A DNA stretch of 64,000 nucleotides from Parvicella tangerina (GTDB lineage: Bacteria > Bacteroidota > Bacteroidia > Flavobacteriales_D > Parvicellaceae): the NCBI RefSeq assembly GCF_907165195.1, contig NZ_OU015584.1:930001-994000 (forward strand), given 5' to 3'. The position numbers were made by a program, and so were the translations under genes. A model generated the notes under the pieces. The model was not told where the DNA came from and did not search any database. It saw only the letters and a program-made list of their open reading frames with translations. Shown in pieces: positions 1 through 64,000 of the stretch. The stretch's first letter is position 1. Each line of letters opens with the position of its first letter.

Positions 1-820
1 CTTAGATGCCAACAGTGATACGACCTACCTTTATTTATATTGTGCCCACCTCAAAGCAGGTTCAACGCAGTCTGACGCAAATACCAGAGCAAGTGAGGCT
101 ACCAACTTCAAAAATTACTTACAGAATGCAGGAAGAACAGGTAATTTGATTTTTGGAGGTGATTTTAACTTGTATGAAAGCTCTGAGGCGGCTTGTCAGA
201 CCTTGTTGACTGGAGGGAATGTTGCATTCAACGATCCCGTTAATCAATTGGGGAGTTGGCATAATAACAGCACTTATGCAGCGTATCACACGCAATCATC
301 AAGATCACAAAGTGGCGGGTATGCAGGTGGATCTTCTGGTGGTATGGATGATCGTTTTGACTTTATCTTAATCTCAGATGAGGTGAAGAACGGAACTGAC
401 CGAGTACAGTATGTTGGAGGTAGCTATAAAGCGATTGGCCAAGATGGCAACCGATTAAACTCTGCTGTGAACACTGGGTTTAACTATGTAGTACCGGCTG
501 ATATTGCAGATGCACTGTTCTATATGAGTGATCACTTACCAGTTTTTATGGAGATGTCTATTGAGTACCCTGTAGGTGTTCAGGAGGTTCAAAGTGTTTT
601 GAGCAACTTCCATTTCATCAATGAAGATGAAATGCAGTTGATTTTGAATCAAGGGGTTTCATTGTTGAATACAGAAGTGTATTCTTTAGCTGGTCAGCGA
701 GTACTAGTGAATCAGAGTAGTGAAACATTGCTTGATCTTTCGGATCTTTCAAAAGGCGTTTATGTTTTGAAGTTGAACACGAACAAAGGAATGGCTACTG
801 CCAAATTTTTCAAGGAGTAG
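1..820 (+). CDS. Endonuclease/exonuclease/phosphatase-family protein with T9SS type A sorting domain (5' truncated)
   Basis: The reading frame is open from base 2, so the gene begins before the window; 272 C-terminal residues are visible. Three signatures of the endonuclease/exonuclease/phosphatase fold appear in order: CAHLKAG, GGDFN (metal/catalytic Asp-Asn) and SDHLPVF (the general-base Asp-His pair). After residue ~195 of the visible part comes a C-terminal sorting domain: a short beta-rich stretch with 'LNTEVYSLAGQRV', 'LDLSDLSKGVYVLKL' and a final 'TAKFFKE', typical of T9SS type A cargo. Inference: a secreted or surface nuclease or phosphoesterase. Substrate specificity cannot be told. 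It converges on the hydrolase gene, leaving a 6-base gap. Confidence 0.85.
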   Translation, partial: LDANSDTTYLYLYCAHLKAGSTQSDANTRASEATNFKNYLQNAGRTGNLIFGGDFNLYESSEAACQTLLTGGNVAFNDPVNQLGSWHNNSTYAAYHTQSSRSQSGGYAGGSSGGMDDRFDFILISDEVKNGTDRVQYVGGSYKAIGQDGNRLNSAVNTGFNYVVPADIADALFYMSDHLPVFMEMSIEYPVGVQEVQSVLSNFHFINEDEMQLILNQGVSLLNTEVYSLAGQRVLVNQSSETLLDLSDLSKGVYVLKLNTNKGMATAKFFKE

Positions 821-826
821 CTACAG

Positions 827-1588
827 TTAGTCTTCCAAAAAAGCCATAACAAGATTGTAAAAGTCAAATGGATTTTCCGCGTGAATCCAGTGACCGGCAT
901 TATAGATCGTTTCGATGTCTGAGTTGGGAAATTGCATGAAAATGTCTGTGTAATCATCCTCAATAATGTAATTCGATTTTTCACCTCTTATAAAGAGAGT
1001 AGGAATGTCTACTTCATCAGAGGGAAGTTTGCCAATAATCTTCTCCATATTATTGGTGATCACCTCCAAGTTGATTCGCCAATCTAAAACTCCTTTTTCC
1101 TTCCAGTATAGGTTTTTCAATAGAAACTGTTTTACGCCTTCATCTTCTATGAATTTGGATATGACCTCATCCGCTTTGCCTCTGGACTTGACCACATTAA
1201 AATCGATTGCATGAAGTCCTTCCAAGATTACATCATGATGCATTGGGTATCCTTTTGGTCCGATATCTACAACAATTAATTTATCAATGAGGTCTGGTCT
1301 TAACTGCGCTGCTCTCATGGCTGTTTTTCCGCCCATGGAGTGACCAATCACGTTTGTGTTTTGCAGGTTAAGATCTTCTATTAGCTCAATCAGGTCCATC
1401 GCCATGAAATCATAATCGAAATCATCACTGTGAGGCGAGTGACCATGGTTTCGCTGGTCAATTAGAATGGTGTCAAAATCTTCAGCGAACTTTTTTCCCA
1501 AAGTTTGCCAGTTATCTAAACTTCCAAACAATCCATGAATAATGATCAGCGGATCTCCTTGTCCTTCTCTTTTATAATTGAGTTTCAT
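827..1588 (-). CDS. Alpha/beta-fold hydrolase (YbfF-like esterase)
   Basis: 253 residues. The oxyanion-hole motif HGLFGS lies at about residues 18-23, the nucleophile elbow GHSMGG at 82-87 (Ser84), and the catalytic His in NAGHW at about residue 233. 'RNHGHSPHS' after the second strand is characteristic of the YbfF/BioH-like branch. No signal peptide is present, so the enzyme is cytoplasmic. The natural ester or thioester substrate is unknown. A terminator hairpin of the upstream ndk gene lies just before it, so it may be transcribed separately. Confidence 0.88.
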   Translation of the reverse strand: MKLNYKREGQGDPLIIIHGLFGSLDNWQTLGKKFAEDFDTILIDQRNHGHSPHSDDFDYDFMAMDLIELIEDLNLQNTNVIGHSMGGKTAMRAAQLRPDLIDKLIVVDIGPKGYPMHHDVILEGLHAIDFNVVKSRGKADEVISKFIEDEGVKQFLLKNLYWKEKGVLDWRINLEVITNNMEKIIGKLPSDEVDIPTLFIRGEKSNYIIEDDYTDIFMQFPNSDIETIYNAGHWIHAENPFDFYNLVMAFLED

Positions 1589-1599
1589 GCGCGATTTTT

Positions 1600-1638
1600 T
1601 ACAAAAATAAAAGCCATCACATCGAAATGCAATGGCTT
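1600..1638 (-). terminator. Rho-independent terminator after ndk
   Basis: AAGCCAT and ATGGCTT form a 7-bp stem (1611-1617 with 1632-1638). Read on the minus strand the stem is followed by a T-rich run (TTTTATTTTTG). It lies directly downstream of the ndk stop codon. Confidence 0.65.
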
Positions 1639-1660
1639 CAAGAAATAATATAATTTCGGA

Positions 1661-2083
1661 TTACCCTACGATCTCTTCATCTGCAAAATGGAATGCACAT
1701 TCAATAGCTGCATTCTCGTCACTATCTGAACCGTGAACAGCATTTTTTGCTTTAGATTCAGCATATTTGGCTCTGATTGTCCCTTCGGCAGCCTCAGCTG
1801 GATCAGTTGCTCCGATCAAGGCTCTGAAATCAGCTACTGCATTATCTTTTTCTAAAATTGCAGCAACGATTGGTCCTGAAGTCATGTATTCAACTAACTC
1901 CATATAGAAAGGTCTTTCTGCATGTACTTCGTAGAATTTTTTTGCTTGATCTTCAGAAAGTCGTCTCAACTTCATTGCTTTGATTGTAAAACCAGCATCC
2001 GTGATCATTTGTAAGATGTTTCCGATGTTGTTTGATTCAACCGCATCCGGCTTAATCATTGTGAAAGTTCTGTTTCCAGCCAT
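1661..2083 (-). CDS. ndk: Nucleoside diphosphate kinase
   Basis: 140 residues, the usual length for the family. It transfers the gamma-phosphate between NTPs and NDPs through a phosphohistidine. The N-terminal TMIKPDAV (Lys11) and the catalytic NAVHGSDS (His117) are intact. It is a cytoplasmic housekeeping enzyme. A TACTTTTG element lies about 37 bases upstream of the start and a terminator lies downstream, which suggests a monocistronic unit. Confidence 0.97.
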
Positions 2084-2119
2084 TGTATTAAATTTTTGTT
2101 TTGCTTCTTAATTTGGCTG

Positions 2120-2127
2120 CAAAAGTA
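2120..2127 (-). promoter_or_regulatory. Possible Bacteroidetes -7 element for ndk
   Basis: TACTTTTG on the minus strand matches TAnnTTTG. No clear TTG partner is seen 19-21 bases upstream, so the call rests on this element and its position. Confidence 0.4.
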
Positions 2128-2173
2128 GAAATTCGAAATGATTTTTGTGGAGAAAAATGAAACTTTTAGATCA

Positions 2174-2650
2174 TTAACTAGAATGATCAGATATAATGAC
2201 CCATTCACCATCCTTTTTCTTCCAGATCAGCGAGTAATGCCCTTCCAGATCATCTAGCTCCGGACGAGTTAAGTGCCATTTTCCAATCACTTGAATCGTT
2301 TCTTGATCAATGAATCGAATAAGGTTATTATCAAAATTAAGTGTTCCCATGTTGACCTGATCCGGGTAGCTATTCAGGTAATTGTCTAGCGTAGCCTGCC
2401 AACCATAGGTAATGCCAGACTTTCCAATAAACATTAGTGAATCTGATTGCCAGTAGTGTTCCATAAAGCCAGGGATATCTCCGTTGTTCCAACACAATTC
2501 TTGGTTCTTCATTTTGTTTTGAATGGATGTAATAACCTGATCTCGGTCTATTTGAGGTTCAACTTTCTTTTCCTCGCATGAATTAAAGGGAAGAACACTA
2601 ATAGCAATTAGCGTTATTAACAGGATCGATATGTTTAATGGTTGCTTCAC
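2174..2650 (-). CDS. SnoaL/DUF4440-like lipoprotein
   Basis: 158 residues. A hydrophobic N-terminus ends in a lipobox-like 'LPFNSC' (Cys25), indicating a lipoprotein. The rest fits the NTF2/SnoaL cone fold of the DUF4440 type: 'CWNNGDIPGFMEHYW', 'DSLMFIGKSG', 'GWQATLDNY', then a 'GHYSLIWKKKDGEWVIISDHSS' end. The fold often has a small-molecule or regulatory role, but no specific function can be given. Its start overlaps the stop of the tandem-OmpA gene by 4 bases (ATGA), so the two are probably translationally coupled. Confidence 0.75.
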   Translation of the reverse strand: MKQPLNISILLITLIAISVLPFNSCEEKKVEPQIDRDQVITSIQNKMKNQELCWNNGDIPGFMEHYWQSDSLMFIGKSGITYGWQATLDNYLNSYPDQVNMGTLNFDNNLIRFIDQETIQVIGKWHLTRPELDDLEGHYSLIWKKKDGEWVIISDHSS

Positions 2651-3477
2651 CTTTCAGTTATTACTATTTCAACTCTTCGGTTCAGCTTTTCATCTTCTTT
2701 GGTTAACTCTTTGACACGGGGGCTGCTATTACTATAGCCTTTAAAGGTCATGCGGCTTTTGTCGATTCCGTTTGCACGAAGAAAGAAATAGACCGTTTTA
2801 GCCCGTTCTTTAGATAGTTTCTTGTCGTCAATACAGCATACGTGCCCTTCAATGTGAATTTTCATGGTTTGTATCGAATCCATTAAATCCACTAAATAAT
2901 ACAGTTCATTTGGTGTATTGCCGTGTAAAAAGTCAGTAGTTCCAGGTTCGAAAAGCAGGTTCTCTATTACAATACGGTCAGAACTGCCAAAGGTTTCATA
3001 AAATACGTCTCGCTGACTGAGATCCGGTACTTGTACTTTTTTAGTGGTAGAATCTTTAACGTCTTCAATGGGTTCTATTTTTTTGATCTTCTTCTCATGT
3101 TTTTCAAGCTGATAGGTCAGAACAATATCCACTCGTCTTTGGTTGTCAAACTGAACACCCTGATGCTGCTTTTCACCACTGGCTTTTGTTATAATGAGTA
3201 CGTTCTGATACCACTCCAAAATGAGTTCCTTCACCCCAGCAACCCGCAGCTCAGAAATCCTTTGATTCGCCTGTATATTCCCCAAAGTATCTGCAAAGCC
3301 ATATAGCTCAATGTTTTCCAAGTTAGGTTTATCCAGAAAATTGATGATCTCGGCCTTTTGCTCTTTAGTTAATTCGTATTCATTTGATTCATAAAACACA
3401 CTCATTTCCACTTTTTTTTGTTGAGCAGGAAATAAGAACAAGGTGAAGAATAGGGATATGAAAAAGGGTAGACGCAT
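2647..3477 (-). CDS. Envelope protein with two tandem OmpA-like domains
   Basis: 276 residues with an N-terminal signal peptide (hydrophobic stretch up to about residue 19). The C-terminal half (about 160-276) is a clear OmpA/MotB peptidoglycan-binding domain: 'IHIEGH', 'LSKERAKTVYFFL', 'KGYSNSSP', 'LNRRVEIVI'. The N-terminal half (about 25-130) repeats the same plan: 'FYESNEYELTKEQ', 'IELYGFADTLG', 'ISELRV', 'FDNQRRVDIVL'. It therefore looks like two degenerate OmpA domains joined by a Lys/Glu-rich linker. The final Arg-Arg-Val pattern is present in both. Probably periplasmic. It is followed by the DUF4440-like lipoprotein gene with a 4-base overlap. Confidence 0.8.
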   Translation of the reverse strand: MRLPFFISLFFTLFLFPAQQKKVEMSVFYESNEYELTKEQKAEIINFLDKPNLENIELYGFADTLGNIQANQRISELRVAGVKELILEWYQNVLIITKASGEKQHQGVQFDNQRRVDIVLTYQLEKHEKKIKKIEPIEDVKDSTTKKVQVPDLSQRDVFYETFGSSDRIVIENLLFEPGTTDFLHGNTPNELYYLVDLMDSIQTMKIHIEGHVCCIDDKKLSKERAKTVYFFLRANGIDKSRMTFKGYSNSSPRVKELTKEDEKLNRRVEIVITER

Positions 3478-3480
3478 ATA

Positions 3481-3993
3481 TTATTTATACCAAGAGGAGT
3501 ATTTTACGTAATTATTAGCGATCCGCATTACTTCACCTTCAAAAAGTGTCGGATCAATATCTTTAACTTTTTTAGCAGGAACACCCGCATAAACTGAGCC
3601 AGATTCAACTTTTGTACCTTGAGTTAAGACACTTCCAGCTGCGATGATACAATTCGAATGAATTTCACATCCGTCCATAATGATAGCCCCCATACCAATG
3701 AGAACGTTATCGTGAATGGTACAACCATGAACGATCGCTTTATGACCAATGGAAACATTATTCCCGATTTTTGTTGCGTATTTTTGATAGGTGCAGTGTA
3801 TAACAGCACCATCTTGAACATTAACCTTATTCCCTAACTCGATACTGTGTACATCACCCCGCACAACCGCCTGAAACCAAAAGCTACATTGATCTCCCGT
3901 TATAACATTTCCAATGATTGTTGCATTTTCTGCGAAGTAGCAATCCGCTCCAAATTTTGGAGTGTGATTCATTAGTGATTTTATTAATGCCAT
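3481..3993 (-). CDS. Gamma-carbonic anhydrase-family hexapeptide-repeat protein
   Basis: 170 residues from ATG 3993 (MALIKSLMNH). An in-frame ATG 48 bases further upstream would overlap the divergent nfu promoter and add an atypical extension. Hexapeptide repeats of the left-handed beta-helix run from about residue 20 to 140. The three zinc-ligand histidines of the gamma-CA family are present (about His66, His84, His89), as is the family's 'VVRGDVHSIELGNKVNVQDGAVIH' block. Members include YrdA and PaaY; many have no proven carbonic anhydrase activity. Cytoplasmic. Confidence 0.92.
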   Translation of the reverse strand: MALIKSLMNHTPKFGADCYFAENATIIGNVITGDQCSFWFQAVVRGDVHSIELGNKVNVQDGAVIHCTYQKYATKIGNNVSIGHKAIVHGCTIHDNVLIGMGAIIMDGCEIHSNCIIAAGSVLTQGTKVESGSVYAGVPAKKVKDIDPTLFEGEVMRIANNYVKYSSWYK

Positions 3994-4009
3994 TTTTGTG
4001 TTTTGCTTG

Positions 4010-4017
4010 TACCTTTG
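4010..4017 (+). promoter_or_regulatory. Possible -7 element for the nfu gene
   Basis: TACCTTTG is an exact TAnnTTTG match 22 bases before the ATG at 4040, in the 46-base gap between divergent genes. No TTG is seen at the ideal distance. Confidence 0.45.
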
Positions 4018-4039
4018 CAAAGATAAAAAAGTAGAGATC

Positions 4040-4657
4040 ATGAAGAGAACAGTAACTGTTTATGCTGAGGCAACACCTAATCCGGCCACAATGAAGTTTG
4101 TTACAGATGTGATGCTTATGAATGGTGGCGAATCTGCCGAATTCCTGTCTATTGAAGATGCTAAAGGATTTTCTACTATGGCAGAAGCGTTGTTTGCTTT
4201 CCCATTTGTCAAGTCAGTATTTTTTGCAAATAATTTTGTCACAGTTACAAAAACAGAAACGATCCAGTGGGAGTTCGTGATGAATGAACTTCGAGAATTT
4301 GTAAGGGATTGGGTGCAGAACAACGATACGATTGTTGAAAAAATGCCAGCGCCAAAATCAGCTACTGGAGGTAGTGGGGTAGAGCAAAAGATTGTCTCTG
4401 TAGAGCCTGAGCTAAACACTGAAACGGATCACTTAATTTATAACCTACTGGAGGAGTACGTTAAGCCTGCCGTTGAGAGTGACGGAGGTGCAATAGATTT
4501 TAAAAGCTTTGATGAAGTTACAGGTACAGTCACAGTTGTTTTGAGAGGGTCGTGCTCTGGGTGTCCTTCTTCAACGGCTACGTTGAAGGGAGGAATTGAG
4601 ACCTTGTTAAAGTCAAATTGTCCGGAAGTAAGTGAAGTAGTAGCGCTAGAGGGTTAG
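4040..4657 (+). CDS. NifU-family Fe-S cluster carrier (Nfu)
   Basis: 205 residues from ATG 4040. The N-terminal Nfu_N domain (about 5-95) opens with 'YAEATPNPATMKFV', a family hallmark. A linker leads to a C-terminal NifU domain (about 130-200) with 'VESDGGAIDF' and the cluster-binding CSGC pair (Cys172, Cys175). The expected role is delivering 4Fe-4S clusters to apo-proteins in the cytoplasm. Its stop overlaps the stop of the convergent parvulin-like gene. Confidence 0.94.
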   Translation: MKRTVTVYAEATPNPATMKFVTDVMLMNGGESAEFLSIEDAKGFSTMAEALFAFPFVKSVFFANNFVTVTKTETIQWEFVMNELREFVRDWVQNNDTIVEKMPAPKSATGGSGVEQKIVSVEPELNTETDHLIYNLLEEYVKPAVESDGGAIDFKSFDEVTGTVTVVLRGSCSGCPSSTATLKGGIETLLKSNCPEVSEVVALEG

Positions 4658-5034
4658 AGCCCCTTGTCAAATGCTATCAAGATGTGCTTGAATCTTATTT
4701 TAGAGCCTCTTCTTTCAAGAGGAATGATGATGTGGTAACCAAATAGCGTTTCAGTTGGGGGCATAATTTTGTTAAGATTCTCAGCGGTGATTAGATTTCG
4801 AACTGGTTCAACGATAAGGTTTGCTTCAACATAGCCGTATTCCCCGCATCCAATTGGAGATCCTTTGTCAGCTGAAAAAGTATCTTCTAAGTGGCAAAAT
4901 ATGGAAGGATCGTTAAGAATTAATTTGTACAGTGAGTCGGCTTTAAGCTTAGCTTCTTCCTTATACTGTTGACCAAAGAATTTCGTTGCGAATAATAGTA
5001 AAGAACTAAATAATAAAATCCTAGAAAAAGTCAT
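4654..5034 (-). CDS. Short secreted protein resembling a parvulin-type prolyl isomerase domain
   Basis: 126 residues with a cleavable signal (ends near 'ATKFFGQQ'). After it the layout follows a parvulin domain: a helix with 'AKLKADSLYKLILND', then 'FSADKGSPIGCGEYGYVEAN', then 'PPTETLFGYHIIIPLERRG', and a final 'IRFKHILIAF'. The FGYHII-x-L-x-x-R element is highly characteristic of SurA/PrsA-like isomerases. It is shorter than usual and lacks the N-terminal chaperone part. Last of three close minus-strand genes (gaps of 7 and 12 bases). Confidence 0.6.
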   Translation of the reverse strand: MTFSRILLFSSLLLFATKFFGQQYKEEAKLKADSLYKLILNDPSIFCHLEDTFSADKGSPIGCGEYGYVEANLIVEPVRNLITAENLNKIMPPTETLFGYHIIIPLERRGSKIRFKHILIAFDKGL

Positions 5035-5041
5035 ACGTTAG

Positions 5042-5431
5042 TTACATTTCAACGACCTTGAGCGTTTCTAAACGATCACTGCACAGATGCACTTCTACGG
5101 GTGCATTTTCGAAGACATTGACAGATAGTTCCTGAGCAAACTGTTTAGCAAGAAGAATAAACTCTTCCTTTTCTTCAAAACCCTCTTTTACGACCATTCG
5201 GAATTGGTAGGTGTCGCCTTTTTTCTCCAACTGAACAGACTTCTCTCCACCATCCGCAAACCCAGCTTCGATCATGAATTCACCAAGCTTATCTGCTTCA
5301 TCTTCCGTTACATTTTCAGTGTAGAAAAGCTGGACGCCATTAAACTCTTTTTCTGTTCCGTAGTTCTGACAACCAGAAAGTGTAATTGCCAGTAATGCAA
5401 TTAACAAGAGAGATTTAAGTGTTGTTTTCAT
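5042..5431 (-). CDS. Small lipoprotein of unknown function
   Basis: 129 residues. A strong lipoprotein signal 'LLALIALLAITLSGC'-like segment (lipobox LSGC, Cys about 21) is followed by an alternating charged/hydrophobic domain ('LFYTENVTEDEADKLGEFM', 'QFRMVVKEGFEEKEEF'). I do not recognise the family. Middle gene of a probable three-gene operon between a membrane-anchored protein and the parvulin-like protein. Confidence 0.7.
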   Translation of the reverse strand: MKTTLKSLLLIALLAITLSGCQNYGTEKEFNGVQLFYTENVTEDEADKLGEFMIEAGFADGGEKSVQLEKKGDTYQFRMVVKEGFEEKEEFILLAKQFAQELSVNVFENAPVEVHLCSDRLETLKVVEM

Positions 5432-5443
5432 TTTTAGTTGTTT

Positions 5444-6247
5444 TTATTCCTCATAACATCCGCATCCATCATCTTCTTTGGCTTTATTGAAGATTTCATT
5501 GATGAGGTATTGATTTTTTTCAAGTTTCATTCCCGTAGCATTGACAAAATACTTTATTCTTGTTTTTGTTGCGCCAATCTCTACCCAGAAGATCCAGTTG
5601 GTATCGTTGATTTTGTGTTTTACAAAATAAATGGGGTTAGGTTTTCTTCCAGGCAGACTTTCTTCCAGCAGGATATCCCCAGACTTAAATAGTTCATCAA
5701 CATCAGCCTTAGTAATTTGGTAACACTCCATGGCGCAATCAATCTGTTTATTGAGCCAAAGATCTTTCTCCAGCATTTTCTTGAAGATGAGGTTTTCAGG
5801 CATCAACATCACTTCTAGGTGAAGAGCGTCTGTTTCGGCTACTTTGCATTTTGAGTTGACCGTATGAATGATAGAGATTGTGTCTTCTGGAGCGATCCAA
5901 AAGTTGAGTAATTTGCCTTTATACTCCAACTCATACTTTTTGACCTTCATGTTGAACTCGTACCCGTCTTTGTAGAATTTTTCTGTGCTAAAGCTGGTTT
6001 GACTGTTGGAGAAGTTTACATCTGCATTTTCGATCATTTCAAAAATGAAACTTTCATCGATCCCCATACAATCTAGTTTGGCTTTTTCATGAGGAGAGAT
6101 CATGATATTGCTATTCTGGATATCCTCTCGAACTCGATTGCTTGGCATAAAGCCAAACATATCTTTATCCGCAAAGATAATAACCACTAAGATCAGTCCT
6201 AGCACAAAGCCAATGACATAATAGAGTATTCGTTTCTTAAGTTTCAT
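5444..6247 (-). CDS. Membrane-anchored protein of unknown function
   Basis: 267 residues. A single N-terminal transmembrane segment (about 7-26, after MKLKKR) is followed by a soluble domain of about 235 residues with a WIAPEDT motif and a Cys-rich end (DDGCGCYEE). I do not recognise a family. First of three close genes. Its ATG lies only four bases after the T-run of the ahcY terminator, so a promoter would have to sit within or before that hairpin. Confidence 0.7.
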   Translation of the reverse strand: MKLKKRILYYVIGFVLGLILVVIIFADKDMFGFMPSNRVREDIQNSNIMISPHEKAKLDCMGIDESFIFEMIENADVNFSNSQTSFSTEKFYKDGYEFNMKVKKYELEYKGKLLNFWIAPEDTISIIHTVNSKCKVAETDALHLEVMLMPENLIFKKMLEKDLWLNKQIDCAMECYQITKADVDELFKSGDILLEESLPGRKPNPIYFVKHKINDTNWIFWVEIGATKTRIKYFVNATGMKLEKNQYLINEIFNKAKEDDGCGCYEE

Positions 6248-6250
6248 GCA

Positions 6251-6284
6251 AAAAAATCCCCTGAAGCTCTCATGAGTTCAGGGG
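6251..6284 (-). terminator. Rho-independent terminator after ahcY
   Basis: CCCCTGAA (6258-6265) pairs with TTCAGGGG (6277-6284) around an inner CTCATGAG palindrome. On the minus strand the stem is followed by ATTTTTTT. Confidence 0.85.
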
Positions 6285-6329
6285 AACAAAGTTATTGTTT
6301 TTACTTAGTCAACAACTAAGCAATGTAGA

Positions 6330-7643
6330 TTAATATCTATAGTGTTCTGGTTTGTATGGTCCTTCAACTTGTACACCGATGTACTCAGCTTGTTCTTGTG
6401 AAAGTTCTTCTAGCTCAACACCAATCTTAGCAAGGTGAAGCTTAGCAACTTTCTCATCAAGATGCTTCGGAAGCATGTACACTTCATTCCCGTACTTATC
6501 TGAATTGTTCCACAACTCAATTTGAGCAAGTGTTTGGTTTGTGAACGAGTTACTCATCACAAATGATGGGTGACCAGTAGCACATCCAAGGTTAACCAGT
6601 CTTCCTTCTGCAAGAAGAATGATGTCTTTGCCATTCACGTTGTACATATCTACTTGCGGCTTAATGGTTACTTTCGTAGCTCCGTATTTTTCATTCAAGT
6701 AAGGTACTTCAATTTCATTGTCAAAGTGTCCGATGTTACAAACGATCGTTTTGTCTTTCATCATCTCAAAGTGACGTCCAACTACGATGTCTTTATTTCC
6801 GGTTGTTGTTACCACAATGTCTGCTTCAGCTACAGCTGTATCCATCTTTTTAACGGCAAACCCGTCCATTGCAGCTTGAAGTGCACAAATAGGATCGATC
6901 TCTGTAACGATCACTCTCGCTCCAGCACCTCTCAAAGAAGCCGCAGAACCTTTACCTACATCTCCGTATCCTGCTACAACAGCAACTTTACCAGCTATCA
7001 TAACGTCCGTAGCTCTTCTGATCGCATCAACTAAAGATTCTTTACATCCATATTTGTTGTCAAATTTAGATTTTGTAACAGAATCATTTACATTGATTGC
7101 GGGCATCACTAAAGTGCCGTTTTTCATTCTTTCGTATAATCTGTGAACTCCCGTAGTCGTTTCTTCAGAAAGTCCTTTGATATCTTTCGTTAATTCAGGG
7201 TACTGATCAAAAACCATGTTGGTTAGGTCACCCCCATCGTCAAGAATCATGTTCAATGGTTGTCCATCTTTAAATGCGAATAGCGTTTGTTCGATACACC
7301 AATCAAACTCTTCTTCTGTCATTCCTTTCCATGCATAAACAGGAATTCCAGCAGCGGCTATTGCTGCAGCAGCATGGTCTTGAGTAGAGAAAATATTGCA
7401 TGAAGACCAAGTTACATCTGCACCAAGCTCTACCAATGTTTCGATTAATACTGCAGTCTGAATGGTCATGTGAAGACACCCAGCAATTCTCGCACCCTTA
7501 AGTGGTTTGCTAGCTCCATACTCTTCTCTAAGCGCCATTAATCCTGGCATTTCAGCTTCAGCCAATTTAATTTCTCTACGACCCCAGTCAGCAAGACTAA
7601 TATCTTTAACCTTGTAAGGAAGTTTTTCTGTCATTGTACTCAT
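6330..7643 (-). CDS. ahcY: Adenosylhomocysteinase
   Basis: 437 residues. It hydrolyses S-adenosylhomocysteine to adenosine and homocysteine with bound NAD, keeping the methyl cycle running. Visible features: the '[20 protein letters not shown]' substrate-domain block, '[18 protein letters not shown]', '[17 protein letters not shown]', the NAD-binding '[15 protein letters not shown]' and the C-terminal 'PEHYRY' that reaches the partner subunit. It has its own promoter (7684-7715) and terminator (6251-6284), so it is probably monocistronic. Confidence 0.98.
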
Positions 7644-7683
7644 TATTAGTTGATAATTAGGTTTTTAATTCTAAAATGGATGG

Positions 7684-7715
7684 CAAAGGTAGATTAACTT
7701 TGAATGAATTGCAAA
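7684..7715 (-). promoter_or_regulatory. Promoter of ahcY
   Basis: On the minus strand TTTG (7712-7715) is followed after 20 bases by TACCTTTG (7684-7691), a full match to the Bacteroidetes sigma-A consensus. The start codon lies 41 bases downstream. Confidence 0.75.
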
Positions 7716-7735
7716 CGGTTGTCTTTAATATGACA

Positions 7736-9043
7736 TTAATTCAATGCTAATTTATATCGCTCAAGAGCTCGTTGTCGTGCCTCTTTGTGAATGACGATTG
7801 GGTCAGGATAATCTTTGCCTTGGTATTCTGGTACCCATTTCATAATGTACTTTTCATCGGGGTCAAACTTTTCGGTCTGAAGGTAGGGATTGAAGACTCT
7901 GAAGTAAGGAGCTGCATCACAACCACTTCCGGCTGCCCACTGCCAACCACCTACGTTACTTGCTAAATCGAAGTCTAGTAATTTCTCTGCAAAATAGCGC
8001 TCACCCCATCGCCAATCGATCAACAGATGTTTCGTCAAAAAGCTGGCAACAATCATTCGAACTCGGTTGTGCATAAAACCAGTAGTGTTCAATTCTCTCA
8101 TACCTGCATCAACAATTGGATAGCCCGTCTTTCCTTCACACCAGGCTTTAAAGTGTGCTTCATTGTTTTCCCATTCAATGAGATCGTATTTAGGCTTAAA
8201 GGCTTGATCTTTTGAATGCGGAAAGTGATACATTATCATTTGATAAAAATCACGCCAGATGAGTTCGTTGAGCCATTTTTCGTTGTGCTCCAGAGCAATC
8301 CGTGTAAGTTTCCGGATACTTACGGTTCCGAATCTTAAATGCACACTCAATCGTGAGGTTCCTTGGATTGCAGGAATATCTCTGGTTTCGTGATAGTTAC
8401 TGATGACTGAAGTGGGTATTGAAGGAGTCTCTGGAACGGTATCGGCTGGTTCGAACCCGAGTTTACTCATTGAGATCATGTCTTCTGAAGACACTTTCTT
8501 TAAGTTTTGGCTATAATTTAATGTCGGATAAGGTGCTGTATAGAATTCATTCAATTTCGCTTTCCATTTTTTGCTGTAGGGGGTATAGACAGTGTATGGG
8601 GTTCCATCGGTTTTTAGAATTTCATTTCGATCAAAAATGACCTGATCTTTTTTTGCAATGAATTTAACTCCATTCTTTTGACATAATTCGTAAATCGTTT
8701 TGTCTCGATCAATAGCTTCGGGCTCATAATCACGATTGGTGAAGATTGCATCAATATTTTCTTTGATCAAAGTAGCAAGAATATCTGCAGGTTTGCCATG
8801 ATAGACTTTCAGGTCACTACCCAAATGCTGAAGCTCATGTTTTAATTTTTTTACCGCATTATAAATGAAATTGACTCGAGCATCTTTGTTGGAATTTAAC
8901 CGGTCCAAAATTGTGGTATCAAAAATAAATATGGGTTGGACTTCTTTTGATTCTTTTAACGCATAATAAAGTCCAGCATTGTCCTCCAACCTGAGATCTC
9001 TTCTAAACCAAAAAATTGTCATAGAATTGCTTTGTTTACCCAA
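7736..9043 (-). CDS. phrB: Deoxyribodipyrimidine photolyase (cryptochrome/photolyase family)
   Basis: 435 residues from ATG 9043; ATG 9022 (MTIFWFRRDLRL) would also fit and is where family homology begins. The N-terminal antenna-domain opening 'FWFRRDLRLEDN' and the C-terminal FAD domain with 'LNELIWRDFYQMI', 'GKTGYPIVDAGMRELNTTGFMHNRVRM', 'WQWAAGSGCDAAPYFRVFNP' are typical of class I CPD photolyases, which repair UV dimers using blue light. A cryptochrome function cannot be excluded from sequence alone. It lies 30 bases after the PD40-OmpA gene on the same strand. Confidence 0.93.
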   Translation of the reverse strand: MGKQSNSMTIFWFRRDLRLEDNAGLYYALKESKEVQPIFIFDTTILDRLNSNKDARVNFIYNAVKKLKHELQHLGSDLKVYHGKPADILATLIKENIDAIFTNRDYEPEAIDRDKTIYELCQKNGVKFIAKKDQVIFDRNEILKTDGTPYTVYTPYSKKWKAKLNEFYTAPYPTLNYSQNLKKVSSEDMISMSKLGFEPADTVPETPSIPTSVISNYHETRDIPAIQGTSRLSVHLRFGTVSIRKLTRIALEHNEKWLNELIWRDFYQMIMYHFPHSKDQAFKPKYDLIEWENNEAHFKAWCEGKTGYPIVDAGMRELNTTGFMHNRVRMIVASFLTKHLLIDWRWGERYFAEKLLDFDLASNVGGWQWAAGSGCDAAPYFRVFNPYLQTEKFDPDEKYIMKWVPEYQGKDYPDPIVIHKEARQRALERYKLALN

Positions 9044-9073
9044 GGAAACAGATGAACACGAAATTTGTTTTCC

Positions 9074-11113
9074 TTAGAGGATCTTAAAGTCCGTTCTACG
9101 ATTCTTTGCACGATTGGCGTCTGAAGTGTTGGGTACTTTTGGAGCGGTTTCTCCATAACCTTTGAACTTCATTCGTGAGGCGGGAATTCCTTGAGTAGAA
9201 AGATACTCCATTACAGTAAACGCCCTGTCTTGTGATAAGGCAAGGTTATCCGCATCAGCACCAAGATCATCGGTATGCCCTTGGATTTCGATTTTTACGT
9301 CTGGATTCTCCTTTAGCCAATTGGCAAAACCATTTAAAACCAGTAGAGATGCCTTGTCAAGTTCGGAACTATTCGTTTTATACAGGATGTCGTCTATAGT
9401 AAACGTACTTCCTTTTTTAATTGATTTAACTTCCAACTCCTGGTCTTTAATGAATGTTTCATTTGAGGATTCCTTGGTGATTAACTTAGACTCATAAGAC
9501 TTCCCTTTTTTCTTAACTTCTAATAGGGCGTCCTGTTTCCCATCACCAATGTTAGCAACAGCCACGTACTCACCATCGTCTTGTACTTTGATCTCTTGTT
9601 TTGTTGTTGTCCCATCCTCAAAGCGAACTTCCAGTTTCGCATCTTTTACTTCTGCGATGTTATCGGTATTGATTTTACCTTTCATCAACACCACTTTGTC
9701 TGGACGGGCGTGTTGGGGCATATAAAAATAAAAGATATCTTTCTTGCCTATACCGCCTTTTGTTTGATCAGAAGAAAAATAACCATAATTACCATCAGTA
9801 CTTACAATTAGAGCTTCTTCATCGCCAGCCGTGTTAATCGGATAGCCAATGTTTTTAGGTTCAGACCAATCTCCCGTGTTGGGGTCTTGTTTACTGTAGA
9901 AAATGTCAAACCCACCAGCACCTAAACGCTCTAATGAAGTTTCTGAGACAAAATACAAGGTTCGGCTATCGCAATGTAAAAAAGGTGATTTATCACTTCC
10001 AGCGGAGTTAATCACTGGTCCCATGTTTTGTGCTAACCCCCAATTGCCATCCTCATCACGTTCTGAATAATAGAGGTCAATATTTCCATAGCCGCCTTGT
10101 CGAGCACTTGCGAAATAAAGTGTTTTACCATCAGCACTCAGCGATGGCTGGGCCTCCCATGTTTTTGTGCCGTTCACGTTGGGTCCGATGTTTACCAGAT
10201 CTGACCAAATGTATTTTTTCTTCCCTTTGACCTCTTTAATATCGTATTTGGTCATGTAGATATCGCAATTCCAATAATTGGCTTCTTTCGCACAAGCACA
10301 AACGTACATTTCTTTGTTATCAAGTGAAATGGTTGCTCCACCGTACTTCGGACCTACGTTAAAAGGTTCTGGCATGGGTTTCCCCTCAGAAAAAGGAGCA
10401 GTAGCAGAGGGTCTTGACGCTTCACAGAATTTTTGAATAGTTTGGGTCATCATGTCACCTTTAGCTTTGTATTCGTATTCTTGCGTATAGAATATCAATT
10501 CGTTGTCTGGAGATATTATGGGCAGGTATTCATCTCTACCTGCGGTTGAAACATTTTTAACCAAAACAGGATTAAAGTTGACTTTATTGGTCGTATAGAA
10601 GTTACAATAGAAATCTACTTCTTCAAGAACTTCTTCAACGTCTTTCAGCTGCTTGTCGTAATTTCTGCTTAGTTTAGAATCATCATCCGTTTTGAAGTCC
10701 AGAAATTTTTTGAAGTAGTTGAGTGCTTCACAGTCCTGCTGTTCTGAATAGTAGATCAGACCAAGTTGGTAGTAAATGTCTGCATGATAGTCAGGACATG
10801 TTTGCTCCAACATTAGATAATATTTCTTTGGGATTTCGTAAGAATTACCATTCATCTGAGCTCGTCTGAACGTCTCCTCTGCCTTCTGCCACATACAAGG
10901 TGCGCAATCCTCGTTCATTTCGAGCAATTCGTTCAACGCAGTCATACGTTCTTTGTAATCGTATTTCTGATAATCATTTGCTTTCTCCCATAATTTTTCA
11001 GCCTTTTTTCCGGTGGGAGGAACACAGTTAGGGTCAACCTCTTCCTCCTCCTGCGCAAATCCAGCAAGCAAGGCACCAAAAAGAAATACGGTTAATAGGT
11101 AGAATGATCTCAT
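9074..11113 (-). CDS. PD40 beta-propeller/OmpA outer-membrane-associated protein
   Basis: 679 residues. Signal peptide (cleavage near 'LAGFAQ'); N-terminal TPR-like helices (about 30-170, 'YYQLGLIYYSEQQDCEALNYF'); PD40/WD40-like repeats (about 185-465, 'PSLSADGKTLYFAS', 'DLYYSERDEDGNWG', 'GGFDIFYSKQDPNTGDWSEPKNIG', 'GYFSSDQTKGGIGKKDIFYF'); a carboxypeptidase-regulatory-like linker; and a C-terminal OmpA domain (about 565-679) with 'IQGHTDDLGAD' and 'NRRTDFKIL'. This architecture is common in Bacteroidota, including PorE-like T9SS-associated proteins. Peptidoglycan binding is likely; a T9SS role is only possible. Confidence 0.88.
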   Translation of the reverse strand: MRSFYLLTVFLFGALLAGFAQEEEEVDPNCVPPTGKKAEKLWEKANDYQKYDYKERMTALNELLEMNEDCAPCMWQKAEETFRRAQMNGNSYEIPKKYYLMLEQTCPDYHADIYYQLGLIYYSEQQDCEALNYFKKFLDFKTDDDSKLSRNYDKQLKDVEEVLEEVDFYCNFYTTNKVNFNPVLVKNVSTAGRDEYLPIISPDNELIFYTQEYEYKAKGDMMTQTIQKFCEASRPSATAPFSEGKPMPEPFNVGPKYGGATISLDNKEMYVCACAKEANYWNCDIYMTKYDIKEVKGKKKYIWSDLVNIGPNVNGTKTWEAQPSLSADGKTLYFASARQGGYGNIDLYYSERDEDGNWGLAQNMGPVINSAGSDKSPFLHCDSRTLYFVSETSLERLGAGGFDIFYSKQDPNTGDWSEPKNIGYPINTAGDEEALIVSTDGNYGYFSSDQTKGGIGKKDIFYFYMPQHARPDKVVLMKGKINTDNIAEVKDAKLEVRFEDGTTTKQEIKVQDDGEYVAVANIGDGKQDALLEVKKKGKSYESKLITKESSNETFIKDQELEVKSIKKGSTFTIDDILYKTNSSELDKASLLVLNGFANWLKENPDVKIEIQGHTDDLGADADNLALSQDRAFTVMEYLSTQGIPASRMKFKGYGETAPKVPNTSDANRAKNRRTDFKIL

Positions 11114-11129
11114 TTACAACAACTTTTTT

Positions 11130-11137
11130 CAAACGTA
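11130..11137 (-). promoter_or_regulatory. Possible -7 element for the PD40-OmpA gene
   Basis: TACGTTTG on the minus strand, 17 bases before the ATG. No convincing TTG partner is seen. Confidence 0.35.
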
Positions 11138-11227
11138 CAACAAAAAGCCTACCATATCATCTTAAGAAGCATAGGGTTTCAACACTATAACCTTAATTAT
11201 AAATGAAAGTTACACGTCAAAAAGTGG

Positions 11228-12715
11228 TTAAGCAACACCTTCGTGCTCATCAATTACATGATCCAGTTCTTGATCAAGGATTTCGTCAGGAACGATGTTA
11301 AGTTCTTTTTCTGTACTGGCAATGATGGTTGCAACGGTTGCATCGCCTGTGACGTTAACCACGGTTCTGCACATGTCTAAAATCCGGTCAACGGCAAGAA
11401 TAGGAACAATCCATGCGGGGTTGAGTCCAACGCTAGATAGCACAATCATTAACATGACAATTCCCGCACTTGGAACTGCTGCAGATCCAATGGAAGCAAG
11501 CAAAGCCAACAGCATGATTTCCATTTGAGCTCCGAAAGTAAGATCGATCATGTGGCTTTGCGCAAGGAATATGGCTGCAACAGCCTGATACAAACTTGTT
11601 CCATCCATATTAACCGTAGCTCCAATTGGCAAAACGAAACTCGTTACCTCTTTAGATACCCCAATTCGATCACGCACACATTCAATAGTAACAGGAAGTG
11701 TAGCGGCACTTGAACTGGTTGAAAAAGCTAAAAACTGTGCAGGACTTATTCTCTTAAAAAATCCAGTATAACTCATAGGTTGACCATTCTTTTTGGTCAC
11801 GATTAACATGATTACGGGGTAAATTACAAAGATCATGAGCGCGAGACCAATAAGTACGAGCAAAGAATACTCGAGCAAGGGGAAAAGTGAATCCCACAAC
11901 TTTTGAGGATCATCTTTTGCAAGATCAGAGAAGTTTCCGGCCATCAACGCAAAAACGAAGTATGGAGCTGCATTCATGATGATGTCAACCATCTTTAGAA
12001 AGGTGTCGTTAATCCCGGTGATTAATGAACTTACTGGACCCGAGCTTTCTTTTGGAATCATCAACAGCGCTATTCCGAAGAGAATACCGAAAAAGATCAC
12101 CTGAAGCATATTCTTGACGTCAGTCAATGCTCCAAAAATGTTGGTAGGCACAATGTCTACGAGGAATTGAAGTGGTCTGGCGTCCTTTTGTTTTGAAGCC
12201 GCATCGCTTTTTGCTTGAAGAGAAGCATCTTGCGCGTTTTCTTCTTTTTCCTTGAGGTATTTTTCGTTAATAGTTGCAATCTGATCTTTATAAGCAGGAT
12301 CTTTAAGAAGGTTGATATCGTCAATCAGGTCTACTTTGTTTTCTTGGGCCCAGAGTTCGTATTTAATCCTGTTTTCAACAAGTTGTTCATCGGTTAGTGA
12401 CTTACCCGGCTGCCCAATATTCGCTAAAGAAAGGCCCAGTGAAATGGCAAACAAAGTAGTGATGAGATATACTCCAAGTGTTTTGAGACCCACTTTTCCT
12501 AATTTGGTAATATCCTTGAGGTCAGCTACTCCTTTGATAATCGAAAAAAGGACTAGCGGTACGGCAATCATTTTTAGTAGGTTGATAAAAATCTTACCGA
12601 ATGGATCAATCCAGTTCAAGGTGAATTCAGACCAACCCAGGTAGCTAGAGGCAATTGCCCATCCTAAACCTAAGACTAATCCAATAATTATTCGCCAGTG
12701 TATTGCTATCTTCAT
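11228..12715 (-). CDS. Dicarboxylate/amino acid:cation symporter (DAACS/GltP family)
   Basis: 495 residues, longer than typical GltP (~430). The hairpin motifs of the family are clear: 'AFSTSSSAATLPVT' (HP1), 'GATVNMDGTSLYQAVAAIFLAQ' (TM7) and 'GIVMLMIVLSSVGL' followed by 'DRILDMCRTVVNVTGDAT' (TM8, substrate Asp/Arg region). It should take up glutamate, aspartate or C4-dicarboxylates with Na+ or H+. The extra length is a charged hydrophilic insertion (about residues 105-180) between early transmembrane helices. Divergent from the PA-domain gene. Confidence 0.93.
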   Translation of the reverse strand: MKIAIHWRIIIGLVLGLGWAIASSYLGWSEFTLNWIDPFGKIFINLLKMIAVPLVLFSIIKGVADLKDITKLGKVGLKTLGVYLITTLFAISLGLSLANIGQPGKSLTDEQLVENRIKYELWAQENKVDLIDDINLLKDPAYKDQIATINEKYLKEKEENAQDASLQAKSDAASKQKDARPLQFLVDIVPTNIFGALTDVKNMLQVIFFGILFGIALLMIPKESSGPVSSLITGINDTFLKMVDIIMNAAPYFVFALMAGNFSDLAKDDPQKLWDSLFPLLEYSLLVLIGLALMIFVIYPVIMLIVTKKNGQPMSYTGFFKRISPAQFLAFSTSSSAATLPVTIECVRDRIGVSKEVTSFVLPIGATVNMDGTSLYQAVAAIFLAQSHMIDLTFGAQMEIMLLALLASIGSAAVPSAGIVMLMIVLSSVGLNPAWIVPILAVDRILDMCRTVVNVTGDATVATIIASTEKELNIVPDEILDQELDHVIDEHEGVA

Positions 12716-12793
12716 GAGAGGGAATTTATTCCTGCGAAGCTAAGAAATGTTCGATAATTATCTGGGCAACTATTCAGAAATTGGTGAGTTCTA

Positions 12794-12824
12794 TTGACAA
12801 ATAGTTAATTTAATATTAACTTTG
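12794..12824 (+). promoter_or_regulatory. Promoter of the PA-domain T9SS protein gene
   Basis: TTG (12794-12796), 20 bases, then TAACTTTG (12817-12824), 24 bases before the ATG at 12849. It fits the Bacteroidetes consensus. Confidence 0.65.
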
Positions 12825-12848
12825 AATCATAAACCAAACTGATAAATT

Positions 12849-14576
12849 ATGAAAAAATTATTACTCTCGTTTTTTTCGATGACAGTACTATTTGCCTCTT
12901 ACGGACAGGTAGTATGTTCTGTTGAAGCTCCCGCTGGAATCGCTGGTGGGTATGGACACACTTACGCAGATGCCAACTCTGGTTGGGGTAGTCCAGACAT
13001 GACTGATCCTTTAAATGCTGTAATTGACACCGTGATGTTGGCTGATGACGGTACTGCAGATGATAGTTTAGCTTGTAACACATTAGTGAATGACCTTACT
13101 GGTAAGATTGCCTTACTTTACAGAGGAACCTGTGAATTTGGTACAAAGGCATTGAACTGTGAGAACGCTGGAGCTGTTGCGGTAATTATTGTTAATAATG
13201 CTGGTGCCCCTATCTCTATGGGAGGTGGAAATGATGGAGCTAATGTTACCATTCCAGTATTCATGATCTCAACGAATGATGGAGCTACCATCAGAAGCGC
13301 TATGGATAATGGTGATGATGTAGTGATGTTCCTAGGTTCTAAAACTGGATACTATGATGATGATTTAGGCTTGACAAAGCAAGGATGCACAAGTGCTCAG
13401 CAATATTCAACTATTGCTCCTTTAGCCGTGGATGATACCGAATTCTCAGTATCACTTTCTTCATGGGTATATAACTATGGTAACAATGATCAATCTGGCG
13501 TAACAGTTACAGCTGATATTGAATTTGGAGGATCTTCTGTTTATTCGAATACTTCTGCTGCTCAGTCGATCTTGTCTGGTGATAGCTTGTTGTATACATT
13601 CCCAGACTTCTCACAAACTTCTTACTCTTCAGGGGAATACACCATCACGTATACGATTGATATGGGAGGTGTGACAGATGAGTATGCAAATGACAATGAG
13701 TACGTAGTTAAGTTCTTGATTGACGATGACGTGTTGTCTTATGTTCCAATCGATGAAACTACAAACGAGCCAATAAACTCGTCAGGAATTCGTCCAGGTG
13801 GTACCACAGTAACGCAATACGAAGCATGTATTGCTTATATGGATCCAAATGCAAGTAGGAGAGCGGTAACGGCTATTGGTTTTAACGCTTCTACTTATGA
13901 TCCTGATGCAACAACTACACTTGTTGGTAAGTTTGTTGAGGCGAAGGTTTATGAATGGAATGATCAGTTCACAGATATGACAGATCCAGCATTTGCACAA
14001 CCATTTGTATCTAACTACAATGAAGTAGGTTTGGCGGAGTATTCTTACACAACTGATGATCAGGGAGCAGCTGTTGTTGCGCCTTTGAATGAAGCAGTTG
14101 TTCTTCAGGATAATCAGAGATACCTTTTCTGTATCGTGACTTATGATACTGATGTATACTTTGGACATGATAACGCTGTTGGATACGATCAGAATATGAA
14201 TACTTACTTGCAGCCGGTAATGATGACCTTTGATGGTTCTAGCTGGTTTACTGGATGGTCAGATCCTACTTACCCAACAATTACGGTACATACTATTGAT
14301 GCTGCCGCAGCAAACGTTGAGGAAGAAAATGTAGAAATTACTGCTTATCCTAATCCAACAACTGACGTGATCACTATTCCACTTGCTGGAATGGAAGGAA
14401 ACGCAGAGTTATTTGTAACTGACATGACTGGTAAAACAGTGATTTCAAGAAACGTTAATATGACAGGTTCTAACCTTAAAGTTGACGTGACTTCACTACC
14501 AGCTGGTTACTATACGTTTACGATGAATTTTGACAATGGTCAGGTTGCTAACTTTAATGTAGCGGTGACCAAGTAA
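12849..14576 (+). CDS. PA-domain secreted protein with T9SS type A sorting domain
   Basis: 575 residues. Signal peptide (ends near 'FASYGQ'). A protease-associated (PA) domain at about 60-165 contains 'GKIALLYRGTCEFGTKALNCENAGAVAVIIVNN' and 'IPVFMIS'. The middle (about 185-480) is beta-rich and lacks a recognisable protease catalytic site. The C-terminal ~85 residues are a type A sorting domain ('ITAYPNPTTDVITI', 'LFVTDMTGKTVIS', 'VTSLPAGYYTF'). Predicted to be exported through T9SS and anchored or released at the cell surface. With no catalytic domain visible, a binding role is as likely as hydrolysis. Confidence 0.87.
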   Translation: MKKLLLSFFSMTVLFASYGQVVCSVEAPAGIAGGYGHTYADANSGWGSPDMTDPLNAVIDTVMLADDGTADDSLACNTLVNDLTGKIALLYRGTCEFGTKALNCENAGAVAVIIVNNAGAPISMGGGNDGANVTIPVFMISTNDGATIRSAMDNGDDVVMFLGSKTGYYDDDLGLTKQGCTSAQQYSTIAPLAVDDTEFSVSLSSWVYNYGNNDQSGVTVTADIEFGGSSVYSNTSAAQSILSGDSLLYTFPDFSQTSYSSGEYTITYTIDMGGVTDEYANDNEYVVKFLIDDDVLSYVPIDETTNEPINSSGIRPGGTTVTQYEACIAYMDPNASRRAVTAIGFNASTYDPDATTTLVGKFVEAKVYEWNDQFTDMTDPAFAQPFVSNYNEVGLAEYSYTTDDQGAAVVAPLNEAVVLQDNQRYLFCIVTYDTDVYFGHDNAVGYDQNMNTYLQPVMMTFDGSSWFTGWSDPTYPTITVHTIDAAAANVEEENVEITAYPNPTTDVITIPLAGMEGNAELFVTDMTGKTVISRNVNMTGSNLKVDVTSLPAGYYTFTMNFDNGQVANFNVAVTK

Positions 14577-14595
14577 AACGATATCCTATAATTTC

Positions 14596-14628
14596 AAAAA
14601 GGTGCAGTCGAGAGACTGCACCTTTTTT
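14596..14628 (+). terminator. Rho-independent terminator after the PA-domain gene
   Basis: AAAAAGGTGCAGTC, GAGA loop, GACTGCACCTTTTTT: a perfect 9-bp GC-rich stem flanked by A and T runs, 19 bases after the stop. Symmetric enough to work in both directions. Confidence 0.93.
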
Positions 14629-14639
14629 GTTTATACTTT

Positions 14640-14760
14640 TTGGTTGGTAGATTACGCTGACGGATTTGTATAGTAGCGGATGGGGTATGCTAATTTGGTT
14701 GATGTTTCTGCTTAAGTTCATTATACCACGCGAAAGGATTCGTGCGGTGGCGGAGAGGTC
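14640..14760 (+). repeat. Degenerate relatives of the 220-bp repeat's hairpin end
   Basis: Two half-units in the same orientation share GGATT-x-GT...GCGGA-x-GGG (about 14655-14688 and 14722-14759). The second, with ATACCAC...TTCGTGCGG...GAGAGG, aligns with 15437-15471 inside repeat copy A. An open frame here (14666-14866) has no protein-like features. I read this as a decayed repeat remnant. Confidence 0.45.
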
Positions 14761-14854
14761 TATCATTATGACTCTTATGGATTACTTGGAGAGGATTTCT
14801 CAAATTTGGAACGCTTTAGTTGCGGAAGGCTCGGAGGCTGCTCAATCTGAGACA

Positions 14855-15325
14855 TCACCACTTTAACTTATTAGAGACAGTCCTAAAACATCTGTTACTA
14901 TAATAAACGAATAGAGAACATTTTGACATATTGTAAGAGCTATTATCTTGAAGTAACCCTCGAATATCAAAGATAACACTTAGTGTGTCCTCAGATGCAA
15001 GTGAATATTTGTAGAGTTTAGTATCGGGCACTCCAATATTAATCTGTTTCAACTTCAGGTCATAAATACCACAATCTGCATATATATCAAAAGACATTTC
15101 TTCATTATTAAATGCAAAAAACGGCATGTAGTTAAAATAGTTAACCAATACAATAGAGTCAGATTTATTGATAAAGTTGACTTCAAGAATTTTCTTGTCG
15201 TTGTATTCTTTTAAAGAAATAAACAAATCAACTTTTTGAGCCTTTATACTTTGGCTCACAAAAACAACAAAAAGTAATTTCTGTAATGTATATCGAAAGT
15301 CATATATCCTTCTAATTGTCTTCAT
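14855..15325 (-). CDS. Secreted protein of unknown function
   Basis: 156 residues. An N-terminal hydrophobic stretch with a likely signal cleavage after 'QSIKAQ' precedes a beta-rich domain ('NFINKSDSIVLVNYFNYMPFFAF'). I do not recognise a family. It is notably AT-rich and sits beside decayed repeats at the edge of the accessory island, so it may have been acquired. No clear promoter was found. Confidence 0.5.
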   Translation of the reverse strand: MKTIRRIYDFRYTLQKLLFVVFVSQSIKAQKVDLFISLKEYNDKKILEVNFINKSDSIVLVNYFNYMPFFAFNNEEMSFDIYADCGIYDLKLKQINIGVPDTKLYKYSLASEDTLSVIFDIRGLLQDNSSYNMSKCSLFVYYSNRCFRTVSNKLKW

Positions 15326-15393
15326 TTGTTTCCGAACTTTGTTTGGTATCGTTTTTTTGAACTGCCTTTAGTGTTTTTTGATAATATTCAATT

Positions 15394-15613
15394 CCCCAGC
15401 TCCCGTGCGAATCCTTCGCGTGGGTAATTGTCAGAATACCACATGATACCTTCGTGCGGCAGCTGAGAGGTAATCCGTTTTGATCATATACTCACCAGTT
15501 TCTGCTCATTGAACTTCTAAGATACTGTATTATGTCATGCTAGCGCCTGGTGCAAGTTGAAAACTTGCTCTACTTATGCCCACAAGTCACGCTAGCGCTA
15601 AACTTGCGGGAAT
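15394..15613 (+). repeat. 220-bp direct repeat, copy A
   Basis: Matches 16374-16593 base for base except at two positions (15550 G/A; 15609 G/A), with an offset of exactly 980. The unit holds an imperfect hairpin at its left end (arms around 15394-15426 and 15437-15471). It also holds a GCAAGTT-gaa-AACTTGC palindrome (15552-15568), two GCTAGCGC boxes, and a terminal CCCACAAGT/ACTTGCGGG hairpin (15579-15610). No reading frame is evident. Hairpin-rich and gene-free, it resembles REP- or MITE-like elements. The 410-base gap before the antitoxin gene is mostly this repeat. Confidence 0.92.
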
Positions 15614-15696
15614 GGAGGTACGGTAGCGGAGGGGTTTTCTTTAGACTTCTAAAATAAGTTATTTATTCCTCGTAGATCTTCAGAATTATTAGCCTT

Positions 15697-15730
15697 TTGA
15701 AACTTTCAACCTAAAAAAGCGTTAAATTTG
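15697..15730 (+). promoter_or_regulatory. Probable promoter of the toxin-antitoxin operon
   Basis: TAAATTTG (15723-15730) matches TAnnTTTG. A TTG sits at 15697-15699, though its 23-base spacing is slightly long. The antitoxin ATG at 15736 is only five bases past the -7 box, so the transcript would be leaderless or nearly so. Confidence 0.5.
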
Positions 15731-15735
15731 TACGT

Positions 15736-15981
15736 ATGAGTACAGCTGAATTAAAATACAGTATTATTGAACTTATTTCGTCCATCAATGATGAATCTAA
15801 ATTGAGAAAGATTTATCAATCCATCAGTTCTGAATCTAAAGACTGGTGGGATGAGTTAACAGAAGAACAAAAAGCCTCTGTCGAAAGAGGGGTAGAGGAT
15901 ATTAAACACGGTCGTGTTACTCCTCATGAAACTGTCATGTCTGAAATCAGACAACTAATTGAAAGTAAAAAGACTGAATAA
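15736..15981 (+). CDS. Type II antitoxin, addiction-module family
   Basis: 81 residues. The layout matches the short Bacteroidota antitoxins annotated as addiction-module proteins: an N-terminal helix ('STAELKYSIIELISSINDESKLRKIYQSI'), then 'WWDELTEEQKASVERGVEDIKHGRVTPHETVMSEI'. The 'I..G.V.pHe.V' tail is the part that usually covers the toxin. Its stop overlaps the toxin start by one base. It presumably neutralises the downstream ParE/RelE-fold toxin and represses the operon. Confidence 0.85.
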   Translation: MSTAELKYSIIELISSINDESKLRKIYQSISSESKDWWDELTEEQKASVERGVEDIKHGRVTPHETVMSEIRQLIESKKTE

Positions 15982-16262
15982 TGAATGTTATTTGGTCTGA
16001 AGAAGCCAAAACCTCTTATCGACAAATTATTATTGATTTGTTTGACATGTGGTCTGCTCAAGTTGCTGAAAAATTGGAAGATTCAGTTAATAAATTTATT
16101 CACAAGTTACAGTTCCACAACCACATTTGTCCTCCATCAAAACTCAAAGAGTCTTACAGAAAGTGTGTGGTGTCAAAACAGACATCATTGATCTATCAAA
16201 TAGAAAATGACACTATTACTTTAATTGCCTTTATTGACAACAGAAGTAATCACAAGTATTAA
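15981..16262 (+). CDS. RelE/ParE-superfamily toxin
   Basis: 93 residues, typical length. The fold is recognisable from 'IWSEEAKTSYRQIIIDLFDMWS', the two N-terminal helices, and the C-terminal strands 'YRKCVVSKQTSLIYQIENDTITLIAFIDNRSNHKY' with the family's final Asn/Arg-rich segment. Whether it targets gyrase (ParE) or ribosomal mRNA (RelE) cannot be decided. It overlaps the antitoxin gene, and the pair lies between the two 220-bp repeats. Confidence 0.85.
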   Translation: MNVIWSEEAKTSYRQIIIDLFDMWSAQVAEKLEDSVNKFIHKLQFHNHICPPSKLKESYRKCVVSKQTSLIYQIENDTITLIAFIDNRSNHKY

Positions 16263-16373
16263 GTCATCTCCAAAAATAGATTTTCAAGTTAGCTACAAGC
16301 ATTCTGATTGATTTCGAATAAGTTATCGTTCTTCGATTGAGCCTCTTAAGATGAGTTCGCAAAGTAAGATTAC

Positions 16374-16593
16374 CCCCAGCTCCCGTGCGAATCCTTCGCG
16401 TGGGTAATTGTCAGAATACCACATGATACCTTCGTGCGGCAGCTGAGAGGTAATCCGTTTTGATCATATACTCACCAGTTTCTGCTCATTGAACTTCTAA
16501 GATACTGTATTATGTCATGCTAGCGCCTGATGCAAGTTGAAAACTTGCTCTACTTATGCCCACAAGTCACGCTAGCGCTAAACTTGCAGGAAT
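16374..16593 (+). repeat. 220-bp direct repeat, copy B
   Basis: Second copy, in the same orientation as copy A with two mismatches. It is followed immediately by a small perfect palindrome, ATTAAGG-ga-CCTTAAT (16592-16607). The 429-base gap between the toxin and the OmpA gene consists of this repeat plus about 110 bases of unremarkable sequence on its left. Confidence 0.92.
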
Positions 16594-16640
16594 TAAGGGA
16601 CCTTAATATGAACAAATAGATAGGTCACACGCTAATATAC

Positions 16641-16668
16641 AAAAAAGGCACCTCAAGTGAGATGCCTT
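16641..16668 (-). terminator. Rho-independent terminator after the OmpA lipoprotein gene
   Basis: AAGGCAcCTC / GAGaTGCCTT stem; on the minus strand it is followed by TTTTTT. It lies 24 bases past the stop codon of the OmpA gene. Confidence 0.8.
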
Positions 16669-16691
16669 ATATCGTGTTAAGATTGATCCGC

Positions 16692-17678
16692 TTATTCGTT
16701 TGAAATGATCTCAAACAACTCATCCAAGTTCGGGATGAGGATGATCTCAATTCTTCTGTTTTTTGCTTTGTCGTCTGGGTCAACGGGAAGGTATTCGCTT
16801 CTTCCAGCAGCGGTGATCTTGGTTTTGTCCATTTGGCTATTGTCTAGCATGATCTCCACGACAGCAGTAGCTCTAAGTACTGATAATTCCCAGTTGTTTT
16901 TTGGGTGAGAAGAGGATTTAAGCGCATCCGTGTCTGTATGTCCTTCAACTAACACTTCTAAATCTTCTTGGTCTTGTAGTACAGTTGCTAAATCAATCAG
17001 TGCTTTTTTACCGTCAGGATCTATCTTAGTACTCCCACTAGGGAACAGCAGTTTAGCCTCCATGCTCACGTAAACCTTGCCGTTCTTTTGTTCTACGGTA
17101 AGTCCCTTATCTTTAAAACCGAGTAGTGCACTAGCAACCTTATCTTTTAGTGCCTTCACAGCCTCATCTTTCTTGGCGATAAGGTCTTCTAGTTCATTCA
17201 CTCTTTGCTCACGTTTCTCGAGTTCAACTGATAGCGCATCTAGTGTTTCCTTTTTAGCATTCAGTTCCGCTTCCAGCTTCTTAAGTTCATCTTCTTTTTC
17301 TTGGAGCATGAGCTTAGTAGCATTGAGGTCTGACATTAACTTCTGGTTTTCTTGAGCGCTACCTTTTTGAAGTTTTTCCATTTTCGCAATGAGTTCATCA
17401 TTCAGGTCATTAATTTTATCATACTGCTTTTCTTTCATTCTTAGCGACTTACCCAACAAAGTAGTGTCTCCCTTAAGTCGGGCGATATCTTCTTGTAGTT
17501 CAGGAATCATCCCCTGAAGCTCAGTATTTTGTGTCTCAAGGCCAGTTACTTTAGACTTCAGTGCTTCAAGTTCTTCTGCGCACTGTTTTTGCTTAGCTTC
17601 AAGTTCTTCATATTTTCTAGCAGGTACACATGCGATCATTGACGCAAGCACAACTATTAGCATCCAATATAACTTCAT
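16692..17678 (-). CDS. OmpA-family lipoprotein with long coiled coil
   Basis: 328 residues. Lipoprotein signal with lipobox SMIAC (Cys17). Heptad-rich coiled coil over about 23-190 (Glu/Lys/Leu-rich with few prolines). C-terminal OmpA/MotB domain (about 200-318) with 'LFPSGSTKIDPDGKKAL', 'VLVEGHTDTD', 'NWELSVLRATAVVEIM' and 'NRRIEIILIPNLDEL'. Probably tethers the outer membrane to peptidoglycan across a long spacer. Only 11 bases follow the solute-binding protein gene, so the two are likely co-transcribed. Confidence 0.88.
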   Translation of the reverse strand: MKLYWMLIVVLASMIACVPARKYEELEAKQKQCAEELEALKSKVTGLETQNTELQGMIPELQEDIARLKGDTTLLGKSLRMKEKQYDKINDLNDELIAKMEKLQKGSAQENQKLMSDLNATKLMLQEKEDELKKLEAELNAKKETLDALSVELEKREQRVNELEDLIAKKDEAVKALKDKVASALLGFKDKGLTVEQKNGKVYVSMEAKLLFPSGSTKIDPDGKKALIDLATVLQDQEDLEVLVEGHTDTDALKSSSHPKNNWELSVLRATAVVEIMLDNSQMDKTKITAAGRSEYLPVDPDDKAKNRRIEIILIPNLDELFEIISNE

Positions 17679-17689
17679 AAGTCTTGGGA

Positions 17690-19432
17690 TTATTTAGATT
17701 TAAATACTCTTGTAAGATCTCTGTACTCCATGGCATTAATTGGGAAACCAACAATGTCATTCTGCACCAATCTAATGTATTGATCGTGATAGAGAGGCAA
17801 TAATGCGGCATCAGCAACCAAAATACTGTCACACATGTTGTAGTACATCATTTGTTCATCAGGGTCAATAGAAGCCATTCCTTTCTCCAGGTATTCATCA
17901 AAAACTGGGTTTTTGTATCGAGAGAAGTTAGGAAGCGATCTTGCATGAGGATCATCTGGAACGTTCTTACCATAAAATAACCACAAGAAGTTAGATGGGT
18001 CAGGGAAATCCGCTATCCAAGAGGTTCTTGTGAAGTCCGTTTCACCTGTAGCAAACCGTTCAATCAATACATCTAATTGAAGAGGCTCAATGGTTACATC
18101 AACACCAATACTTTCTTTCAGCTGATTTTGAAGGGTTGTCGCAACGATCGTGTTAATTGACCCTCCTTCGTTAATATATAAGGTTAATTCTGGGAATCCT
18201 TTTCCATTAGGGTATCCAGCTTCAGCCATTAATTTCTTCGCTTCATCAGGGTCGTATTCAAACCCAGGGACATTGGAGTTGTCGTACTTTCCAAACTTAG
18301 GCACTAAACCGTGCTCAGCAGGTTCATTTTCACCTTTCAAGGTGTGCTTGATCAAACTTTCTCTGTTGACCGCATAGTTAAAGGCCTTTCTTACCCTGAT
18401 ATCCTGAAAGATCGGACTCGTAGCGTTGAAAGCATAGAACTGTGTATTCAGTCCATTTACCTGCTGATATCTGAACTCAGGGTTTCCTCCCATTTGAGCT
18501 TCTTCTAAACTAGCAAGCACATTCTCCATTTCATCCACAGGAAGCTTCCAGATCATATCCAGGTTCTTCTTTCTGAAGTTCGACAATTCTGACTTTTTAT
18601 CTTTTGTAAAAGTGATCTTAACAATATCTAAGTAAGGCAATTGGTTTCCGTTCTCATCTTTTTCCCAGTAATTAGGGTTTCTAACCAATCTAACCTGGTT
18701 ATCGCTGATTTGATCAACCATGAATGGACCTGTACCCACACATTTCTTTGCCATTCCTTCAACACCATATTTGTCTATCGCTTCCTTTGGAAAAATCATA
18801 CATCCAGGGTGAGCCAATAAACTTTTAAATCCACTAAAAGAACTGGTAAGTGTAATTTCAAGAGTGTAATCGTCAATTAACTTAATCCCAGAAACTTCAT
18901 TCGCCTTGCCGTCATAATAGTCTCTGGCACCAACAACACGTTGAGTAAATAATTCATGAGAAGTATTGCCTGGATAGTTACTACAAAGCATTTCGAAACA
19001 ATACTTGATGTCTTTAGCCGTCATTTCTCTCCCTTTTCCTCCAGAGAAACAAGCGTCATCTTGAAAGAAAACTCCCTTCTGGATATGAAAGGTCCATACT
19101 TTTGCGTTTTCGCCAACTTCTTCAGAGGCCGCGAGGCAGTTTACAGGTTCTAATGTTCTTTGGTCGAACTTGTAAAGTCCTTGATAAATCTGAGTTCCGA
19201 TTCGAGATGAAACCGCATCAATCATTCCGTGAGGAAAGAGATTCTTAAAGTTCTCTACTTCGTTGATCCTAAAGATTCCTCCGTAGTAGATTTTATACTT
19301 TTTATCACCTTCCTGGTAATAACCCTCTGCTTCTCTTAATTCTGGTTTTCCTTGTTCTTCGGAATTACCCCCACCACAAGACATCATTACAGCTGTTGTC
19401 AGCCCCAAAACTAAAAACTTAAATACCTTCAT
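17690..19432 (-). CDS. Peptide/nickel-type ABC solute-binding lipoprotein (SBP family 5)
   Basis: 580 residues. Lipobox 'VMMSCGGG' (Cys19). The SBP_bac_5 domain spans about 60-570, with 'LEPVNCLAASEEVGENAKVWTFHIQKGVFFQDDACF', 'TAKDIKYCFE', 'VGTGPFMVDQISDNQVRLVRNPNYW' and 'QDIRVRKAFNYAVNRESLI'. It should bind oligopeptides or a similar ligand in the periplasm. No permease or ATPase gene is nearby. The partner is a downstream OmpA lipoprotein instead, so the transporter is encoded elsewhere or the protein has another use. Confidence 0.92.
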   Translation of the reverse strand: MKVFKFLVLGLTTAVMMSCGGGNSEEQGKPELREAEGYYQEGDKKYKIYYGGIFRINEVENFKNLFPHGMIDAVSSRIGTQIYQGLYKFDQRTLEPVNCLAASEEVGENAKVWTFHIQKGVFFQDDACFSGGKGREMTAKDIKYCFEMLCSNYPGNTSHELFTQRVVGARDYYDGKANEVSGIKLIDDYTLEITLTSSFSGFKSLLAHPGCMIFPKEAIDKYGVEGMAKKCVGTGPFMVDQISDNQVRLVRNPNYWEKDENGNQLPYLDIVKITFTKDKKSELSNFRKKNLDMIWKLPVDEMENVLASLEEAQMGGNPEFRYQQVNGLNTQFYAFNATSPIFQDIRVRKAFNYAVNRESLIKHTLKGENEPAEHGLVPKFGKYDNSNVPGFEYDPDEAKKLMAEAGYPNGKGFPELTLYINEGGSINTIVATTLQNQLKESIGVDVTIEPLQLDVLIERFATGETDFTRTSWIADFPDPSNFLWLFYGKNVPDDPHARSLPNFSRYKNPVFDEYLEKGMASIDPDEQMMYYNMCDSILVADAALLPLYHDQYIRLVQNDIVGFPINAMEYRDLTRVFKSK

Positions 19433-19528
19433 ATTATTTGCCTAACTTGTTCCTGAAATAAAATTTCTCTAACTCACGAAGATAGTAATATTTTGATAAT
19501 ATGAGGTGTTATTATCTGTGAGTTTTAG

Positions 19529-23068
<3,540 letters not shown>

Positions 23069-23092
23069 TGTTACAATGGATCACTTTGATCT

Positions 23093-23178
23093 TGTCATTC
23101 TGAACGTAGTGAAGAATCTCCAGAAGATGGGCAGTTGTGCTCTAAGTGGGGAGATTCTTCGCCTTGCTCAGAATGACA
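23093..23178. repeat. Interspersed inverted-repeat element
   Basis: TGTCATTCTGA (23093-23103) and TCAGAATGACA (23168-23178) form perfect ends. Inside them, GAAGAATCTCC and GGAGATTCTTC extend the pairing. The sequence resembles the 'GTCATTCTGA..GAAGAATCT' elements scattered through many bacterial genomes. It fills much of the 225-base gap before the ribosomal block. Confidence 0.75.
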
Positions 23179-23240
23179 GTTAGTTGTTTTGAATTTTATG
23201 GATGTACAAGAGGGGTAGGTCTGCGATCAATTTATTGCAC

Positions 23241-23272
23241 AAAAAAAAGACCCACATTGCTGTGAGTCTTTT
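23241..23272 (-). terminator. Terminator of the ribosomal superoperon
   Basis: On the minus strand AAAAGACTCAC...GTGGGTCTTTTTTTT: a 9-10 bp stem with one mismatch and a long T run, 22 bases past the rplQ stop. Confidence 0.85.
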
Positions 23273-23293
23273 CTATAGTGAAGTAAAATAATT

Positions 23294-23818
23294 TTATTCC
23301 TCTTCGTTAGAAGCAGCTTCTTTAGCCGGAGCTTCAGCTGTTGGTTCTGTAGTAGCTGCCGCAGCTGCTGCCGCTGCACCACCAGCATTACCAGATGATT
23401 TTTTACCACCTCTTCTTCTTCTTGTTTTCTTCTTAGTTGTTCCTTCGCTAAGTAATAACTCGTTGAAGTCAACTAATTCGATCATCGCAGTTTCTGCGTT
23501 GTCACCAAGTCTTTTTCCTAGTTTAATGATTCTAGTATATCCACCTGGTCTATCCATTACTTTAGGAGCAACCTCTCTGAACAATTCAGACGTAGCTTCC
23601 TTACTTCTCAAGTAAGAGAAAACAACTCTTCTTGAATGCGTTGTATCATTCTTTGATTTAGTGATCAAAGGCTCTACAAATCCTCTTAATGCTTTAGCTT
23701 TCGCCAAAGTAGTAACGATTCTTTTGTGTTCGATCAACGAGCTAGCCATATTCGCCATCATCGCCTTTCTGTGAGCACTTTTCCTTCCTAAAGCATTAAC
23801 CTTATTTCCGTGTCTCAT
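23294..23818 (-). CDS. rplQ: 50S ribosomal protein L17
   Basis: 174 residues. The first ~120 are standard L17 ('[20 protein letters not shown]', '[18 protein letters not shown]'). The last ~50 are a low-complexity tail, first Lys/Arg/Gly-rich, then a poly-Ala run, then Ala/Thr/Glu-rich. Such tails occur in some Bacteroidota L17 proteins. Last gene of the superoperon. Confidence 0.97.
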
Positions 23819-23851
23819 TTTTAATTCGTTTTAACAGGTTATAGAACCTAA

Positions 23852-24844
23852 TTATTCTTTATCCAATTTGTACTTAGAGATGTCCATTCCAAAAGAAAGC
23901 CCCTTAGACTCAATCAAGTCTTCTAATTCAGTTAACGACTTCTTACCGAAGTTTCTGAATTTAAGTAGGTCAGACTTAGCGAAAGAAACAAGTTCTCCTA
24001 ATGTCTCAACATCTGCCGCTTTCAAGCAGTTCAATGCTCTTACTGAAAGATCAAGATCAACCAATCTAGACTTCAACAATTGTCTCATGTGAAGTGAAGT
24101 TTCGTCAAACTCTTCAGTTTCTGCTCTTTCTTGAGTATCCAACGTGATCTTCTCATCAGAGAACAACATGAAATGGTGAATCAAGATTTTTGCAGCTTCT
24201 TTCAATGCATCTTTAGAGTGGATCGAACCATCTGTGTGAATGTCAATGATCAATTTTTCGTAATCTGTCTTTTGTTCTACACGGTAGTTCTCGATAGAAT
24301 ACTTAACGTTCTTAATCGGAGTAAAGATAGAATCAACGAAGATCGTTCCAACAGGAGCTGTTGTTGTCTTGTGCTCCTCAGCAGGAACATAACCTCTTCC
24401 TTTAACGATAGTTAGGTCGATCGTCAAAGTAACTCCTTTTTCCATGGTACAGATCACGTGATCAGGATTTAATACCTGAAACCCTGAAGTGAACTTCCCT
24501 ATATCTCCAGCAGTAAACGTTTCTTGACCAGAAACCTTAACGGTAAGTTTTTCATTGTCAACATCATCGATCTGTCTCTTGAATCTAACTTGTTTCAAGT
24601 TAAGGATGATCTCAGTAACATCTTCTACCACTCCTTTGATCGAAGCAAATTCGTGATCAACACCTTCGATTCTAACAGAAGAGATTGCAAACCCTTCAAG
24701 AGAGTTAAGAAGAATTCTTCTTAATGCATTTCCAATTGTAATCCCGTAACCAGGCTCCAAAGGTCTAAATTCAAATTGACCGTTGAAATCATCTGATTCT
24801 AACATGATTACTTTATCTGGTCTTTGGAAATCTAATATAGCCAT
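23852..24844 (-). CDS. rpoA: RNA polymerase alpha subunit
   Basis: 330 residues. The N-terminal assembly domain has '[23 protein letters not shown]'; the C-terminal domain (about 255-320) has '[21 protein letters not shown]' and '[19 protein letters not shown]', which bind UP-element DNA and activators. Located between rpsD and rplQ as usual. Confidence 0.98.
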
Positions 24845-24880
24845 TGTTATAATTCTTTTTTTAGTTTAACAATCCATTCA

Positions 24881-25486
24881 TTACTTAGAGTACAATTCAA
24901 CTATCAACTGCTCCTTGATATTTTCAGGGATTTGATCTCTTGTAGGTACTGCTTTCACTTCACCTTCCATAGTGTTACCATTCCAGTCAAGCCATTCGAA
25001 CACTTTGCTGTTTCCAGCTAAAGCTTCTGATATTACAGCTAGAGATTTTGATTTCTCTCTAACTCCTACTACGTCACCTACTCTTAGTGAGTAAGAAGGG
25101 ATGTTTACAATCTTGTTATTAACAGTAATGTGTCTGTGCGAAACTAATTGTCTTGCACCATCTCTAGTCTTAGCTAATCCCAATCTAAATACGGTGTTAT
25201 CCAATCGTGCTTCACAAAGTTGAAGTAAGATCTCACCAGTAATTCCAGACTTAGCATTTGCCTTCTTAAAGAGGTTAGAGAATTGTTTCTCTAAAATACC
25301 GTAAGTGTACTTAGCTTTTTGCTTCTCAGCCAACTGAGTTGCATATTCAGACTGCTTACCTCTTCTTTTGTTAGGACCATGTTGTCCTGGAGGGTAATTT
25401 TTCTTGTCTAAGTATTTATCTGGACCATAGATTGGATCTCTAAATTTTCTCGCAATCTTAGTTTTTGGACCTGTATATCTTGCCAT
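24881..25486 (-). CDS. rpsD: 30S ribosomal protein S4
   Basis: 201 residues with the S4 RNA-binding motif ('[39 protein letters not shown]'). The N-terminal '[16 protein letters not shown]' lacks the zinc-binding cysteines, so this is the Zn-free form. S4 is a primary 16S binder and often an autogenous regulator. Confidence 0.97.
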
Positions 25487-25515
25487 TTTGTTCTTAAATT
25501 AAGTTCAAATTAATA

Positions 25516-25899
25516 TTATACTCTTCGTCTTTTTGGCGGACGACAACCGTTGTGAGGCATTGGAGTAACATCTATAATCTCCGTTACTTCTATACCGTTA
25601 TTGTGAATTGTTCTGATAGCAGATTCTCTACCTTGACCAGGACCTTTCACGAAAACCTTCACTTTTCTCAAGCCAAATTCATATGCTTCTTTAGCACAAT
25701 CCTCAGCCGCAACTTGAGCAGCGTATGGTGTATTTTTCTTTGAACCTCTAAATCCCATTTTACCAGCAGAAGACCAAGAAATTACTTGACCTGAACCGTT
25801 ACAAAGGGATATGATGACATTGTTAAATGTCGCTTGTATATGCGCTTGACCCACAGGATCAACTGATACATTCTTCTTTTTTCTGTTTGACTTAGCCAT
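25516..25899 (-). CDS. rpsK: 30S ribosomal protein S11
   Basis: 127 residues. '[14 protein letters not shown]', '[16 protein letters not shown]' and the C-terminal '[16 protein letters not shown]' are diagnostic. It belongs to the alpha-operon part of the block. Confidence 0.98.
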
Positions 25900-25920
25900 A
25901 ACCTAATGTAATCTAAATTA

Positions 25921-26310
25921 TTACTTAACTGCTTTTTTCTTATTAGCAACAGTTTTCTTCTTACCTTTTCTTGTACGAGAGTTGTTTTTAGTTCTTTGAC
26001 CTCTCAAAGGAAGACCCATTCTGTGACGGATTCCTCTTTGACATCCAATATCCATCAAACGCTTGATGTTCAATTGAACCTCTGAGCGCAAAGCACCTTC
26101 AACTTTTAGGTTTAGGTCTTTGTCATCTGTAATGATCGAACGGATCGCACCGATCTGATCGTCATTCCAATCTTGAACTTTAATGTTCTCGTCTACACCA
26201 GCCTTATCTAAGACTTTTTTTGCGGTGCTTCTACCAATACCATAGATGTAAGTAAGGGCAATAACTCCTCGCTTATTCTTTGGTATATCTATTCCTGCAA
26301 TTCTTGCCAT
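25921..26310 (-). CDS. rpsM: 30S ribosomal protein S13
   Basis: 129 residues. '[26 protein letters not shown]', '[22 protein letters not shown]' and a basic tail are typical. It contacts the P-site tRNA and the B1 bridge. Confidence 0.98.
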
Positions 26311-26332
26311 AGTTATATATTAATAAATAAAA

Positions 26333-26449
26333 TTATCCTTGACGTTGTTTAAACTTAGGGTTCTTTTTGTTGATTACGTATAATCTACCTTTTCTTCTGA
26401 CGATTTTACAATCTTCAGATCTTTTCTTAATTGATGCTCGTACTTTCAT
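26333..26449 (-). CDS. rpmJ: 50S ribosomal protein L36
   Basis: 38 residues, read directly from the minus strand: [17 protein letters not shown]..., ending [10 protein letters not shown]. The length and the conserved 'SIKKR.DCKIVRR.G..YVI...P+.KQRQG' pattern are those of L36. Of the usual zinc ligands only one Cys (residue 14) remains, so this is the zinc-independent (C-) type. It lies between infA and rpsM. Confidence 0.95.
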
Positions 26450-26458
26450 CTCTTAAAT

Positions 26459-26677
26459 TTATTTGTATCTAAATGTTATTCTTCCTTTTGTTAAGTCGTA
26501 TGGCGACATCTCAACTTTCACTTTATCACCAGGTAGGATACGAATGTAATGCATTCTCATCTTTCCTGAGATATGAGCTGTGATCACGTGTCCGTTCTCT
26601 AACTCTACTCTAAACATTGCGTTAGACAATGCTTCGATAATTGTTCCATCTTGTTCTATAGATGTCTGTTTTGCCAT
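26459..26677 (-). CDS. infA: Translation initiation factor IF-1
   Basis: 72 residues, the usual size. An S1-type OB fold with '[21 protein letters not shown]', '[18 protein letters not shown]' and '[11 protein letters not shown]'. It lies 3 bases after map and just before rpmJ. Confidence 0.98.
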
Positions 26678-26680
26678 AAT

Positions 26681-27457
26681 TTATTTTTGTTCTAATACTT
26701 CTTCAATATATTTAAATGTCGATAAAACGTCAACACCTTCATCAGTGATTGCCACATCGTGCTCAAAGTGAGCTGATGGTTTACCATCTTTTGTAACAAT
26801 CGTCCATCCGTCACTTAACTGTCTCACCTCTTTTCGCCCCATATTAATCATCGGCTCAATAGCAATGACTAACCCGCTCTGTATCGTAGGTCCTTTCCCT
26901 TTTTTTCCAAAGTTAGGAACCTCAGGTTTTTCGTGGAGCTTTCTTCCAAGACCATGTCCAACAAGATCTCTAACCACACTAAAACCATTTTTCTCTGCTT
27001 CCAATTGAACCGCAAAACCAATGTCTCCTATAGTGTTTCCCACTTTTGCCTGCTCAATGCCTTTCTCTAAACAGCTTTTCGTCACGTCCAACAACTTTCG
27101 AACTTTGGGTTCTACTTCCCCAATTTCAAAAGTGTAAGCAGAGTCTCCGTAAAAGTCATTCATGTAAGTGCCACAGTCTATTGAAACAATATCTCCTTCT
27201 TCAAGAGGTTTGTCTGTAGGTAGACCATGAACTACCGCTTCATTAACGGAACAGAGTAGGGTACTAGGACATCCGTAAAGGCCTTTAAATCCAGGTTTAG
27301 CCCCATGATCTCTGATAAACTCTTCAGCTACCTTGTCCAATTCAGCGGTTGTTACACCAGGCTTAATCAGTTTAGCAACCTCAGCTAACGTTTTTCCAAC
27401 AAGTAAAGAACTTTCTCTAATTAGTTCAATTTCATCTTTGGTTTTATAAAATATCAT
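26681..27457 (-). CDS. map: Methionine aminopeptidase, type I
   Basis: 258 residues. It removes the initiator Met. The metal-site residues are visible in order: Asp in 'SIDCGTYMNDFYGDSAYTF' (two Asp), His in 'GHGLGRKLHEKPEVPNF', Glu in 'IEPMINMG' and Glu in 'EHDVAITDEG'. Its position between secY and infA is the normal Bacteroidota order. Confidence 0.97.
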   Translation of the reverse strand: MIFYKTKDEIELIRESSLLVGKTLAEVAKLIKPGVTTAELDKVAEEFIRDHGAKPGFKGLYGCPSTLLCSVNEAVVHGLPTDKPLEEGDIVSIDCGTYMNDFYGDSAYTFEIGEVEPKVRKLLDVTKSCLEKGIEQAKVGNTIGDIGFAVQLEAEKNGFSVVRDLVGHGLGRKLHEKPEVPNFGKKGKGPTIQSGLVIAIEPMINMGRKEVRQLSDGWTIVTKDGKPSAHFEHDVAITDEGVDVLSTFKYIEEVLEQK

Positions 27458-27476
27458 TTTACTAACCTAAGATGTA

Positions 27477-28802
27477 TTATATAGTTTGAGGCATAGAAAC
27501 AGGAGCGTTAGGTACATTACGCCCTCTCATTCTACCACCTTTCATCAAACCGTCATATTCACTATTCAACAAGTAGCTTTCTACTTGCTGTAATGTATCT
27601 AAAACTACACCTACCATAATCAACAAGGACGTTCCTCCGTAGAAGTAGGCAAACCCTTGGTTGATATCAGCATTCATTGCGAATGCTGGCAAGATGGCGA
27701 TGATACCCAAGAACACCGATCCAGGTAGAATCAACCTTGATAGCAACGAATCAATGAACTCAGCCGTGTTTTTCCCTGGCTTTACTCCAGGAATAAATGC
27801 CCCACTTCTCTTCAACTCATCTGCCATTTGATTAGGGTTCATTGTGATTGCTGTGTAGAAGTAAGTAAACATTACGATCAGGATAAAGAATACCAAGTTG
27901 TACCAAAACCCTGCTACATCATTAAAACCTCTCCAGATAAATGCTGGTAAGAACATCAATGCCTGAGCAAAAATGATCGGCATTACACCAGCTTGGTTTA
28001 TCTTAAGAGGAATAAAAGAACGTTTCGCAGCTGATACCGCTTGTCTGCCACCTCGTTGATTGACAATTCTTTTAGCAGAGTGCACAGGGATTCTTCTCGT
28101 TCCTTGCACAAGTAATACCGTTAGAATAATCACGAAGTACAATGCTACCAATTCTACAAGTAGTAAAACCATACCACCATTAGAAGCTTTCAAACCAAAT
28201 TCTCCTAATAAAGCCATTGGAAGATTCGCAAGAATACCGATAGCAATGATCAACGAAACTCCGTTTCCTACACCTCTATCTGTAATTCTTTCACCCAACC
28301 ACGTCACGAACATTGTCCCAGCTGTAAGAATTACAACCGATTGTACCCACCATAGGGGAGAGTCAACAAATTCAGCGTAAACAGAAGGCTTTGCATACAT
28401 GTTTAAGTAACTAATACCCTGAAATACACAAATCACGATCGTTAAGTATCGTGTTAATCTGTTAATTTTCTTTCTACCACTTTCTCCCTCACGCTGCATT
28501 TTTTGAACCGCAGGAACCGCCAGACCTAATAACTGCATTACGATAGATGCAGAGATGTAGGGCATGATACCTAAAGACATCACTGATACACGACCGAATG
28601 CACCACCCGCGAAGATGTTGATCAATCCCAGAATCCCACCATCATTAGAGCTGTTAGAAACCAATGCATCAGAATTGATACCAGGTAAGATAACATAAGA
28701 ACCTATCCTATATACCAAAATAAGAAGAAGCGTATAGATAATACGCTTTTTCAACTCCTCAACGCTCCAAATGTTCTTTATAGTCTTTATAAATTCCTTC
28801 AT
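27477..28802 (-). CDS. secY: Preprotein translocase subunit SecY
   Basis: 441 residues with ten predicted transmembrane helices. 'YRIGSYVILPGIN', the 'GGAFGRVSVMSLGIMPYISASI' plug region, 'GNGVSLIIAIGI' and 'NPNQMADELKRSGAFIPGVKPG' are signature stretches. It forms the channel through which Sec substrates, including all T9SS cargo in this window, first cross the inner membrane. Confidence 0.98.
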   Translation of the reverse strand: MKEFIKTIKNIWSVEELKKRIIYTLLLILVYRIGSYVILPGINSDALVSNSSNDGGILGLINIFAGGAFGRVSVMSLGIMPYISASIVMQLLGLAVPAVQKMQREGESGRKKINRLTRYLTIVICVFQGISYLNMYAKPSVYAEFVDSPLWWVQSVVILTAGTMFVTWLGERITDRGVGNGVSLIIAIGILANLPMALLGEFGLKASNGGMVLLLVELVALYFVIILTVLLVQGTRRIPVHSAKRIVNQRGGRQAVSAAKRSFIPLKINQAGVMPIIFAQALMFLPAFIWRGFNDVAGFWYNLVFFILIVMFTYFYTAITMNPNQMADELKRSGAFIPGVKPGKNTAEFIDSLLSRLILPGSVFLGIIAILPAFAMNADINQGFAYFYGGTSLLIMVGVVLDTLQQVESYLLNSEYDGLMKGGRMRGRNVPNAPVSMPQTI

Positions 28803-28810
28803 TCAAAAGT

Positions 28811-29260
28811 TTATTTGATAATTTCAACTGCACCTCCCGCTGCTTCGATTGCTTTCAAAGCAGAAGCAGAACAACCATGAACTTTAAAGTTCACTTTTGA
28901 TTTTAACTCACCTCTTCCTAAGATCTTCACAAGATCTTTCTTTCTTGCCAGACCATTTTCAGCAAGTACCTGAGGAGTAATTTCTTCAATTTTTTTGTCG
29001 TCAACAAGTTTCTGAATTGTATCCAAATTGATTCCTTTCAATTCAACTCTGTTGAGGTTTGTAAAACCAAACTTCGGAAGTCTTCTTTGAATAGGCATTT
29101 GCCCACCTTCGAAACCAATCTTTGATTTGTATCCAGATCTTGATTTAGCTCCTTTGTGTCCTCTCGTAGCAGTTCCACCGTGTCCTGAGCCTTCACCTCT
29201 ACCAATTCTCTTCGTCTTTTTGGTAGATCCTTCAGCTGGTTTTAAATTATGTAAGTTCAT
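28811..29260 (-). CDS. rplO: 50S ribosomal protein L15
   Basis: 149 residues. 'MNLHNLKPAEGS', 'RIGRGEGSGHGGTATRGHKGAKSRSG' and 'GGQMPIQRRLPKFGF' are characteristic. Confidence 0.98.
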   Translation of the reverse strand: MNLHNLKPAEGSTKKTKRIGRGEGSGHGGTATRGHKGAKSRSGYKSKIGFEGGQMPIQRRLPKFGFTNLNRVELKGINLDTIQKLVDDKKIEEITPQVLAENGLARKKDLVKILGRGELKSKVNFKVHGCSASALKAIEAAGGAVEIIK

Positions 29261-29289
29261 CGTAAAAGTTTTTTACAGTTTTGCGTTTC

Positions 29290-29466
29290 TTATTTTTCAA
29301 CCTTAACAAGGTGAGCTACTTTAGCGACCATTCCTTCAATTTGGGGAGTGGCATTATGCTCAACAGTCTTGTTTAATTTTCCTAAACCAAGAGCTTGAAG
29401 CGTTAACTTTTGCTTCTTTGGTCTTTTGATCGCGCTCTTGATTTGTGTTACTTTAATTGTTGCCAT
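29290..29466 (-). CDS. rpmD: 50S ribosomal protein L30
   Basis: 58 residues read from the minus strand: MATIKVTQIKSAIKRPKKQ, then 'LQALGLGKLNKTVEHNATPQIEGMV' and a 'AHLVKVEK' end. Length and sequence are typical of bacterial L30. It sits between rpsE and rplO as expected. Confidence 0.95.
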   Translation of the reverse strand: MATIKVTQIKSAIKRPKKQKLTLQALGLGKLNKTVEHNATPQIEGMVAKVAHLVKVEK

Positions 29467-29479
29467 TTTAGCGTCTTTA

Positions 29480-30004
29480 TTATCCGTTAAATACTTTGTC
29501 TAGCGATACACCTCTCTTTCTAGCAATTGCATTGGCGTCTTTTAGTTGACTCAATGCATCGAAAGTGGCTTTAACCACGTTGTGAGGGTTAGAAGAACCT
29601 TTTGATTTTGCAAGTACGTTGTGGATACCAGCACTTTCAAGAACGGCACGCATCGCACCACCAGCAATTACACCAGTACCTTCAGAAGCGGGTTTCATGA
29701 AGATGTGTCCTCCATCTGCTTTACCAATAACCTCGTGAGGGAGTGTATTGTTGATAATCGGAACGTTGATCAAATTCTTTTTAGCATCTTCTACAGCCTT
29801 TGAGATCGCCTCAGTAACTTCCTTAGCTTTTCCAAGACCATGACCAACTACACCAGCCTCATTACCAACTACAACTATAGCTGAGAAACTAAACGTTCTA
29901 CCACCTTTGGTAACTTTCGTTACACGGTTGATAGCTACCAATCTATCTTTTAATTCGATATCGCTGCTTGATTTTACAGCTTCTTTTCTATTCGACTTCG
30001 CCAT
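29480..30004 (-). CDS. rpsE: 30S ribosomal protein S5
   Basis: 174 residues. N-terminal double-stranded RNA-binding domain ('[26 protein letters not shown]') and C-terminal S5 domain ('[21 protein letters not shown]'). Confidence 0.98.
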
Positions 30005-30011
30005 TTCTCAA

Positions 30012-30365
30012 TTATATTTTTAGTCCAGCTTCTCTAGCTGCTTCAGCTAAAGCTTTAACTCTTCCGTGATACAAATAACCATTTCTGTCAAACGTACAAG
30101 CCTCAATTCCTGCTTTTTTAGCAGCTTCTGCGATTGACTTTCCAATCATCTGAGCTTGTTCGATCTTTGCAACTCCTTGTGCTGCTTTATCATTCAATGA
30201 AGATGCAGACGCTAATGTAACGCCATTTAAATCATCGATGATCTGAGCATAGATTTGCTTATTACTTCTGAATACAGACAATCTTGGTCTCTCAGGTGTT
30301 CCGGATATCTTCTTTCGAATCCTTCTTTTAATTCTGTTTCTCTTTTGTGCTTTACTTAAGGCCAT
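30012..30365 (-). CDS. rplR: 50S ribosomal protein L18
   Basis: 117 residues. '[31 protein letters not shown]' and the ending '[19 protein letters not shown]' are family hallmarks. It binds 5S rRNA. Confidence 0.98.
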
Positions 30366-30391
30366 CTTTATAATGCATTAAATTATCTTAA

Positions 30392-30946
30392 TTACTTAGC
30401 AGCAGCTTTACCAGCTTTTCTTCTAAGAACCTCTCCTTTGTACTTAATACCTTTTCCTTTATATGGTTCAGGTTTTCTCAAAGATCTGATCTTAGCAGCC
30501 ACTTGTCCGATAAGTTGTTTATCATGAGACTCTAATTTGATCTCAGGGTTTTTACCTTTTTCGGAAGTTGTTGTAACTTTAATTTCTTTTGGTAATTCAA
30601 AAACGATAGGGTGGGAGAAACCAAGTGCAAGTTCTAAAACTTGACCTTGAGCGTTTGCTCTGTAACCAACACCTACCAATTCTTGCTCAATGCTGTATCC
30701 TTTAGAAACTCCTTCAACCATGTTGTTTACTAGAGCTCTCGACAAACCATGTAAGGATCTGTGCTCAGGACCTTCAGAAGGTCTTTCAAAAGTGATTTCT
30801 CCTTCATTGATATTCACCTTGATATCTTCAGCAATCTTTTGAGTCAACTCACCTAACTTACCTTTCACGGTAATCGTGTTGTCATCTGCTAAAGTAACCT
30901 CAACTCCCTCAGGAATACTAATTGGTGCTTTTCCTATTCTAGACAT
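30392..30946 (-). CDS. rplF: 50S ribosomal protein L6
   Basis: 184 residues. 'MSRIGKAPISIPEGVEV' opening, two L6 repeats, and a C-terminal 'RKPEPYKGKGIKYKGEVLRRKAGKAA'. Confidence 0.98.
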   Translation of the reverse strand: MSRIGKAPISIPEGVEVTLADDNTITVKGKLGELTQKIAEDIKVNINEGEITFERPSEGPEHRSLHGLSRALVNNMVEGVSKGYSIEQELVGVGYRANAQGQVLELALGFSHPIVFELPKEIKVTTTSEKGKNPEIKLESHDKQLIGQVAAKIRSLRKPEPYKGKGIKYKGEVLRRKAGKAAAK

Positions 30947-30967
30947 TTCTTCTTCCTTTTAATTCGA

Positions 30968-31369
30968 TTAGTGAACGTAGCAAAGAACTTCTCCACCTAC
31001 GTTTTCTTTTCTAGCTTCTTTGTCAGTAATAACTCCTTTAGAAGTACTCAAGATAGCAATTCCCAATCCGTTCAATACTCTTGGTAATTCGTTTGCACTT
31101 TTATACTTTCTTAAACCTGACTTAGAAACACGTTTCATTGATGTAATCGCTGGTGTTTTTGTTGCAGGATCGTACTTCAAAGCAATTTTAATGATTCCTT
31201 GCTTGTCATCATCAATGAACTTATAGTTAAGGATATAACCTTTATCCATAAGAATCTTAGTCATTGCTTTTTTGATGTTTGAAGCAGGAATTTCAACTAC
31301 TTTATGACCAACACGACTAGCGTTTCTAATTCTAGTCAAATAATCAGCTATTGGATCTGTAATATTCAT
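30968..31369 (-). CDS. rpsH: 30S ribosomal protein S8
   Basis: 133 residues. '[13 protein letters not shown]', 'ISKSGLRKY'-like '[34 protein letters not shown]' and a C-terminal GGEVLCYVH. In E. coli S8 represses the spc operon; whether that holds here is unknown. Confidence 0.98.
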
Positions 31370-31396
31370 CTTTAATTCAATTTATCTTTAAGTGGA

Positions 31397-31684
31397 TTAC
31401 CAACTTGCTTTAGTTACACCAGGAATTTGTCCAGAAACAGCCATTTCTCTGAACCTAACACGAGAAATCCCGAATTGTCTCATGTAACCTCTTGGTCTTC
31501 CAGTTAATTGACATCTGTTGTGCTTTCTTACCTTCATTGAGTTCTTAGGTAATTTTTGAAGCGCAAACATTGCATCCCAATCTCCTTCGTTGGCCGCTTT
31601 TCTCAATGCGTCTCTTTTTTCTTCATAACGAGCTGCAAGGTATGCTCTCTTGCGCTCTTTTGCTTTCATTGATTCTTTTGCCAT
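31397..31684 (-). CDS. rpsN: 30S ribosomal protein S14
   Basis: 95 residues. '[24 protein letters not shown]' and '[27 protein letters not shown]' identify it. It is the longer, zinc-free type: the CxxC pairs are absent. Confidence 0.97.
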
Positions 31685-31688
31685 GATC

Positions 31689-32237
31689 TTATTTTTTTAC
31701 GAATGGAAATCCGAATTGGGTTAATAGTTCTTTTGCTTCTTCGTTCGTCTTAGCTGTAGTCACGATAGTGATGTCCATACCTAAGATCTTTTTTACTTTA
31801 TCGATGTCGATCTCAGGGAAAATAATGTGTTCTTTAACACCAATGGTAACATTTCCTCTACCGTCTCCCTTCGCTTTAACACCTCTAAAGTCTCTTGTTC
31901 TAGGAAGAGCAACTGAGATCAGTCTGTCCAAGAATTCATACATTTTGTCTCTTCTCAACGTTACTTTAGTACCAATAGGCATTCCTTTACGTAGCTTAAA
32001 GTTAGAAACGTCTTTCTTAGACTTTGTAATGATCGCTGTTTGACCAGCGATTACAGAAAGCTCTTCTTTAGCTGTATCCGCCAATTTTTTATCGGCTACA
32101 GCCTCTCCAAGCCCCTGACTAATTACAATTTTCGTAATTCTTGGGATCTCCATAGAACTTTTATATCCAAACTTATCCTGTAGAGCTGGAGCAATCTCTG
32201 CTCCGTATTTCTCTTTTAATCTTGGTGTGTAACTCAT
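31689..32237 (-). CDS. rplE: 50S ribosomal protein L5
   Basis: 182 residues. '[20 protein letters not shown]', '[25 protein letters not shown]' and '[23 protein letters not shown]' are typical. It binds 5S rRNA. Its ATG overlaps the rplX stop by one base. Confidence 0.98.
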
Positions 32238-32554
32238 TAGCTTAATACCTCCCCAGATTTTTTAGCGTAACGTACAATTTTGTCTCCTTCAACTTTTCTA
32301 CCCACTCTTGTAGGCTCACCAGTTTTAGGATCCACTAACATTACGTTTGAAATGTGAATACTCTTGTTAATGTCGATGATACCACCATCAGGGTTTTCCT
32401 GACTAACCTGAGGTTTAAGATGTTTCTTCATCTGTACACCTTCAATAGTCACTCTGTTGTTCTTTTTGTCAACACTAAGAACCTCTCCCTGTTGACCAAC
32501 AGCTGCACCACTGATAACTTTAACGGTATCTCCTTTTTTAATTTTTAGTTTCAT
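32237..32554 (-). CDS. rplX: 50S ribosomal protein L24
   Basis: 105 residues with an N-terminal KOW motif ('[24 protein letters not shown]') and '[28 protein letters not shown]'. Confidence 0.98.
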
Positions 32555-32581
32555 GATTGAAATACTTTCAAATTCGTTTAA

Positions 32582-32950
32582 TTATAATACCTCAGGAGCT
32601 AATGACACAATTTTCATGAACTGCTTCTCACGCAATTCTCTAGCAACTGGTCCGAAGATACGTGTACCTCTCATCTCTTCAGCAGCATTAAGAAGAACAA
32701 CAGCATTGTCGTCAAAACGGATGTATGAACCATCAGCTCTTCTAACTTCCTTTTTCGTTCTTACAACGACTGCTCTAGAAACCTGACCTTTTTTCACGTT
32801 TCCAGAAGGCATAGCCTCCTTAACTGAAACAACGATCTTGTCTCCGATAGAAGCGTATCTTCTTTTAGTACCTCCAAGTACTCTTATGCACAATACTTCT
32901 TTTGCTCCGCTGTTATCAGCTACTGCAAGTCTACTTTCTTGTTGTACCAT
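32582..32950 (-). CDS. rplN: 50S ribosomal protein L14
   Basis: 122 residues. '[27 protein letters not shown]' and '[14 protein letters not shown]' are diagnostic. Confidence 0.98.
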
Positions 32951-32959
32951 CGCTCTAAA

Positions 32960-33211
32960 TTATTTAGCTCTTTCAATTACTTCAACTAGTCTCCAGTTCT
33001 TATTCTTACTAAGAGGTCTAGTTTCCATTATTCTTACTGTATCCCCCTCGTTGCAATCATTTTTTTCATCGTGGGCGACAAATTTACTCGTTTTTTTGAC
33101 GAACTTACCGTACTTAGCGTGTTTTTCTTTACGCTCCACTCGAACAACGATAGATTTATCCATCTTGTTACTAGCAACTACGCCAATTCTTTCTTTTCTA
33201 AGGTTTCTCAT
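32960..33211 (-). CDS. rpsQ: 30S ribosomal protein S17
   Basis: 83 residues. OB-fold protein with '[19 protein letters not shown]' and '[28 protein letters not shown]'. Confidence 0.98.
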
Positions 33212-33230
33212 ATCTTAAGTCCTTGTAATT

Positions 33231-33434
33231 TTATTTGCTAGCTTCTTCAAGCTCTCTTCTTCTAAGTTCTGTTTTCATTCTCGCAATAGTTCTACGAGTT
33301 TTTCTAATCTCAATTGGATTTTCAATATCAGCAACTTTGTGTCCGATTTTCATCTTAGTCAAAGTCACTTCTTTCTCACTGATTGCTTCAGTAAGATCTT
33401 GTGTATCCATTTCTCTAATAATTGATGCTTTCAT
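33231..33434 (-). CDS. rpmC: 50S ribosomal protein L29
   Basis: 67 residues. A two-helix protein with the conserved 'IENPIEIRKTRRTIARMKTELRRRE' second half. Confidence 0.97.
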   Translation of the reverse strand: MKASIIREMDTQDLTEAISEKEVTLTKMKIGHKVADIENPIEIRKTRRTIARMKTELRRRELEEASK

Positions 33435-33445
33435 TTCTTTATAAA

Positions 33446-33862
33446 TTAAGCGTAATCAGGTCTAACAATAAATTTAGTTCTAACCGGAAGCTTTTGAGCA
33501 GCCAATCTCATTGCTTCTTGAGCTATCTCTAAAGAAACCCCATCACATTCAAACAAAATTCTTCCTGGACGAACAACGGCAACAAAGTGACTTGGCGCAC
33601 CTTTACCTTTACCCATCCTTACTTCTGCTGGTTTAGCAGTAAGCTGTTTGTCTGGGAAGATTCTAATCCAAACTTTTCCTTCCCTTTTCATATATCTGGT
33701 GACTGCGATCCTAGCAGCTTCGATTTGTCTTGCCGTGATGAAACCTTCATCCATCGTTTTAATAGCAAATGAACCAAAAGCAATTTTTGCTCCTCTTGCT
33801 GCATTCCCCTTGATTCTTCCTTTCTGGGGTTTTCTGTATTTCGTTCTTTTTGGCTGTAACAT
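33446..33862 (-). CDS. rplP: 50S ribosomal protein L16
   Basis: 138 residues. '[19 protein letters not shown]' and '[24 protein letters not shown]' are typical; it helps position the A-site tRNA. Confidence 0.98.
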
Positions 33863-33889
33863 GATCTAAATGTTTTTTCTTAATTCAAA

Positions 33890-34585
33890 TTATCTTCTTC
33901 TTCCGCCTCTCTTCTTATTATCCTTCTTCTTCATTCCGAAGTTAGGAGTAAGGTCTCTTTTACCGTAAACTTCTCCTTTACAGATCCACACCTTAATACC
34001 AATTCTACCATAGGTAGTATGTGCTTCCGCTAGAGCATAATCGATATCCGCTCTAAAAGTGTGCAATGGTGTTCTTCCATCTTTATAAGTTTCGGCTCTT
34101 GCCATCTCAGCACCGTTCAATCTACCGGCAATTTTTACTTTAATTCCCTCAGCTCCCATTCTCATTGTAGAAGCAATTGCCATTTTAATAGCTCTTCTAA
34201 AAGAAATTCTAGCTTCAATTTGTCTAGCGATTCCGTCAGCTACGAGTTGCGCGTCAAGCTCAGGTCTTTTGATCTCAAAAATGTTGATTTGAACTTCCTT
34301 TTTAGTCAGTTTTTTCAACTCTTCTTTAAGTTTGTCAACTTCAGAACCTCCTTTACCGATGATCACACCAGGTCTAGCAGTATTGATGGTGATGGTAACT
34401 AATTTCAAAGTTCTCTCGATGATGATCTTAGAAATACTAGCTTTAGCTAACCTTGCTTTTAGGTATTTTCTAATCTTGTCATCTTCAACCAACTTTGCGG
34501 TGTAATCTTTTCCACCGTACCAATTAGAGTCCCATCCTCTAATATATCCTAATCTATTCGCTATAGGGTTTGTCTTTTGTCCCAT
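33890..34585 (-). CDS. rpsC: 30S ribosomal protein S3
   Basis: 231 residues. '[23 protein letters not shown]', a type II KH domain with '[18 protein letters not shown]', and the C-terminal S3 domain '[19 protein letters not shown]'; a basic tail follows. Confidence 0.98.
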
Positions 34586-34587
34586 GT

Positions 34588-34989
34588 TTAGATATTATTT
34601 TTTGAATCAATAACTACTGTCACGTGATTAGATCTTTTTCTAATTCTGTGAGCTCTTCCTTGAGGTGCTGCCTGAATTCTCTTCAATGTTCTGCCACCAT
34701 CTACTTTAACTTCTTTAACGTAAAGGTCAGCACTGTAAGGATCTTGACCTTCATTCTTTTGCTCCCAATTGCTGATTGCAGAGAATAAAAGCTTTTCTAA
34801 ATCCTTAGAAGCAGCCTTTGGATTAAACTTCAAGTAGTTGATAGCTGTCATGATATCTTTCCCTCTCACAAGGTCAGCTACTAATCTCATCTTACGCGGA
34901 GCAGTAGGGCAGTTGTTCAACTTTGCAAATGCAATTGACTTGTTTGCCTCTTTTCTGTTTTCTGCGCTATTTCTTTTTCTTACACCCAT
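34588..34989 (-). CDS. rplV: 50S ribosomal protein L22
   Basis: 133 residues. '[32 protein letters not shown]' and the tunnel hairpin '[28 protein letters not shown]'. Confidence 0.98.
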
Positions 34990-35017
34990 TTTAAATGCTT
35001 TTTATACGGAGGTATAA

Positions 35018-35296
35018 TTAACGTTTACCTTTATCTTTTTTTCCACCGTGTCCTCTAAAGTTTCTTGTAGGAGCAAATTCTCCTAACTTATGACCTACCA
35101 TGTTTTCAGTAACGTACACAGGAATGAATTTCATTCCGTTGTAAACAGCTATGGTTAGTCCTACAAACTCTGGAGTAATTGTAGAGGATCTCGACCAAGT
35201 CTTAATCACAGACTTACTTTGGTTAGCCTGAGCGTCCTCAACTCTCTTCATTAGCTTGTAATGAATAAATGGTGGTTTTTTTAATGATCTAGACAT
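35018..35296 (-). CDS. rpsS: 30S ribosomal protein S19
   Basis: 92 residues. '[20 protein letters not shown]', '[24 protein letters not shown]' and '[14 protein letters not shown]'. Confidence 0.98.
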
Positions 35297-35306
35297 ATCT
35301 TAAATC

Positions 35307-36128
35307 TTATTTTCTTTTTGAAATAATGTAACGGTTCGAAGCCTTTGTTCTCTTTCTTGTTTTGTACCCTTTAGCAGGAAGTCCTTTTCTTGATCTTGGG
35401 TGACCTCCAGACGCTCGTCCTTCACCACCACCCATTGGGTGATCAACTGGGTTCATAACAACACCTCTAACTCTTGGTCTTCGTCCTAACCATCTTGATC
35501 TACCAGCTTTACCAGATCTTACAAGGTTATGTTCACTATTTGAAACTGAACCGATTGTAGCTTTACAAGTTGTAAGGATCATTCTAACTTCACCTGAAGG
35601 CATTTTAACGATAGCATATTTTCCATCTCTTGCATTCAGTTGAGCAAAAGAACCTGCACTTCTTGCAAGAATTCCTCCCTGACCTGGGTGTAGTTCGATA
35701 TTGTGAATGATTGTACCTAGTGGAATGTCTGCTAAGTAAAGCGCATTACCCACCTCTGGAGATAAGTTCTTTCCAGACTTTACCACATCGTTCACTTTCA
35801 ATCCATTAGGAGCAAGAATATATCTCTTCTCTCCGTCTTTGTATTCAACTAAAGCAATTCTTGCAGATCTATTTGGATCATACTCAATTGTCTTTACTGT
35901 AGCATCAACCCCTTCCTTATCTCTTTTGAAATCAATAATTCTGTACTTTCTCTTATGACCACCACCGATATATCTCATGGTCATTTTTCCAGCATTGTTA
36001 CGACCTCCTGATTTCTTAAGACCAACTGTCAAACTTTTTTCTGGTTTGTTAGTAGTGATCTCTGCAAAGTCAGATGCAATTTTATGTCTCGTTCCTGGTG
36101 TAACAGGATTAAACTTTTTTAGTGCCAT
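35307..36128 (-). CDS. rplB: 50S ribosomal protein L2
   Basis: 273 residues. '[29 protein letters not shown]' and '[24 protein letters not shown]' (conserved His near the peptidyl-transferase centre). Confidence 0.98.
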
Positions 36129-36151
36129 TGCTTAGTTCTTTCTAATTCTTA

Positions 36152-36448
36152 TTAAATGTTTTCGTACAAGTCGATCATGTCTCCATCTTTCACAGTAACT
36201 ACAGCTTTCTTGAAAGCCTTGTTCTTTTGAAAGACGATACCTTTGTTTGTGTATCTGATAGACTCTTTACCACCACCATAGTTCATTGTATTCACAGAAG
36301 CAACTTCTACGTTGTACAATTGCTCGATGGCATTTTTAATATCTGCTTTTGTAGCCTTTTTATTTACTACGAATCCATATCTGTTGAACTTTTCAGTTGC
36401 AACATTCATTTTTTCGGTCAATATTGGCTTTAGTATGACGTTTTTCAT
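36152..36448 (-). CDS. rplW: 50S ribosomal protein L23
   Basis: 98 residues. 'ILKPILTEKMNVATEKFNRYGFVVNKKATKADIKNAIEQLYNV' is typical. It forms the exit-tunnel docking site. Confidence 0.97.
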   Translation of the reverse strand: MKNVILKPILTEKMNVATEKFNRYGFVVNKKATKADIKNAIEQLYNVEVASVNTMNYGGGKESIRYTNKGIVFQKNKAFKKAVVTVKDGDMIDLYENI

Positions 36449-36454
36449 CCTGTC

Positions 36455-37081
36455 TTACTTTAACGTGTTATTAATAACTTCTAATGCGTCTTCTGAGATA
36501 ACAATTTTATTTGCGTTCAGAATGTCATACGTGTTCAACTCAGCTGCAGTAGTAACGGTACTTTTAGCCACGTTTCTTGACGATAAATAAACGTTGTTAT
36601 CATAGTTCCCTAAAACAACCAATGTCTTTGCATCGTTTATTTTAAGATTGTTCAGCACATTCATGAAGTCCTTAGTTTTAGGAGCATCTAATTTTAGTCC
36701 ATCTAAAATTGTAATGTTAGACTCTTTAGCTTTGTAAGAAAGCGCTGACTTTCTAGCCAATCTTTTCACTTTCTTATTCAATTTGAATCCGTAGTTTCTA
36801 GGTCTTGGACCAAAAACTCTACCTCCACCTTTGAATAAAGGGTTCTTGATATTACCGAAACGCGCTGTACCAGTTCCTTTTTGTTTCTTAATCTTTTTGG
36901 TACTTCCGGCAATTTCTGCTCTTTCTTTCGCTTTGTGCGTCCCTTGTCTCTGCTGAGCAAGGTATTGTTTAACATCTAAGTAGATTGCATGGTCATTTGG
37001 CTCGATACCAAAAACGTCTGAATCTAAGTTTACTTTTTTAGATGTCTCTTTTCCGCTTGTATTGTATACTGCTAATTCCAT
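36455..37081 (-). CDS. rplD: 50S ribosomal protein L4
   Basis: 208 residues. 'GTGTARFGNIKNPLFKGGGRVFGPRPRNYGFKLNKKVKRLARKSALS' is the L4 loop signature. Its ATG overlaps the rplC stop by one base. Confidence 0.98.
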   Translation of the reverse strand: MELAVYNTSGKETSKKVNLDSDVFGIEPNDHAIYLDVKQYLAQQRQGTHKAKERAEIAGSTKKIKKQKGTGTARFGNIKNPLFKGGGRVFGPRPRNYGFKLNKKVKRLARKSALSYKAKESNITILDGLKLDAPKTKDFMNVLNNLKINDAKTLVVLGNYDNNVYLSSRNVAKSTVTTAAELNTYDILNANKIVISEDALEVINNTLK

Positions 37082-37695
37082 TATTTCTCAAGTACTACGA
37101 TTGAACCTTTGGCTCCAGGTACGGAACCTTTAACTGCGATGATGTTTCTGTCAGCAAGAACTTTTACGATTTGTAAGTTCAGAACAGTCACTTTCTTGTT
37201 TCCTGTTTGTCCTGCCATTCTCATTCCTTTGAAAACTCGTGCAGGGTAGGAAGCCGCTCCAATAGATCCTGGAGCTCTCATTCTGTTGTGCTGTCCGTGA
37301 GTTGCTTGACCAACACCACCAAAGCCGTGTCTTTTCACAACACCTTGGAAACCTTTACCTTTTGAAGTTCCTTGAACATCAACCCAATCTCCTTCCTCGA
37401 AGATGTCTACAGTAATTGTGTCTCCCAGATTAAGGTCATTAAACATTGGCACCTCAACCAACTTACGTTTTGGTGTAGTACCCGCTTTTTTGAAGTGTCC
37501 TTGCATTGGTTGTGGAGTAGCTTTTTCTTTCTTCTCTCCGTACCCAATCTGCAATGCTTCATATCCATCTTTCTCAGAAGTTTTCACCTGCGTAACCACA
37601 CAAGGTCCTGCTTCTATCAATGTGCATGGAATATTTTTTCCATCGGCACTAAAGATGCTAGTCATCCCTAATTTTTTTCCTATGATACCAGCCAT
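37081..37695 (-). CDS. rplC: 50S ribosomal protein L3
   Basis: 204 residues. '[15 protein letters not shown]', '[22 protein letters not shown]' and '[27 protein letters not shown]'. Confidence 0.98.
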
Positions 37696-37707
37696 AATTT
37701 CTACTTA

Positions 37708-38013
37708 TTAAACTTTAATTTCTACGTCAACACCACTTGGTAACTCCAACTTCATCAAAGCATCAATTGTTTTTGATGAAGAGCTATAGATGTCCATTAG
37801 CCTTTTATATGAACAAAGCTGGAACTGCTCTCTAGCTTTCTTATTTACGTGAGGCGATTTCAATACAGTGTAAATTCTTTTGTGGGTTGGTAATGGAATA
37901 GGTCCATTAACAACTGCACCTGTAGACTTCACTGTTTTTACAATCTTCTCAGCAGATTTGTCCACCAAATTGTGATCGTAAGACTTTAATTTTATTCTAA
38001 TTTTTTGATTCAT
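37708..38013 (-). CDS. rpsJ: 30S ribosomal protein S10
   Basis: 101 residues. '[25 protein letters not shown]', '[28 protein letters not shown]'. It follows fusA after 18 bases with no tuf gene between, the normal Bacteroidota arrangement. S10 also acts in NusB-dependent antitermination. Confidence 0.98.
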
Positions 38014-38031
38014 ATCAAATCGTAATTCTTA

Positions 38032-40137
38032 TTATGCTTCTACTTGTCCTTTTGCTTTTGCTATCACTTCATCAGCGATATTCTTAGGCGCTGCTGCGTA
38101 ATGCGAGAACTCCATTGTTGAAGTTGCTCTACCTGAAGTAATCGTTCTCAATGATGTAACGTATCCGAACATCTCTGATAATGGAACTTTAGCTTTAACA
38201 ACTTTAGATCCGTTCTTATCATCCATTCCTTCAATCAATCCTCTTCTTCTATTCAAGTCAGCAACAACATCCCCCATGTTTTCTTCTGGAGTCAACACCT
38301 CCAACTTCATGATTGGCTCTAATAGCTCAGGATTTGCTTTAGGTAAAGCTGCTTTGTAAGCTAACTTAGCACACAATTCAAACGAAAGACCGTCTGAATC
38401 CACTGCGTGGAATGATCCATCTAGAAGTGTAACTTTAAGGTTGTCTACAGTATACCCAGCAAGAACACCATTCTGCATAGCCTGCTCAAATCCTTTTTGT
38501 ACGTTAGGAACATATTCCTTAGGTACGTTACCACCTTTAACCTGATTGTCAAAAATCAATCCTGGAGTTTCAGGATCACCTGGCTCAATTCTAACAACAA
38601 TATCTGCGAATTTACCACGACCACCAGACTGCTTCTTGTATACCTCTCTGTGCTCAACAGTTCCAGAGATCGATTCTTTATAATTTACTTGAGGAGCACC
38701 TTGGTTAACCTCAACTTTAAATTCTCTTCTAAGACGATCTACGATAATATCCAAGTGAAGCTCACCCATTCCAGAGATCACTGTTTGTCCTGAATCTTCG
38801 TCAGTTCTAACCTGAAAAGTTGGATCCTCTTCAGCCAATTTAGCCAATCCCATACCCAATTTATCAACGTCAGACTGCGTTTTAGGTTCAATAGCCAATC
38901 CAATTACAGGATCTGGGAAGTCCATAGACTCCAATACGATTGGGTGTTTCTCATTACAAAGAGTATCCCCCGTCTTGATGTCTTTAAATCCTACAAGTGC
39001 TCCAATATCTCCAGCTCCTAATGAAGGAACTTGCTTTTGCTCTTTAGCATGCATTTGGAATACTCTTGAGATTCTTTCTTTCTTACCTGTTCTTGTGTTA
39101 AGAACATAAGAACCAGCTTCAAGAATACCTGAATAAGCTCTTGTAAAGCACAATCTTCCTACGAAAGGATCCGTTGCGATTTTAAATGCTAATGCAGAGA
39201 AAGGCTCATCATAAGAAGGTCTTCTTTTTTCTTCTTCTTCAGTATTTGGATTTGTTCCAACAATTGCCTCAACATCAACTGGTGAAGGAAGGATTTCCAT
39301 TACCATGTCTAACATTGCTTGAACACCTTTATTCTTGAATGCAGATCCACACATCATTGGTACTACTTTACCAGCGATCGTTGCTTCTCTCAATGCATCT
39401 AATATTTCTCTCTCTGTCAGAGATTCTTCGTCTTCGAAATATTTTTCCATCAATGACTCATCGAATTCAGCAACAGCCTCAAGTAGCTGCCCTCTTAATT
39501 CTCTTGCCTCGTCAATGATATCAGCAGGGATTTCAATTTCTTCGAAAGTCATCCCCATATCTTCTTCGTTCCAAACGATTCCTCTAAAGTTGATCAAATC
39601 AACAACACCCTTAAAATCATCTTCAGCACCAATATTGATCTGTAGCGGTAGAGCATGACTACCCAACATCTCTTTTACTTGCTTACAAACATTTAAAAAA
39701 TCAGCACCTTGACGGTCCATTTTGTTCACAAAACCAATTCTAGGTACGTTGTAGTTATTTGCAAGTCTCCAGTTCGTTTCTGATTGAGGCTCAACACCAT
39801 CAACAGCGCTAAACAAGAAAACCAAACCATCCAATACTCTAAGAGATCTGTTAACCTCAACAGTAAAATCCACGTGACCAGGAGTGTCGATAATGTTTAC
39901 GTGATAATCTTGTCCTCTATAGTTCCAGTTAAGCGTAGTAGCAGCAGAAGTAATAGTAATACCTCTTTCTTGCTCTTGCTCCATCCAGTCCATAGTGGCA
40001 GCACCATCGTGTACTTCACCAATCTTGTGGCTAACACCACCGTAGTATAGAATACGCTCAGTAGTCGTTGTCTTACCAGCATCAATGTGAGCAGCGATAC
40101 CGATGTTTCTTGTGAATTTTAAATCTCTTTGTGACAT
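38032..40137 (-). CDS. fusA: Translation elongation factor G
   Basis: 701 residues. The G1 motif AHIDAGKT (16-23), the G2 region '[12 protein letters not shown]', G3 'DTPGHVDF' and G4 'NKMD' are intact. Domain IV has '[11 protein letters not shown]'-like '[34 protein letters not shown]'; domain V has '[29 protein letters not shown]'. It drives translocation using GTP. A single, standard copy lies in the str part of the block. Confidence 0.98.
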
Positions 40138-40170
40138 TACTTAAAGTATGAAATTGAATATTTGGTTTTG

Positions 40171-40647
40171 TTAAAATCTAAAATGTGAAAATGCCTTATT
40201 CGCTTCAGCCATTCTGTGGGTATCTTCTTTCTTCTTGTAAGCTCCACCTTCTTCCTTAGCAGCAGCCATGATTTCACCAGCTAATTTCTGACTCATAGTT
40301 TTCTCGTTTCTCTTTCTAGAGTAACCGATTAACCATTTCATTGCCATTGATTGTTTTCTGCTATCTCTGATAGGCGTAGGGATTTGAAAAGTAGCACCAC
40401 CGACTCTTCTACTTTTTACTTCAACCCCCGGAGTAACGTTCTCAAGAGCTTTTTTCCACACATCTAACCCTTTTTCTTCTTCATCTTTAGTTCGCTCATC
40501 AATGATATCAATCGCGTCATAAAAAATCTTGAATGCAGTACTCTTCTTTCCCTGAAGCATTAAGTTGTTCACGAACTTTGTTACCAATACCTCATTAAAT
40601 TTAGGATCTGGCAGTATAATGTGTTTTTTCGCTTGTCTTCTTCTCAT
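40171..40647 (-). CDS. rpsG: 30S ribosomal protein S7
   Basis: 158 residues. '[25 protein letters not shown]', '[21 protein letters not shown]' and '[34 protein letters not shown]'. Confidence 0.98.
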
Positions 40648-40653
40648 GACTTA

Positions 40654-41031
40654 CTATTTTTTCTTAGGACGCTTAGCTCCGTATTTTGATCTTCTTTGAG
40701 TTCTACCTTCTACACCTGCAGTATCTAAAGCACCTCTAACGATGTGGTATCTTACCCCTGGTAAATCCTTTACTCTTCCTCCTCTAACTAATACAATAGA
40801 GTGCTCCTGAAGGTTGTGGCCTTCTCCGCCTATGTATGCGTTTACTTCTTTACCATTTGTTAATCTAACCCTAGCAACTTTTCTCATTGCTGAGTTAGGT
40901 TTTTTAGGTGTAGTTGTGTAAACTCTCACACAAACACCTCTTCGTTGAGGACACGAGTCCAAAGCAGCTGATTTGCTAACCGTTGGATTCGATTTTCTTC
41001 CTTTTCTTACTAACTGTTGTATAGTCGGCAT
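40654..41031 (-). CDS. rpsL: 30S ribosomal protein S12
   Basis: 125 residues. '[12 protein letters not shown]', '[21 protein letters not shown]' (with the Lys that is mutated in streptomycin resistance in other bacteria) and '[24 protein letters not shown]'. First gene of the superoperon, 51 bases after the promoter's -7 box. Confidence 0.98.
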
Positions 41032-41081
41032 AATGCGTTTTTATTGTGTTTTAATGCGTAAATACGTTTTTTTAGGGTCTG

Positions 41082-41111
41082 CAAAGGTACAAAAAGATTT
41101 TTATTGACCAA
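41082..41111 (-). promoter_or_regulatory. Promoter of the ribosomal superoperon (before rpsL)
   Basis: On the minus strand TTG (41109-41111), 19 bases, then TACCTTTG (41082-41089): a full Bacteroidetes consensus. A leader of about 45 bases follows. Confidence 0.82.
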
Positions 41112-41145
41112 CACTTGTGAGTTTTTTTTGCCAAGAATCAAAAAT

Positions 41146-41175
41146 AAAAAAGGAGACCCTTCGATCTCCTTTTTA
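41146..41175 (-). terminator. Rho-independent terminator after the 3,143-residue surface protein gene
   Basis: AAAAAGGAGA / TCTCCTTTTT stem with an 8-base loop, 21 bases past the stop codon. A and T runs flank both sides, so it could also block read-through in the other direction. Confidence 0.85.
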
Positions 41176-41195
41176 TTTGTATGGTTTTTAGAATG

Positions 41196-44100
41196 TTATC
41201 TCACTAATTGGAAAGGACCTTGATAGTTATAAACAGTTCCATCCTGTCCAACTGCTTCAATAATATAATAGTAAGTTCCTTCGGAAGCTTCCAGACCAGC
41301 ATTTGTTCTTCCGTCCCATCCCATTTCAAGGAGGTCGAACATGAACATTACTTGTCCCCATCTATTCATAATAGTTCCGTTAATTTCGGTGATATTAGTT
41401 CCTTCAACATTCCAAACATCATTGTTTCCATCTCCGTTAGGGGAGAAGATATTTGGAACAATAAGAACAGATTCTCCAGCAACGGTAATAAGAATAGAAG
41501 CTGTATCAGAGCATCCGTTATTGTCTTCTACGTACAATACTGTGGTGTAATTACCTAATTCATCAAAAGTATTGGTTGGATCTGTGTCAGAGCTTGTTGC
41601 GCCATTTCCAAAATCCCAGGCGTAAGTTAGACCTGTACCAACAGAGGTATTGGTAAACTCAACTTCTAAAGGAACATTTCCATTAGTAGTATTTGTAGTA
41701 AAGCTAGCTACTGGATTAGGATTAACGGTAACGATCACTGAGTCAACTTCACTCACACATGATCCTTGGGTTTCAACTACATAGTAGGTTGTACTTCCCG
41801 TTCCTGCTGGGGTAGGGGTAAAGGATGACCCCGTACCAACCTGATTAGTAAGGGCAGCATCACTATACCAAGTAATTGTCCCTCCAGCTCCATTCGCAGT
41901 GAGGTCAGAAATTGGATCGTCCTCACAATACGAAGTGTCATTACTCAATACTGGTGCAGAAGGAGCAGCAGTTACGTTGAGGTTTACATCAACGCTGTTC
42001 GTACATCCTGTTGAAGGATCTGTAACTTCAGCATATACTGTTGTGGATGCAGAGGTATAAGAACCTGGTGTTGTTATACTCGAGGTAAGTCCAGAGTCAG
42101 TAAACCAATTCACGGTATTTCCGCTACCTCCATCAACTGTCGATTCTAGCGATGTAAGATCAAAGGTTGCTTGTCCAGTTCCGTCATCACAAATGTCAGA
42201 AGAAGTGGTTGTAGCTGTTGGTAACGGGTTGACAGTTAGGTCTAGCCCGATACTATTCGAACATCCGTTTGCATCAGTTACTTCTAAGTAAGCTGTAGAT
42301 GTACCTGAAGTATAAGCACCTGGAGTTCCGATAGAAGTAGTAAGTCCAGCATCACTATACCAGTTATAAGTAGGACCCGTTCCGTTGATGTTTGACTCCT
42401 CTGCACTCAAATCAAAAGTCGCCTGTCCTGTTCCATCATCACACAATTCAAGACCTGATACGGCATTCATTGTCGGTAACGGATTAACTGTAAAAGTGAT
42501 CATAATGGTATTACTACAGTTACCATCAACGACTTCCAGATAATACTGGTCACCATCATTCAACAATATGTTATTGGAACCAACTACTGGCGTTACCATA
42601 TCAGATTCGTACCATGTGTATACAGTTGACCCGCTTCCCGAGTAAACACTATTGTTTAGGGACGTAAGGTCATACCCAGTAAATTGACCAGTACCAAATG
42701 TTGACTCACACTCTTCTGGTAACGGATCGTTCAGTGTGATTGTACTCGTCACTGCATAGTCAACTTGAGCTACTGAAGTACAATTGCCATTAGATACTTC
42801 CACATAGAAATCATCAGCGTCATTAACGGTAGCTGCAGTAGGTGTTCCTACCAAGGTCGTTAACCCAGCATCTTCATACCATGTAAATGTTAGACCAGCA
42901 CTACTGTTAATATTCGTATTGTTAGCTGTGAGATCAACATTTGAAGTTTGCCCAGAACCAAGTACATCTTCGCACAAAGAAGGAGTTATGTCTGTAGCTG
43001 TAGGTGCTGATAGCACAGTAATTGTAACTTCTGCGGTGTCTTCACATAGCGTTATATTATCGATTACTTGTGCATAGTAAATAGCCCCATTTGGTGCTGA
43101 CTCAGAAGTTGGTGTTCCTACAGCAGTTGATAGGGTAGCGTCTGAATACCAGTTAATCGTAACTCCCGCACCTCCATTGATTCCTCCTTCATAAGAAGTA
43201 AGGTCAATTGTTGCTGTTCCACCTCCTGGCGTGTCCTCACAAACTCCAGCTGGATTCTGATCCGTAGCAGTAGGTAAGGGGTTAACTGTTAAGGTCACTC
43301 CAACACTGCTCGAGCAAGTATTTCCGTCAACAACTTCTGCATAAACAGTAGTTGAAACAGATTGGTAAGCAGAAGGAGTAGCAATAGGAGTTGCTAACAC
43401 GGCATCACTATACCAGTTAATGGTGTTTCCAGCACCTCCATCTACCGTAGACTCAACCGAAGTGAGGTCGAAAGTCGCTTGATTAGATCCTTGATTACAC
43501 TCTTCTATAGAAGTTGTTGTAGCTGTAGGAAGCGGGTTGACAACAAGATTAACTCCTATGTCATTCAAACATCCGTTAGCATCTTCTACCTGAACATAAA
43601 CAGTTCCACTTGCAGATGAGTACGAACCAGGAGCTCCTATTGAAGTTGTTAAACCAGCATCTGAGAACCAATAATAATTTGGTCCAATAGCGTTTACTCC
43701 AGATTCTGCAGTGGTAAGATCAAATGTAGCCATGCTGCTACCTTCGTCACAAAGTTCAAGATCAGCTACAGGAGTCATTGTAGGCAAAGCGTTTACATTG
43801 AAGTTAACCATGATCGCATTACTACAATTTCCATCGGCAATATCCACGTAGTACTGATCACCATCGCTTAAAGTAATATTAGTAGGTGTAGCTACCAACG
43901 TTGACATATCCGATTCATACCATGTATATGTTGTTGAACCACCTCCAGAGTAAACAGAGTTATTAATGCTGGTAAGGTCGTAACCTGCATAAGTGCCCCC
44001 TCCAGCAACATCCTCACAAACTTGTGGGTTGGGGTCCGTAAGCGTAATTGTACTTGTAACACTGTAAGTTACTGTTGCCACATCTTGACAGTTTCCGTTG

Positions 44101-47100
44101 TCTACTTCTACATAGAAAATGTCATTATTATTAACAGTAGCACTAGTTGGAGTACCCACAGGAGATGTTAGTCCAGCATCTGTATACCAAGTATACGTAA
44201 GTCCACCACCACCATTGATAGAAGGATTATTACCTGTAAGATTAACTCCCGCAGTCTGACCTGAACCAAGAACATCTTCACAGATACTTGGTGTGAGGTT
44301 GGATACAGTTGGGATGCTATAAACAGTGAAGTCAACTTGTGCAACATCTGAACAGCCTGTAGTGCCATCAACTACTTCTACATAATATACATCAGCGTCA
44401 GCAACTGTAACAGAAGTTGGGGTTGCTACAGGAGATGTAAGACCAGCATCCGAATACCAATTATAGGTTATTCCTGCACCACCGTTTACGGAAGGTTCAT
44501 ACGAGGTTAGGTCAATACCAGCAATTGTTCCACCTCCAGTAACATCTTCGCAGGCTCCAGGAGCTGATTGATCATTTGCTGTTGGTAATGGGTTAACGGT
44601 AACTGTAATTGTTAGGTCATCCGTGCATCCTCCAGTAGTCGCTGTGTATTCATAATAGAATTGATCACCATCATTTACCGTTTGAACACCACTAACCGCT
44701 GGATCAGTGTTACTTGTTCCTGCATACCATTGCCCTGATCCAGCCACACCAGCAGTCTCACTTGGAGTTAAAGCAGTAAGGTCAATTGTATTTGCATCTG
44801 CACACACTTCAGGGTCTGTTACAGTACTTAAGACAGGTAAAGGATTAACTGTTACAGTCAATATATGGCCGTCAGTACAACTTCCAGCTGTAGATGTATA
44901 TTCATAGTAAAACTGATCTCCATCGGTAAGCCCAGATTGAACTCCTGAAACAGGAGTGCCCGTATTATCGGTACCTGTATACCATTGACCAGTTCCTGGA
45001 ACACCTGCAGTCTCTGTTGGTGTTAGGGTCGATAAGTCAATAGAATTTGCATCCGCACAAACCGAAGGGTCTGTAACACTTCCAAGCACGGGTACAGGAT
45101 TCACAGTAACGGTAATCGTTACATCATCCGTACATGATCCTGTGGTTGAAGTGTATTCATAATAGAATTGATCACCGTTGTTCACGGTTTGAACTCCAGA
45201 AACTGCAGTTCCAGTGTTGTCTGTTCCTGTATACCATTGACCTGTTCCGGCAACACCAGCAGTTTCTGTTGGTGTCAGAGTGGATAGATCGATCGTGTTC
45301 GCATCAGCACACACTGCTGGATCAGAAACTGCCGATAATACAGGTACTGGATTTACAGTTACTGTTATGGTAACATCATCTGTACATGACCCCGCAGTGG
45401 ATGTGAATTCATAGTAGAATTGATCACCATCTGATAATCCCGTTTGAGATCCTGATACTGGTGTTCCAGTATTGTCAGTACCTGTGTACCATTGTCCAGT
45501 ACCTGCAACTCCGTTAGTTACGGTTGGTGTTAGTGAACCTAGGTTAATGCTGTTAGCGTCAGCACAAACTTCAGGATCGGTCACAGCAGATAGAATAGGA
45601 AGAGTTGTTTCCTCCGTTACCGTAACCACAGCATCAGCCGAACATCCGTTCGATGGATCAGTTACGGTTAATGTGTATGTTCCGGCAGCATCAACTACTG
45701 GAGTCGTGGTTGAACCACCAGACACGATGTTACCACCAGCCGTAGCGACCCAGTTGTAATTCATACCCGCAGTAGAAGCAGAACCGTCAAGCGTTTCTTC
45801 ACCACCAACGCTATTACAATCGATAACGACTGGAGAAACAGCACTTGCGGTAGGAGCCGTAAGATCCTCCGTTACTGTCACGACCGCATCAGCTGAACAT
45901 CCGTTTGATGGATCGGTTACAGTCAACGTATATGTTCCAGCAGCATCAACCACTGGAGTTGTAGTCGAACCACCAGACACGATGTTACCACCAGCCGTAG
46001 CGACCCAGTTGTAATTCATAGCCGCAGTAGAGGCAGAGCCGTCAAGCGTTTCTTCACCACCAACGCTATTACAATCGATAACGACTGGAGAAACAGCACT
46101 TGCGGTAGGAGCCGTAAGATCCTCTGTTACTGTCACGACTGCATCAGCTGAACATCCGTTTGATGGATCTGTAACAGTAAGCGTATAAGTTCCAGCAGCA
46201 TCAACTACTGGAGTTGTGGTTGAACCACCAGACACGATGTTACCACCAGCAGTAGCCACCCAGTTGTAATTCATAGCCGCAGTAGAGGCAGAACCGTCAA
46301 GCGTTTCTTCACCACCAACACTATTACAATCGATAACTACAGGTGTAACTGCGCTTGCAGTAGGAGCAGTAGTATTTTCTGTTACTGTAACAACTGCATC
46401 CGCAGTACAACCATTAGAAGGATCTGTAACAGTAAGCGTATAAGTTCCAGCAGCATCAACTACTGGAGTTGTGGTTGAACCACCAGACACGATGTTACCA
46501 CCAGCAGTAGCCACCCAGTTGTAATTCATGGCCGCAGTAGAAGCAGAACCGTCAAGTGTTTCTTCACCACCAACGCTGTTACAATCGATAACGACTGGAG
46601 AAACAGCACTTGCGGTAGGAGCCGTAAGATCCTCTGTTACCGTCACGACCGCATCAGCTGAACATCCGTTTGATGGATCAGTTACGGTTAATGTATATGT
46701 TCCAGCAGCATCAACTACTGGAGTTGTGGTTGAACCACCTGAAACGATGTTACCACCAGCCGTAGCTACCCAGTTGTAATTCATAGCCGCAGTAGAGGCA
46801 GAACCGTCAAGCGTTTCTTCACCACCAACGCTATTACAATCGATAACGACTGGAGAAACAGCACTTGCGGTAGGAGCCGTAAGATCCTCTGTTACCGTCA
46901 CGACCGCATCAGCCGAACATCCGTTTGATGGATCGGTTACAGTAAGCGTATAAGTTCCGGCTGCGTCAACTGTTGGGGTAGTAGTCGAACCACCAGACAC
47001 GATGTTACCACCAGCCGTAGCGACCCAGTTGTAATTCATAGCCGCAGTAGAGGCAGAGCCATCAAGAGTTTCTTCACCACCAACGCTATTACAATCGATA

Positions 47101-50100
47101 ACGACTGGAGAAACAGCACTTGCGGTAGGAGCCGTAAGATCCTCCGTTACTGTCACGACTGCATCAGCCGAACAAGTTGTTGTTGGGTTTGTTACGGTTA
47201 ATGTATATGTTCCAGCCGCATCAACTACTGGAGTCGTGGTTGAACCACCAGACACGATATTACCACCAGCCGTAGCGACCCAGTTGTAATTCATAGCCGC
47301 AGTAGAAGTAGAGCCGTCAAGCGTTTCTTCACCACCAACGCTATTACAATCGATAACTACAGGTGTAACTGCGCTTGCAGTAGGTAAAGGATTAACTGTT
47401 ACAGTAATAGAAGCGTCATCCGAACAACTTCCAGCCGTTGTCACGTATTGATAGTAAAACTGGTCACCATTTGAAGGCGTTATCGCACTTGTACTTGCAG
47501 CTGTAGTAAATCCTGGGTCAGTATACCATGTCCCAGTTCCTGCAACACCATTCGCCTCACCAGGAGTGTAATCTGAAAGTAGAATTGTTTCTCCAGCACA
47601 GATTTCAGGGTCTGTTGTTGACGCTAAAACAGGTACTTCATGTACTGTTACAGCAACAACATCTCTGTATGTACAACCTCCTGCAGTGGCATTTGCCGTA
47701 ACATTTGCTGTTCCTACAGAAGTAGGTGAGAAATCACCGTTGCCTGAGCCGTTATCTGTTACATTAAATCCGCTCAATGTAATGGTTGGACTTTCACAAA
47801 CTTCAAGAGTAACCTCTACATAGTCTCCTCCGCATAAGAAAGGGTTCACATCTACAGATCCTGTAAGGTCAAAGTCAATTTGATTATCAGCACTCCACGT
47901 TGTTAAGTTAGCAGCAGAAAGAGCATTGCTCCCGCTAAAAGTGCCGCTACAGTCAGTTCCAGCGGAGTTTCCAATGTCTGTACTTCCTCCTGATTCATTA
48001 TCAATTGTCCAATATTCTGAAGTCAGACCAAGATCTCCAAACGCAGTTACTGTAATTGTTCCGCTAGTTACGTTAGCAGGCGCTCCTGCAAAAGAAACCG
48101 TAAAAGTTTGATCAATCTCACTTCCATAGATGTGCTGTGTTTCTGAATAACAAACGTCAGCTTGAGAGAAAGTTGCATCAAAATTATCAACGGGATCACC
48201 AACACAAAAGTCAGTAGCCAAATTACTTATAGTAACCGTTGGTTGAGTGAAATTATAAGTTCCTGTAAGATTGATAGAACATCCGTTACCGTCAGTAATA
48301 TCAATATCATAGGAGTCACCATCATTAAGCCCAGTAATTGTTATCGTTTCTCCGTGGGTAACAGGGATCCCTGTTATTGTACCAGAACCATTATTAGTAA
48401 TAGTGTAATTTCCTGGGAAGAACTCTGGATATCCACCTGTTATAGTGATGTTCGGACCGTCACAGTTGTCATCTACAGTTGCAATAATCTCATTCAACAT
48501 TGTTACCGCGATAGGACTTCCTGAATCAAGGCAACCATCCCCATCGATATCTTCATGCCAATTCAGGAAACCATCTCCATTCAAATCAATGTCCGTTACA
48601 TCTGCAGTAACTGGGTATAAGTAAAAGGTGTTATTTGTTAGTGACCAACCATTAGCAATTCCAGTAGTTGTAAGAGAGGCAATTAACCCACCATCATTGA
48701 CAAAAGTTTGGTCTTCTCCAACAAAGCCGTAGAGAGTAAATGCAGGATCATTAAATGGGTTTGCAGTAGCTGCAAGGTCAGTAAAAATACCATATACGAT
48801 CCCAGGATTACAGCTTCCAGGTTCTGAAGCGTTAAATGTAGAAGCTCCTGGAGGATCACCACAAAAATTGAGGTCAGCCGGCAAAGTATAGTCGTTATTG
48901 TGAATAATATCTAACTGATCTCCAAAACACAAAATGTGCTGAATTCCTGAACTTGAGCCACTTCCTGTAAGCGTTTCTGTAACTGTTCCTGCATCAACTG
49001 CACACGCAGGACAGTAAGCACTAGCATCAATTGCGGACAAGGTGATGGTCTCAGTACAGCCAACACCATCAGTAACAAGAATACTAACAGTTCCACCATC
49101 AGGTACACCAGTCACGGTTACTGTTCCACCATCTGCAACAGTTGTTGAACTGAGTGTTCCAGCACCAAGATTTGTCAATGTAAAATTAGATCCATCAACT
49201 GATGGTAGACCACCTCCAATAGCAATGGCTACTTGAGTAGTGGGAGTTCCAGCATTATCACAGTCGATAACTGTTGTATAGACAATTTCTGGGTTAAAAT
49301 AGATTTGGGTTGGTGTTCCGATATCAAAACATCCTGAATTAATTTCTCCTGTTTGGCAGTTGCTCAGCGTAATTGGAGCGATATAATAAGTCACACCGTT
49401 TCCTTCACTTGGTAGAGTAGGGTTTTCTCCATTGGCTAATGGGTAAGATATAGAAGTCCAAACACCAGTGAAGTTTGGGTCACCACCAGATCCAGCTGGA
49501 TTATTACCAGTTGGCAGGTCTCCAATATTTGTCATTCCTGTGTAAACTCCAAGAGGGTCACTTGCTACCCAATAGCCCCATCCGATACATGGATCAGCAC
49601 CAAGATAGGTGTTGGATGTTCCAGTAGCGGATACTGTAGTGACATCCGTTCCAAAGCAATTGTTTATCAAGGCAGGAGAGGTATTTGTTCCAGCATCTGC
49701 AGTACATCCAACAAAGTCAACATCTACATCAAAATCACAAAGAGCAGTAGCTCCTCCAGAGTTATCTCCATCGATCATTACGTAATAAGTGCCTGCAGGT
49801 CCATTGAATTGAGGGATACTCCCTGATCCTCCAGCAGCAACAGGAGCACAACCATAAGAAGAGAATGATCCACAGTTACCAGCAAATACGGTTACGTCTA
49901 CACCAGCACCACTACCAAAACAATCTACAGAGGTTACATTTACAGTTATATCACCGTCAACGGAGGTGGTAAAGGAGTACCAAACATTATTCTCTGTATT
50001 GGATTCACAATCATTCCAATCGCTAGTTTCTACTGTAGCGCAATAGGTAGTACCTGAAATTCCAGCTGCATTGAGCGTCAGTCCAGTTGCTGATGCACAG

Positions 50101-50627
50101 TTATCATTAGCAGGAGGAGTTCCTTCGTTCGTAGTTACTTCATAGGTTCCGGTTCCACCGTTATAATCCCAAATTCTTACCCAATAAGTAGCCCCTGGAG
50201 TCAAACCAGTTTGATTGATGTAAGCATCTAAACCTGTACCTCCGTCATCATCACAAGTTATGAGAGAGACACTTCCACAAGGACCAGAATATAAACCAAT
50301 CACAGGGTCGCCAGAAACGATTGCTGCGTAAACGTCAACCACACCAGCGGCATCAGCAGTAGTCGTAAACCACCCATCATAATCTTGAGATCCTCCAGAG
50401 TTTCCCAATGTTCCGGCTGTCAAATCACTTCCAACCGAGGAGCAACCTGTTCCTCCATTCTCAGTAGTTGGATCTGTAATTCCCGAGTTTGTAAAGCCGC
50501 TTGTCAGGTTAACTGTATTCGCTGCACAGGCAGTTGGTAAAGCCCCAGAAGCACAAGGGGTTGATGCAAACTGCCCAAAAGAGTTCAGGGCAATACAAAT
50601 TAACGTAAATGTATATAATGATTTCAT
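41196..50627 (-). CDS. Giant repeat-rich surface protein with T9SS type B (gliding motility-associated) sorting domain
   Basis: 3,143 residues. Signal peptide (cleavage near 'ALNSFGQ'). Two N-terminal beta-sandwich modules resemble pre-peptidase C-terminal domains (about 60-170 and 172-305; 'GDPVIGLYSGPCGSVSLITCDDD', 'CASATGLTL...NNVWYSFTT'). A mixed region and seven 85-residue Ig-like repeats follow (residues 1083-1677). Next come four ~85-residue repeats of the 'DPEVCADAN...GTGQWYTG' type, then many Ig-like units with the 'TYNWYSDAGLTT..GTP' motif. A PKD domain (about 2975-3050) precedes the type B sorting domain (3053-3143, 'NIFSPNGDGNNDVW', 'NRWGQVMF', 'GTYYYIIEA'). Conserved Cys and Asp/Gly pairs suggest disulfides and possible Ca2+ binding. 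An adhesin or surface-layer role is inferred. A small secreted protein gene lies 19 bases upstream. Confidence 0.9.
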   Translation of the reverse strand: MKSLYTFTLICIALNSFGQFASTPCASGALPTACAANTVNLTSGFTNSGITDPTTENGGTGCSSVGSDLTAGTLGNSGGSQDYDGWFTTTADAAGVVDVYAAIVSGDPVIGLYSGPCGSVSLITCDDDGGTGLDAYINQTGLTPGATYWVRIWDYNGGTGTYEVTTNEGTPPANDNCASATGLTLNAAGISGTTYCATVETSDWNDCESNTENNVWYSFTTSVDGDITVNVTSVDCFGSGAGVDVTVFAGNCGSFSSYGCAPVAAGGSGSIPQFNGPAGTYYVMIDGDNSGGATALCDFDVDVDFVGCTADAGTNTSPALINNCFGTDVTTVSATGTSNTYLGADPCIGWGYWVASDPLGVYTGMTNIGDLPTGNNPAGSGGDPNFTGVWTSISYPLANGENPTLPSEGNGVTYYIAPITLSNCQTGEINSGCFDIGTPTQIYFNPEIVYTTVIDCDNAGTPTTQVAIAIGGGLPSVDGSNFTLTNLGAGTLSSTTVADGGTVTVTGVPDGGTVSILVTDGVGCTETITLSAIDASAYCPACAVDAGTVTETLTGSGSSSGIQHILCFGDQLDIIHNNDYTLPADLNFCGDPPGASTFNASEPGSCNPGIVYGIFTDLAATANPFNDPAFTLYGFVGEDQTFVNDGGLIASLTTTGIANGWSLTNNTFYLYPVTADVTDIDLNGDGFLNWHEDIDGDGCLDSGSPIAVTMLNEIIATVDDNCDGPNITITGGYPEFFPGNYTITNNGSGTITGIPVTHGETITITGLNDGDSYDIDITDGNGCSINLTGTYNFTQPTVTISNLATDFCVGDPVDNFDATFSQADVCYSETQHIYGSEIDQTFTVSFAGAPANVTSGTITVTAFGDLGLTSEYWTIDNESGGSTDIGNSAGTDCSGTFSGSNALSAANLTTWSADNQIDFDLTGSVDVNPFLCGGDYVEVTLEVCESPTITLSGFNVTDNGSGNGDFSPTSVGTANVTANATAGGCTYRDVVAVTVHEVPVLASTTDPEICAGETILLSDYTPGEANGVAGTGTWYTDPGFTTAASTSAITPSNGDQFYYQYVTTAGSCSDDASITVTVNPLPTASAVTPVVIDCNSVGGEETLDGSTSTAAMNYNWVATAGGNIVSGGSTTTPVVDAAGTYTLTVTNPTTTCSADAVVTVTEDLTAPTASAVSPVVIDCNSVGGEETLDGSASTAAMNYNWVATAGGNIVSGGSTTTPTVDAAGTYTLTVTDPSNGCSADAVVTVTEDLTAPTASAVSPVVIDCNSVGGEETLDGSASTAAMNYNWVATAGGNIVSGGSTTTPVVDAAGTYTLTVTDPSNGCSADAVVTVTEDLTAPTASAVSPVVIDCNSVGGEETLDGSASTAAMNYNWVATAGGNIVSGGSTTTPVVDAAGTYTLTVTDPSNGCTADAVVTVTENTTAPTASAVTPVVIDCNSVGGEETLDGSASTAAMNYNWVATAGGNIVSGGSTTTPVVDAAGTYTLTVTDPSNGCSADAVVTVTEDLTAPTASAVSPVVIDCNSVGGEETLDGSASTAAMNYNWVATAGGNIVSGGSTTTPVVDAAGTYTLTVTDPSNGCSADAVVTVTEDLTAPTASAVSPVVIDCNSVGGEETLDGSASTAGMNYNWVATAGGNIVSGGSTTTPVVDAAGTYTLTVTDPSNGCSADAVVTVTEETTLPILSAVTDPEVCADANSINLGSLTPTVTNGVAGTGQWYTGTDNTGTPVSGSQTGLSDGDQFYYEFTSTAGSCTDDVTITVTVNPVPVLSAVSDPAVCADANTIDLSTLTPTETAGVAGTGQWYTGTDNTGTAVSGVQTVNNGDQFYYEYTSTTGSCTDDVTITVTVNPVPVLGSVTDPSVCADANSIDLSTLTPTETAGVPGTGQWYTGTDNTGTPVSGVQSGLTDGDQFYYEYTSTAGSCTDGHILTVTVNPLPVLSTVTDPEVCADANTIDLTALTPSETAGVAGSGQWYAGTSNTDPAVSGVQTVNDGDQFYYEYTATTGGCTDDLTITVTVNPLPTANDQSAPGACEDVTGGGTIAGIDLTSYEPSVNGGAGITYNWYSDAGLTSPVATPTSVTVADADVYYVEVVDGTTGCSDVAQVDFTVYSIPTVSNLTPSICEDVLGSGQTAGVNLTGNNPSINGGGGLTYTWYTDAGLTSPVGTPTSATVNNNDIFYVEVDNGNCQDVATVTYSVTSTITLTDPNPQVCEDVAGGGTYAGYDLTSINNSVYSGGGSTTYTWYESDMSTLVATPTNITLSDGDQYYVDIADGNCSNAIMVNFNVNALPTMTPVADLELCDEGSSMATFDLTTAESGVNAIGPNYYWFSDAGLTTSIGAPGSYSSASGTVYVQVEDANGCLNDIGVNLVVNPLPTATTTSIEECNQGSNQATFDLTSVESTVDGGAGNTINWYSDAVLATPIATPSAYQSVSTTVYAEVVDGNTCSSSVGVTLTVNPLPTATDQNPAGVCEDTPGGGTATIDLTSYEGGINGGAGVTINWYSDATLSTAVGTPTSESAPNGAIYYAQVIDNITLCEDTAEVTITVLSAPTATDITPSLCEDVLGSGQTSNVDLTANNTNINSSAGLTFTWYEDAGLTTLVGTPTAATVNDADDFYVEVSNGNCTSVAQVDYAVTSTITLNDPLPEECESTFGTGQFTGYDLTSLNNSVYSGSGSTVYTWYESDMVTPVVGSNNILLNDGDQYYLEVVDGNCSNTIMITFTVNPLPTMNAVSGLELCDDGTGQATFDLSAEESNINGTGPTYNWYSDAGLTTSIGTPGAYTSGTSTAYLEVTDANGCSNSIGLDLTVNPLPTATTTSSDICDDGTGQATFDLTSLESTVDGGSGNTVNWFTDSGLTSSITTPGSYTSASTTVYAEVTDPSTGCTNSVDVNLNVTAAPSAPVLSNDTSYCEDDPISDLTANGAGGTITWYSDAALTNQVGTGSSFTPTPAGTGSTTYYVVETQGSCVSEVDSVIVTVNPNPVASFTTNTTNGNVPLEVEFTNTSVGTGLTYAWDFGNGATSSDTDPTNTFDELGNYTTVLYVEDNNGCSDTASILITVAGESVLIVPNIFSPNGDGNNDVWNVEGTNITEINGTIMNRWGQVMFMFDLLEMGWDGRTNAGLEASEGTYYYIIEAVGQDGTVYNYQGPFQLVR
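44588..45594 (-). repeat. Four tandem ~84-85-codon repeats in the giant surface gene
   Basis: Each unit carries a DP-x-VCAD-AN motif, then 'GTGQWY-TGT-NT' and 'GDQFYYE-TSTTGSCTDD'. The boundaries are approximate. The units are less alike in DNA than the seven repeats beside them. Confidence 0.75.
45597..47381 (-). repeat. Seven tandem 255-bp repeats in the giant surface gene
   Basis: 1,785 bases, exactly 7 x 255. Each unit encodes 85 residues with 'VVIDCNSVGGEETLDGS', 'NYNWVATAGGNIVSGG' and 'DAAGTYTLTVT'. Long stretches such as the one around 'ggagaaacagcacttgcgg' recur identically at 255-base intervals. Most differences are synonymous. Confidence 0.93.
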
Positions 50628-50646
50628 AAATTCAGTATGCTAGGTT

Positions 50647-51210
50647 TTACTTCAATCGATTCATTGCTTTCGAGTATTCCTCGTCTTTTCCTTCTTCTTT
50701 TAGAAAGGCTAGATAATGATTTTGTTCTGTTGTAGAACAGTTTTCTATCCCTTTCGAAGCCACATAATTATCAAATTGATTTCGAAGATTTGAGATGTCT
50801 GATAGGAGAACTTTATACTCAGGAGTAGAAGTTAAATGAATATTCTGAGGTTCATTGACTCTTTCTTTAATCTCAATAAGTGTCAAGAGGTTCTGTAAGT
50901 CACTATTGTTGTTGTTCAAAGAGTATTTTATCTTTTTAATCTCAAGTTTAGAAGTGGTTTTGGTAGCAGGTTTTGGTTTAGAGACTACCCCAACACTATT
51001 ACTTTTTATACGATCTTCAGGTTTAGCCATATTCTCCATATTACTTTCGGGCGAATCGGGCATTTTAGTCTTGGGCTCTGCTGAAATGTTTCCTCTTTCA
51101 ATCCTTTTGCCGAGTGTAGGAGCATGATTAGACTCATTCTCTGCCTGACTGAATGTTTCTGATATTGCTGCAATTCCAAAAATAACAGCAGTTGTTATTA
51201 AAATCTTCAT
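50647..51210 (-). CDS. Small secreted protein upstream of the giant surface gene
   Basis: 187 residues from ATG 51210 (MKILITTAVIFG), chosen because the signal peptide starts there; ATG 51246 would add 12 residues. After the signal comes a Pro/Lys/Glu-rich disordered region (about 25-85) and a helical C-terminal domain (about 90-187, 'SDLQNLLTLIEIKERV', 'DISNLRNQFDNYVASKG'). I do not recognise a family. It lies 19 bases upstream of the 3,143-residue protein on the same strand, so it is probably co-transcribed and may assist its export or assembly. Confidence 0.65.
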   Translation of the reverse strand: MKILITTAVIFGIAAISETFSQAENESNHAPTLGKRIERGNISAEPKTKMPDSPESNMENMAKPEDRIKSNSVGVVSKPKPATKTTSKLEIKKIKYSLNNNNSDLQNLLTLIEIKERVNEPQNIHLTSTPEYKVLLSDISNLRNQFDNYVASKGIENCSTTEQNHYLAFLKEEGKDEEYSKAMNRLK

Positions 51211-51350
51211 TCTTATCTGTATTAGATTAGCATTTATTAGACGCATTTTTTCCTTCTCAGGTTGCTCTATAATTTAGCAAAAATAAGAGCAATATGTTCA
51301 CGTACAAGATAAAACTTTAGATATTGTGACAAGTATAGCTGATAGCGGTC

Positions 51351-52007
51351 TCAGTAGTTAATATCAATAAACGTAGTATCAGCATCACAGTATGTTGAGT
51401 CCAGAAAATTGGTTGAACTTCCACTTTTAGTGACGATGTATTGATATTTAAAGTACCTGTTTGCGACAATTCCTCCAGATAGGGTAGTGTCAATTGCAGT
51501 TCCCTGCAGATTTAAAGAATTGAACTTTACACACTCATTGCAATCAGCGTTCAGCGAGTTAAAGGTGATTTCATCAAATTCGCTAATTGGAAATGCATTC
51601 ATTATTCTTATTGAGATATGTCCTTTTTTCTTTAAGGGAATGCGGATTGTATTGACCTCATTGGTAGAGAAGGTATCAGGGTTGTATTCGGAAGTTTGCT
51701 GAAAATAGGATGCCTTGTCAAATGTTAGTTTTATAACCTCTAAGCCACCATATTCCACATTAAAAAGAGCAATTCCAGAATGATTTGTGAACTCACTAGC
51801 TTCTAATTGGAAAGTATTGTTGTAAGTACCTCCATTCACCCCTTTTGTAAAACAACTCACCTCAACATCACTTAATGGGTCACCAGTGTAATAGTCTTCG
51901 GTAATTATTTCAAATTCAAAACGGATAGGATCCTTCTTCTTATTGCAAGATGCAAATAATTGAAGAGAGATGAATAGTAATAGGTATTTGGGATATTCAA
52001 ATAACAT
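51351..52007 (-). CDS. Lipoprotein of unknown function
   Basis: 218 residues. A hydrophobic N-terminus ends in a lipobox 'LFASC' (Cys21, CNKKKD). The mature part is beta-rich, beginning like a carboxypeptidase-regulatory or transthyretin-like fold ('FEIITEDYYTGDPLSDVEVSCFT'), with 'CNEC' later. No specific function can be given. Its -7 box lies right before the ATG. It sits between the two giant surface genes. Confidence 0.68.
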   Translation of the reverse strand: MLFEYPKYLLLFISLQLFASCNKKKDPIRFEFEIITEDYYTGDPLSDVEVSCFTKGVNGGTYNNTFQLEASEFTNHSGIALFNVEYGGLEVIKLTFDKASYFQQTSEYNPDTFSTNEVNTIRIPLKKKGHISIRIMNAFPISEFDEITFNSLNADCNECVKFNSLNLQGTAIDTTLSGGIVANRYFKYQYIVTKSGSSTNFLDSTYCDADTTFIDINY

Positions 52008-52011
52008 AATT

Positions 52012-52019
52012 CAAAGATA
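52012..52019 (-). promoter_or_regulatory. Possible -7 element for the 51351-52007 lipoprotein gene
   Basis: TATCTTTG on the minus strand ends 5 bases before the ATG at 52007. If real, the message would be leaderless. No TTG at the right spacing is seen. Confidence 0.4.
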
Positions 52020-52020
52020 C

Positions 52021-52051
52021 AAAAAAGGGAGATGAAATATCACCTCCCTTT
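52021..52051 (-). terminator. Rho-independent terminator after the 1,831-residue surface protein gene
   Basis: On the minus strand AAAGGGAGGTG...CATCTCCCTTTTTT: an 8-bp perfect core stem with a T run, 20 bases past the stop. Confidence 0.82.
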
Positions 52052-52070
52052 CTAGCATATTGTAGTTGTT

Positions 52071-55000
52071 TTATCTTACCAATTCAAATGGACCTTGATA
52101 GTTATACTCAACACCATCAGCACCAACGGCATCGATAATATAGAAATAAGTGCCAGATGTCGCTTCAGCACCTGAAATCGTTCTACCGTCCCATCCAGCA
52201 CCAATTGCATCAAACTCATAGATGATTTGTCCCCATCTGTTAAAAATTGTTCCAGTCACCTCACTAATATTGGTTCCTTGCAAGGTAAACACATCGTTGT
52301 CACCATCGCCATTTGGAGAAAAGATATTAGGTATGATTAAAACTGATTCTCCAGCAGCAGTAACGACTAATGTATCGCTATCAGAGCAGCCATTAGCATC
52401 AGTTACAACGAGGACTACGTTGTAAGTGCCCATTTCTGTAAACGTATTAGATGGGTTTTGCTGTGTGCTTGTATTACTGTCATCAAAGTCCCAACTGTAC
52501 GAGAGGTTTACCCCTGTTGAATTATCCGTAAAGTCAACATTCAAAGGAATATTTCCAGAAGTTGGAGTGCCATTGAAAGAAGCTGTTGGACCAACTGCGT
52601 CAACAACAGATACTGAAGCAGTTGAATTACATCCATTATCGTTCGTAACCGTTAACGTGTAGTTTCCTGAAGTAGTAACTGATGTAGAGTTAGAAGAAGC
52701 TCCATCAGACCATAGGTAAGTCTCATTAATGCCTGTGGTACCAGAAGCATCTAGAACTACGGGGGTTCCCTGACAGTCTAAGCTATCAGGTGTAGCTATC
52801 ACAACCATTGGGCTAACTGTATCCATTGAAACAGAAACTTGATCAGTGTCTGTACAGCCATTATCGCTAGTTACGGTTAGATCATAATCTCCAGCTCCCG
52901 AAACTGTTGCGCTTCCATTAGACTGACTGTCTATTGTGCCAGTTGATGTTGTCCAGTTATAGGTAAGGTTTGTTCCACTTGAGTTTGTTCCGTCAAGGTT
53001 TACTACCAAACCAGAATTACATGTTATTACAGTGTCCAATCCAGCGTCTGCCGTTGGGCTGATTGTATCAGTAAGTACCGAAACGGTTGAAGTAGCTGTA
53101 CAGCTGTTAGATGTATTGGTAACCGTTAAAGTGTACGACCCTTCTTGGTCAACAGAAGGTGATGTTGTTGTGCCTCCTGTAATCGTGCCGCTCCCTGAAG
53201 TTGACCATGAGTAGTTAATATTAGCACCGCTGTCAGAACCAGAACCATCAAGTACAACATTCCATGGTAAATCGTTACAAGTTACCGTAATATCTGATCC
53301 TGCATCCGCTACGGGAGCATTCAGGTCAGGAACTACATCCACGTCATCAGTGTCAGTACAGCCGTTTGAACCAGTAACTGTAAGGGTATATGTTCCTGTT
53401 GCATCAACATCTGGGTTGGGACTTGTTCCATTCGTAATGGTACCAGGTCCGCTCCAATTGTAAGAAATTCCAGTTCCAGTTGATCCAGACCCATCAAGAG
53501 CTACCGTTGTCACGCCACAAGGGAAATCAATGTCAATGCCTCCATCCGCAACTGGACTTACTGTGTCCATAGTAACCGTGATGTCTGCAAAATCAGAACA
53601 GCCATTGCTCGTATTCAAAACAGTAAGGGTATAAGTGTCAGCAGTACTTGTGGAATCTGTATCAGCACTTCCAGCTCCTAGAATTGTCCCAGAACCACCA
53701 TCTGTCCAGGTGTAGGTGAAATTAGCTCCCTGATCTGAAGCAGAACCATCTAATGTTACTATCGGGTTGTTACAATCTACAACTAATGGTCCGTTAACCC
53801 CAACAGAAGGAGTTGTAATATCTTGAGAAACAATAACTGACGTACTATTAGTACAAGAGTTTGAGGTGTTGGTCACAATCAAGGTATAAGTGTCTGGAGA
53901 GGAAACACCTAGAGTTGAACTTGAACCAATGGTTGAACTTGTTCCATCTTGCCACTCATAGGATAAGCTGCTTCCCAATGAGGTTGAACCATCGAGAGTA
54001 ATCGATGTAGTTGCACAAGTCAATGTTGCGTTGCCAGTAATAATAGCAGTTGGCACGCTTGCATCAGCGGTAACTGTTACAGTTTGTGTGTCAGTACACC
54101 CATTCGCTTGTGTTAGGGTCAATGTATAATCACCAGCAGCAGTAGCAGTGCAAGAAGCTCCAGTTGTGCTTCCAGAAATAACACCTCCATTACTAGCAGA
54201 CCAACTGTAAGTTAATCCCGTTGTGCCTCCAGAAGAATTTGTGGAAGCCGAACCATCAACTGTCGTACTTGGTGTCACACAGTCAATTTGGGCTGGTGCA
54301 CCGATTGAAGCAGTTGGAGTTGAAAAGTCTTGCGTAACATCAGCATCATCCGTTGCCGAGCAACCATTAGTTGTATTCGTTACGGTTAATGTGTAAGTAC
54401 CTACTGCATCTACAGTAGCCGTGTTTGTGCTACTACCAGATACAATGTTACCACCTCCTGTTGTCCAGTTGTAGCTCATACCAGCAGATGATCCAGAACC
54501 ATCTAGTATTTCTTGACCAGCCGCAGAATTACAATCAATTATAGCATCAGCACCAGCATCCGCAGTAGGTGCGACTAAGTCTTCTGTTACCGTTGCATCG
54601 TCAGTAGTTGAACAACCATTAGAAGGGTCTGTCACAGTAATTGTGTAGGTTCCAGCCGCATCCACAGTAGCCGTGTTTGTTCCTCCACCCGAAACGATGT
54701 TACCACCACCAGTAGACCAGCTATAGTTCATACCAGCAGTAGAGGCTGAGCCATCTAGTATTTCCTGACCAGCCGCAGAATTACAATCAATTATAGCATC
54801 AGCACCAGCATCCGCAGTAGGCGCAACTAAGTCCTCTGTTACGGTAGCATCGTCAGTAGCTGAACAACCATTAGAAGGGTCTGTCACAGTAATTGTGTAG
54901 GTTCCAGCCGCATCCACAGTAGCTGTGTTTGTTCCTCCACCCGAAACGATATTACCACCACCAGTAGACCAGCTATAGTTCATTCCTGCAGTAGAGGCTG

Positions 55001-57566
55001 AGCCATCAAGTGTTTCTTGACCAGCCGCAGAATTACAATCAATAATGACATCAGCACCAGCATCCGCAGTAGGCGCGACTAAGTCTTCTGTCACCGTTGC
55101 ATCGTCAGTAGCTGAACAACCATTAGAAGGATCTGTCACAGTAATTGTGTAGGTTCCAGCCGCATCCACAGTAGCCGTGTTTGTTCCTCCACCCGAAACG
55201 ATATTACCACCACCAGTAGACCAGCTATAGTTCATTCCTGCAGTAGAGCCCGAACCATCAAGAGTTTCTTCTCCACCCACACTGTTACAGTCAATGACCA
55301 CATCAGCACCAGCATCCGCAGTTGGATCTGTATTATCTACCGTTACAGTAACAGCGTCTGTTGCACTACATGAAGGCATAGAAGCATAAGAAGTGGTTAC
55401 CGTATACGTAGTTGTTGAAGTTGGGTTAGCATTTGGGTTGGAAGCAGTTGATGAACTCAAACCAGTCGAGGGCGACCAAGAATAGTTCAGTCCAGCAGTG
55501 CTTGACGTTCCAATACCACTTCCTCCTAAGTTAGCTACACATGTAATCGTAAAAGGAGAACCGGCATCGGCAGCAGGCACAGCTAGGATTTCTATATCAA
55601 AGGTTTGTGCATCGGCACAACTTCCAGTACCTACAGTGTGTGTAACCGTATAGTTTCCAGGTGTACTTGCGTCCAGATCAATAGCACCAGTTGAGCTATT
55701 AATTGAAAGTCCAGCAGTAGATGAAAAAGTTCCTGTTGCAGAACCAGTCACGGTTGGGGTTGGGTCTGACGCACTAGCACAGTAAGTAGCCGATGCGTAG
55801 CTAAAAGAAGCGTCATGTGGAGAGTTCACCGTAACCGTTTGCACATCCGTTCCTGAACACCCAGCTGACGTAGACCAATTATATGTAATGTCACACGAAG
55901 CAGGGAAAGGACCGCTCACTGCTGAAGGGTCAAAAACTTCCGTTCCCCAATCCATCACATCAGAGAACGCAGTAGCACCAACTAACGTTGATGAGCCACA
56001 GGTAGAAGAAAAAGAAGATACACCACTTATTGTTCCAGACAAAGTTACGGTTGTGGTACCAGTCGACCCTACATTCCATGTACCAGAAGCTAGAAGAGCA
56101 TGTGTATGGCAATCTCTAACTTCATAAGGCATACTAGATCCCGTACTTGTGTTTGTTAATTCAATAGTGTGAGGATCATTCGGTGAAACCTGATAGAATG
56201 TATTTGTTGCAATCGTGTTTGCTGTTAACGTGTTTGTTCCCCAATAAGAAGCTCCATTTTCCAGAAGTGTTACCGTGTTTCCAGATTGAGCATTTACTGC
56301 ATCAATCACAATATAAACACACGGTGTCGTCAATGGATCATCTGCGCTTATAGCTACTGCTGCATCATCACAGTCCATGGTCGCTGGCAATCCACTGAAA
56401 GAAACTGGTGGATTGTAAGGTGTTACAGTGTAGGTTAACGTTGTTAGAGGCCCACACGCGCCAAGAACTTCAACCGTGTAGGTAGTGGTAGAACTTGGTG
56501 AAACTACTTGAGTGGCACCTGTTCCAATCAATGTTGCCCCATCATACCAGTTATAACCAGAAGGTGTTGAGCCTACTGTGTTTACCGATAATGTAGTGCT
56601 TTGGCCTGGACAAATGGTATCACCCGCAGTACTTTCTACGTCCAGAACGGCCACCCCGCCCAACGCAGTTACTTGATAATCGCAAACGTCACCAGCAAAA
56701 CCATCAATCATTAAGTAATAGGTTTGCCCAGTTGATAACCCAGTAAAACTGATAGGGTTGTTACCTGGATAGATCTGACCGAAGCAGTTCGAAGAGTTAT
56801 TGTTAGCGTACGTAAAGGAACTACAGTTCGTTGTTTCATAAAGCGCAAACTGTATACCATCTCCCACGTCACAATTTCCAACCAATACCTCTAAATCAAC
56901 ATTTGGTGAGGAGGCTTCAAACTGTAACCAGCTATTGTTTTCTACAGTACCACAGAATGGAGAAACGGACTGTGCCGAGTAGCAGGCTGAAGTTGTTCCA
57001 TAGTAGCCATCTAACGTACAAATAGGCGTAGCATTAGCACAAAGGTCAGAAGCTTCATTAAAGCCTTGCCCAGTAGTGTTACCAAATGTTACTGACCCCG
57101 TTGTGACATCAATATTACCTCCTGTACCTGCACCACTCACGCAAATCGACCAGGTTCCATTGGGATTTTGACCATTATTAATATTTTCATTCCAATTACA
57201 CCCTTCAGGTAGATATGTTCCTGCGAATGGAGCACTTCCGTTTTCTATACTGGTAGTAGCACTTGGAGAAAAGCAAGTATTGGAATAATCGTTTCCACTA
57301 GAACCATTTCCAGTACTCAGCGGAAAGTTAGTACCGTCTGGAGCAACGAGAGTAATATTTAGATTCGCATCAAAGTTGTGATTAATATCAATACAGGCTT
57401 GGGTCAAACCAAATGACCCACCAATACTGCCTGGTAGACCAGTAACTGTAATGTCAACACAGTCAGAACCACTATTGTTCACAACGAATCCAGATCCTGT
57501 GAATGTTTGAGCATGACTGATAAGTGAAACACTTATTAAGGAAATTAATAGTATAACTCTTTTCAT
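52071..57566 (-). CDS. Second giant PKD/Ig-repeat surface protein with T9SS type B sorting domain
   Basis: 1,831 residues. Signal peptide (cleavage after 'SLISHAQ'). An N-terminal proprotein-convertase P-like domain (about 25-160) is suggested by 'ITLVAPDGTNFPL' and 'NPNGTWSICVSGAG'. A PPC-like module follows (about 165-300, 'YYLMIDGFAGDVCDYQV'). Ig-like domains come next, including four 84-residue tandem repeats (748-1083) and a series of 'V.LDGS.S......Y.W......G.YTLTVT...GC' units. A PKD domain ('FNGTPTSGNIPLNVDFTDNS', 'YSWDFDDSN') and the type B sorting domain with 'NIFSPNGDGDNDVF' end the protein. The C-terminal ~90 residues are closely similar to those of the other giant protein. Likely surface-exposed; adhesion or gliding is inferred. 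Confidence 0.9.
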   Translation of the reverse strand: MKRVILLISLISVSLISHAQTFTGSGFVVNNSGSDCVDITVTGLPGSIGGSFGLTQACIDINHNFDANLNITLVAPDGTNFPLSTGNGSSGNDYSNTCFSPSATTSIENGSAPFAGTYLPEGCNWNENINNGQNPNGTWSICVSGAGTGGNIDVTTGSVTFGNTTGQGFNEASDLCANATPICTLDGYYGTTSACYSAQSVSPFCGTVENNSWLQFEASSPNVDLEVLVGNCDVGDGIQFALYETTNCSSFTYANNNSSNCFGQIYPGNNPISFTGLSTGQTYYLMIDGFAGDVCDYQVTALGGVAVLDVESTAGDTICPGQSTTLSVNTVGSTPSGYNWYDGATLIGTGATQVVSPSSTTTYTVEVLGACGPLTTLTYTVTPYNPPVSFSGLPATMDCDDAAVAISADDPLTTPCVYIVIDAVNAQSGNTVTLLENGASYWGTNTLTANTIATNTFYQVSPNDPHTIELTNTSTGSSMPYEVRDCHTHALLASGTWNVGSTGTTTVTLSGTISGVSSFSSTCGSSTLVGATAFSDVMDWGTEVFDPSAVSGPFPASCDITYNWSTSAGCSGTDVQTVTVNSPHDASFSYASATYCASASDPTPTVTGSATGTFSSTAGLSINSSTGAIDLDASTPGNYTVTHTVGTGSCADAQTFDIEILAVPAADAGSPFTITCVANLGGSGIGTSSTAGLNYSWSPSTGLSSSTASNPNANPTSTTTYTVTTSYASMPSCSATDAVTVTVDNTDPTADAGADVVIDCNSVGGEETLDGSGSTAGMNYSWSTGGGNIVSGGGTNTATVDAAGTYTITVTDPSNGCSATDDATVTEDLVAPTADAGADVIIDCNSAAGQETLDGSASTAGMNYSWSTGGGNIVSGGGTNTATVDAAGTYTITVTDPSNGCSATDDATVTEDLVAPTADAGADAIIDCNSAAGQEILDGSASTAGMNYSWSTGGGNIVSGGGTNTATVDAAGTYTITVTDPSNGCSTTDDATVTEDLVAPTADAGADAIIDCNSAAGQEILDGSGSSAGMSYNWTTGGGNIVSGSSTNTATVDAVGTYTLTVTNTTNGCSATDDADVTQDFSTPTASIGAPAQIDCVTPSTTVDGSASTNSSGGTTGLTYSWSASNGGVISGSTTGASCTATAAGDYTLTLTQANGCTDTQTVTVTADASVPTAIITGNATLTCATTSITLDGSTSLGSSLSYEWQDGTSSTIGSSSTLGVSSPDTYTLIVTNTSNSCTNSTSVIVSQDITTPSVGVNGPLVVDCNNPIVTLDGSASDQGANFTYTWTDGGSGTILGAGSADTDSTSTADTYTLTVLNTSNGCSDFADITVTMDTVSPVADGGIDIDFPCGVTTVALDGSGSTGTGISYNWSGPGTITNGTSPNPDVDATGTYTLTVTGSNGCTDTDDVDVVPDLNAPVADAGSDITVTCNDLPWNVVLDGSGSDSGANINYSWSTSGSGTITGGTTTSPSVDQEGSYTLTVTNTSNSCTATSTVSVLTDTISPTADAGLDTVITCNSGLVVNLDGTNSSGTNLTYNWTTSTGTIDSQSNGSATVSGAGDYDLTVTSDNGCTDTDQVSVSMDTVSPMVVIATPDSLDCQGTPVVLDASGTTGINETYLWSDGASSNSTSVTTSGNYTLTVTNDNGCNSTASVSVVDAVGPTASFNGTPTSGNIPLNVDFTDNSTGVNLSYSWDFDDSNTSTQQNPSNTFTEMGTYNVVLVVTDANGCSDSDTLVVTAAGESVLIIPNIFSPNGDGDNDVFTLQGTNISEVTGTIFNRWGQIIYEFDAIGAGWDGRTISGAEATSGTYFYIIDAVGADGVEYNYQGPFELVR
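54318..55325 (-). repeat. Four tandem 252-bp repeats in the second giant surface gene
   Basis: 1,008 bases, 4 x 252. Each unit encodes 84 residues with 'DCNS..G.E.LDGS.S.AGM.Y.W', 'NIVSG' and 'DA.GTYT.TVT'. They are clearly related to the 255-bp repeats of the neighbouring giant gene. Confidence 0.92.
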
Positions 57567-57604
57567 AATACGTTAGTTAGTTGTTTTGGGGAAAGTAAGA
57601 GGGG

Positions 57605-58153
57605 TTATTTCAATTTTTGTTTGATCTTGTCCAGGGAGATCTCTTGTTCATTAACAAAGGCCTGATCTACTCTAAATACGTTTAGCAGGTAAACTTTGTT
57701 TTCCTTAAAGAGTTCTAAGGTTGTGCTAAAATCAATGTAAACCATTGATCCAACTATGTTATGATTTTCAACTTGATAGGCATTAAGTAATTCAGCACGC
57801 TCGTAAATTTCTTGAGGAGATAATTCGCTGCTATTCAGCCCTAAATGTATATGCACTTTTTTGTCATCTTTTTTAAAGTAATTCGTAGAGTCCAAATAGA
57901 GTGTGCAGCTAAAACCTGTCCATAACTTTTCATTTCCTTTTTTAGCAAAAAGAGGATTGTTAGGTTTGATGTCATGCGTGTACTTATAAGTATGCGTATT
58001 AGGTTTTTCCTTGTCACCCGAAACCTTCACTTCATTTGATGATGAAGGTCTTGAATTTGATTGCGCAAAGAAGGATGAAGACATCATAATAGCAACAAGA
58101 ACCGTAAGCATTGTTGATGCTTTGAAGGGGTAAGCGGTATTTCGTGTTTTCAT
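57605..58153 (-). CDS. Small secreted protein upstream of the second giant surface gene
   Basis: 182 residues. N-terminal signal (hydrophobic 'MLTVLVAIMMSSSFFAQ' after a basic lead); ATG at residue 15 is an alternative start. The mature part begins with a Ser/Lys-rich linker and then a compact alpha/beta domain ('HIHLGLNSSELSPQEIYERAELL', 'VGSMVYIDF', 'VYLLNVFRVDQAF'). I do not recognise a family, and it shows no convincing similarity to the small protein before the other giant gene. It lies 38 bases upstream of the 1,831-residue protein. Confidence 0.68.
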   Translation of the reverse strand: MKTRNTAYPFKASTMLTVLVAIMMSSSFFAQSNSRPSSSNEVKVSGDKEKPNTHTYKYTHDIKPNNPLFAKKGNEKLWTGFSCTLYLDSTNYFKKDDKKVHIHLGLNSSELSPQEIYERAELLNAYQVENHNIVGSMVYIDFSTTLELFKENKVYLLNVFRVDQAFVNEQEISLDKIKQKLK

Positions 58154-58196
58154 AAGTTGTACAGTAGTTAGTTTTATAGTTCAGTTTTCAATCTTA

Positions 58197-58204
58197 CAAA
58201 AGTA
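58197..58204 (-). promoter_or_regulatory. Possible -7 element for the small protein/giant surface protein pair
   Basis: TACTTTTG on the minus strand, 43 bases before the ATG at 58153. No ideal TTG partner. Confidence 0.4.
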
Positions 58205-58276
58205 TAAAAAATAATAACATCTTTACTTTTTTATTTAATATAACCTCTTTTTAGAAGACGTTGTTATTATCCTCTG

Positions 58277-58308
58277 ACGTCAAATTACTTAAGATGGTTG
58301 CTTGACGT
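58277..58308. promoter_or_regulatory. Possible operator: 7-bp inverted repeat in the divergent intergenic region
   Basis: ACGTCAA (58277-58283) and TTGACGT (58302-58308) are separated by 18 bases, between the surface-protein unit and the sulfotransferase unit. The first arm is part of TGACGTCA. No regulator gene is nearby; the role is speculative. Confidence 0.25.
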
Positions 58309-58357
58309 TTCACATGCGGGAAGGTTCATTTTATTATGCGATAAAATTTGAAAGCCA

Positions 58358-58365
58358 TATATTTG
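58358..58365 (+). promoter_or_regulatory. Possible -7 element for the sulfotransferase genes
   Basis: TATATTTG matches TAnnTTTG. Transcription would start near 58371, leaving just enough leader for the GAAGGAG ribosome-binding site at 58376-58382. Confidence 0.45.
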
Positions 58366-58384
58366 AAACTATATTGAAGGAGCA

Positions 58385-59422
58385 TTGAGAGATGTAAAGG
58401 AAATATCGTATGATTTTATACTATGTAAAGAAAGAACTGGAAGTTCATTTTTGACGGTTCAACTGAATAAATATGCTAATGTTCTGGCTGTAGCGGAAGA
58501 GACTTTTTCACTTTATCTTGCACCAAAGTACCAACTTGAGAAGACCTGGGAGATTTCTAGCAAGAGGAGGTTATACAATGATTTTTACACGATGAGAAAG
58601 AAAAATCTGAACCTTTTTTATTCTGAAAGGTCTGTAGGTCTTGATAATGTCTTGAATGAAAAAAGAAAGGACTTGACTTATCAAGATATGGTGAAGTTAA
58701 TCTTGCTCCAATTTTTTCCGGAGAAGAATAAAGAGGATATTTCGCACATCGTTGACAAACAAATTGATTACATGTTTCATATCGAAGATGTGATGAATGT
58801 TTTTCCGAAAGCAAAGTTCGTTGTTCTAACCCGCGACCCTAGGTCAAATGTTGAAGCTTGTATTCGTAGAAATTTGGGTAGAAAAGATGTTTACTATCAG
58901 GCTGAGCTCTGGAATACTTATTATCGTAAGGTCTTGCCGTTTTTGCAAGATGAACGTTTTATTTTTGTGAAGTACGAAGATCTTATTCTGAATACAAAAA
59001 AAGTTGTTCTATCGGTTTTGGATCATTTTGGGGTTAAGACGGATGCGAAAATTGATGACGATGTTTTTGAGAAAACCATAGGAAAGCGACAACAAAATGT
59101 GGAAGACGAGTTTAATAAGTCGTTTTCAGATTTTCATGCTGGATTATCACAAGAAGCTAATATCGATAAGCTGACCGAGTACAAAAACAGGCTCGCTACT
59201 CAAGAAATAAGAATCATTGAGTCCATCACTTCTGAATTTGCTTCTCAATTAGGTTATGAATTTGAAAAGGAGAAGTTGAGTAAAGAGGAGACACTCAAAT
59301 GGCAAAAGGCGAGCAAAGCTGTTTTTCGAGATAAAGATCGTTTGCTGAATTTCTATTTTAATTTACCCGTTTGGTTAAAGCTATTCATCAAGAAAATAAG
59401 AAAAAGCAGAGTGGATGTCTGA
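58385..59422 (+). CDS. Sulfotransferase-fold protein 1 (TTG start)
   Basis: 345 residues from TTG 58385, preceded by a strong GAAGGAG; a stop codon shortly upstream (58364-58366) rules out an in-frame ATG. The PAPS-binding loop is divergent: 'FILCKERTGSSFL' (about 11-23) stands where 'GxxRSGTTLL' is usual, but the spacing and the Ser are kept. The 3'-phosphate site 'KFVVLTRDPRSNVEACIRRN' (about 144-163; Arg150, Ser154) is well conserved. 'FIFVKYEDLILNTK' matches the later 'YE.L' strand. The C-terminus is a short hydrophobic-basic tail ('NLPVWLKLFIKKIRK'). It overlaps the next gene by 8 bases. Confidence 0.8.
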   Translation: MRDVKEISYDFILCKERTGSSFLTVQLNKYANVLAVAEETFSLYLAPKYQLEKTWEISSKRRLYNDFYTMRKKNLNLFYSERSVGLDNVLNEKRKDLTYQDMVKLILLQFFPEKNKEDISHIVDKQIDYMFHIEDVMNVFPKAKFVVLTRDPRSNVEACIRRNLGRKDVYYQAELWNTYYRKVLPFLQDERFIFVKYEDLILNTKKVVLSVLDHFGVKTDAKIDDDVFEKTIGKRQQNVEDEFNKSFSDFHAGLSQEANIDKLTEYKNRLATQEIRIIESITSEFASQLGYEFEKEKLSKEETLKWQKASKAVFRDKDRLLNFYFNLPVWLKLFIKKIRKSRVDV

Positions 59423-60377
59423 TCAAGAATTATCATACGATTTTATCATCGGTATCCCCAGAAGTGGAACAACTTTGCTAGGACTTAGGTTGAATCGTGT
59501 TCCTGGAGTTTTTTCAGCAATTGAAAACCGATTAATAGTAAACCTTCTCAAGGATTTTGAAAAGGGTAGAAGGGCTTTTGATAAGACAGCAGCTTACGTC
59601 AATAAAATAATGAGCGAGCAAAATAACTTCCCATTTACCATTGATCCCAAGATTAGGAATGTCTTGAAAGATTCTACCAACAAATCGCTAAAAGAACTTG
59701 CCATCGATTTAATGAGTTGTATTGAGTTTGATCACCGTGAGAATAAACCGTCATATCGCCATTTTATTGAAAAGAATCCAGGGTACTCATTGTTGTGGGC
59801 TAAATTGGTTAAGTATTTTCCTGAAGCAAAGTTTATTTGGATGACGCGAGATCCAAGGGCATTTGTAAACTCCAGACTAGAGAAGGTGAATCCTAAAAAC
59901 AGAGTGAATAACCCGTATTTTCTAGCTTATCTTTGGAATGAGTATCATCAGGAGTTTAACCGGTTGAAAAAAGAACATCAACATATTTTTGTCAATTATG
60001 AAAAGTTGGTCACAAACCCAGAAGATGAACTAATGCGTATTTTAACGTTTTTGAATTGGAATGTCTCTTATGATGTTAAACAGCTTCTTGAGAAAGATAA
60101 CTATTCAGATAATCTGGACTTAGTTGACCAAAGAAAGACGATTAAGTTTCGAGATCTTGACCAACAGATTAACGCTTCGCGTTTGAACTCATGGAAGGAA
60201 AGCTTACCCGATAGCTTATCAGCTGACATTGCTTATTTGTGCGTGAAGACAGCTTCAAGTGTAGGGTATCATCTGCCCAATAAATTGAGTTTATCAAGAA
60301 AAATTTGGTTAAGGTTAATAACGCTTCATTGGTATATTGGGGCTAAATTATTTGTTTTAATAAGTAAGGAAAGGTAG
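59415..60377 (+). CDS. Sulfotransferase-family protein 2
   Basis: 320 residues. It has the canonical PAPS loop 'IIGIPRSGTTLLGLRLN' (11-27) and 3'-phosphate site 'KFIWMTRDPRAFVNSRLEK' (about 139-157), plus 'IFVNYEKLVTNPEDEL', the Sulfotransfer_3 pattern. It should transfer sulfate from PAPS to a hydroxyl or amine. The substrate is unknown. It ends in a hydrophobic-basic tail ('IWLRLITLHWYIGAKLFVLI'). Its start lies within the end of gene 1, so the two are translationally coupled. Confidence 0.88.
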   Translation: MSDQELSYDFIIGIPRSGTTLLGLRLNRVPGVFSAIENRLIVNLLKDFEKGRRAFDKTAAYVNKIMSEQNNFPFTIDPKIRNVLKDSTNKSLKELAIDLMSCIEFDHRENKPSYRHFIEKNPGYSLLWAKLVKYFPEAKFIWMTRDPRAFVNSRLEKVNPKNRVNNPYFLAYLWNEYHQEFNRLKKEHQHIFVNYEKLVTNPEDELMRILTFLNWNVSYDVKQLLEKDNYSDNLDLVDQRKTIKFRDLDQQINASRLNSWKESLPDSLSADIAYLCVKTASSVGYHLPNKLSLSRKIWLRLITLHWYIGAKLFVLISKER

Positions 60378-60422
60378 CTTGTAGAGGGAATTTGTTGTTA
60401 AATGATCTTATGTTTTATTTCT

Positions 60423-60430
60423 TAGATTTG
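60423..60430 (+). promoter_or_regulatory. Possible -7 element for sulfotransferase 3
   Basis: TAGATTTG in the 101-base gap before 60479. No properly spaced TTG is seen, so read-through from the upstream pair is equally possible. Confidence 0.3.
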
Positions 60431-60478
60431 TTTCCCGTCAGATAGTTTTATCAAAAAGAAACTTGAAACCGTAGATTA

Positions 60479-61522
60479 ATGAATCGAGCATCTCAATCAT
60501 CCGAAAAAGAGAACCCTCAACTTGTCTTTGTTGTAGGGGCTGGTAGGTCGGGGACAACTCTTTTGATGAATATGCTGAACCAACATAGAAAAATCATTGC
60601 TCCGCCTGAACATGATTTTTTAATTACTGGTATTTATAAATTTGGTAAACGAAAGCAAATGTCTAGAAGTGACATTGCTAAGTTCGTTCGAAACATGTGG
60701 AATCGAAAGACGGAGTTTAAACCTATTTGGGGACTAGATGAACATGCTTTGATCGAATCACTCTTAACTGAGACAATTGATTTTAACGGGCTGTACCTCC
60801 AAACTATGTTAGCCTATCAGGAGGATAAGAAGCCTCAAGTAATTGTCGATAAAAATCCATTCTATACGGCTAATCTGGACTTGTTAAAAGCTCAATTCCC
60901 AGAAGCGAAGTTTGTTGGGATGGTAAGAGATGTACGAGACCGTTTAGTATCCATTAAAAGGAATGAAAGCAAGATTTTTAGAAACAATATTTTGCGCTCG
61001 GCCAAATGGAGTGAATTCAACAACGAAATCCTAAGGCTAAAGGAACAAGAGCCTTCCAAAGTTTTTTTGCTGAAGTATGAAAATCTCGTAACCAATCCTA
61101 AAGAGACGTTGGAGTCTTTATGTCGTTTTCTCGATTTAGATTATGAGGAGAGCATGATGACTTATCATCGAAACCCAAGAATGAAAGTGGAAGGTGAGAG
61201 CGCCTTGATAGACGGAATGAATAAGATGCATGAAAAGAGTAACAATCGTATTGACCCAAGTAAGATCGGTGAGTGGAGAGATCAATTGACCTTGACAGAG
61301 CAGAAGGATCTAACTTATTTTTGCGGAGATGTAGCTAAAAATCTTGGTTATACTGATTTTGTGTCGCTGTCTGAAGCAGATGAACGTTCGATTTTACGAA
61401 AGTATAGGTTTTCAATTCTGAAGGGTAAGACCTTGTGGAAATTAAAAAAGATGTCTTATCGTCTTCCATTGTGGATGCAGAGATTACTTTCTAAGTGGTA
61501 CAGAAAACTCTTAAACAAATAG
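60479..61522 (+). CDS. Sulfotransferase-family protein 3
   Basis: 347 residues. PAPS loop 'VFVVGAGRSGTTLLMNML' (about 16-33) and 3'-phosphate site 'KFVGMVRDVRDRLVSIKRN' (about 144-162). In the latter the usual 'RDPR' is 'RDVR', but the Arg and the Ser after it remain. 'VFLLKYENLVTNPKETL' follows. The tail is amphipathic and basic ('LPLWMQRLLSKWYRKLL'), very like the tail of gene 1. Its 3' end overlaps the convergent hydroxylase gene by 12 bases. Confidence 0.87.
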   Translation: MNRASQSSEKENPQLVFVVGAGRSGTTLLMNMLNQHRKIIAPPEHDFLITGIYKFGKRKQMSRSDIAKFVRNMWNRKTEFKPIWGLDEHALIESLLTETIDFNGLYLQTMLAYQEDKKPQVIVDKNPFYTANLDLLKAQFPEAKFVGMVRDVRDRLVSIKRNESKIFRNNILRSAKWSEFNNEILRLKEQEPSKVFLLKYENLVTNPKETLESLCRFLDLDYEESMMTYHRNPRMKVEGESALIDGMNKMHEKSNNRIDPSKIGEWRDQLTLTEQKDLTYFCGDVAKNLGYTDFVSLSEADERSILRKYRFSILKGKTLWKLKKMSYRLPLWMQRLLSKWYRKLLNK

Positions 61523-62269
61523 CTTAGAGAAAAAATTTCTTACGGGAACAATCATTCGCGCCCCCAGAATTGAAGTTTGATATAGTGCAAACTGAAAAGC
61601 TTTGGGAGTTTTATGTAAGAAAGGCATTTTAGATGCCGCACTCTGTAAAAAGAGACTCGCGAGGACTTTTGCGCAAACTGTTTTCTTTTTTTTGAGATAT
61701 TCCGGGCGAATAACATCGAAAAGGAGAATGAATCTTTGTTGATCAGAATTATTCCATGCGCGATGATGATGAGCATCACAAAAGAAAATTAGCTCACCTT
61801 CTTTCCAGCTTTTTTGTTCCTTTTCAACTTCAAACCCAACGTGAGGTAATTCTCCTGGAACAATTACTCCTAAATGACAGCGCATAACGGCATCAGTATC
61901 TCCGTAGTGGGGTAGAATCTCTGAATTTGCATCCAGCATGTTGAATGATGAACTGACTATACCAGGGATTTGATTAAGTACTTTAGTAGTAATTGGAGCT
62001 GCTTTCTGATTTTTGCGGAATTGTACACCCCAGGCGCTAAAAGGAATGGTTTTCCAACTGTTCTTTTTTGAAACAATATTCTGATCAAAATATGGCCAAA
62101 GCTCTTTATTCTCTTTAAGAAACTTCAATAGCTCTAACTTAATCTCTTCTGTGTGATCCATGACACTTTTTGACCAGTCATAATCAGCAGGATCAAAATA
62201 GGTTGGAGCTGAGCCTTTATAGCCATCTCTTTCAACGAAAGAGTAAAATATTTTTTTTCTCTCCTTCAT
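61511..62269 (-). CDS. Aspartyl/asparaginyl beta-hydroxylase-fold dioxygenase 1
   Basis: 252 residues. The Fe(II)/2-oxoglutarate core of the AspH/LpxO superfamily is complete: 'LPHYGDTDAVMRCHLGVIVPG' gives the first iron His (121) and the Arg130/His132 co-substrate pair. 'CDAHHHRAWN' gives the second iron His (169), and Arg179 lies in 'QQRFILLFDV'. The family includes protein (AspH) and lipid (LpxO, OlsC) hydroxylases. No signal peptide. The C-terminus (about 195-252) is a hydrophobic/basic extension after the core. Followed on the minus strand by nothing in the window; gene 2 precedes it by 2 bases. Confidence 0.87.
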   Translation of the reverse strand: MKERKKIFYSFVERDGYKGSAPTYFDPADYDWSKSVMDHTEEIKLELLKFLKENKELWPYFDQNIVSKKNSWKTIPFSAWGVQFRKNQKAAPITTKVLNQIPGIVSSSFNMLDANSEILPHYGDTDAVMRCHLGVIVPGELPHVGFEVEKEQKSWKEGELIFFCDAHHHRAWNNSDQQRFILLFDVIRPEYLKKKKTVCAKVLASLFLQSAASKMPFLHKTPKAFQFALYQTSILGARMIVPVRNFFSKLFV

Positions 62270-62271
62270 GA

Positions 62272-63042
62272 TTAGTCATGTTTAATAATAACTCCTCGTT
62301 TGCTTTGGTAGGGATGTATTAAGATAAGAATAAACTTGAAACACCAGAATACAATGCGATGAATAAACTTAGGTGCGCTTAGAAACCCTTTGATCTTACC
62401 GCCAAGCCATTGAAGTAAAAGAAAAGATCGGACATTAATACAAATCTCAAATTCATGTTCTAAAAACTCTTCTCTTAGCACATCAAATAAGAAAATCAAC
62501 CTGTCACCATTTGTGTGATTCCACCCAAGGTGTTCCTTTGCATCCAAAAAAATTAGGATTTCACCCTCTTTCCATGATTTCTGCTCTCCATTTACCTCAA
62601 ATCCTATTTCTGGCAACTCTCCTGGAATGTCGATGCCTAAATGACAACGAAAAATAGCATTTGTATCACCACTATGTCTGGAGAGATCTGCACCTGCTTT
62701 CAATATGTTGAAACTTGCACTTAAAATTTGCGGGTACTTATCGAGTATGTTTTTAATAGAGGGAGCCTTGTTTAGATTAAATGGGACATCAATTCCCCAG
62801 GTTTTAAAACCAAGCGTAGCCCACTGACTACCATCCGTGGAAACCGCATCAGAATAATAAGGAATTAACTTTCCATCTCTTTCTTTAAGGATGGCGAGTA
62901 ATTCCTTCTTTATTTGTTCTTTCTGAGCAGCAATGTCCCTTGCCCAATCGTATTCATTTTCATCAAAATAGTTAGGCTCATCTCCACTATAAGGAGGCAT
63001 CCAGTAGTTGTACCAAATTCTATTTTGTTTCTTATTTTTCAC
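62272..63042 (-). CDS. Aspartyl/asparaginyl beta-hydroxylase-fold dioxygenase 2
   Basis: 256 residues. It shares the plan and much sequence with gene 1: an N-terminal 'NYFDENEYDWARDI' block (gene 1 'TYFDPADYDWSKSV'), the core 'RHSGDTNAIFRCHLGIDIPGELPEIGF' (His123, Arg132, His134), 'DAKEHLGWN' (His171) and Arg181. The C-terminal tail (about 205-245) contains a strongly hydrophobic run ('IVFWCFKFILILI') that could insert into a membrane. Upstream gene of a two-gene operon with hydroxylase 1; 2 bases separate them. Confidence 0.87.
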   Translation of the reverse strand: MKNKKQNRIWYNYWMPPYSGDEPNYFDENEYDWARDIAAQKEQIKKELLAILKERDGKLIPYYSDAVSTDGSQWATLGFKTWGIDVPFNLNKAPSIKNILDKYPQILSASFNILKAGADLSRHSGDTNAIFRCHLGIDIPGELPEIGFEVNGEQKSWKEGEILIFLDAKEHLGWNHTNGDRLIFLFDVLREEFLEHEFEICINVRSFLLLQWLGGKIKGFLSAPKFIHRIVFWCFKFILILIHPYQSKRGVIIKHD

Positions 63043-63107
63043 GCTATCTGCAAGAAAGGTAATAATTATGAACGAACAAATGAGTTAAATCATTATTTTA
63101 GTGAGCA

Positions 63108-63764
63108 ATGTTTTATGAATCTTCTAAATATCCGTTCACAGCACAAATTTTGGCAAAGTATGACCAGATTAAAGAAGAAATGGAGCGAACGCTGGCTCTT
63201 CCGTTGCAGCAATTAGATCAAAATACCTGGGCGGGAGAAAGGCCTAATTATTTAACTTCTTCCTTTGATGCCAAGTTAGCTTGGAAGACTTATGTGTTTA
63301 AATATTTTGGTATCAACCACCGACCAAATCAGGAGGCTTGCCCAGTATTCTCTAAGCTTTTGGAAGAATTCCCATTTATCGCAACAGCAGAGTTTTCAAT
63401 GTTGGAACCGAACACCCATATTTTACCTCACAAAGGATTTACAGGTAAGGTGCTTAGGTCGCATCTTGGTATGGTTGTGCCAGAAGGAGATCTGGGAATC
63501 AGAGTGGGAAATGAAACAAGGAAATGGAAGGAAAAGGAGTGGCTAGTTTTTGATGATTCTATAGAGCATGAGGCATGGAATAAAACAGCTCAACGAAGAA
63601 TTGTGTTGATGATCGATTTTGATCCTGATCTTTCTGCTCAGAAAGTAAACAAAGTGTGTAAGGAAGTCTTAATGAAGACGAACGATAAGCACATGATGGA
63701 TATTGCTTCAAGAGAAGATTGGCTGAACTGGTTTGATAAAGGCGAATTTCCAAGAGATTTGTGA
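63108..63764 (+). CDS. Aspartyl/asparaginyl beta-hydroxylase-fold dioxygenase 3
   Basis: 218 residues, divergent from hydroxylase 2. It is the closest of the set to AspH: 'ILPHKGFTGKVLRSHLGMVVPE' (His108, Arg117, His119), 'VGNETRKWKEKEWLVFDDSIEHEAWN' (His154) and Arg164. It lacks the long hydrophobic tail of genes 1 and 2, ending soon after the core. It overlaps the next gene by one base (TGATG). Confidence 0.87.
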   Translation: MFYESSKYPFTAQILAKYDQIKEEMERTLALPLQQLDQNTWAGERPNYLTSSFDAKLAWKTYVFKYFGINHRPNQEACPVFSKLLEEFPFIATAEFSMLEPNTHILPHKGFTGKVLRSHLGMVVPEGDLGIRVGNETRKWKEKEWLVFDDSIEHEAWNKTAQRRIVLMIDFDPDLSAQKVNKVCKEVLMKTNDKHMMDIASREDWLNWFDKGEFPRDL

Positions 63765-64000
63765 TGGGTAGGAATTTTTATAATTTAGAACAGACTGAAT
63801 GGGCAAAGGAACTTGAGGCAAACTTTGAGGTTATTCGTGAGGAGATGATTTCCGTGCTGGAGAAGAACAAAGGCCATTGGGTTTCTCCTCATCCAGATTA
63901 TGTGCAAGGTGAGCAGTGGAGAACCTTTGAATTGGTTTTCTTTGGAATGAAACTCAACAAAAACTTAAATGAGTGTCCAAAGACGGCTGAATTGCTCACC
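63764..64000 (+). CDS. Probable aspartyl/asparaginyl beta-hydroxylase-fold dioxygenase 4 (3' truncated by the window)
   Basis: 79 codons are visible and the frame is still open at the window end. The start 'MGRNFYNLEQTEWAKELEANFEVIREEM' and 'WRTFELVFFGMKLNKNLNECPKTAELL' align with the pre-core region of hydroxylase 3 ('WKTYVFKYFGINHRPNQEACPVFSKLL'). The catalytic core lies outside the window, so the family call rests on this N-terminal match and on translational coupling to gene 3. Confidence 0.7.
   Translation, partial: MGRNFYNLEQTEWAKELEANFEVIREEMISVLEKNKGHWVSPHPDYVQGEQWRTFELVFFGMKLNKNLNECPKTAELLT

Follow-up and report, generated by a model that had tools for sequence, protein, structure and literature searches.

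Sulfotransferase and AspH-fold hydroxylase genes of Parvicella tangerina and their probable tailoring role in a putative surface-glycan locus found across Bacteroidia

The gene row and the adjoining opposite-strand block

The window, a 64,000-nucleotide stretch of Parvicella tangerina contig NZ_OU015584.1, ends in a row of three Sulfotransfer_3 genes (ST1-ST3) and four AspH-fold (PF05118) genes (HYD1-HYD4) that lie consecutively at positions 58385-64396 (Table 1). The sequence-only reading had listed three sulfotransferases and at least four AspH-type hydroxylases in a row, and profile searches agree with it. The window end cuts the HYD4 ORF at 64000, and its remainder was taken from the genome sequence. 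The 65-bp divergent gap between HYD2 and HYD3 likely contains putative promoters for HYD2-HYD1 and HYD3-HYD4. The GC content of the cluster (36-38%) is near that of the window (39.6%), so a recent transfer from a foreign source is not indicated.

Table 1. Features of the gene row and the adjoining block (positions count from the first base of the window; those above 64000 lie past its end)
Feature	Position	Strand	Remarks
ST1, sulfotransferase (Sulfotransfer_3), 345 aa	58385-59422	+	PF13469 E 1.8e-20; 8 bp overlap with ST2
ST2, sulfotransferase, 320 aa	59415-60377	+	PF13469 E 2.6e-25; PRSGT and RDPR motifs
ST3, sulfotransferase, 347 aa	60479-61522	+	PF13469 E 2.2e-35; 3' end overlaps convergent HYD1 by 12 bp
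HYD1, AspH-fold Fe/2OG hydroxylase, 252 aa	61511-62269	-	PF05118 E 3.8e-40; 2 bp to HYD2
HYD2, AspH-fold hydroxylase, 256 aa, GTG start	62272-63042	-	PF05118 E 4.1e-33
65-bp divergent intergenic gap	63043-63107	.	From gene coordinates
HYD3, AspH-fold hydroxylase, 218 aa	63108-63764	+	PF05118 E 7.1e-41; 4 bp overlap with HYD4
HYD4, AspH-fold hydroxylase, 211 aa	63761-64396	+	PF05118 E 3.7e-41; last 396 bases outside window
GNAT (N-acyltransferase)	64389-65018	-	Acetyltransf_3/_4, PseH-like
GT2, ArnC/GtrB-like glycosyltransferase	65015-65947	-	
SDR (ketoreductase, FabG-type)	65947-66696	-	
KASIII-2	66693-67739	-	
ACP (acyl carrier protein)	67736-67981	-	
KASIII-1	67983-68987	-	
GT-C membrane glycosyltransferase with TPR tail	68993-71494	-	

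The earlier remark that glycosyltransferase and polyketide-type genes are missing holds inside the window but not beyond it. Extension of the contig past 64 kb, a step proposed earlier, revealed a scaffold block of KASIII, ACP, KASIII, SDR, GT2, GNAT and GT-C genes on the opposite strand, which begins 389 bases after the window end and converges on HYD4. The KAS-ACP-KAS-reductase set retains its active residues, namely the KAS Cys-His-Asn triad (in 75/75 and 74/74 aligned sequences), the ACP Ser and the SDR YxxSK. In the profile scan, GNAT matched solely Acetyltransf_3/_4 and PseH, the latter with 64 bits and thus under the cut-off of 93.1, and gave no match to the OlsB-type or ornithine N-acyltransferase family. 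Among solved proteins, GtrB (E 2e-36) and ArnC (E 2e-29) lie nearest to GT2, whose score of 134.7 bits against the ArnC equivalog is far below the cut-off of 529.

Structural comparison of the GT-C model over residues 8-450 revealed similarity to STT3 (Z 20.7), Pmt4 (Z 18.9) and ArnT (Z 17.1), with an rmsd of 4.5-5, followed by a C-terminal TPR region. The GT-C half was revealed via alignment, since the top matches of Foldseek were TPR proteins alone. On the model and alignment, the protein groups with the GT-C superfamily, with a conserved DD at residues 43-44 as the acidic first loop. Its N-terminal 497 residues gave no TMTC/DUF1736 match in Pfam; the combination of GT-C and TPR equals the architecture of the TMTC O-mannosyltransferase.

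Active sites and relatives of the tailoring enzymes

HYD1-HYD4, the only PF05118 genes in the 3.98-Mb genome, all pass the full-domain profile, with 115-141 bits against a cut-off of 22.6. Each keeps the H-x-G...R-x-H...H...R active site, which in HYD3 reads H108-x-G110...R117-x-H119...H154...R164; among the aligned hydroxylases, the metal-binding His and the Gly are present in 76/76 and the 2OG-binding Arg in 75/76. HYD1, the one hydroxylase covered by the NCBIfam scan, matches best OlsC (114 bits, equivalog cut-off 450) and LpxO (70.1 bits, cut-off 500), but misses both cut-offs by far and was assigned to neither. It also aligns with the human AspH domain (E 1e-14), including both metal-ligand His residues and the H-x-G dyad. 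The four enzymes thus share with AspH, LpxO and OlsC the PF05118 fold family, the H-x-G...H metal dyad of human AspH and the conserved 2OG-binding Arg, but differ in the low LpxO/OlsC scores of HYD1, in having no TPR fusion as in AspH and in their linkage to sugar genes.

The sulfotransferases score 75-123 bits against the Sulfotransfer_3 profile (cut-off 27) and represent three of about nine such genes in the genome. The RDxR motif is present in all three, and the R-S-G-T loop is canonical in ST2 and ST3; ST1 has a variant first loop R-T-G-S (ERTGSS), with RDPR at residue 150. The AlphaFold2 model of ST3 (pLDDT 91.9) is nearest to the solved folds of TPST1/2 and the CurM/Ols sulfotransferases, and by sequence the closest PDB entry is the sulfotransferase domain of CurM (E 2.6e-20). 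As TPST1/2 rank level with CurM/Ols, the fold is indecisive on the substrate class. Compared to these closest solved relatives, which resemble ST3 in both sequence and fold, the genes here are stand-alone, lie in a glycosylation context and share only ~20% identity. By profile, motifs and fold, ST1-ST3 match PAPS-dependent sulfotransferases, a catalytic role that is predicted from these features, and an APS kinase for PAPS supply is encoded in the genome.

Recent tandem duplication of one hydroxylase was ruled out, since the paralogues are deep lineages with orthologues in other families; HYD2, for instance, is a separate old lineage with its own orthologues. Recent tandem copying of one sulfotransferase was likewise ruled out, the paralogues being ancient with orthologues elsewhere, and ST1 falls in a clade of its own that has orthologues outside the family.

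Conservation across Bacteroidia and related modules

The link between the two gene types had been staked on their co-occurrence elsewhere, which was indeed found. Among 396 Bacteroidia genomes, PF05118 and Sulfotransfer_3 genes lie within 15 kb of each other in 16, against 1.26 expected, which rules out chance clustering of common genes. In the same GTDB family, all five other PF05118-bearing genomes carry 2-4 hydroxylases beside 2-3 sulfotransferases. Of the 396 genomes, 33 have both GNAT and a hydroxylase (Fisher p 9e-26), and in 24 of these 33 the two genes lie side by side. Moreover, KAS2-SDR-GT2-GNAT is contiguous and co-directional in 55/59 cases from 80 named loci retrieved with the ACP. 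The locus, ~13 kb in length, is found in about one tenth of the sampled Bacteroidia genomes and in many families.

Among 47 loci with a GNAT and at least 5.5 kb of sequence past it, PF05118 is present in 33, a sulfotransferase in 33, Cupin_8 in 10 and GT-C in 31. Hydroxylase and sulfotransferase presence is uncorrelated in this set (27/11/6/3, rho 0.015), in counts that span ~10 kb on each side of the locus and miss more distant partner genes. The two gene types thus occur independently, and an obligate hydroxylate-then-sulfate order, as the sequence-only reading had envisaged, is not indicated. The composition varies further: Cupin_8/JmjC hydroxylases replace or accompany the AspH-fold enzymes in other genomes, several loci contain an MBOAT and SGNH pair, as for glycan O-acetylation, and in some loci the parts are divided between genome positions (G431, G267 and G324). 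Large T9SS type B (CHU_C) proteins, which a regex search located beside ~15 loci, were considered as glycan acceptors, but each genome has 28-69 such proteins, so this proximity is at chance level.

Three polysaccharide loci (L147, L148 and L149) contain homologous KAS/ACP/SDR modules next to genes for a PglD/NeuD/VioB sugar N-acyltransferase and a 4-aminotransferase, joined in two of these loci by a UDP-GlcNAc-4,6-dehydratase-type gene; this context suggests a hydroxyacylated amino sugar. PglD/NeuD-type acyltransferase and amino-sugar genes were found in these three loci only and are absent beside the present one, which has a GNAT instead. Across ~105 hydroxylase/sulfotransferase-type loci, a search for amino-sugar synthesis genes returned one aminotransferase, no dehydratases and no PglD, so that the amine-bearing acceptor of GNAT stays a proposal; DegT aminotransferases are encoded elsewhere in the P. 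tangerina genome.

Compared by gene type rather than by sequence, the same order of KAS, ACP, KAS, reductase and N-acyltransferase occurs in another member of the Bacteroidota, Flavobacterium psychrophilum, as wfpC-wfpG, which is predicted to place 3,5-dihydroxyhexanoyl on Qui2NAc4N; this acyl group was detected by NMR in the O-antigen (PMC6519341). Unlike the present locus, the wfp genes include a PglD-type acyltransferase and belong to a Wzy O-antigen locus that also has pglE/pglF; hydroxylases, sulfotransferases, an ArnC-like GT2 and a GT-C are not mentioned in the passages on it (PMC6519341). In the viosamine island of Pseudomonas syringae (vioS/acp/vioR/vioB), KAS III, ACP, reductase and N-acyltransferase also occur together, as part of a pathway to a modified amino sugar that needs vioR, but the island has a single KAS, feeds a flagellin glycan via VioT, and neither hydroxylases nor sulfotransferases are in its gene list (PMC3927599).

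Proposed pathway and alternative readings

What is observed at the locus is its gene content, order and conservation, along with intact active sites and a GT-C fold; homologous modules elsewhere occur in a setting of sugar N-acylation. We consider it rather probable that the seven genes serve as the tailoring part of a surface-glycan locus, conserved in Bacteroidia, that makes an acylated, hydroxylated and sulfated sugar. The locus as a whole probably builds this unusual sugar and mounts it on the Bacteroidota surface. We propose that the two KAS III, the dedicated ACP and the FabG-type reductase would produce a short hydroxyacyl-ACP, which by analogy may be 3,5-dihydroxyhexanoyl-ACP. The PseH-like GNAT would transfer the acyl group to the amino group of a nucleotide amino sugar, and the ArnC/GtrB-like GT2, judged from its family, would load the acyl sugar on polyprenyl phosphate. 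The AspH-fold hydroxylases, or elsewhere Cupin_8/JmjC enzymes, could then introduce extra hydroxyls, and the PAPS-dependent sulfotransferases could sulfate hydroxyls on the acyl chain or the sugar itself, with a separate position probable for each paralogue. After flipping, the GT-C/TPR enzyme would move the sugar to a secreted protein or glycan. A more specific version is tentative: a Bacteroidota-specific surface modification in which a polyprenyl-linked amino sugar with a polyhydroxyacyl amide might undergo position-specific AspH-/JmjC-fold hydroxylation and sulfation at several positions before attachment to secreted proteins by the TPR-bearing GT-C.

The earlier suggestion of an envelope lipid or a surface product as target survives in its second half, surface-product tailoring being the likeliest reading. 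On the lipid side, lipid A or an amino-acid lipid would be hydroxylated on its acyl chains in the manner of LpxO/OlsC and then sulfated at the new hydroxyls, with an OlsB-like GNAT and with GT2 and GT-C adding a sugar to lipid A. The model here is ArnC/ArnT, which transfer L-Ara4N to lipid A, and the locus indeed resembles ArnC/ArnT and GtrB/GT-C pairs in joining a GT2 with C-terminal membrane helices to a GT-C enzyme. The likeness of GT2 to ArnC, of GT-C to ArnT and of HYD1 to OlsC and LpxO is offset by GT2 and HYD1 scores far under the respective cut-offs, by a TPR-tailed GT-C whose fold is at least as close to STT3/PMT, and by a GNAT that matches Acetyltransf_3/PseH instead of an ornithine N-acyltransferase family. 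Moreover, the presence of two KAS III and an ACP of their own points to a short acyl group made for the purpose, and homologues of these proteins lie in polysaccharide loci with sugar N-acyltransferases. We regard a lipid product as unlikely, and less likely than an acyl amino sugar linked to polyprenyl phosphate.

The likeness of ST3 to CurM, together with the ACP and reductase of the locus, would also fit tailoring at the acyl stage, in which a beta-hydroxyacyl-ACP is sulfated in the CurM/Ols manner, or an acyl-ACP hydroxylated, to yield a sulfated short acyl or small molecule in place of a sulfated sugar. We consider this quite unlikely, as the peptide sulfotransferases TPST1/2 rank equally in the fold search, a thioesterase or decarboxylation partner was not seen, and GT2, GNAT and GT-C would be left without a role. 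Those same TPST folds, with the alignment of HYD1 to human AspH, raise the alternative that secreted proteins are hydroxylated at Asp/Asn and sulfated at Tyr or other hydroxyls beside a separate glycosylation locus. This is very unlikely: the direct adjacency of hydroxylase and GNAT noted above ties the hydroxylases to the genes for the acyl sugar, the secretory lumen is where AspH and TPST work but signal peptides are not evident on inspection of the short locus proteins, and no recurring peptide precursor gene was seen.

The surface-sugar reading places the locus beside LFG, the general O-glycosylation locus of Bacteroidota (metG, a wzx flippase and two conserved glycosyltransferases), which it resembles in phylum-specific surface glycosylation with Und-P-linked sugars; it differs in being confined to a minority of the sampled genomes and in its predicted sulfation, which the LFG review does not mention (PMC12871550). 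The GT-C is a candidate transferase in a phylum whose protein glycan transferases are reported to be undiscovered (PMC12871550). If the more specific version is true, sugars or their acyl groups would be among the substrates of AspH-fold enzymes, and the glycan modifications known from Bacteroidota would gain a sulfated glycan not so far listed among them. The larger locus, widely conserved, appears to be undescribed: in the literature we found no description of this gene combination, nor for the phylum of a surface sugar with sulfate, multiple extra hydroxyls and a designer acyl group such as the locus appears to make. An earlier mention of the neighbourhood may exist, for example in the survey that Iyer and colleagues made in 2010 of peptide-modifying dioxygenases, which may be relevant here.

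Through the locus, AspH-/JmjC-fold hydroxylases and bacterial sulfotransferases gain a shared, testable pathway context. Mesonia aquimarina and Haloflavibacter putidus carry this locus type and appear to be cultured strains, which opens it to testing.

Gene organization of the cluster and of the adjoining core block

Profile matches to Sulfotransfer_3 and PF05118 confirmed three sulfotransferases (ST1~ST3) and four AspH-type hydroxylases (HYD1~HYD4) at 58385-64396 in the coordinates of the window (G000:C1:930001-994000, from a single contig of 3,980,026 bases), and a search of the whole genome found no further PF05118 gene. The coordinates revealed dense packing across ST1~HYD4: ST1 and ST2 overlap by 8 bp, the convergent ST3 and HYD1 by 12 bp, and HYD3 and HYD4 by 4 bp; HYD1 and HYD2 are spaced by 2 bp, and HYD2 and HYD3 diverge around a 65-bp gap.

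The sequence-only reading had seen no scaffold enzymes nearby, which turned out to be a window-boundary effect, since a compact block starts just past the window end. In the genome sequence, HYD4 is convergent with this block, overlapping it by 8 bp, and the genes follow from HYD4 in the order GNAT, GT2, SDR, KAS III, ACP, another KAS III and, last, a membrane protein of 833 aa (GT-C). The nearest solved proteins to the GT2 are GtrB sll0501 (E 2e-36) and ArnC (E 2e-29). Residues 8-450 of the modeled membrane protein (pLDDT 88.6) resemble STT3 (Z 20.7, rmsd 4.6), Pmt4 (Z 18.9) and ArnT (Z 17.1), and its C-terminus is TPR.

Features of the cluster, the core block and neighboring or related genes
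Feature	Position	Strand	Remark
ST1~ST3, adjacent Sulfotransfer_3 genes	58385-61522	+	profile match
HYD1, PF05118	61511-62269	-	profile match
HYD2, PF05118	62272-63042	-	profile match
HYD3, PF05118	63108-63764	+	profile match
HYD4, PF05118	63761-64396	+	profile match; runs past window end
GNAT	past window end	-	PseH-like, 64 bits
GT2	past window end	-	best match ArnC, next PgfS
SDR	past window end	-	FabG-type
KAS III, two genes flanking ACP	past window end	-	family match
ACP	past window end	-	81 aa, motif W-G-S-M-H
Membrane protein (GT-C)	past window end	-	833 aa, last gene of block
Giant secreted protein	41196-50627	-	3143 aa
Giant secreted protein	52071-57566	-	1831 aa
AMP-ligase variant loci	L143:9199-14416, L145:12726-16915, L146:4-3410
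'AHIINPF...QPITF' gene	L143:16172-17104, L145:9493-10428, L146:6162-7160, L151:11355-12224, L152:11971-12840, L051:8114-9055

Conservation of the locus and its putative tailoring genes

PF05118 is present in 6 of the 39 genomes of the window's GTDB family, always as 2-4 neighboring genes adjoining 2-3 Sulfotransfer_3 genes (in G027 the sulfotransferases are spread across two small contigs), and members with sufficient contig also possess the KAS-ACP-KAS-SDR-GT2-GNAT block and GT-C. In a sample of 396 Bacteroidia genomes, 47 of those scanned for both families had a strong PF05118 match, and the co-occurrence recurs: Sulfotransfer_3 lies within 15 kb of PF05118 in 16 of the 47, versus 1.26 expected under random placement. 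The locus GNAT and a strong PF05118 match occur together in 33 genomes (GNAT alone 9, PF05118 alone 21; p 9e-26, inflated by kinship among genomes), as direct neighbors in 24 of the 33.

An ACP profile scan of GTDB representatives yielded 91 confirmed stretches, 80 of which were kept, from Flavobacteriales, Crocinitomicaceae, Vicingaceae, Chitinophagales, Saprospiraceae and other Bacteroidota, with two exceptions, a Saccharibacteria-labeled bin and an unplaced "bacterium" bin. The content of the Candidatus Saccharibacteria locus (L067) is that of the Bacteroidota cluster, so this contig is probably a binning error. KAS2-SDR-GT2-GNAT form an uninterrupted run on one strand in 55 of 59 loci. Forty-seven loci include the GNAT and 5.5 kb or more of sequence on its far side; PF05118 occurs in 33 of them, a sulfotransferase in 33, GT-C in 31 and Cupin_8 hydroxylases in 10.

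A fixed hydroxylate-then-sulfate pair, as previously proposed, was not borne out. Of these 47 loci, 27 have a hydroxylase (PF05118 or Cupin_8) and a sulfotransferase, 11 only the former, six only the latter and three neither, their presence thus being independent (Spearman 0.015); G043 and G101, for instance, lack any Sulfotransfer_3 match despite a GNAT with neighboring PF05118. The two enzyme types are therefore tailoring options on one core, and in the window's genome either order of hydroxylation and sulfation is possible.

The active sites are well preserved. Every aligned KAS (75/75 and 74/74) has the full Cys-His-Asn triad; the hydroxylases keep His-x-Gly, R-x-H and the second His in 76/76 and the 2OG Arg in 75/76, and pairwise alignment showed the same H-x-G dyad in human AspH. 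The hydroxylases form at least four old lineages and the sulfotransferases about five, each spanning several families, which suggests that the paralogues are position-specific rather than redundant.

Proposed pathway and related systems

The acyl block resembles known modules in its gene types. In Flavobacterium psychrophilum, wfpC, wfpD, wfpE, wfpF and wfpG encode KAS, ACP, KAS, reductase and acyltransferase; they are predicted to synthesize a 3,5-dihydroxyhexanoyl group, whose presence in the O-antigen NMR has established, and to attach it to UDP-Qui2NAc4N (PMC6519341). In P. syringae, vioS/acp/vioR/vioB are modified-viosamine pathway genes, and vioR mutants lose modified viosamine (PMC3927599). 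Three polysaccharide loci (L147~L149) contain KAS/ACP/SDR homologues whose neighbors are a PglD/NeuD/VioB N-acyltransferase, a LegC-type aminotransferase and, in addition, a UDP-GlcNAc-4,6-dehydratase-type gene in L147 and L148 (called in L147 by similarity to the L148 gene). Two KAS III and one reductase would fit two extension/reduction rounds, i.e., a 3,5-dihydroxyhexanoyl-like chain.

We propose that the acyl block would produce a hydroxyacyl-ACP, from which the GNAT might acylate a nucleotide amino sugar; GT2 would load the acylated sugar onto polyprenyl phosphate, hydroxylases and sulfotransferases would decorate the acyl or sugar, and GT-C would transfer the product outside the cell. 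The analysis itself shows which genes are present and conserved, that their active sites are intact, their folds, the context of homologues and an APS kinase (PAPS supply) encoded in the genome; all substrates, the step order and the acceptor are inferred. Weak points are the modest family scores of GNAT and GT2 and the lack of amino-sugar genes within the locus; DegT aminotransferases are encoded elsewhere in the genome. A second region of this genome, outside the window at G000:C1:1176000-1197000, combines weak Sulfotransfer_3 matches with a DegT aminotransferase and another ACP-like match, and is perhaps an O-antigen or EPS locus supplying the amino sugar.

The component parts are of known kinds, and literature searches for the whole gene combination found no description. 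A 2025 review of Bacteroidota O-glycans names acetyl, methyl, phosphate and other modifications, leaves sulfate unmentioned, and describes the OTase and ligase as undiscovered (PMC12871550). We file the locus as a variant akin to sugar-hydroxyacylation and polyprenyl-sugar transfer systems; that it represents a new class of surface modification seems less likely than not.

Locus variants and neighboring genes

Cupin_8/JmjC-fold hydroxylases, up to three consecutive (L138, L098), replace or join the AspH-fold ones in L098, L102, L116, L121, L123, L130 and L138, beside a polyketide-cyclase-like gene in L116, with a similar gene in L121. Several loci contain an MBOAT and SGNH pair. In one variant the locus additionally comprises an AMP-ligase, another ACP-like gene and a protein of 800-840 aa without family assignment; L143 also has an acyl-CoA dehydrogenase-like gene (by eye). 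A recurrent 290-330-aa gene starting like 'AHIINPF...QPITF' adjoins many such loci, and neither of the two members scanned had a Pfam match. In L046 (G267:C8:31001-51000), the run of hydroxylase/sulfotransferase genes is interrupted by a secreted protein of 1837 aa and a penicillin-binding-protein-like gene (782 aa); the GNAT is on the same contig at a distance of 280 kb, the ACP on a different one. The cluster sulfotransferase at L035:2604-3686 (G037) is split into two ORFs by an in-frame TGA, either a sequencing error or a decaying gene. Within the window, the two giant secreted proteins carry arrays of near-identical PKD-like repeats, with repeat sequence common to both proteins; the 1831-aa protein bears a sorting domain of T9SS type B (CHU_C), which the end of the 3143-aa protein closely resembles in sequence.
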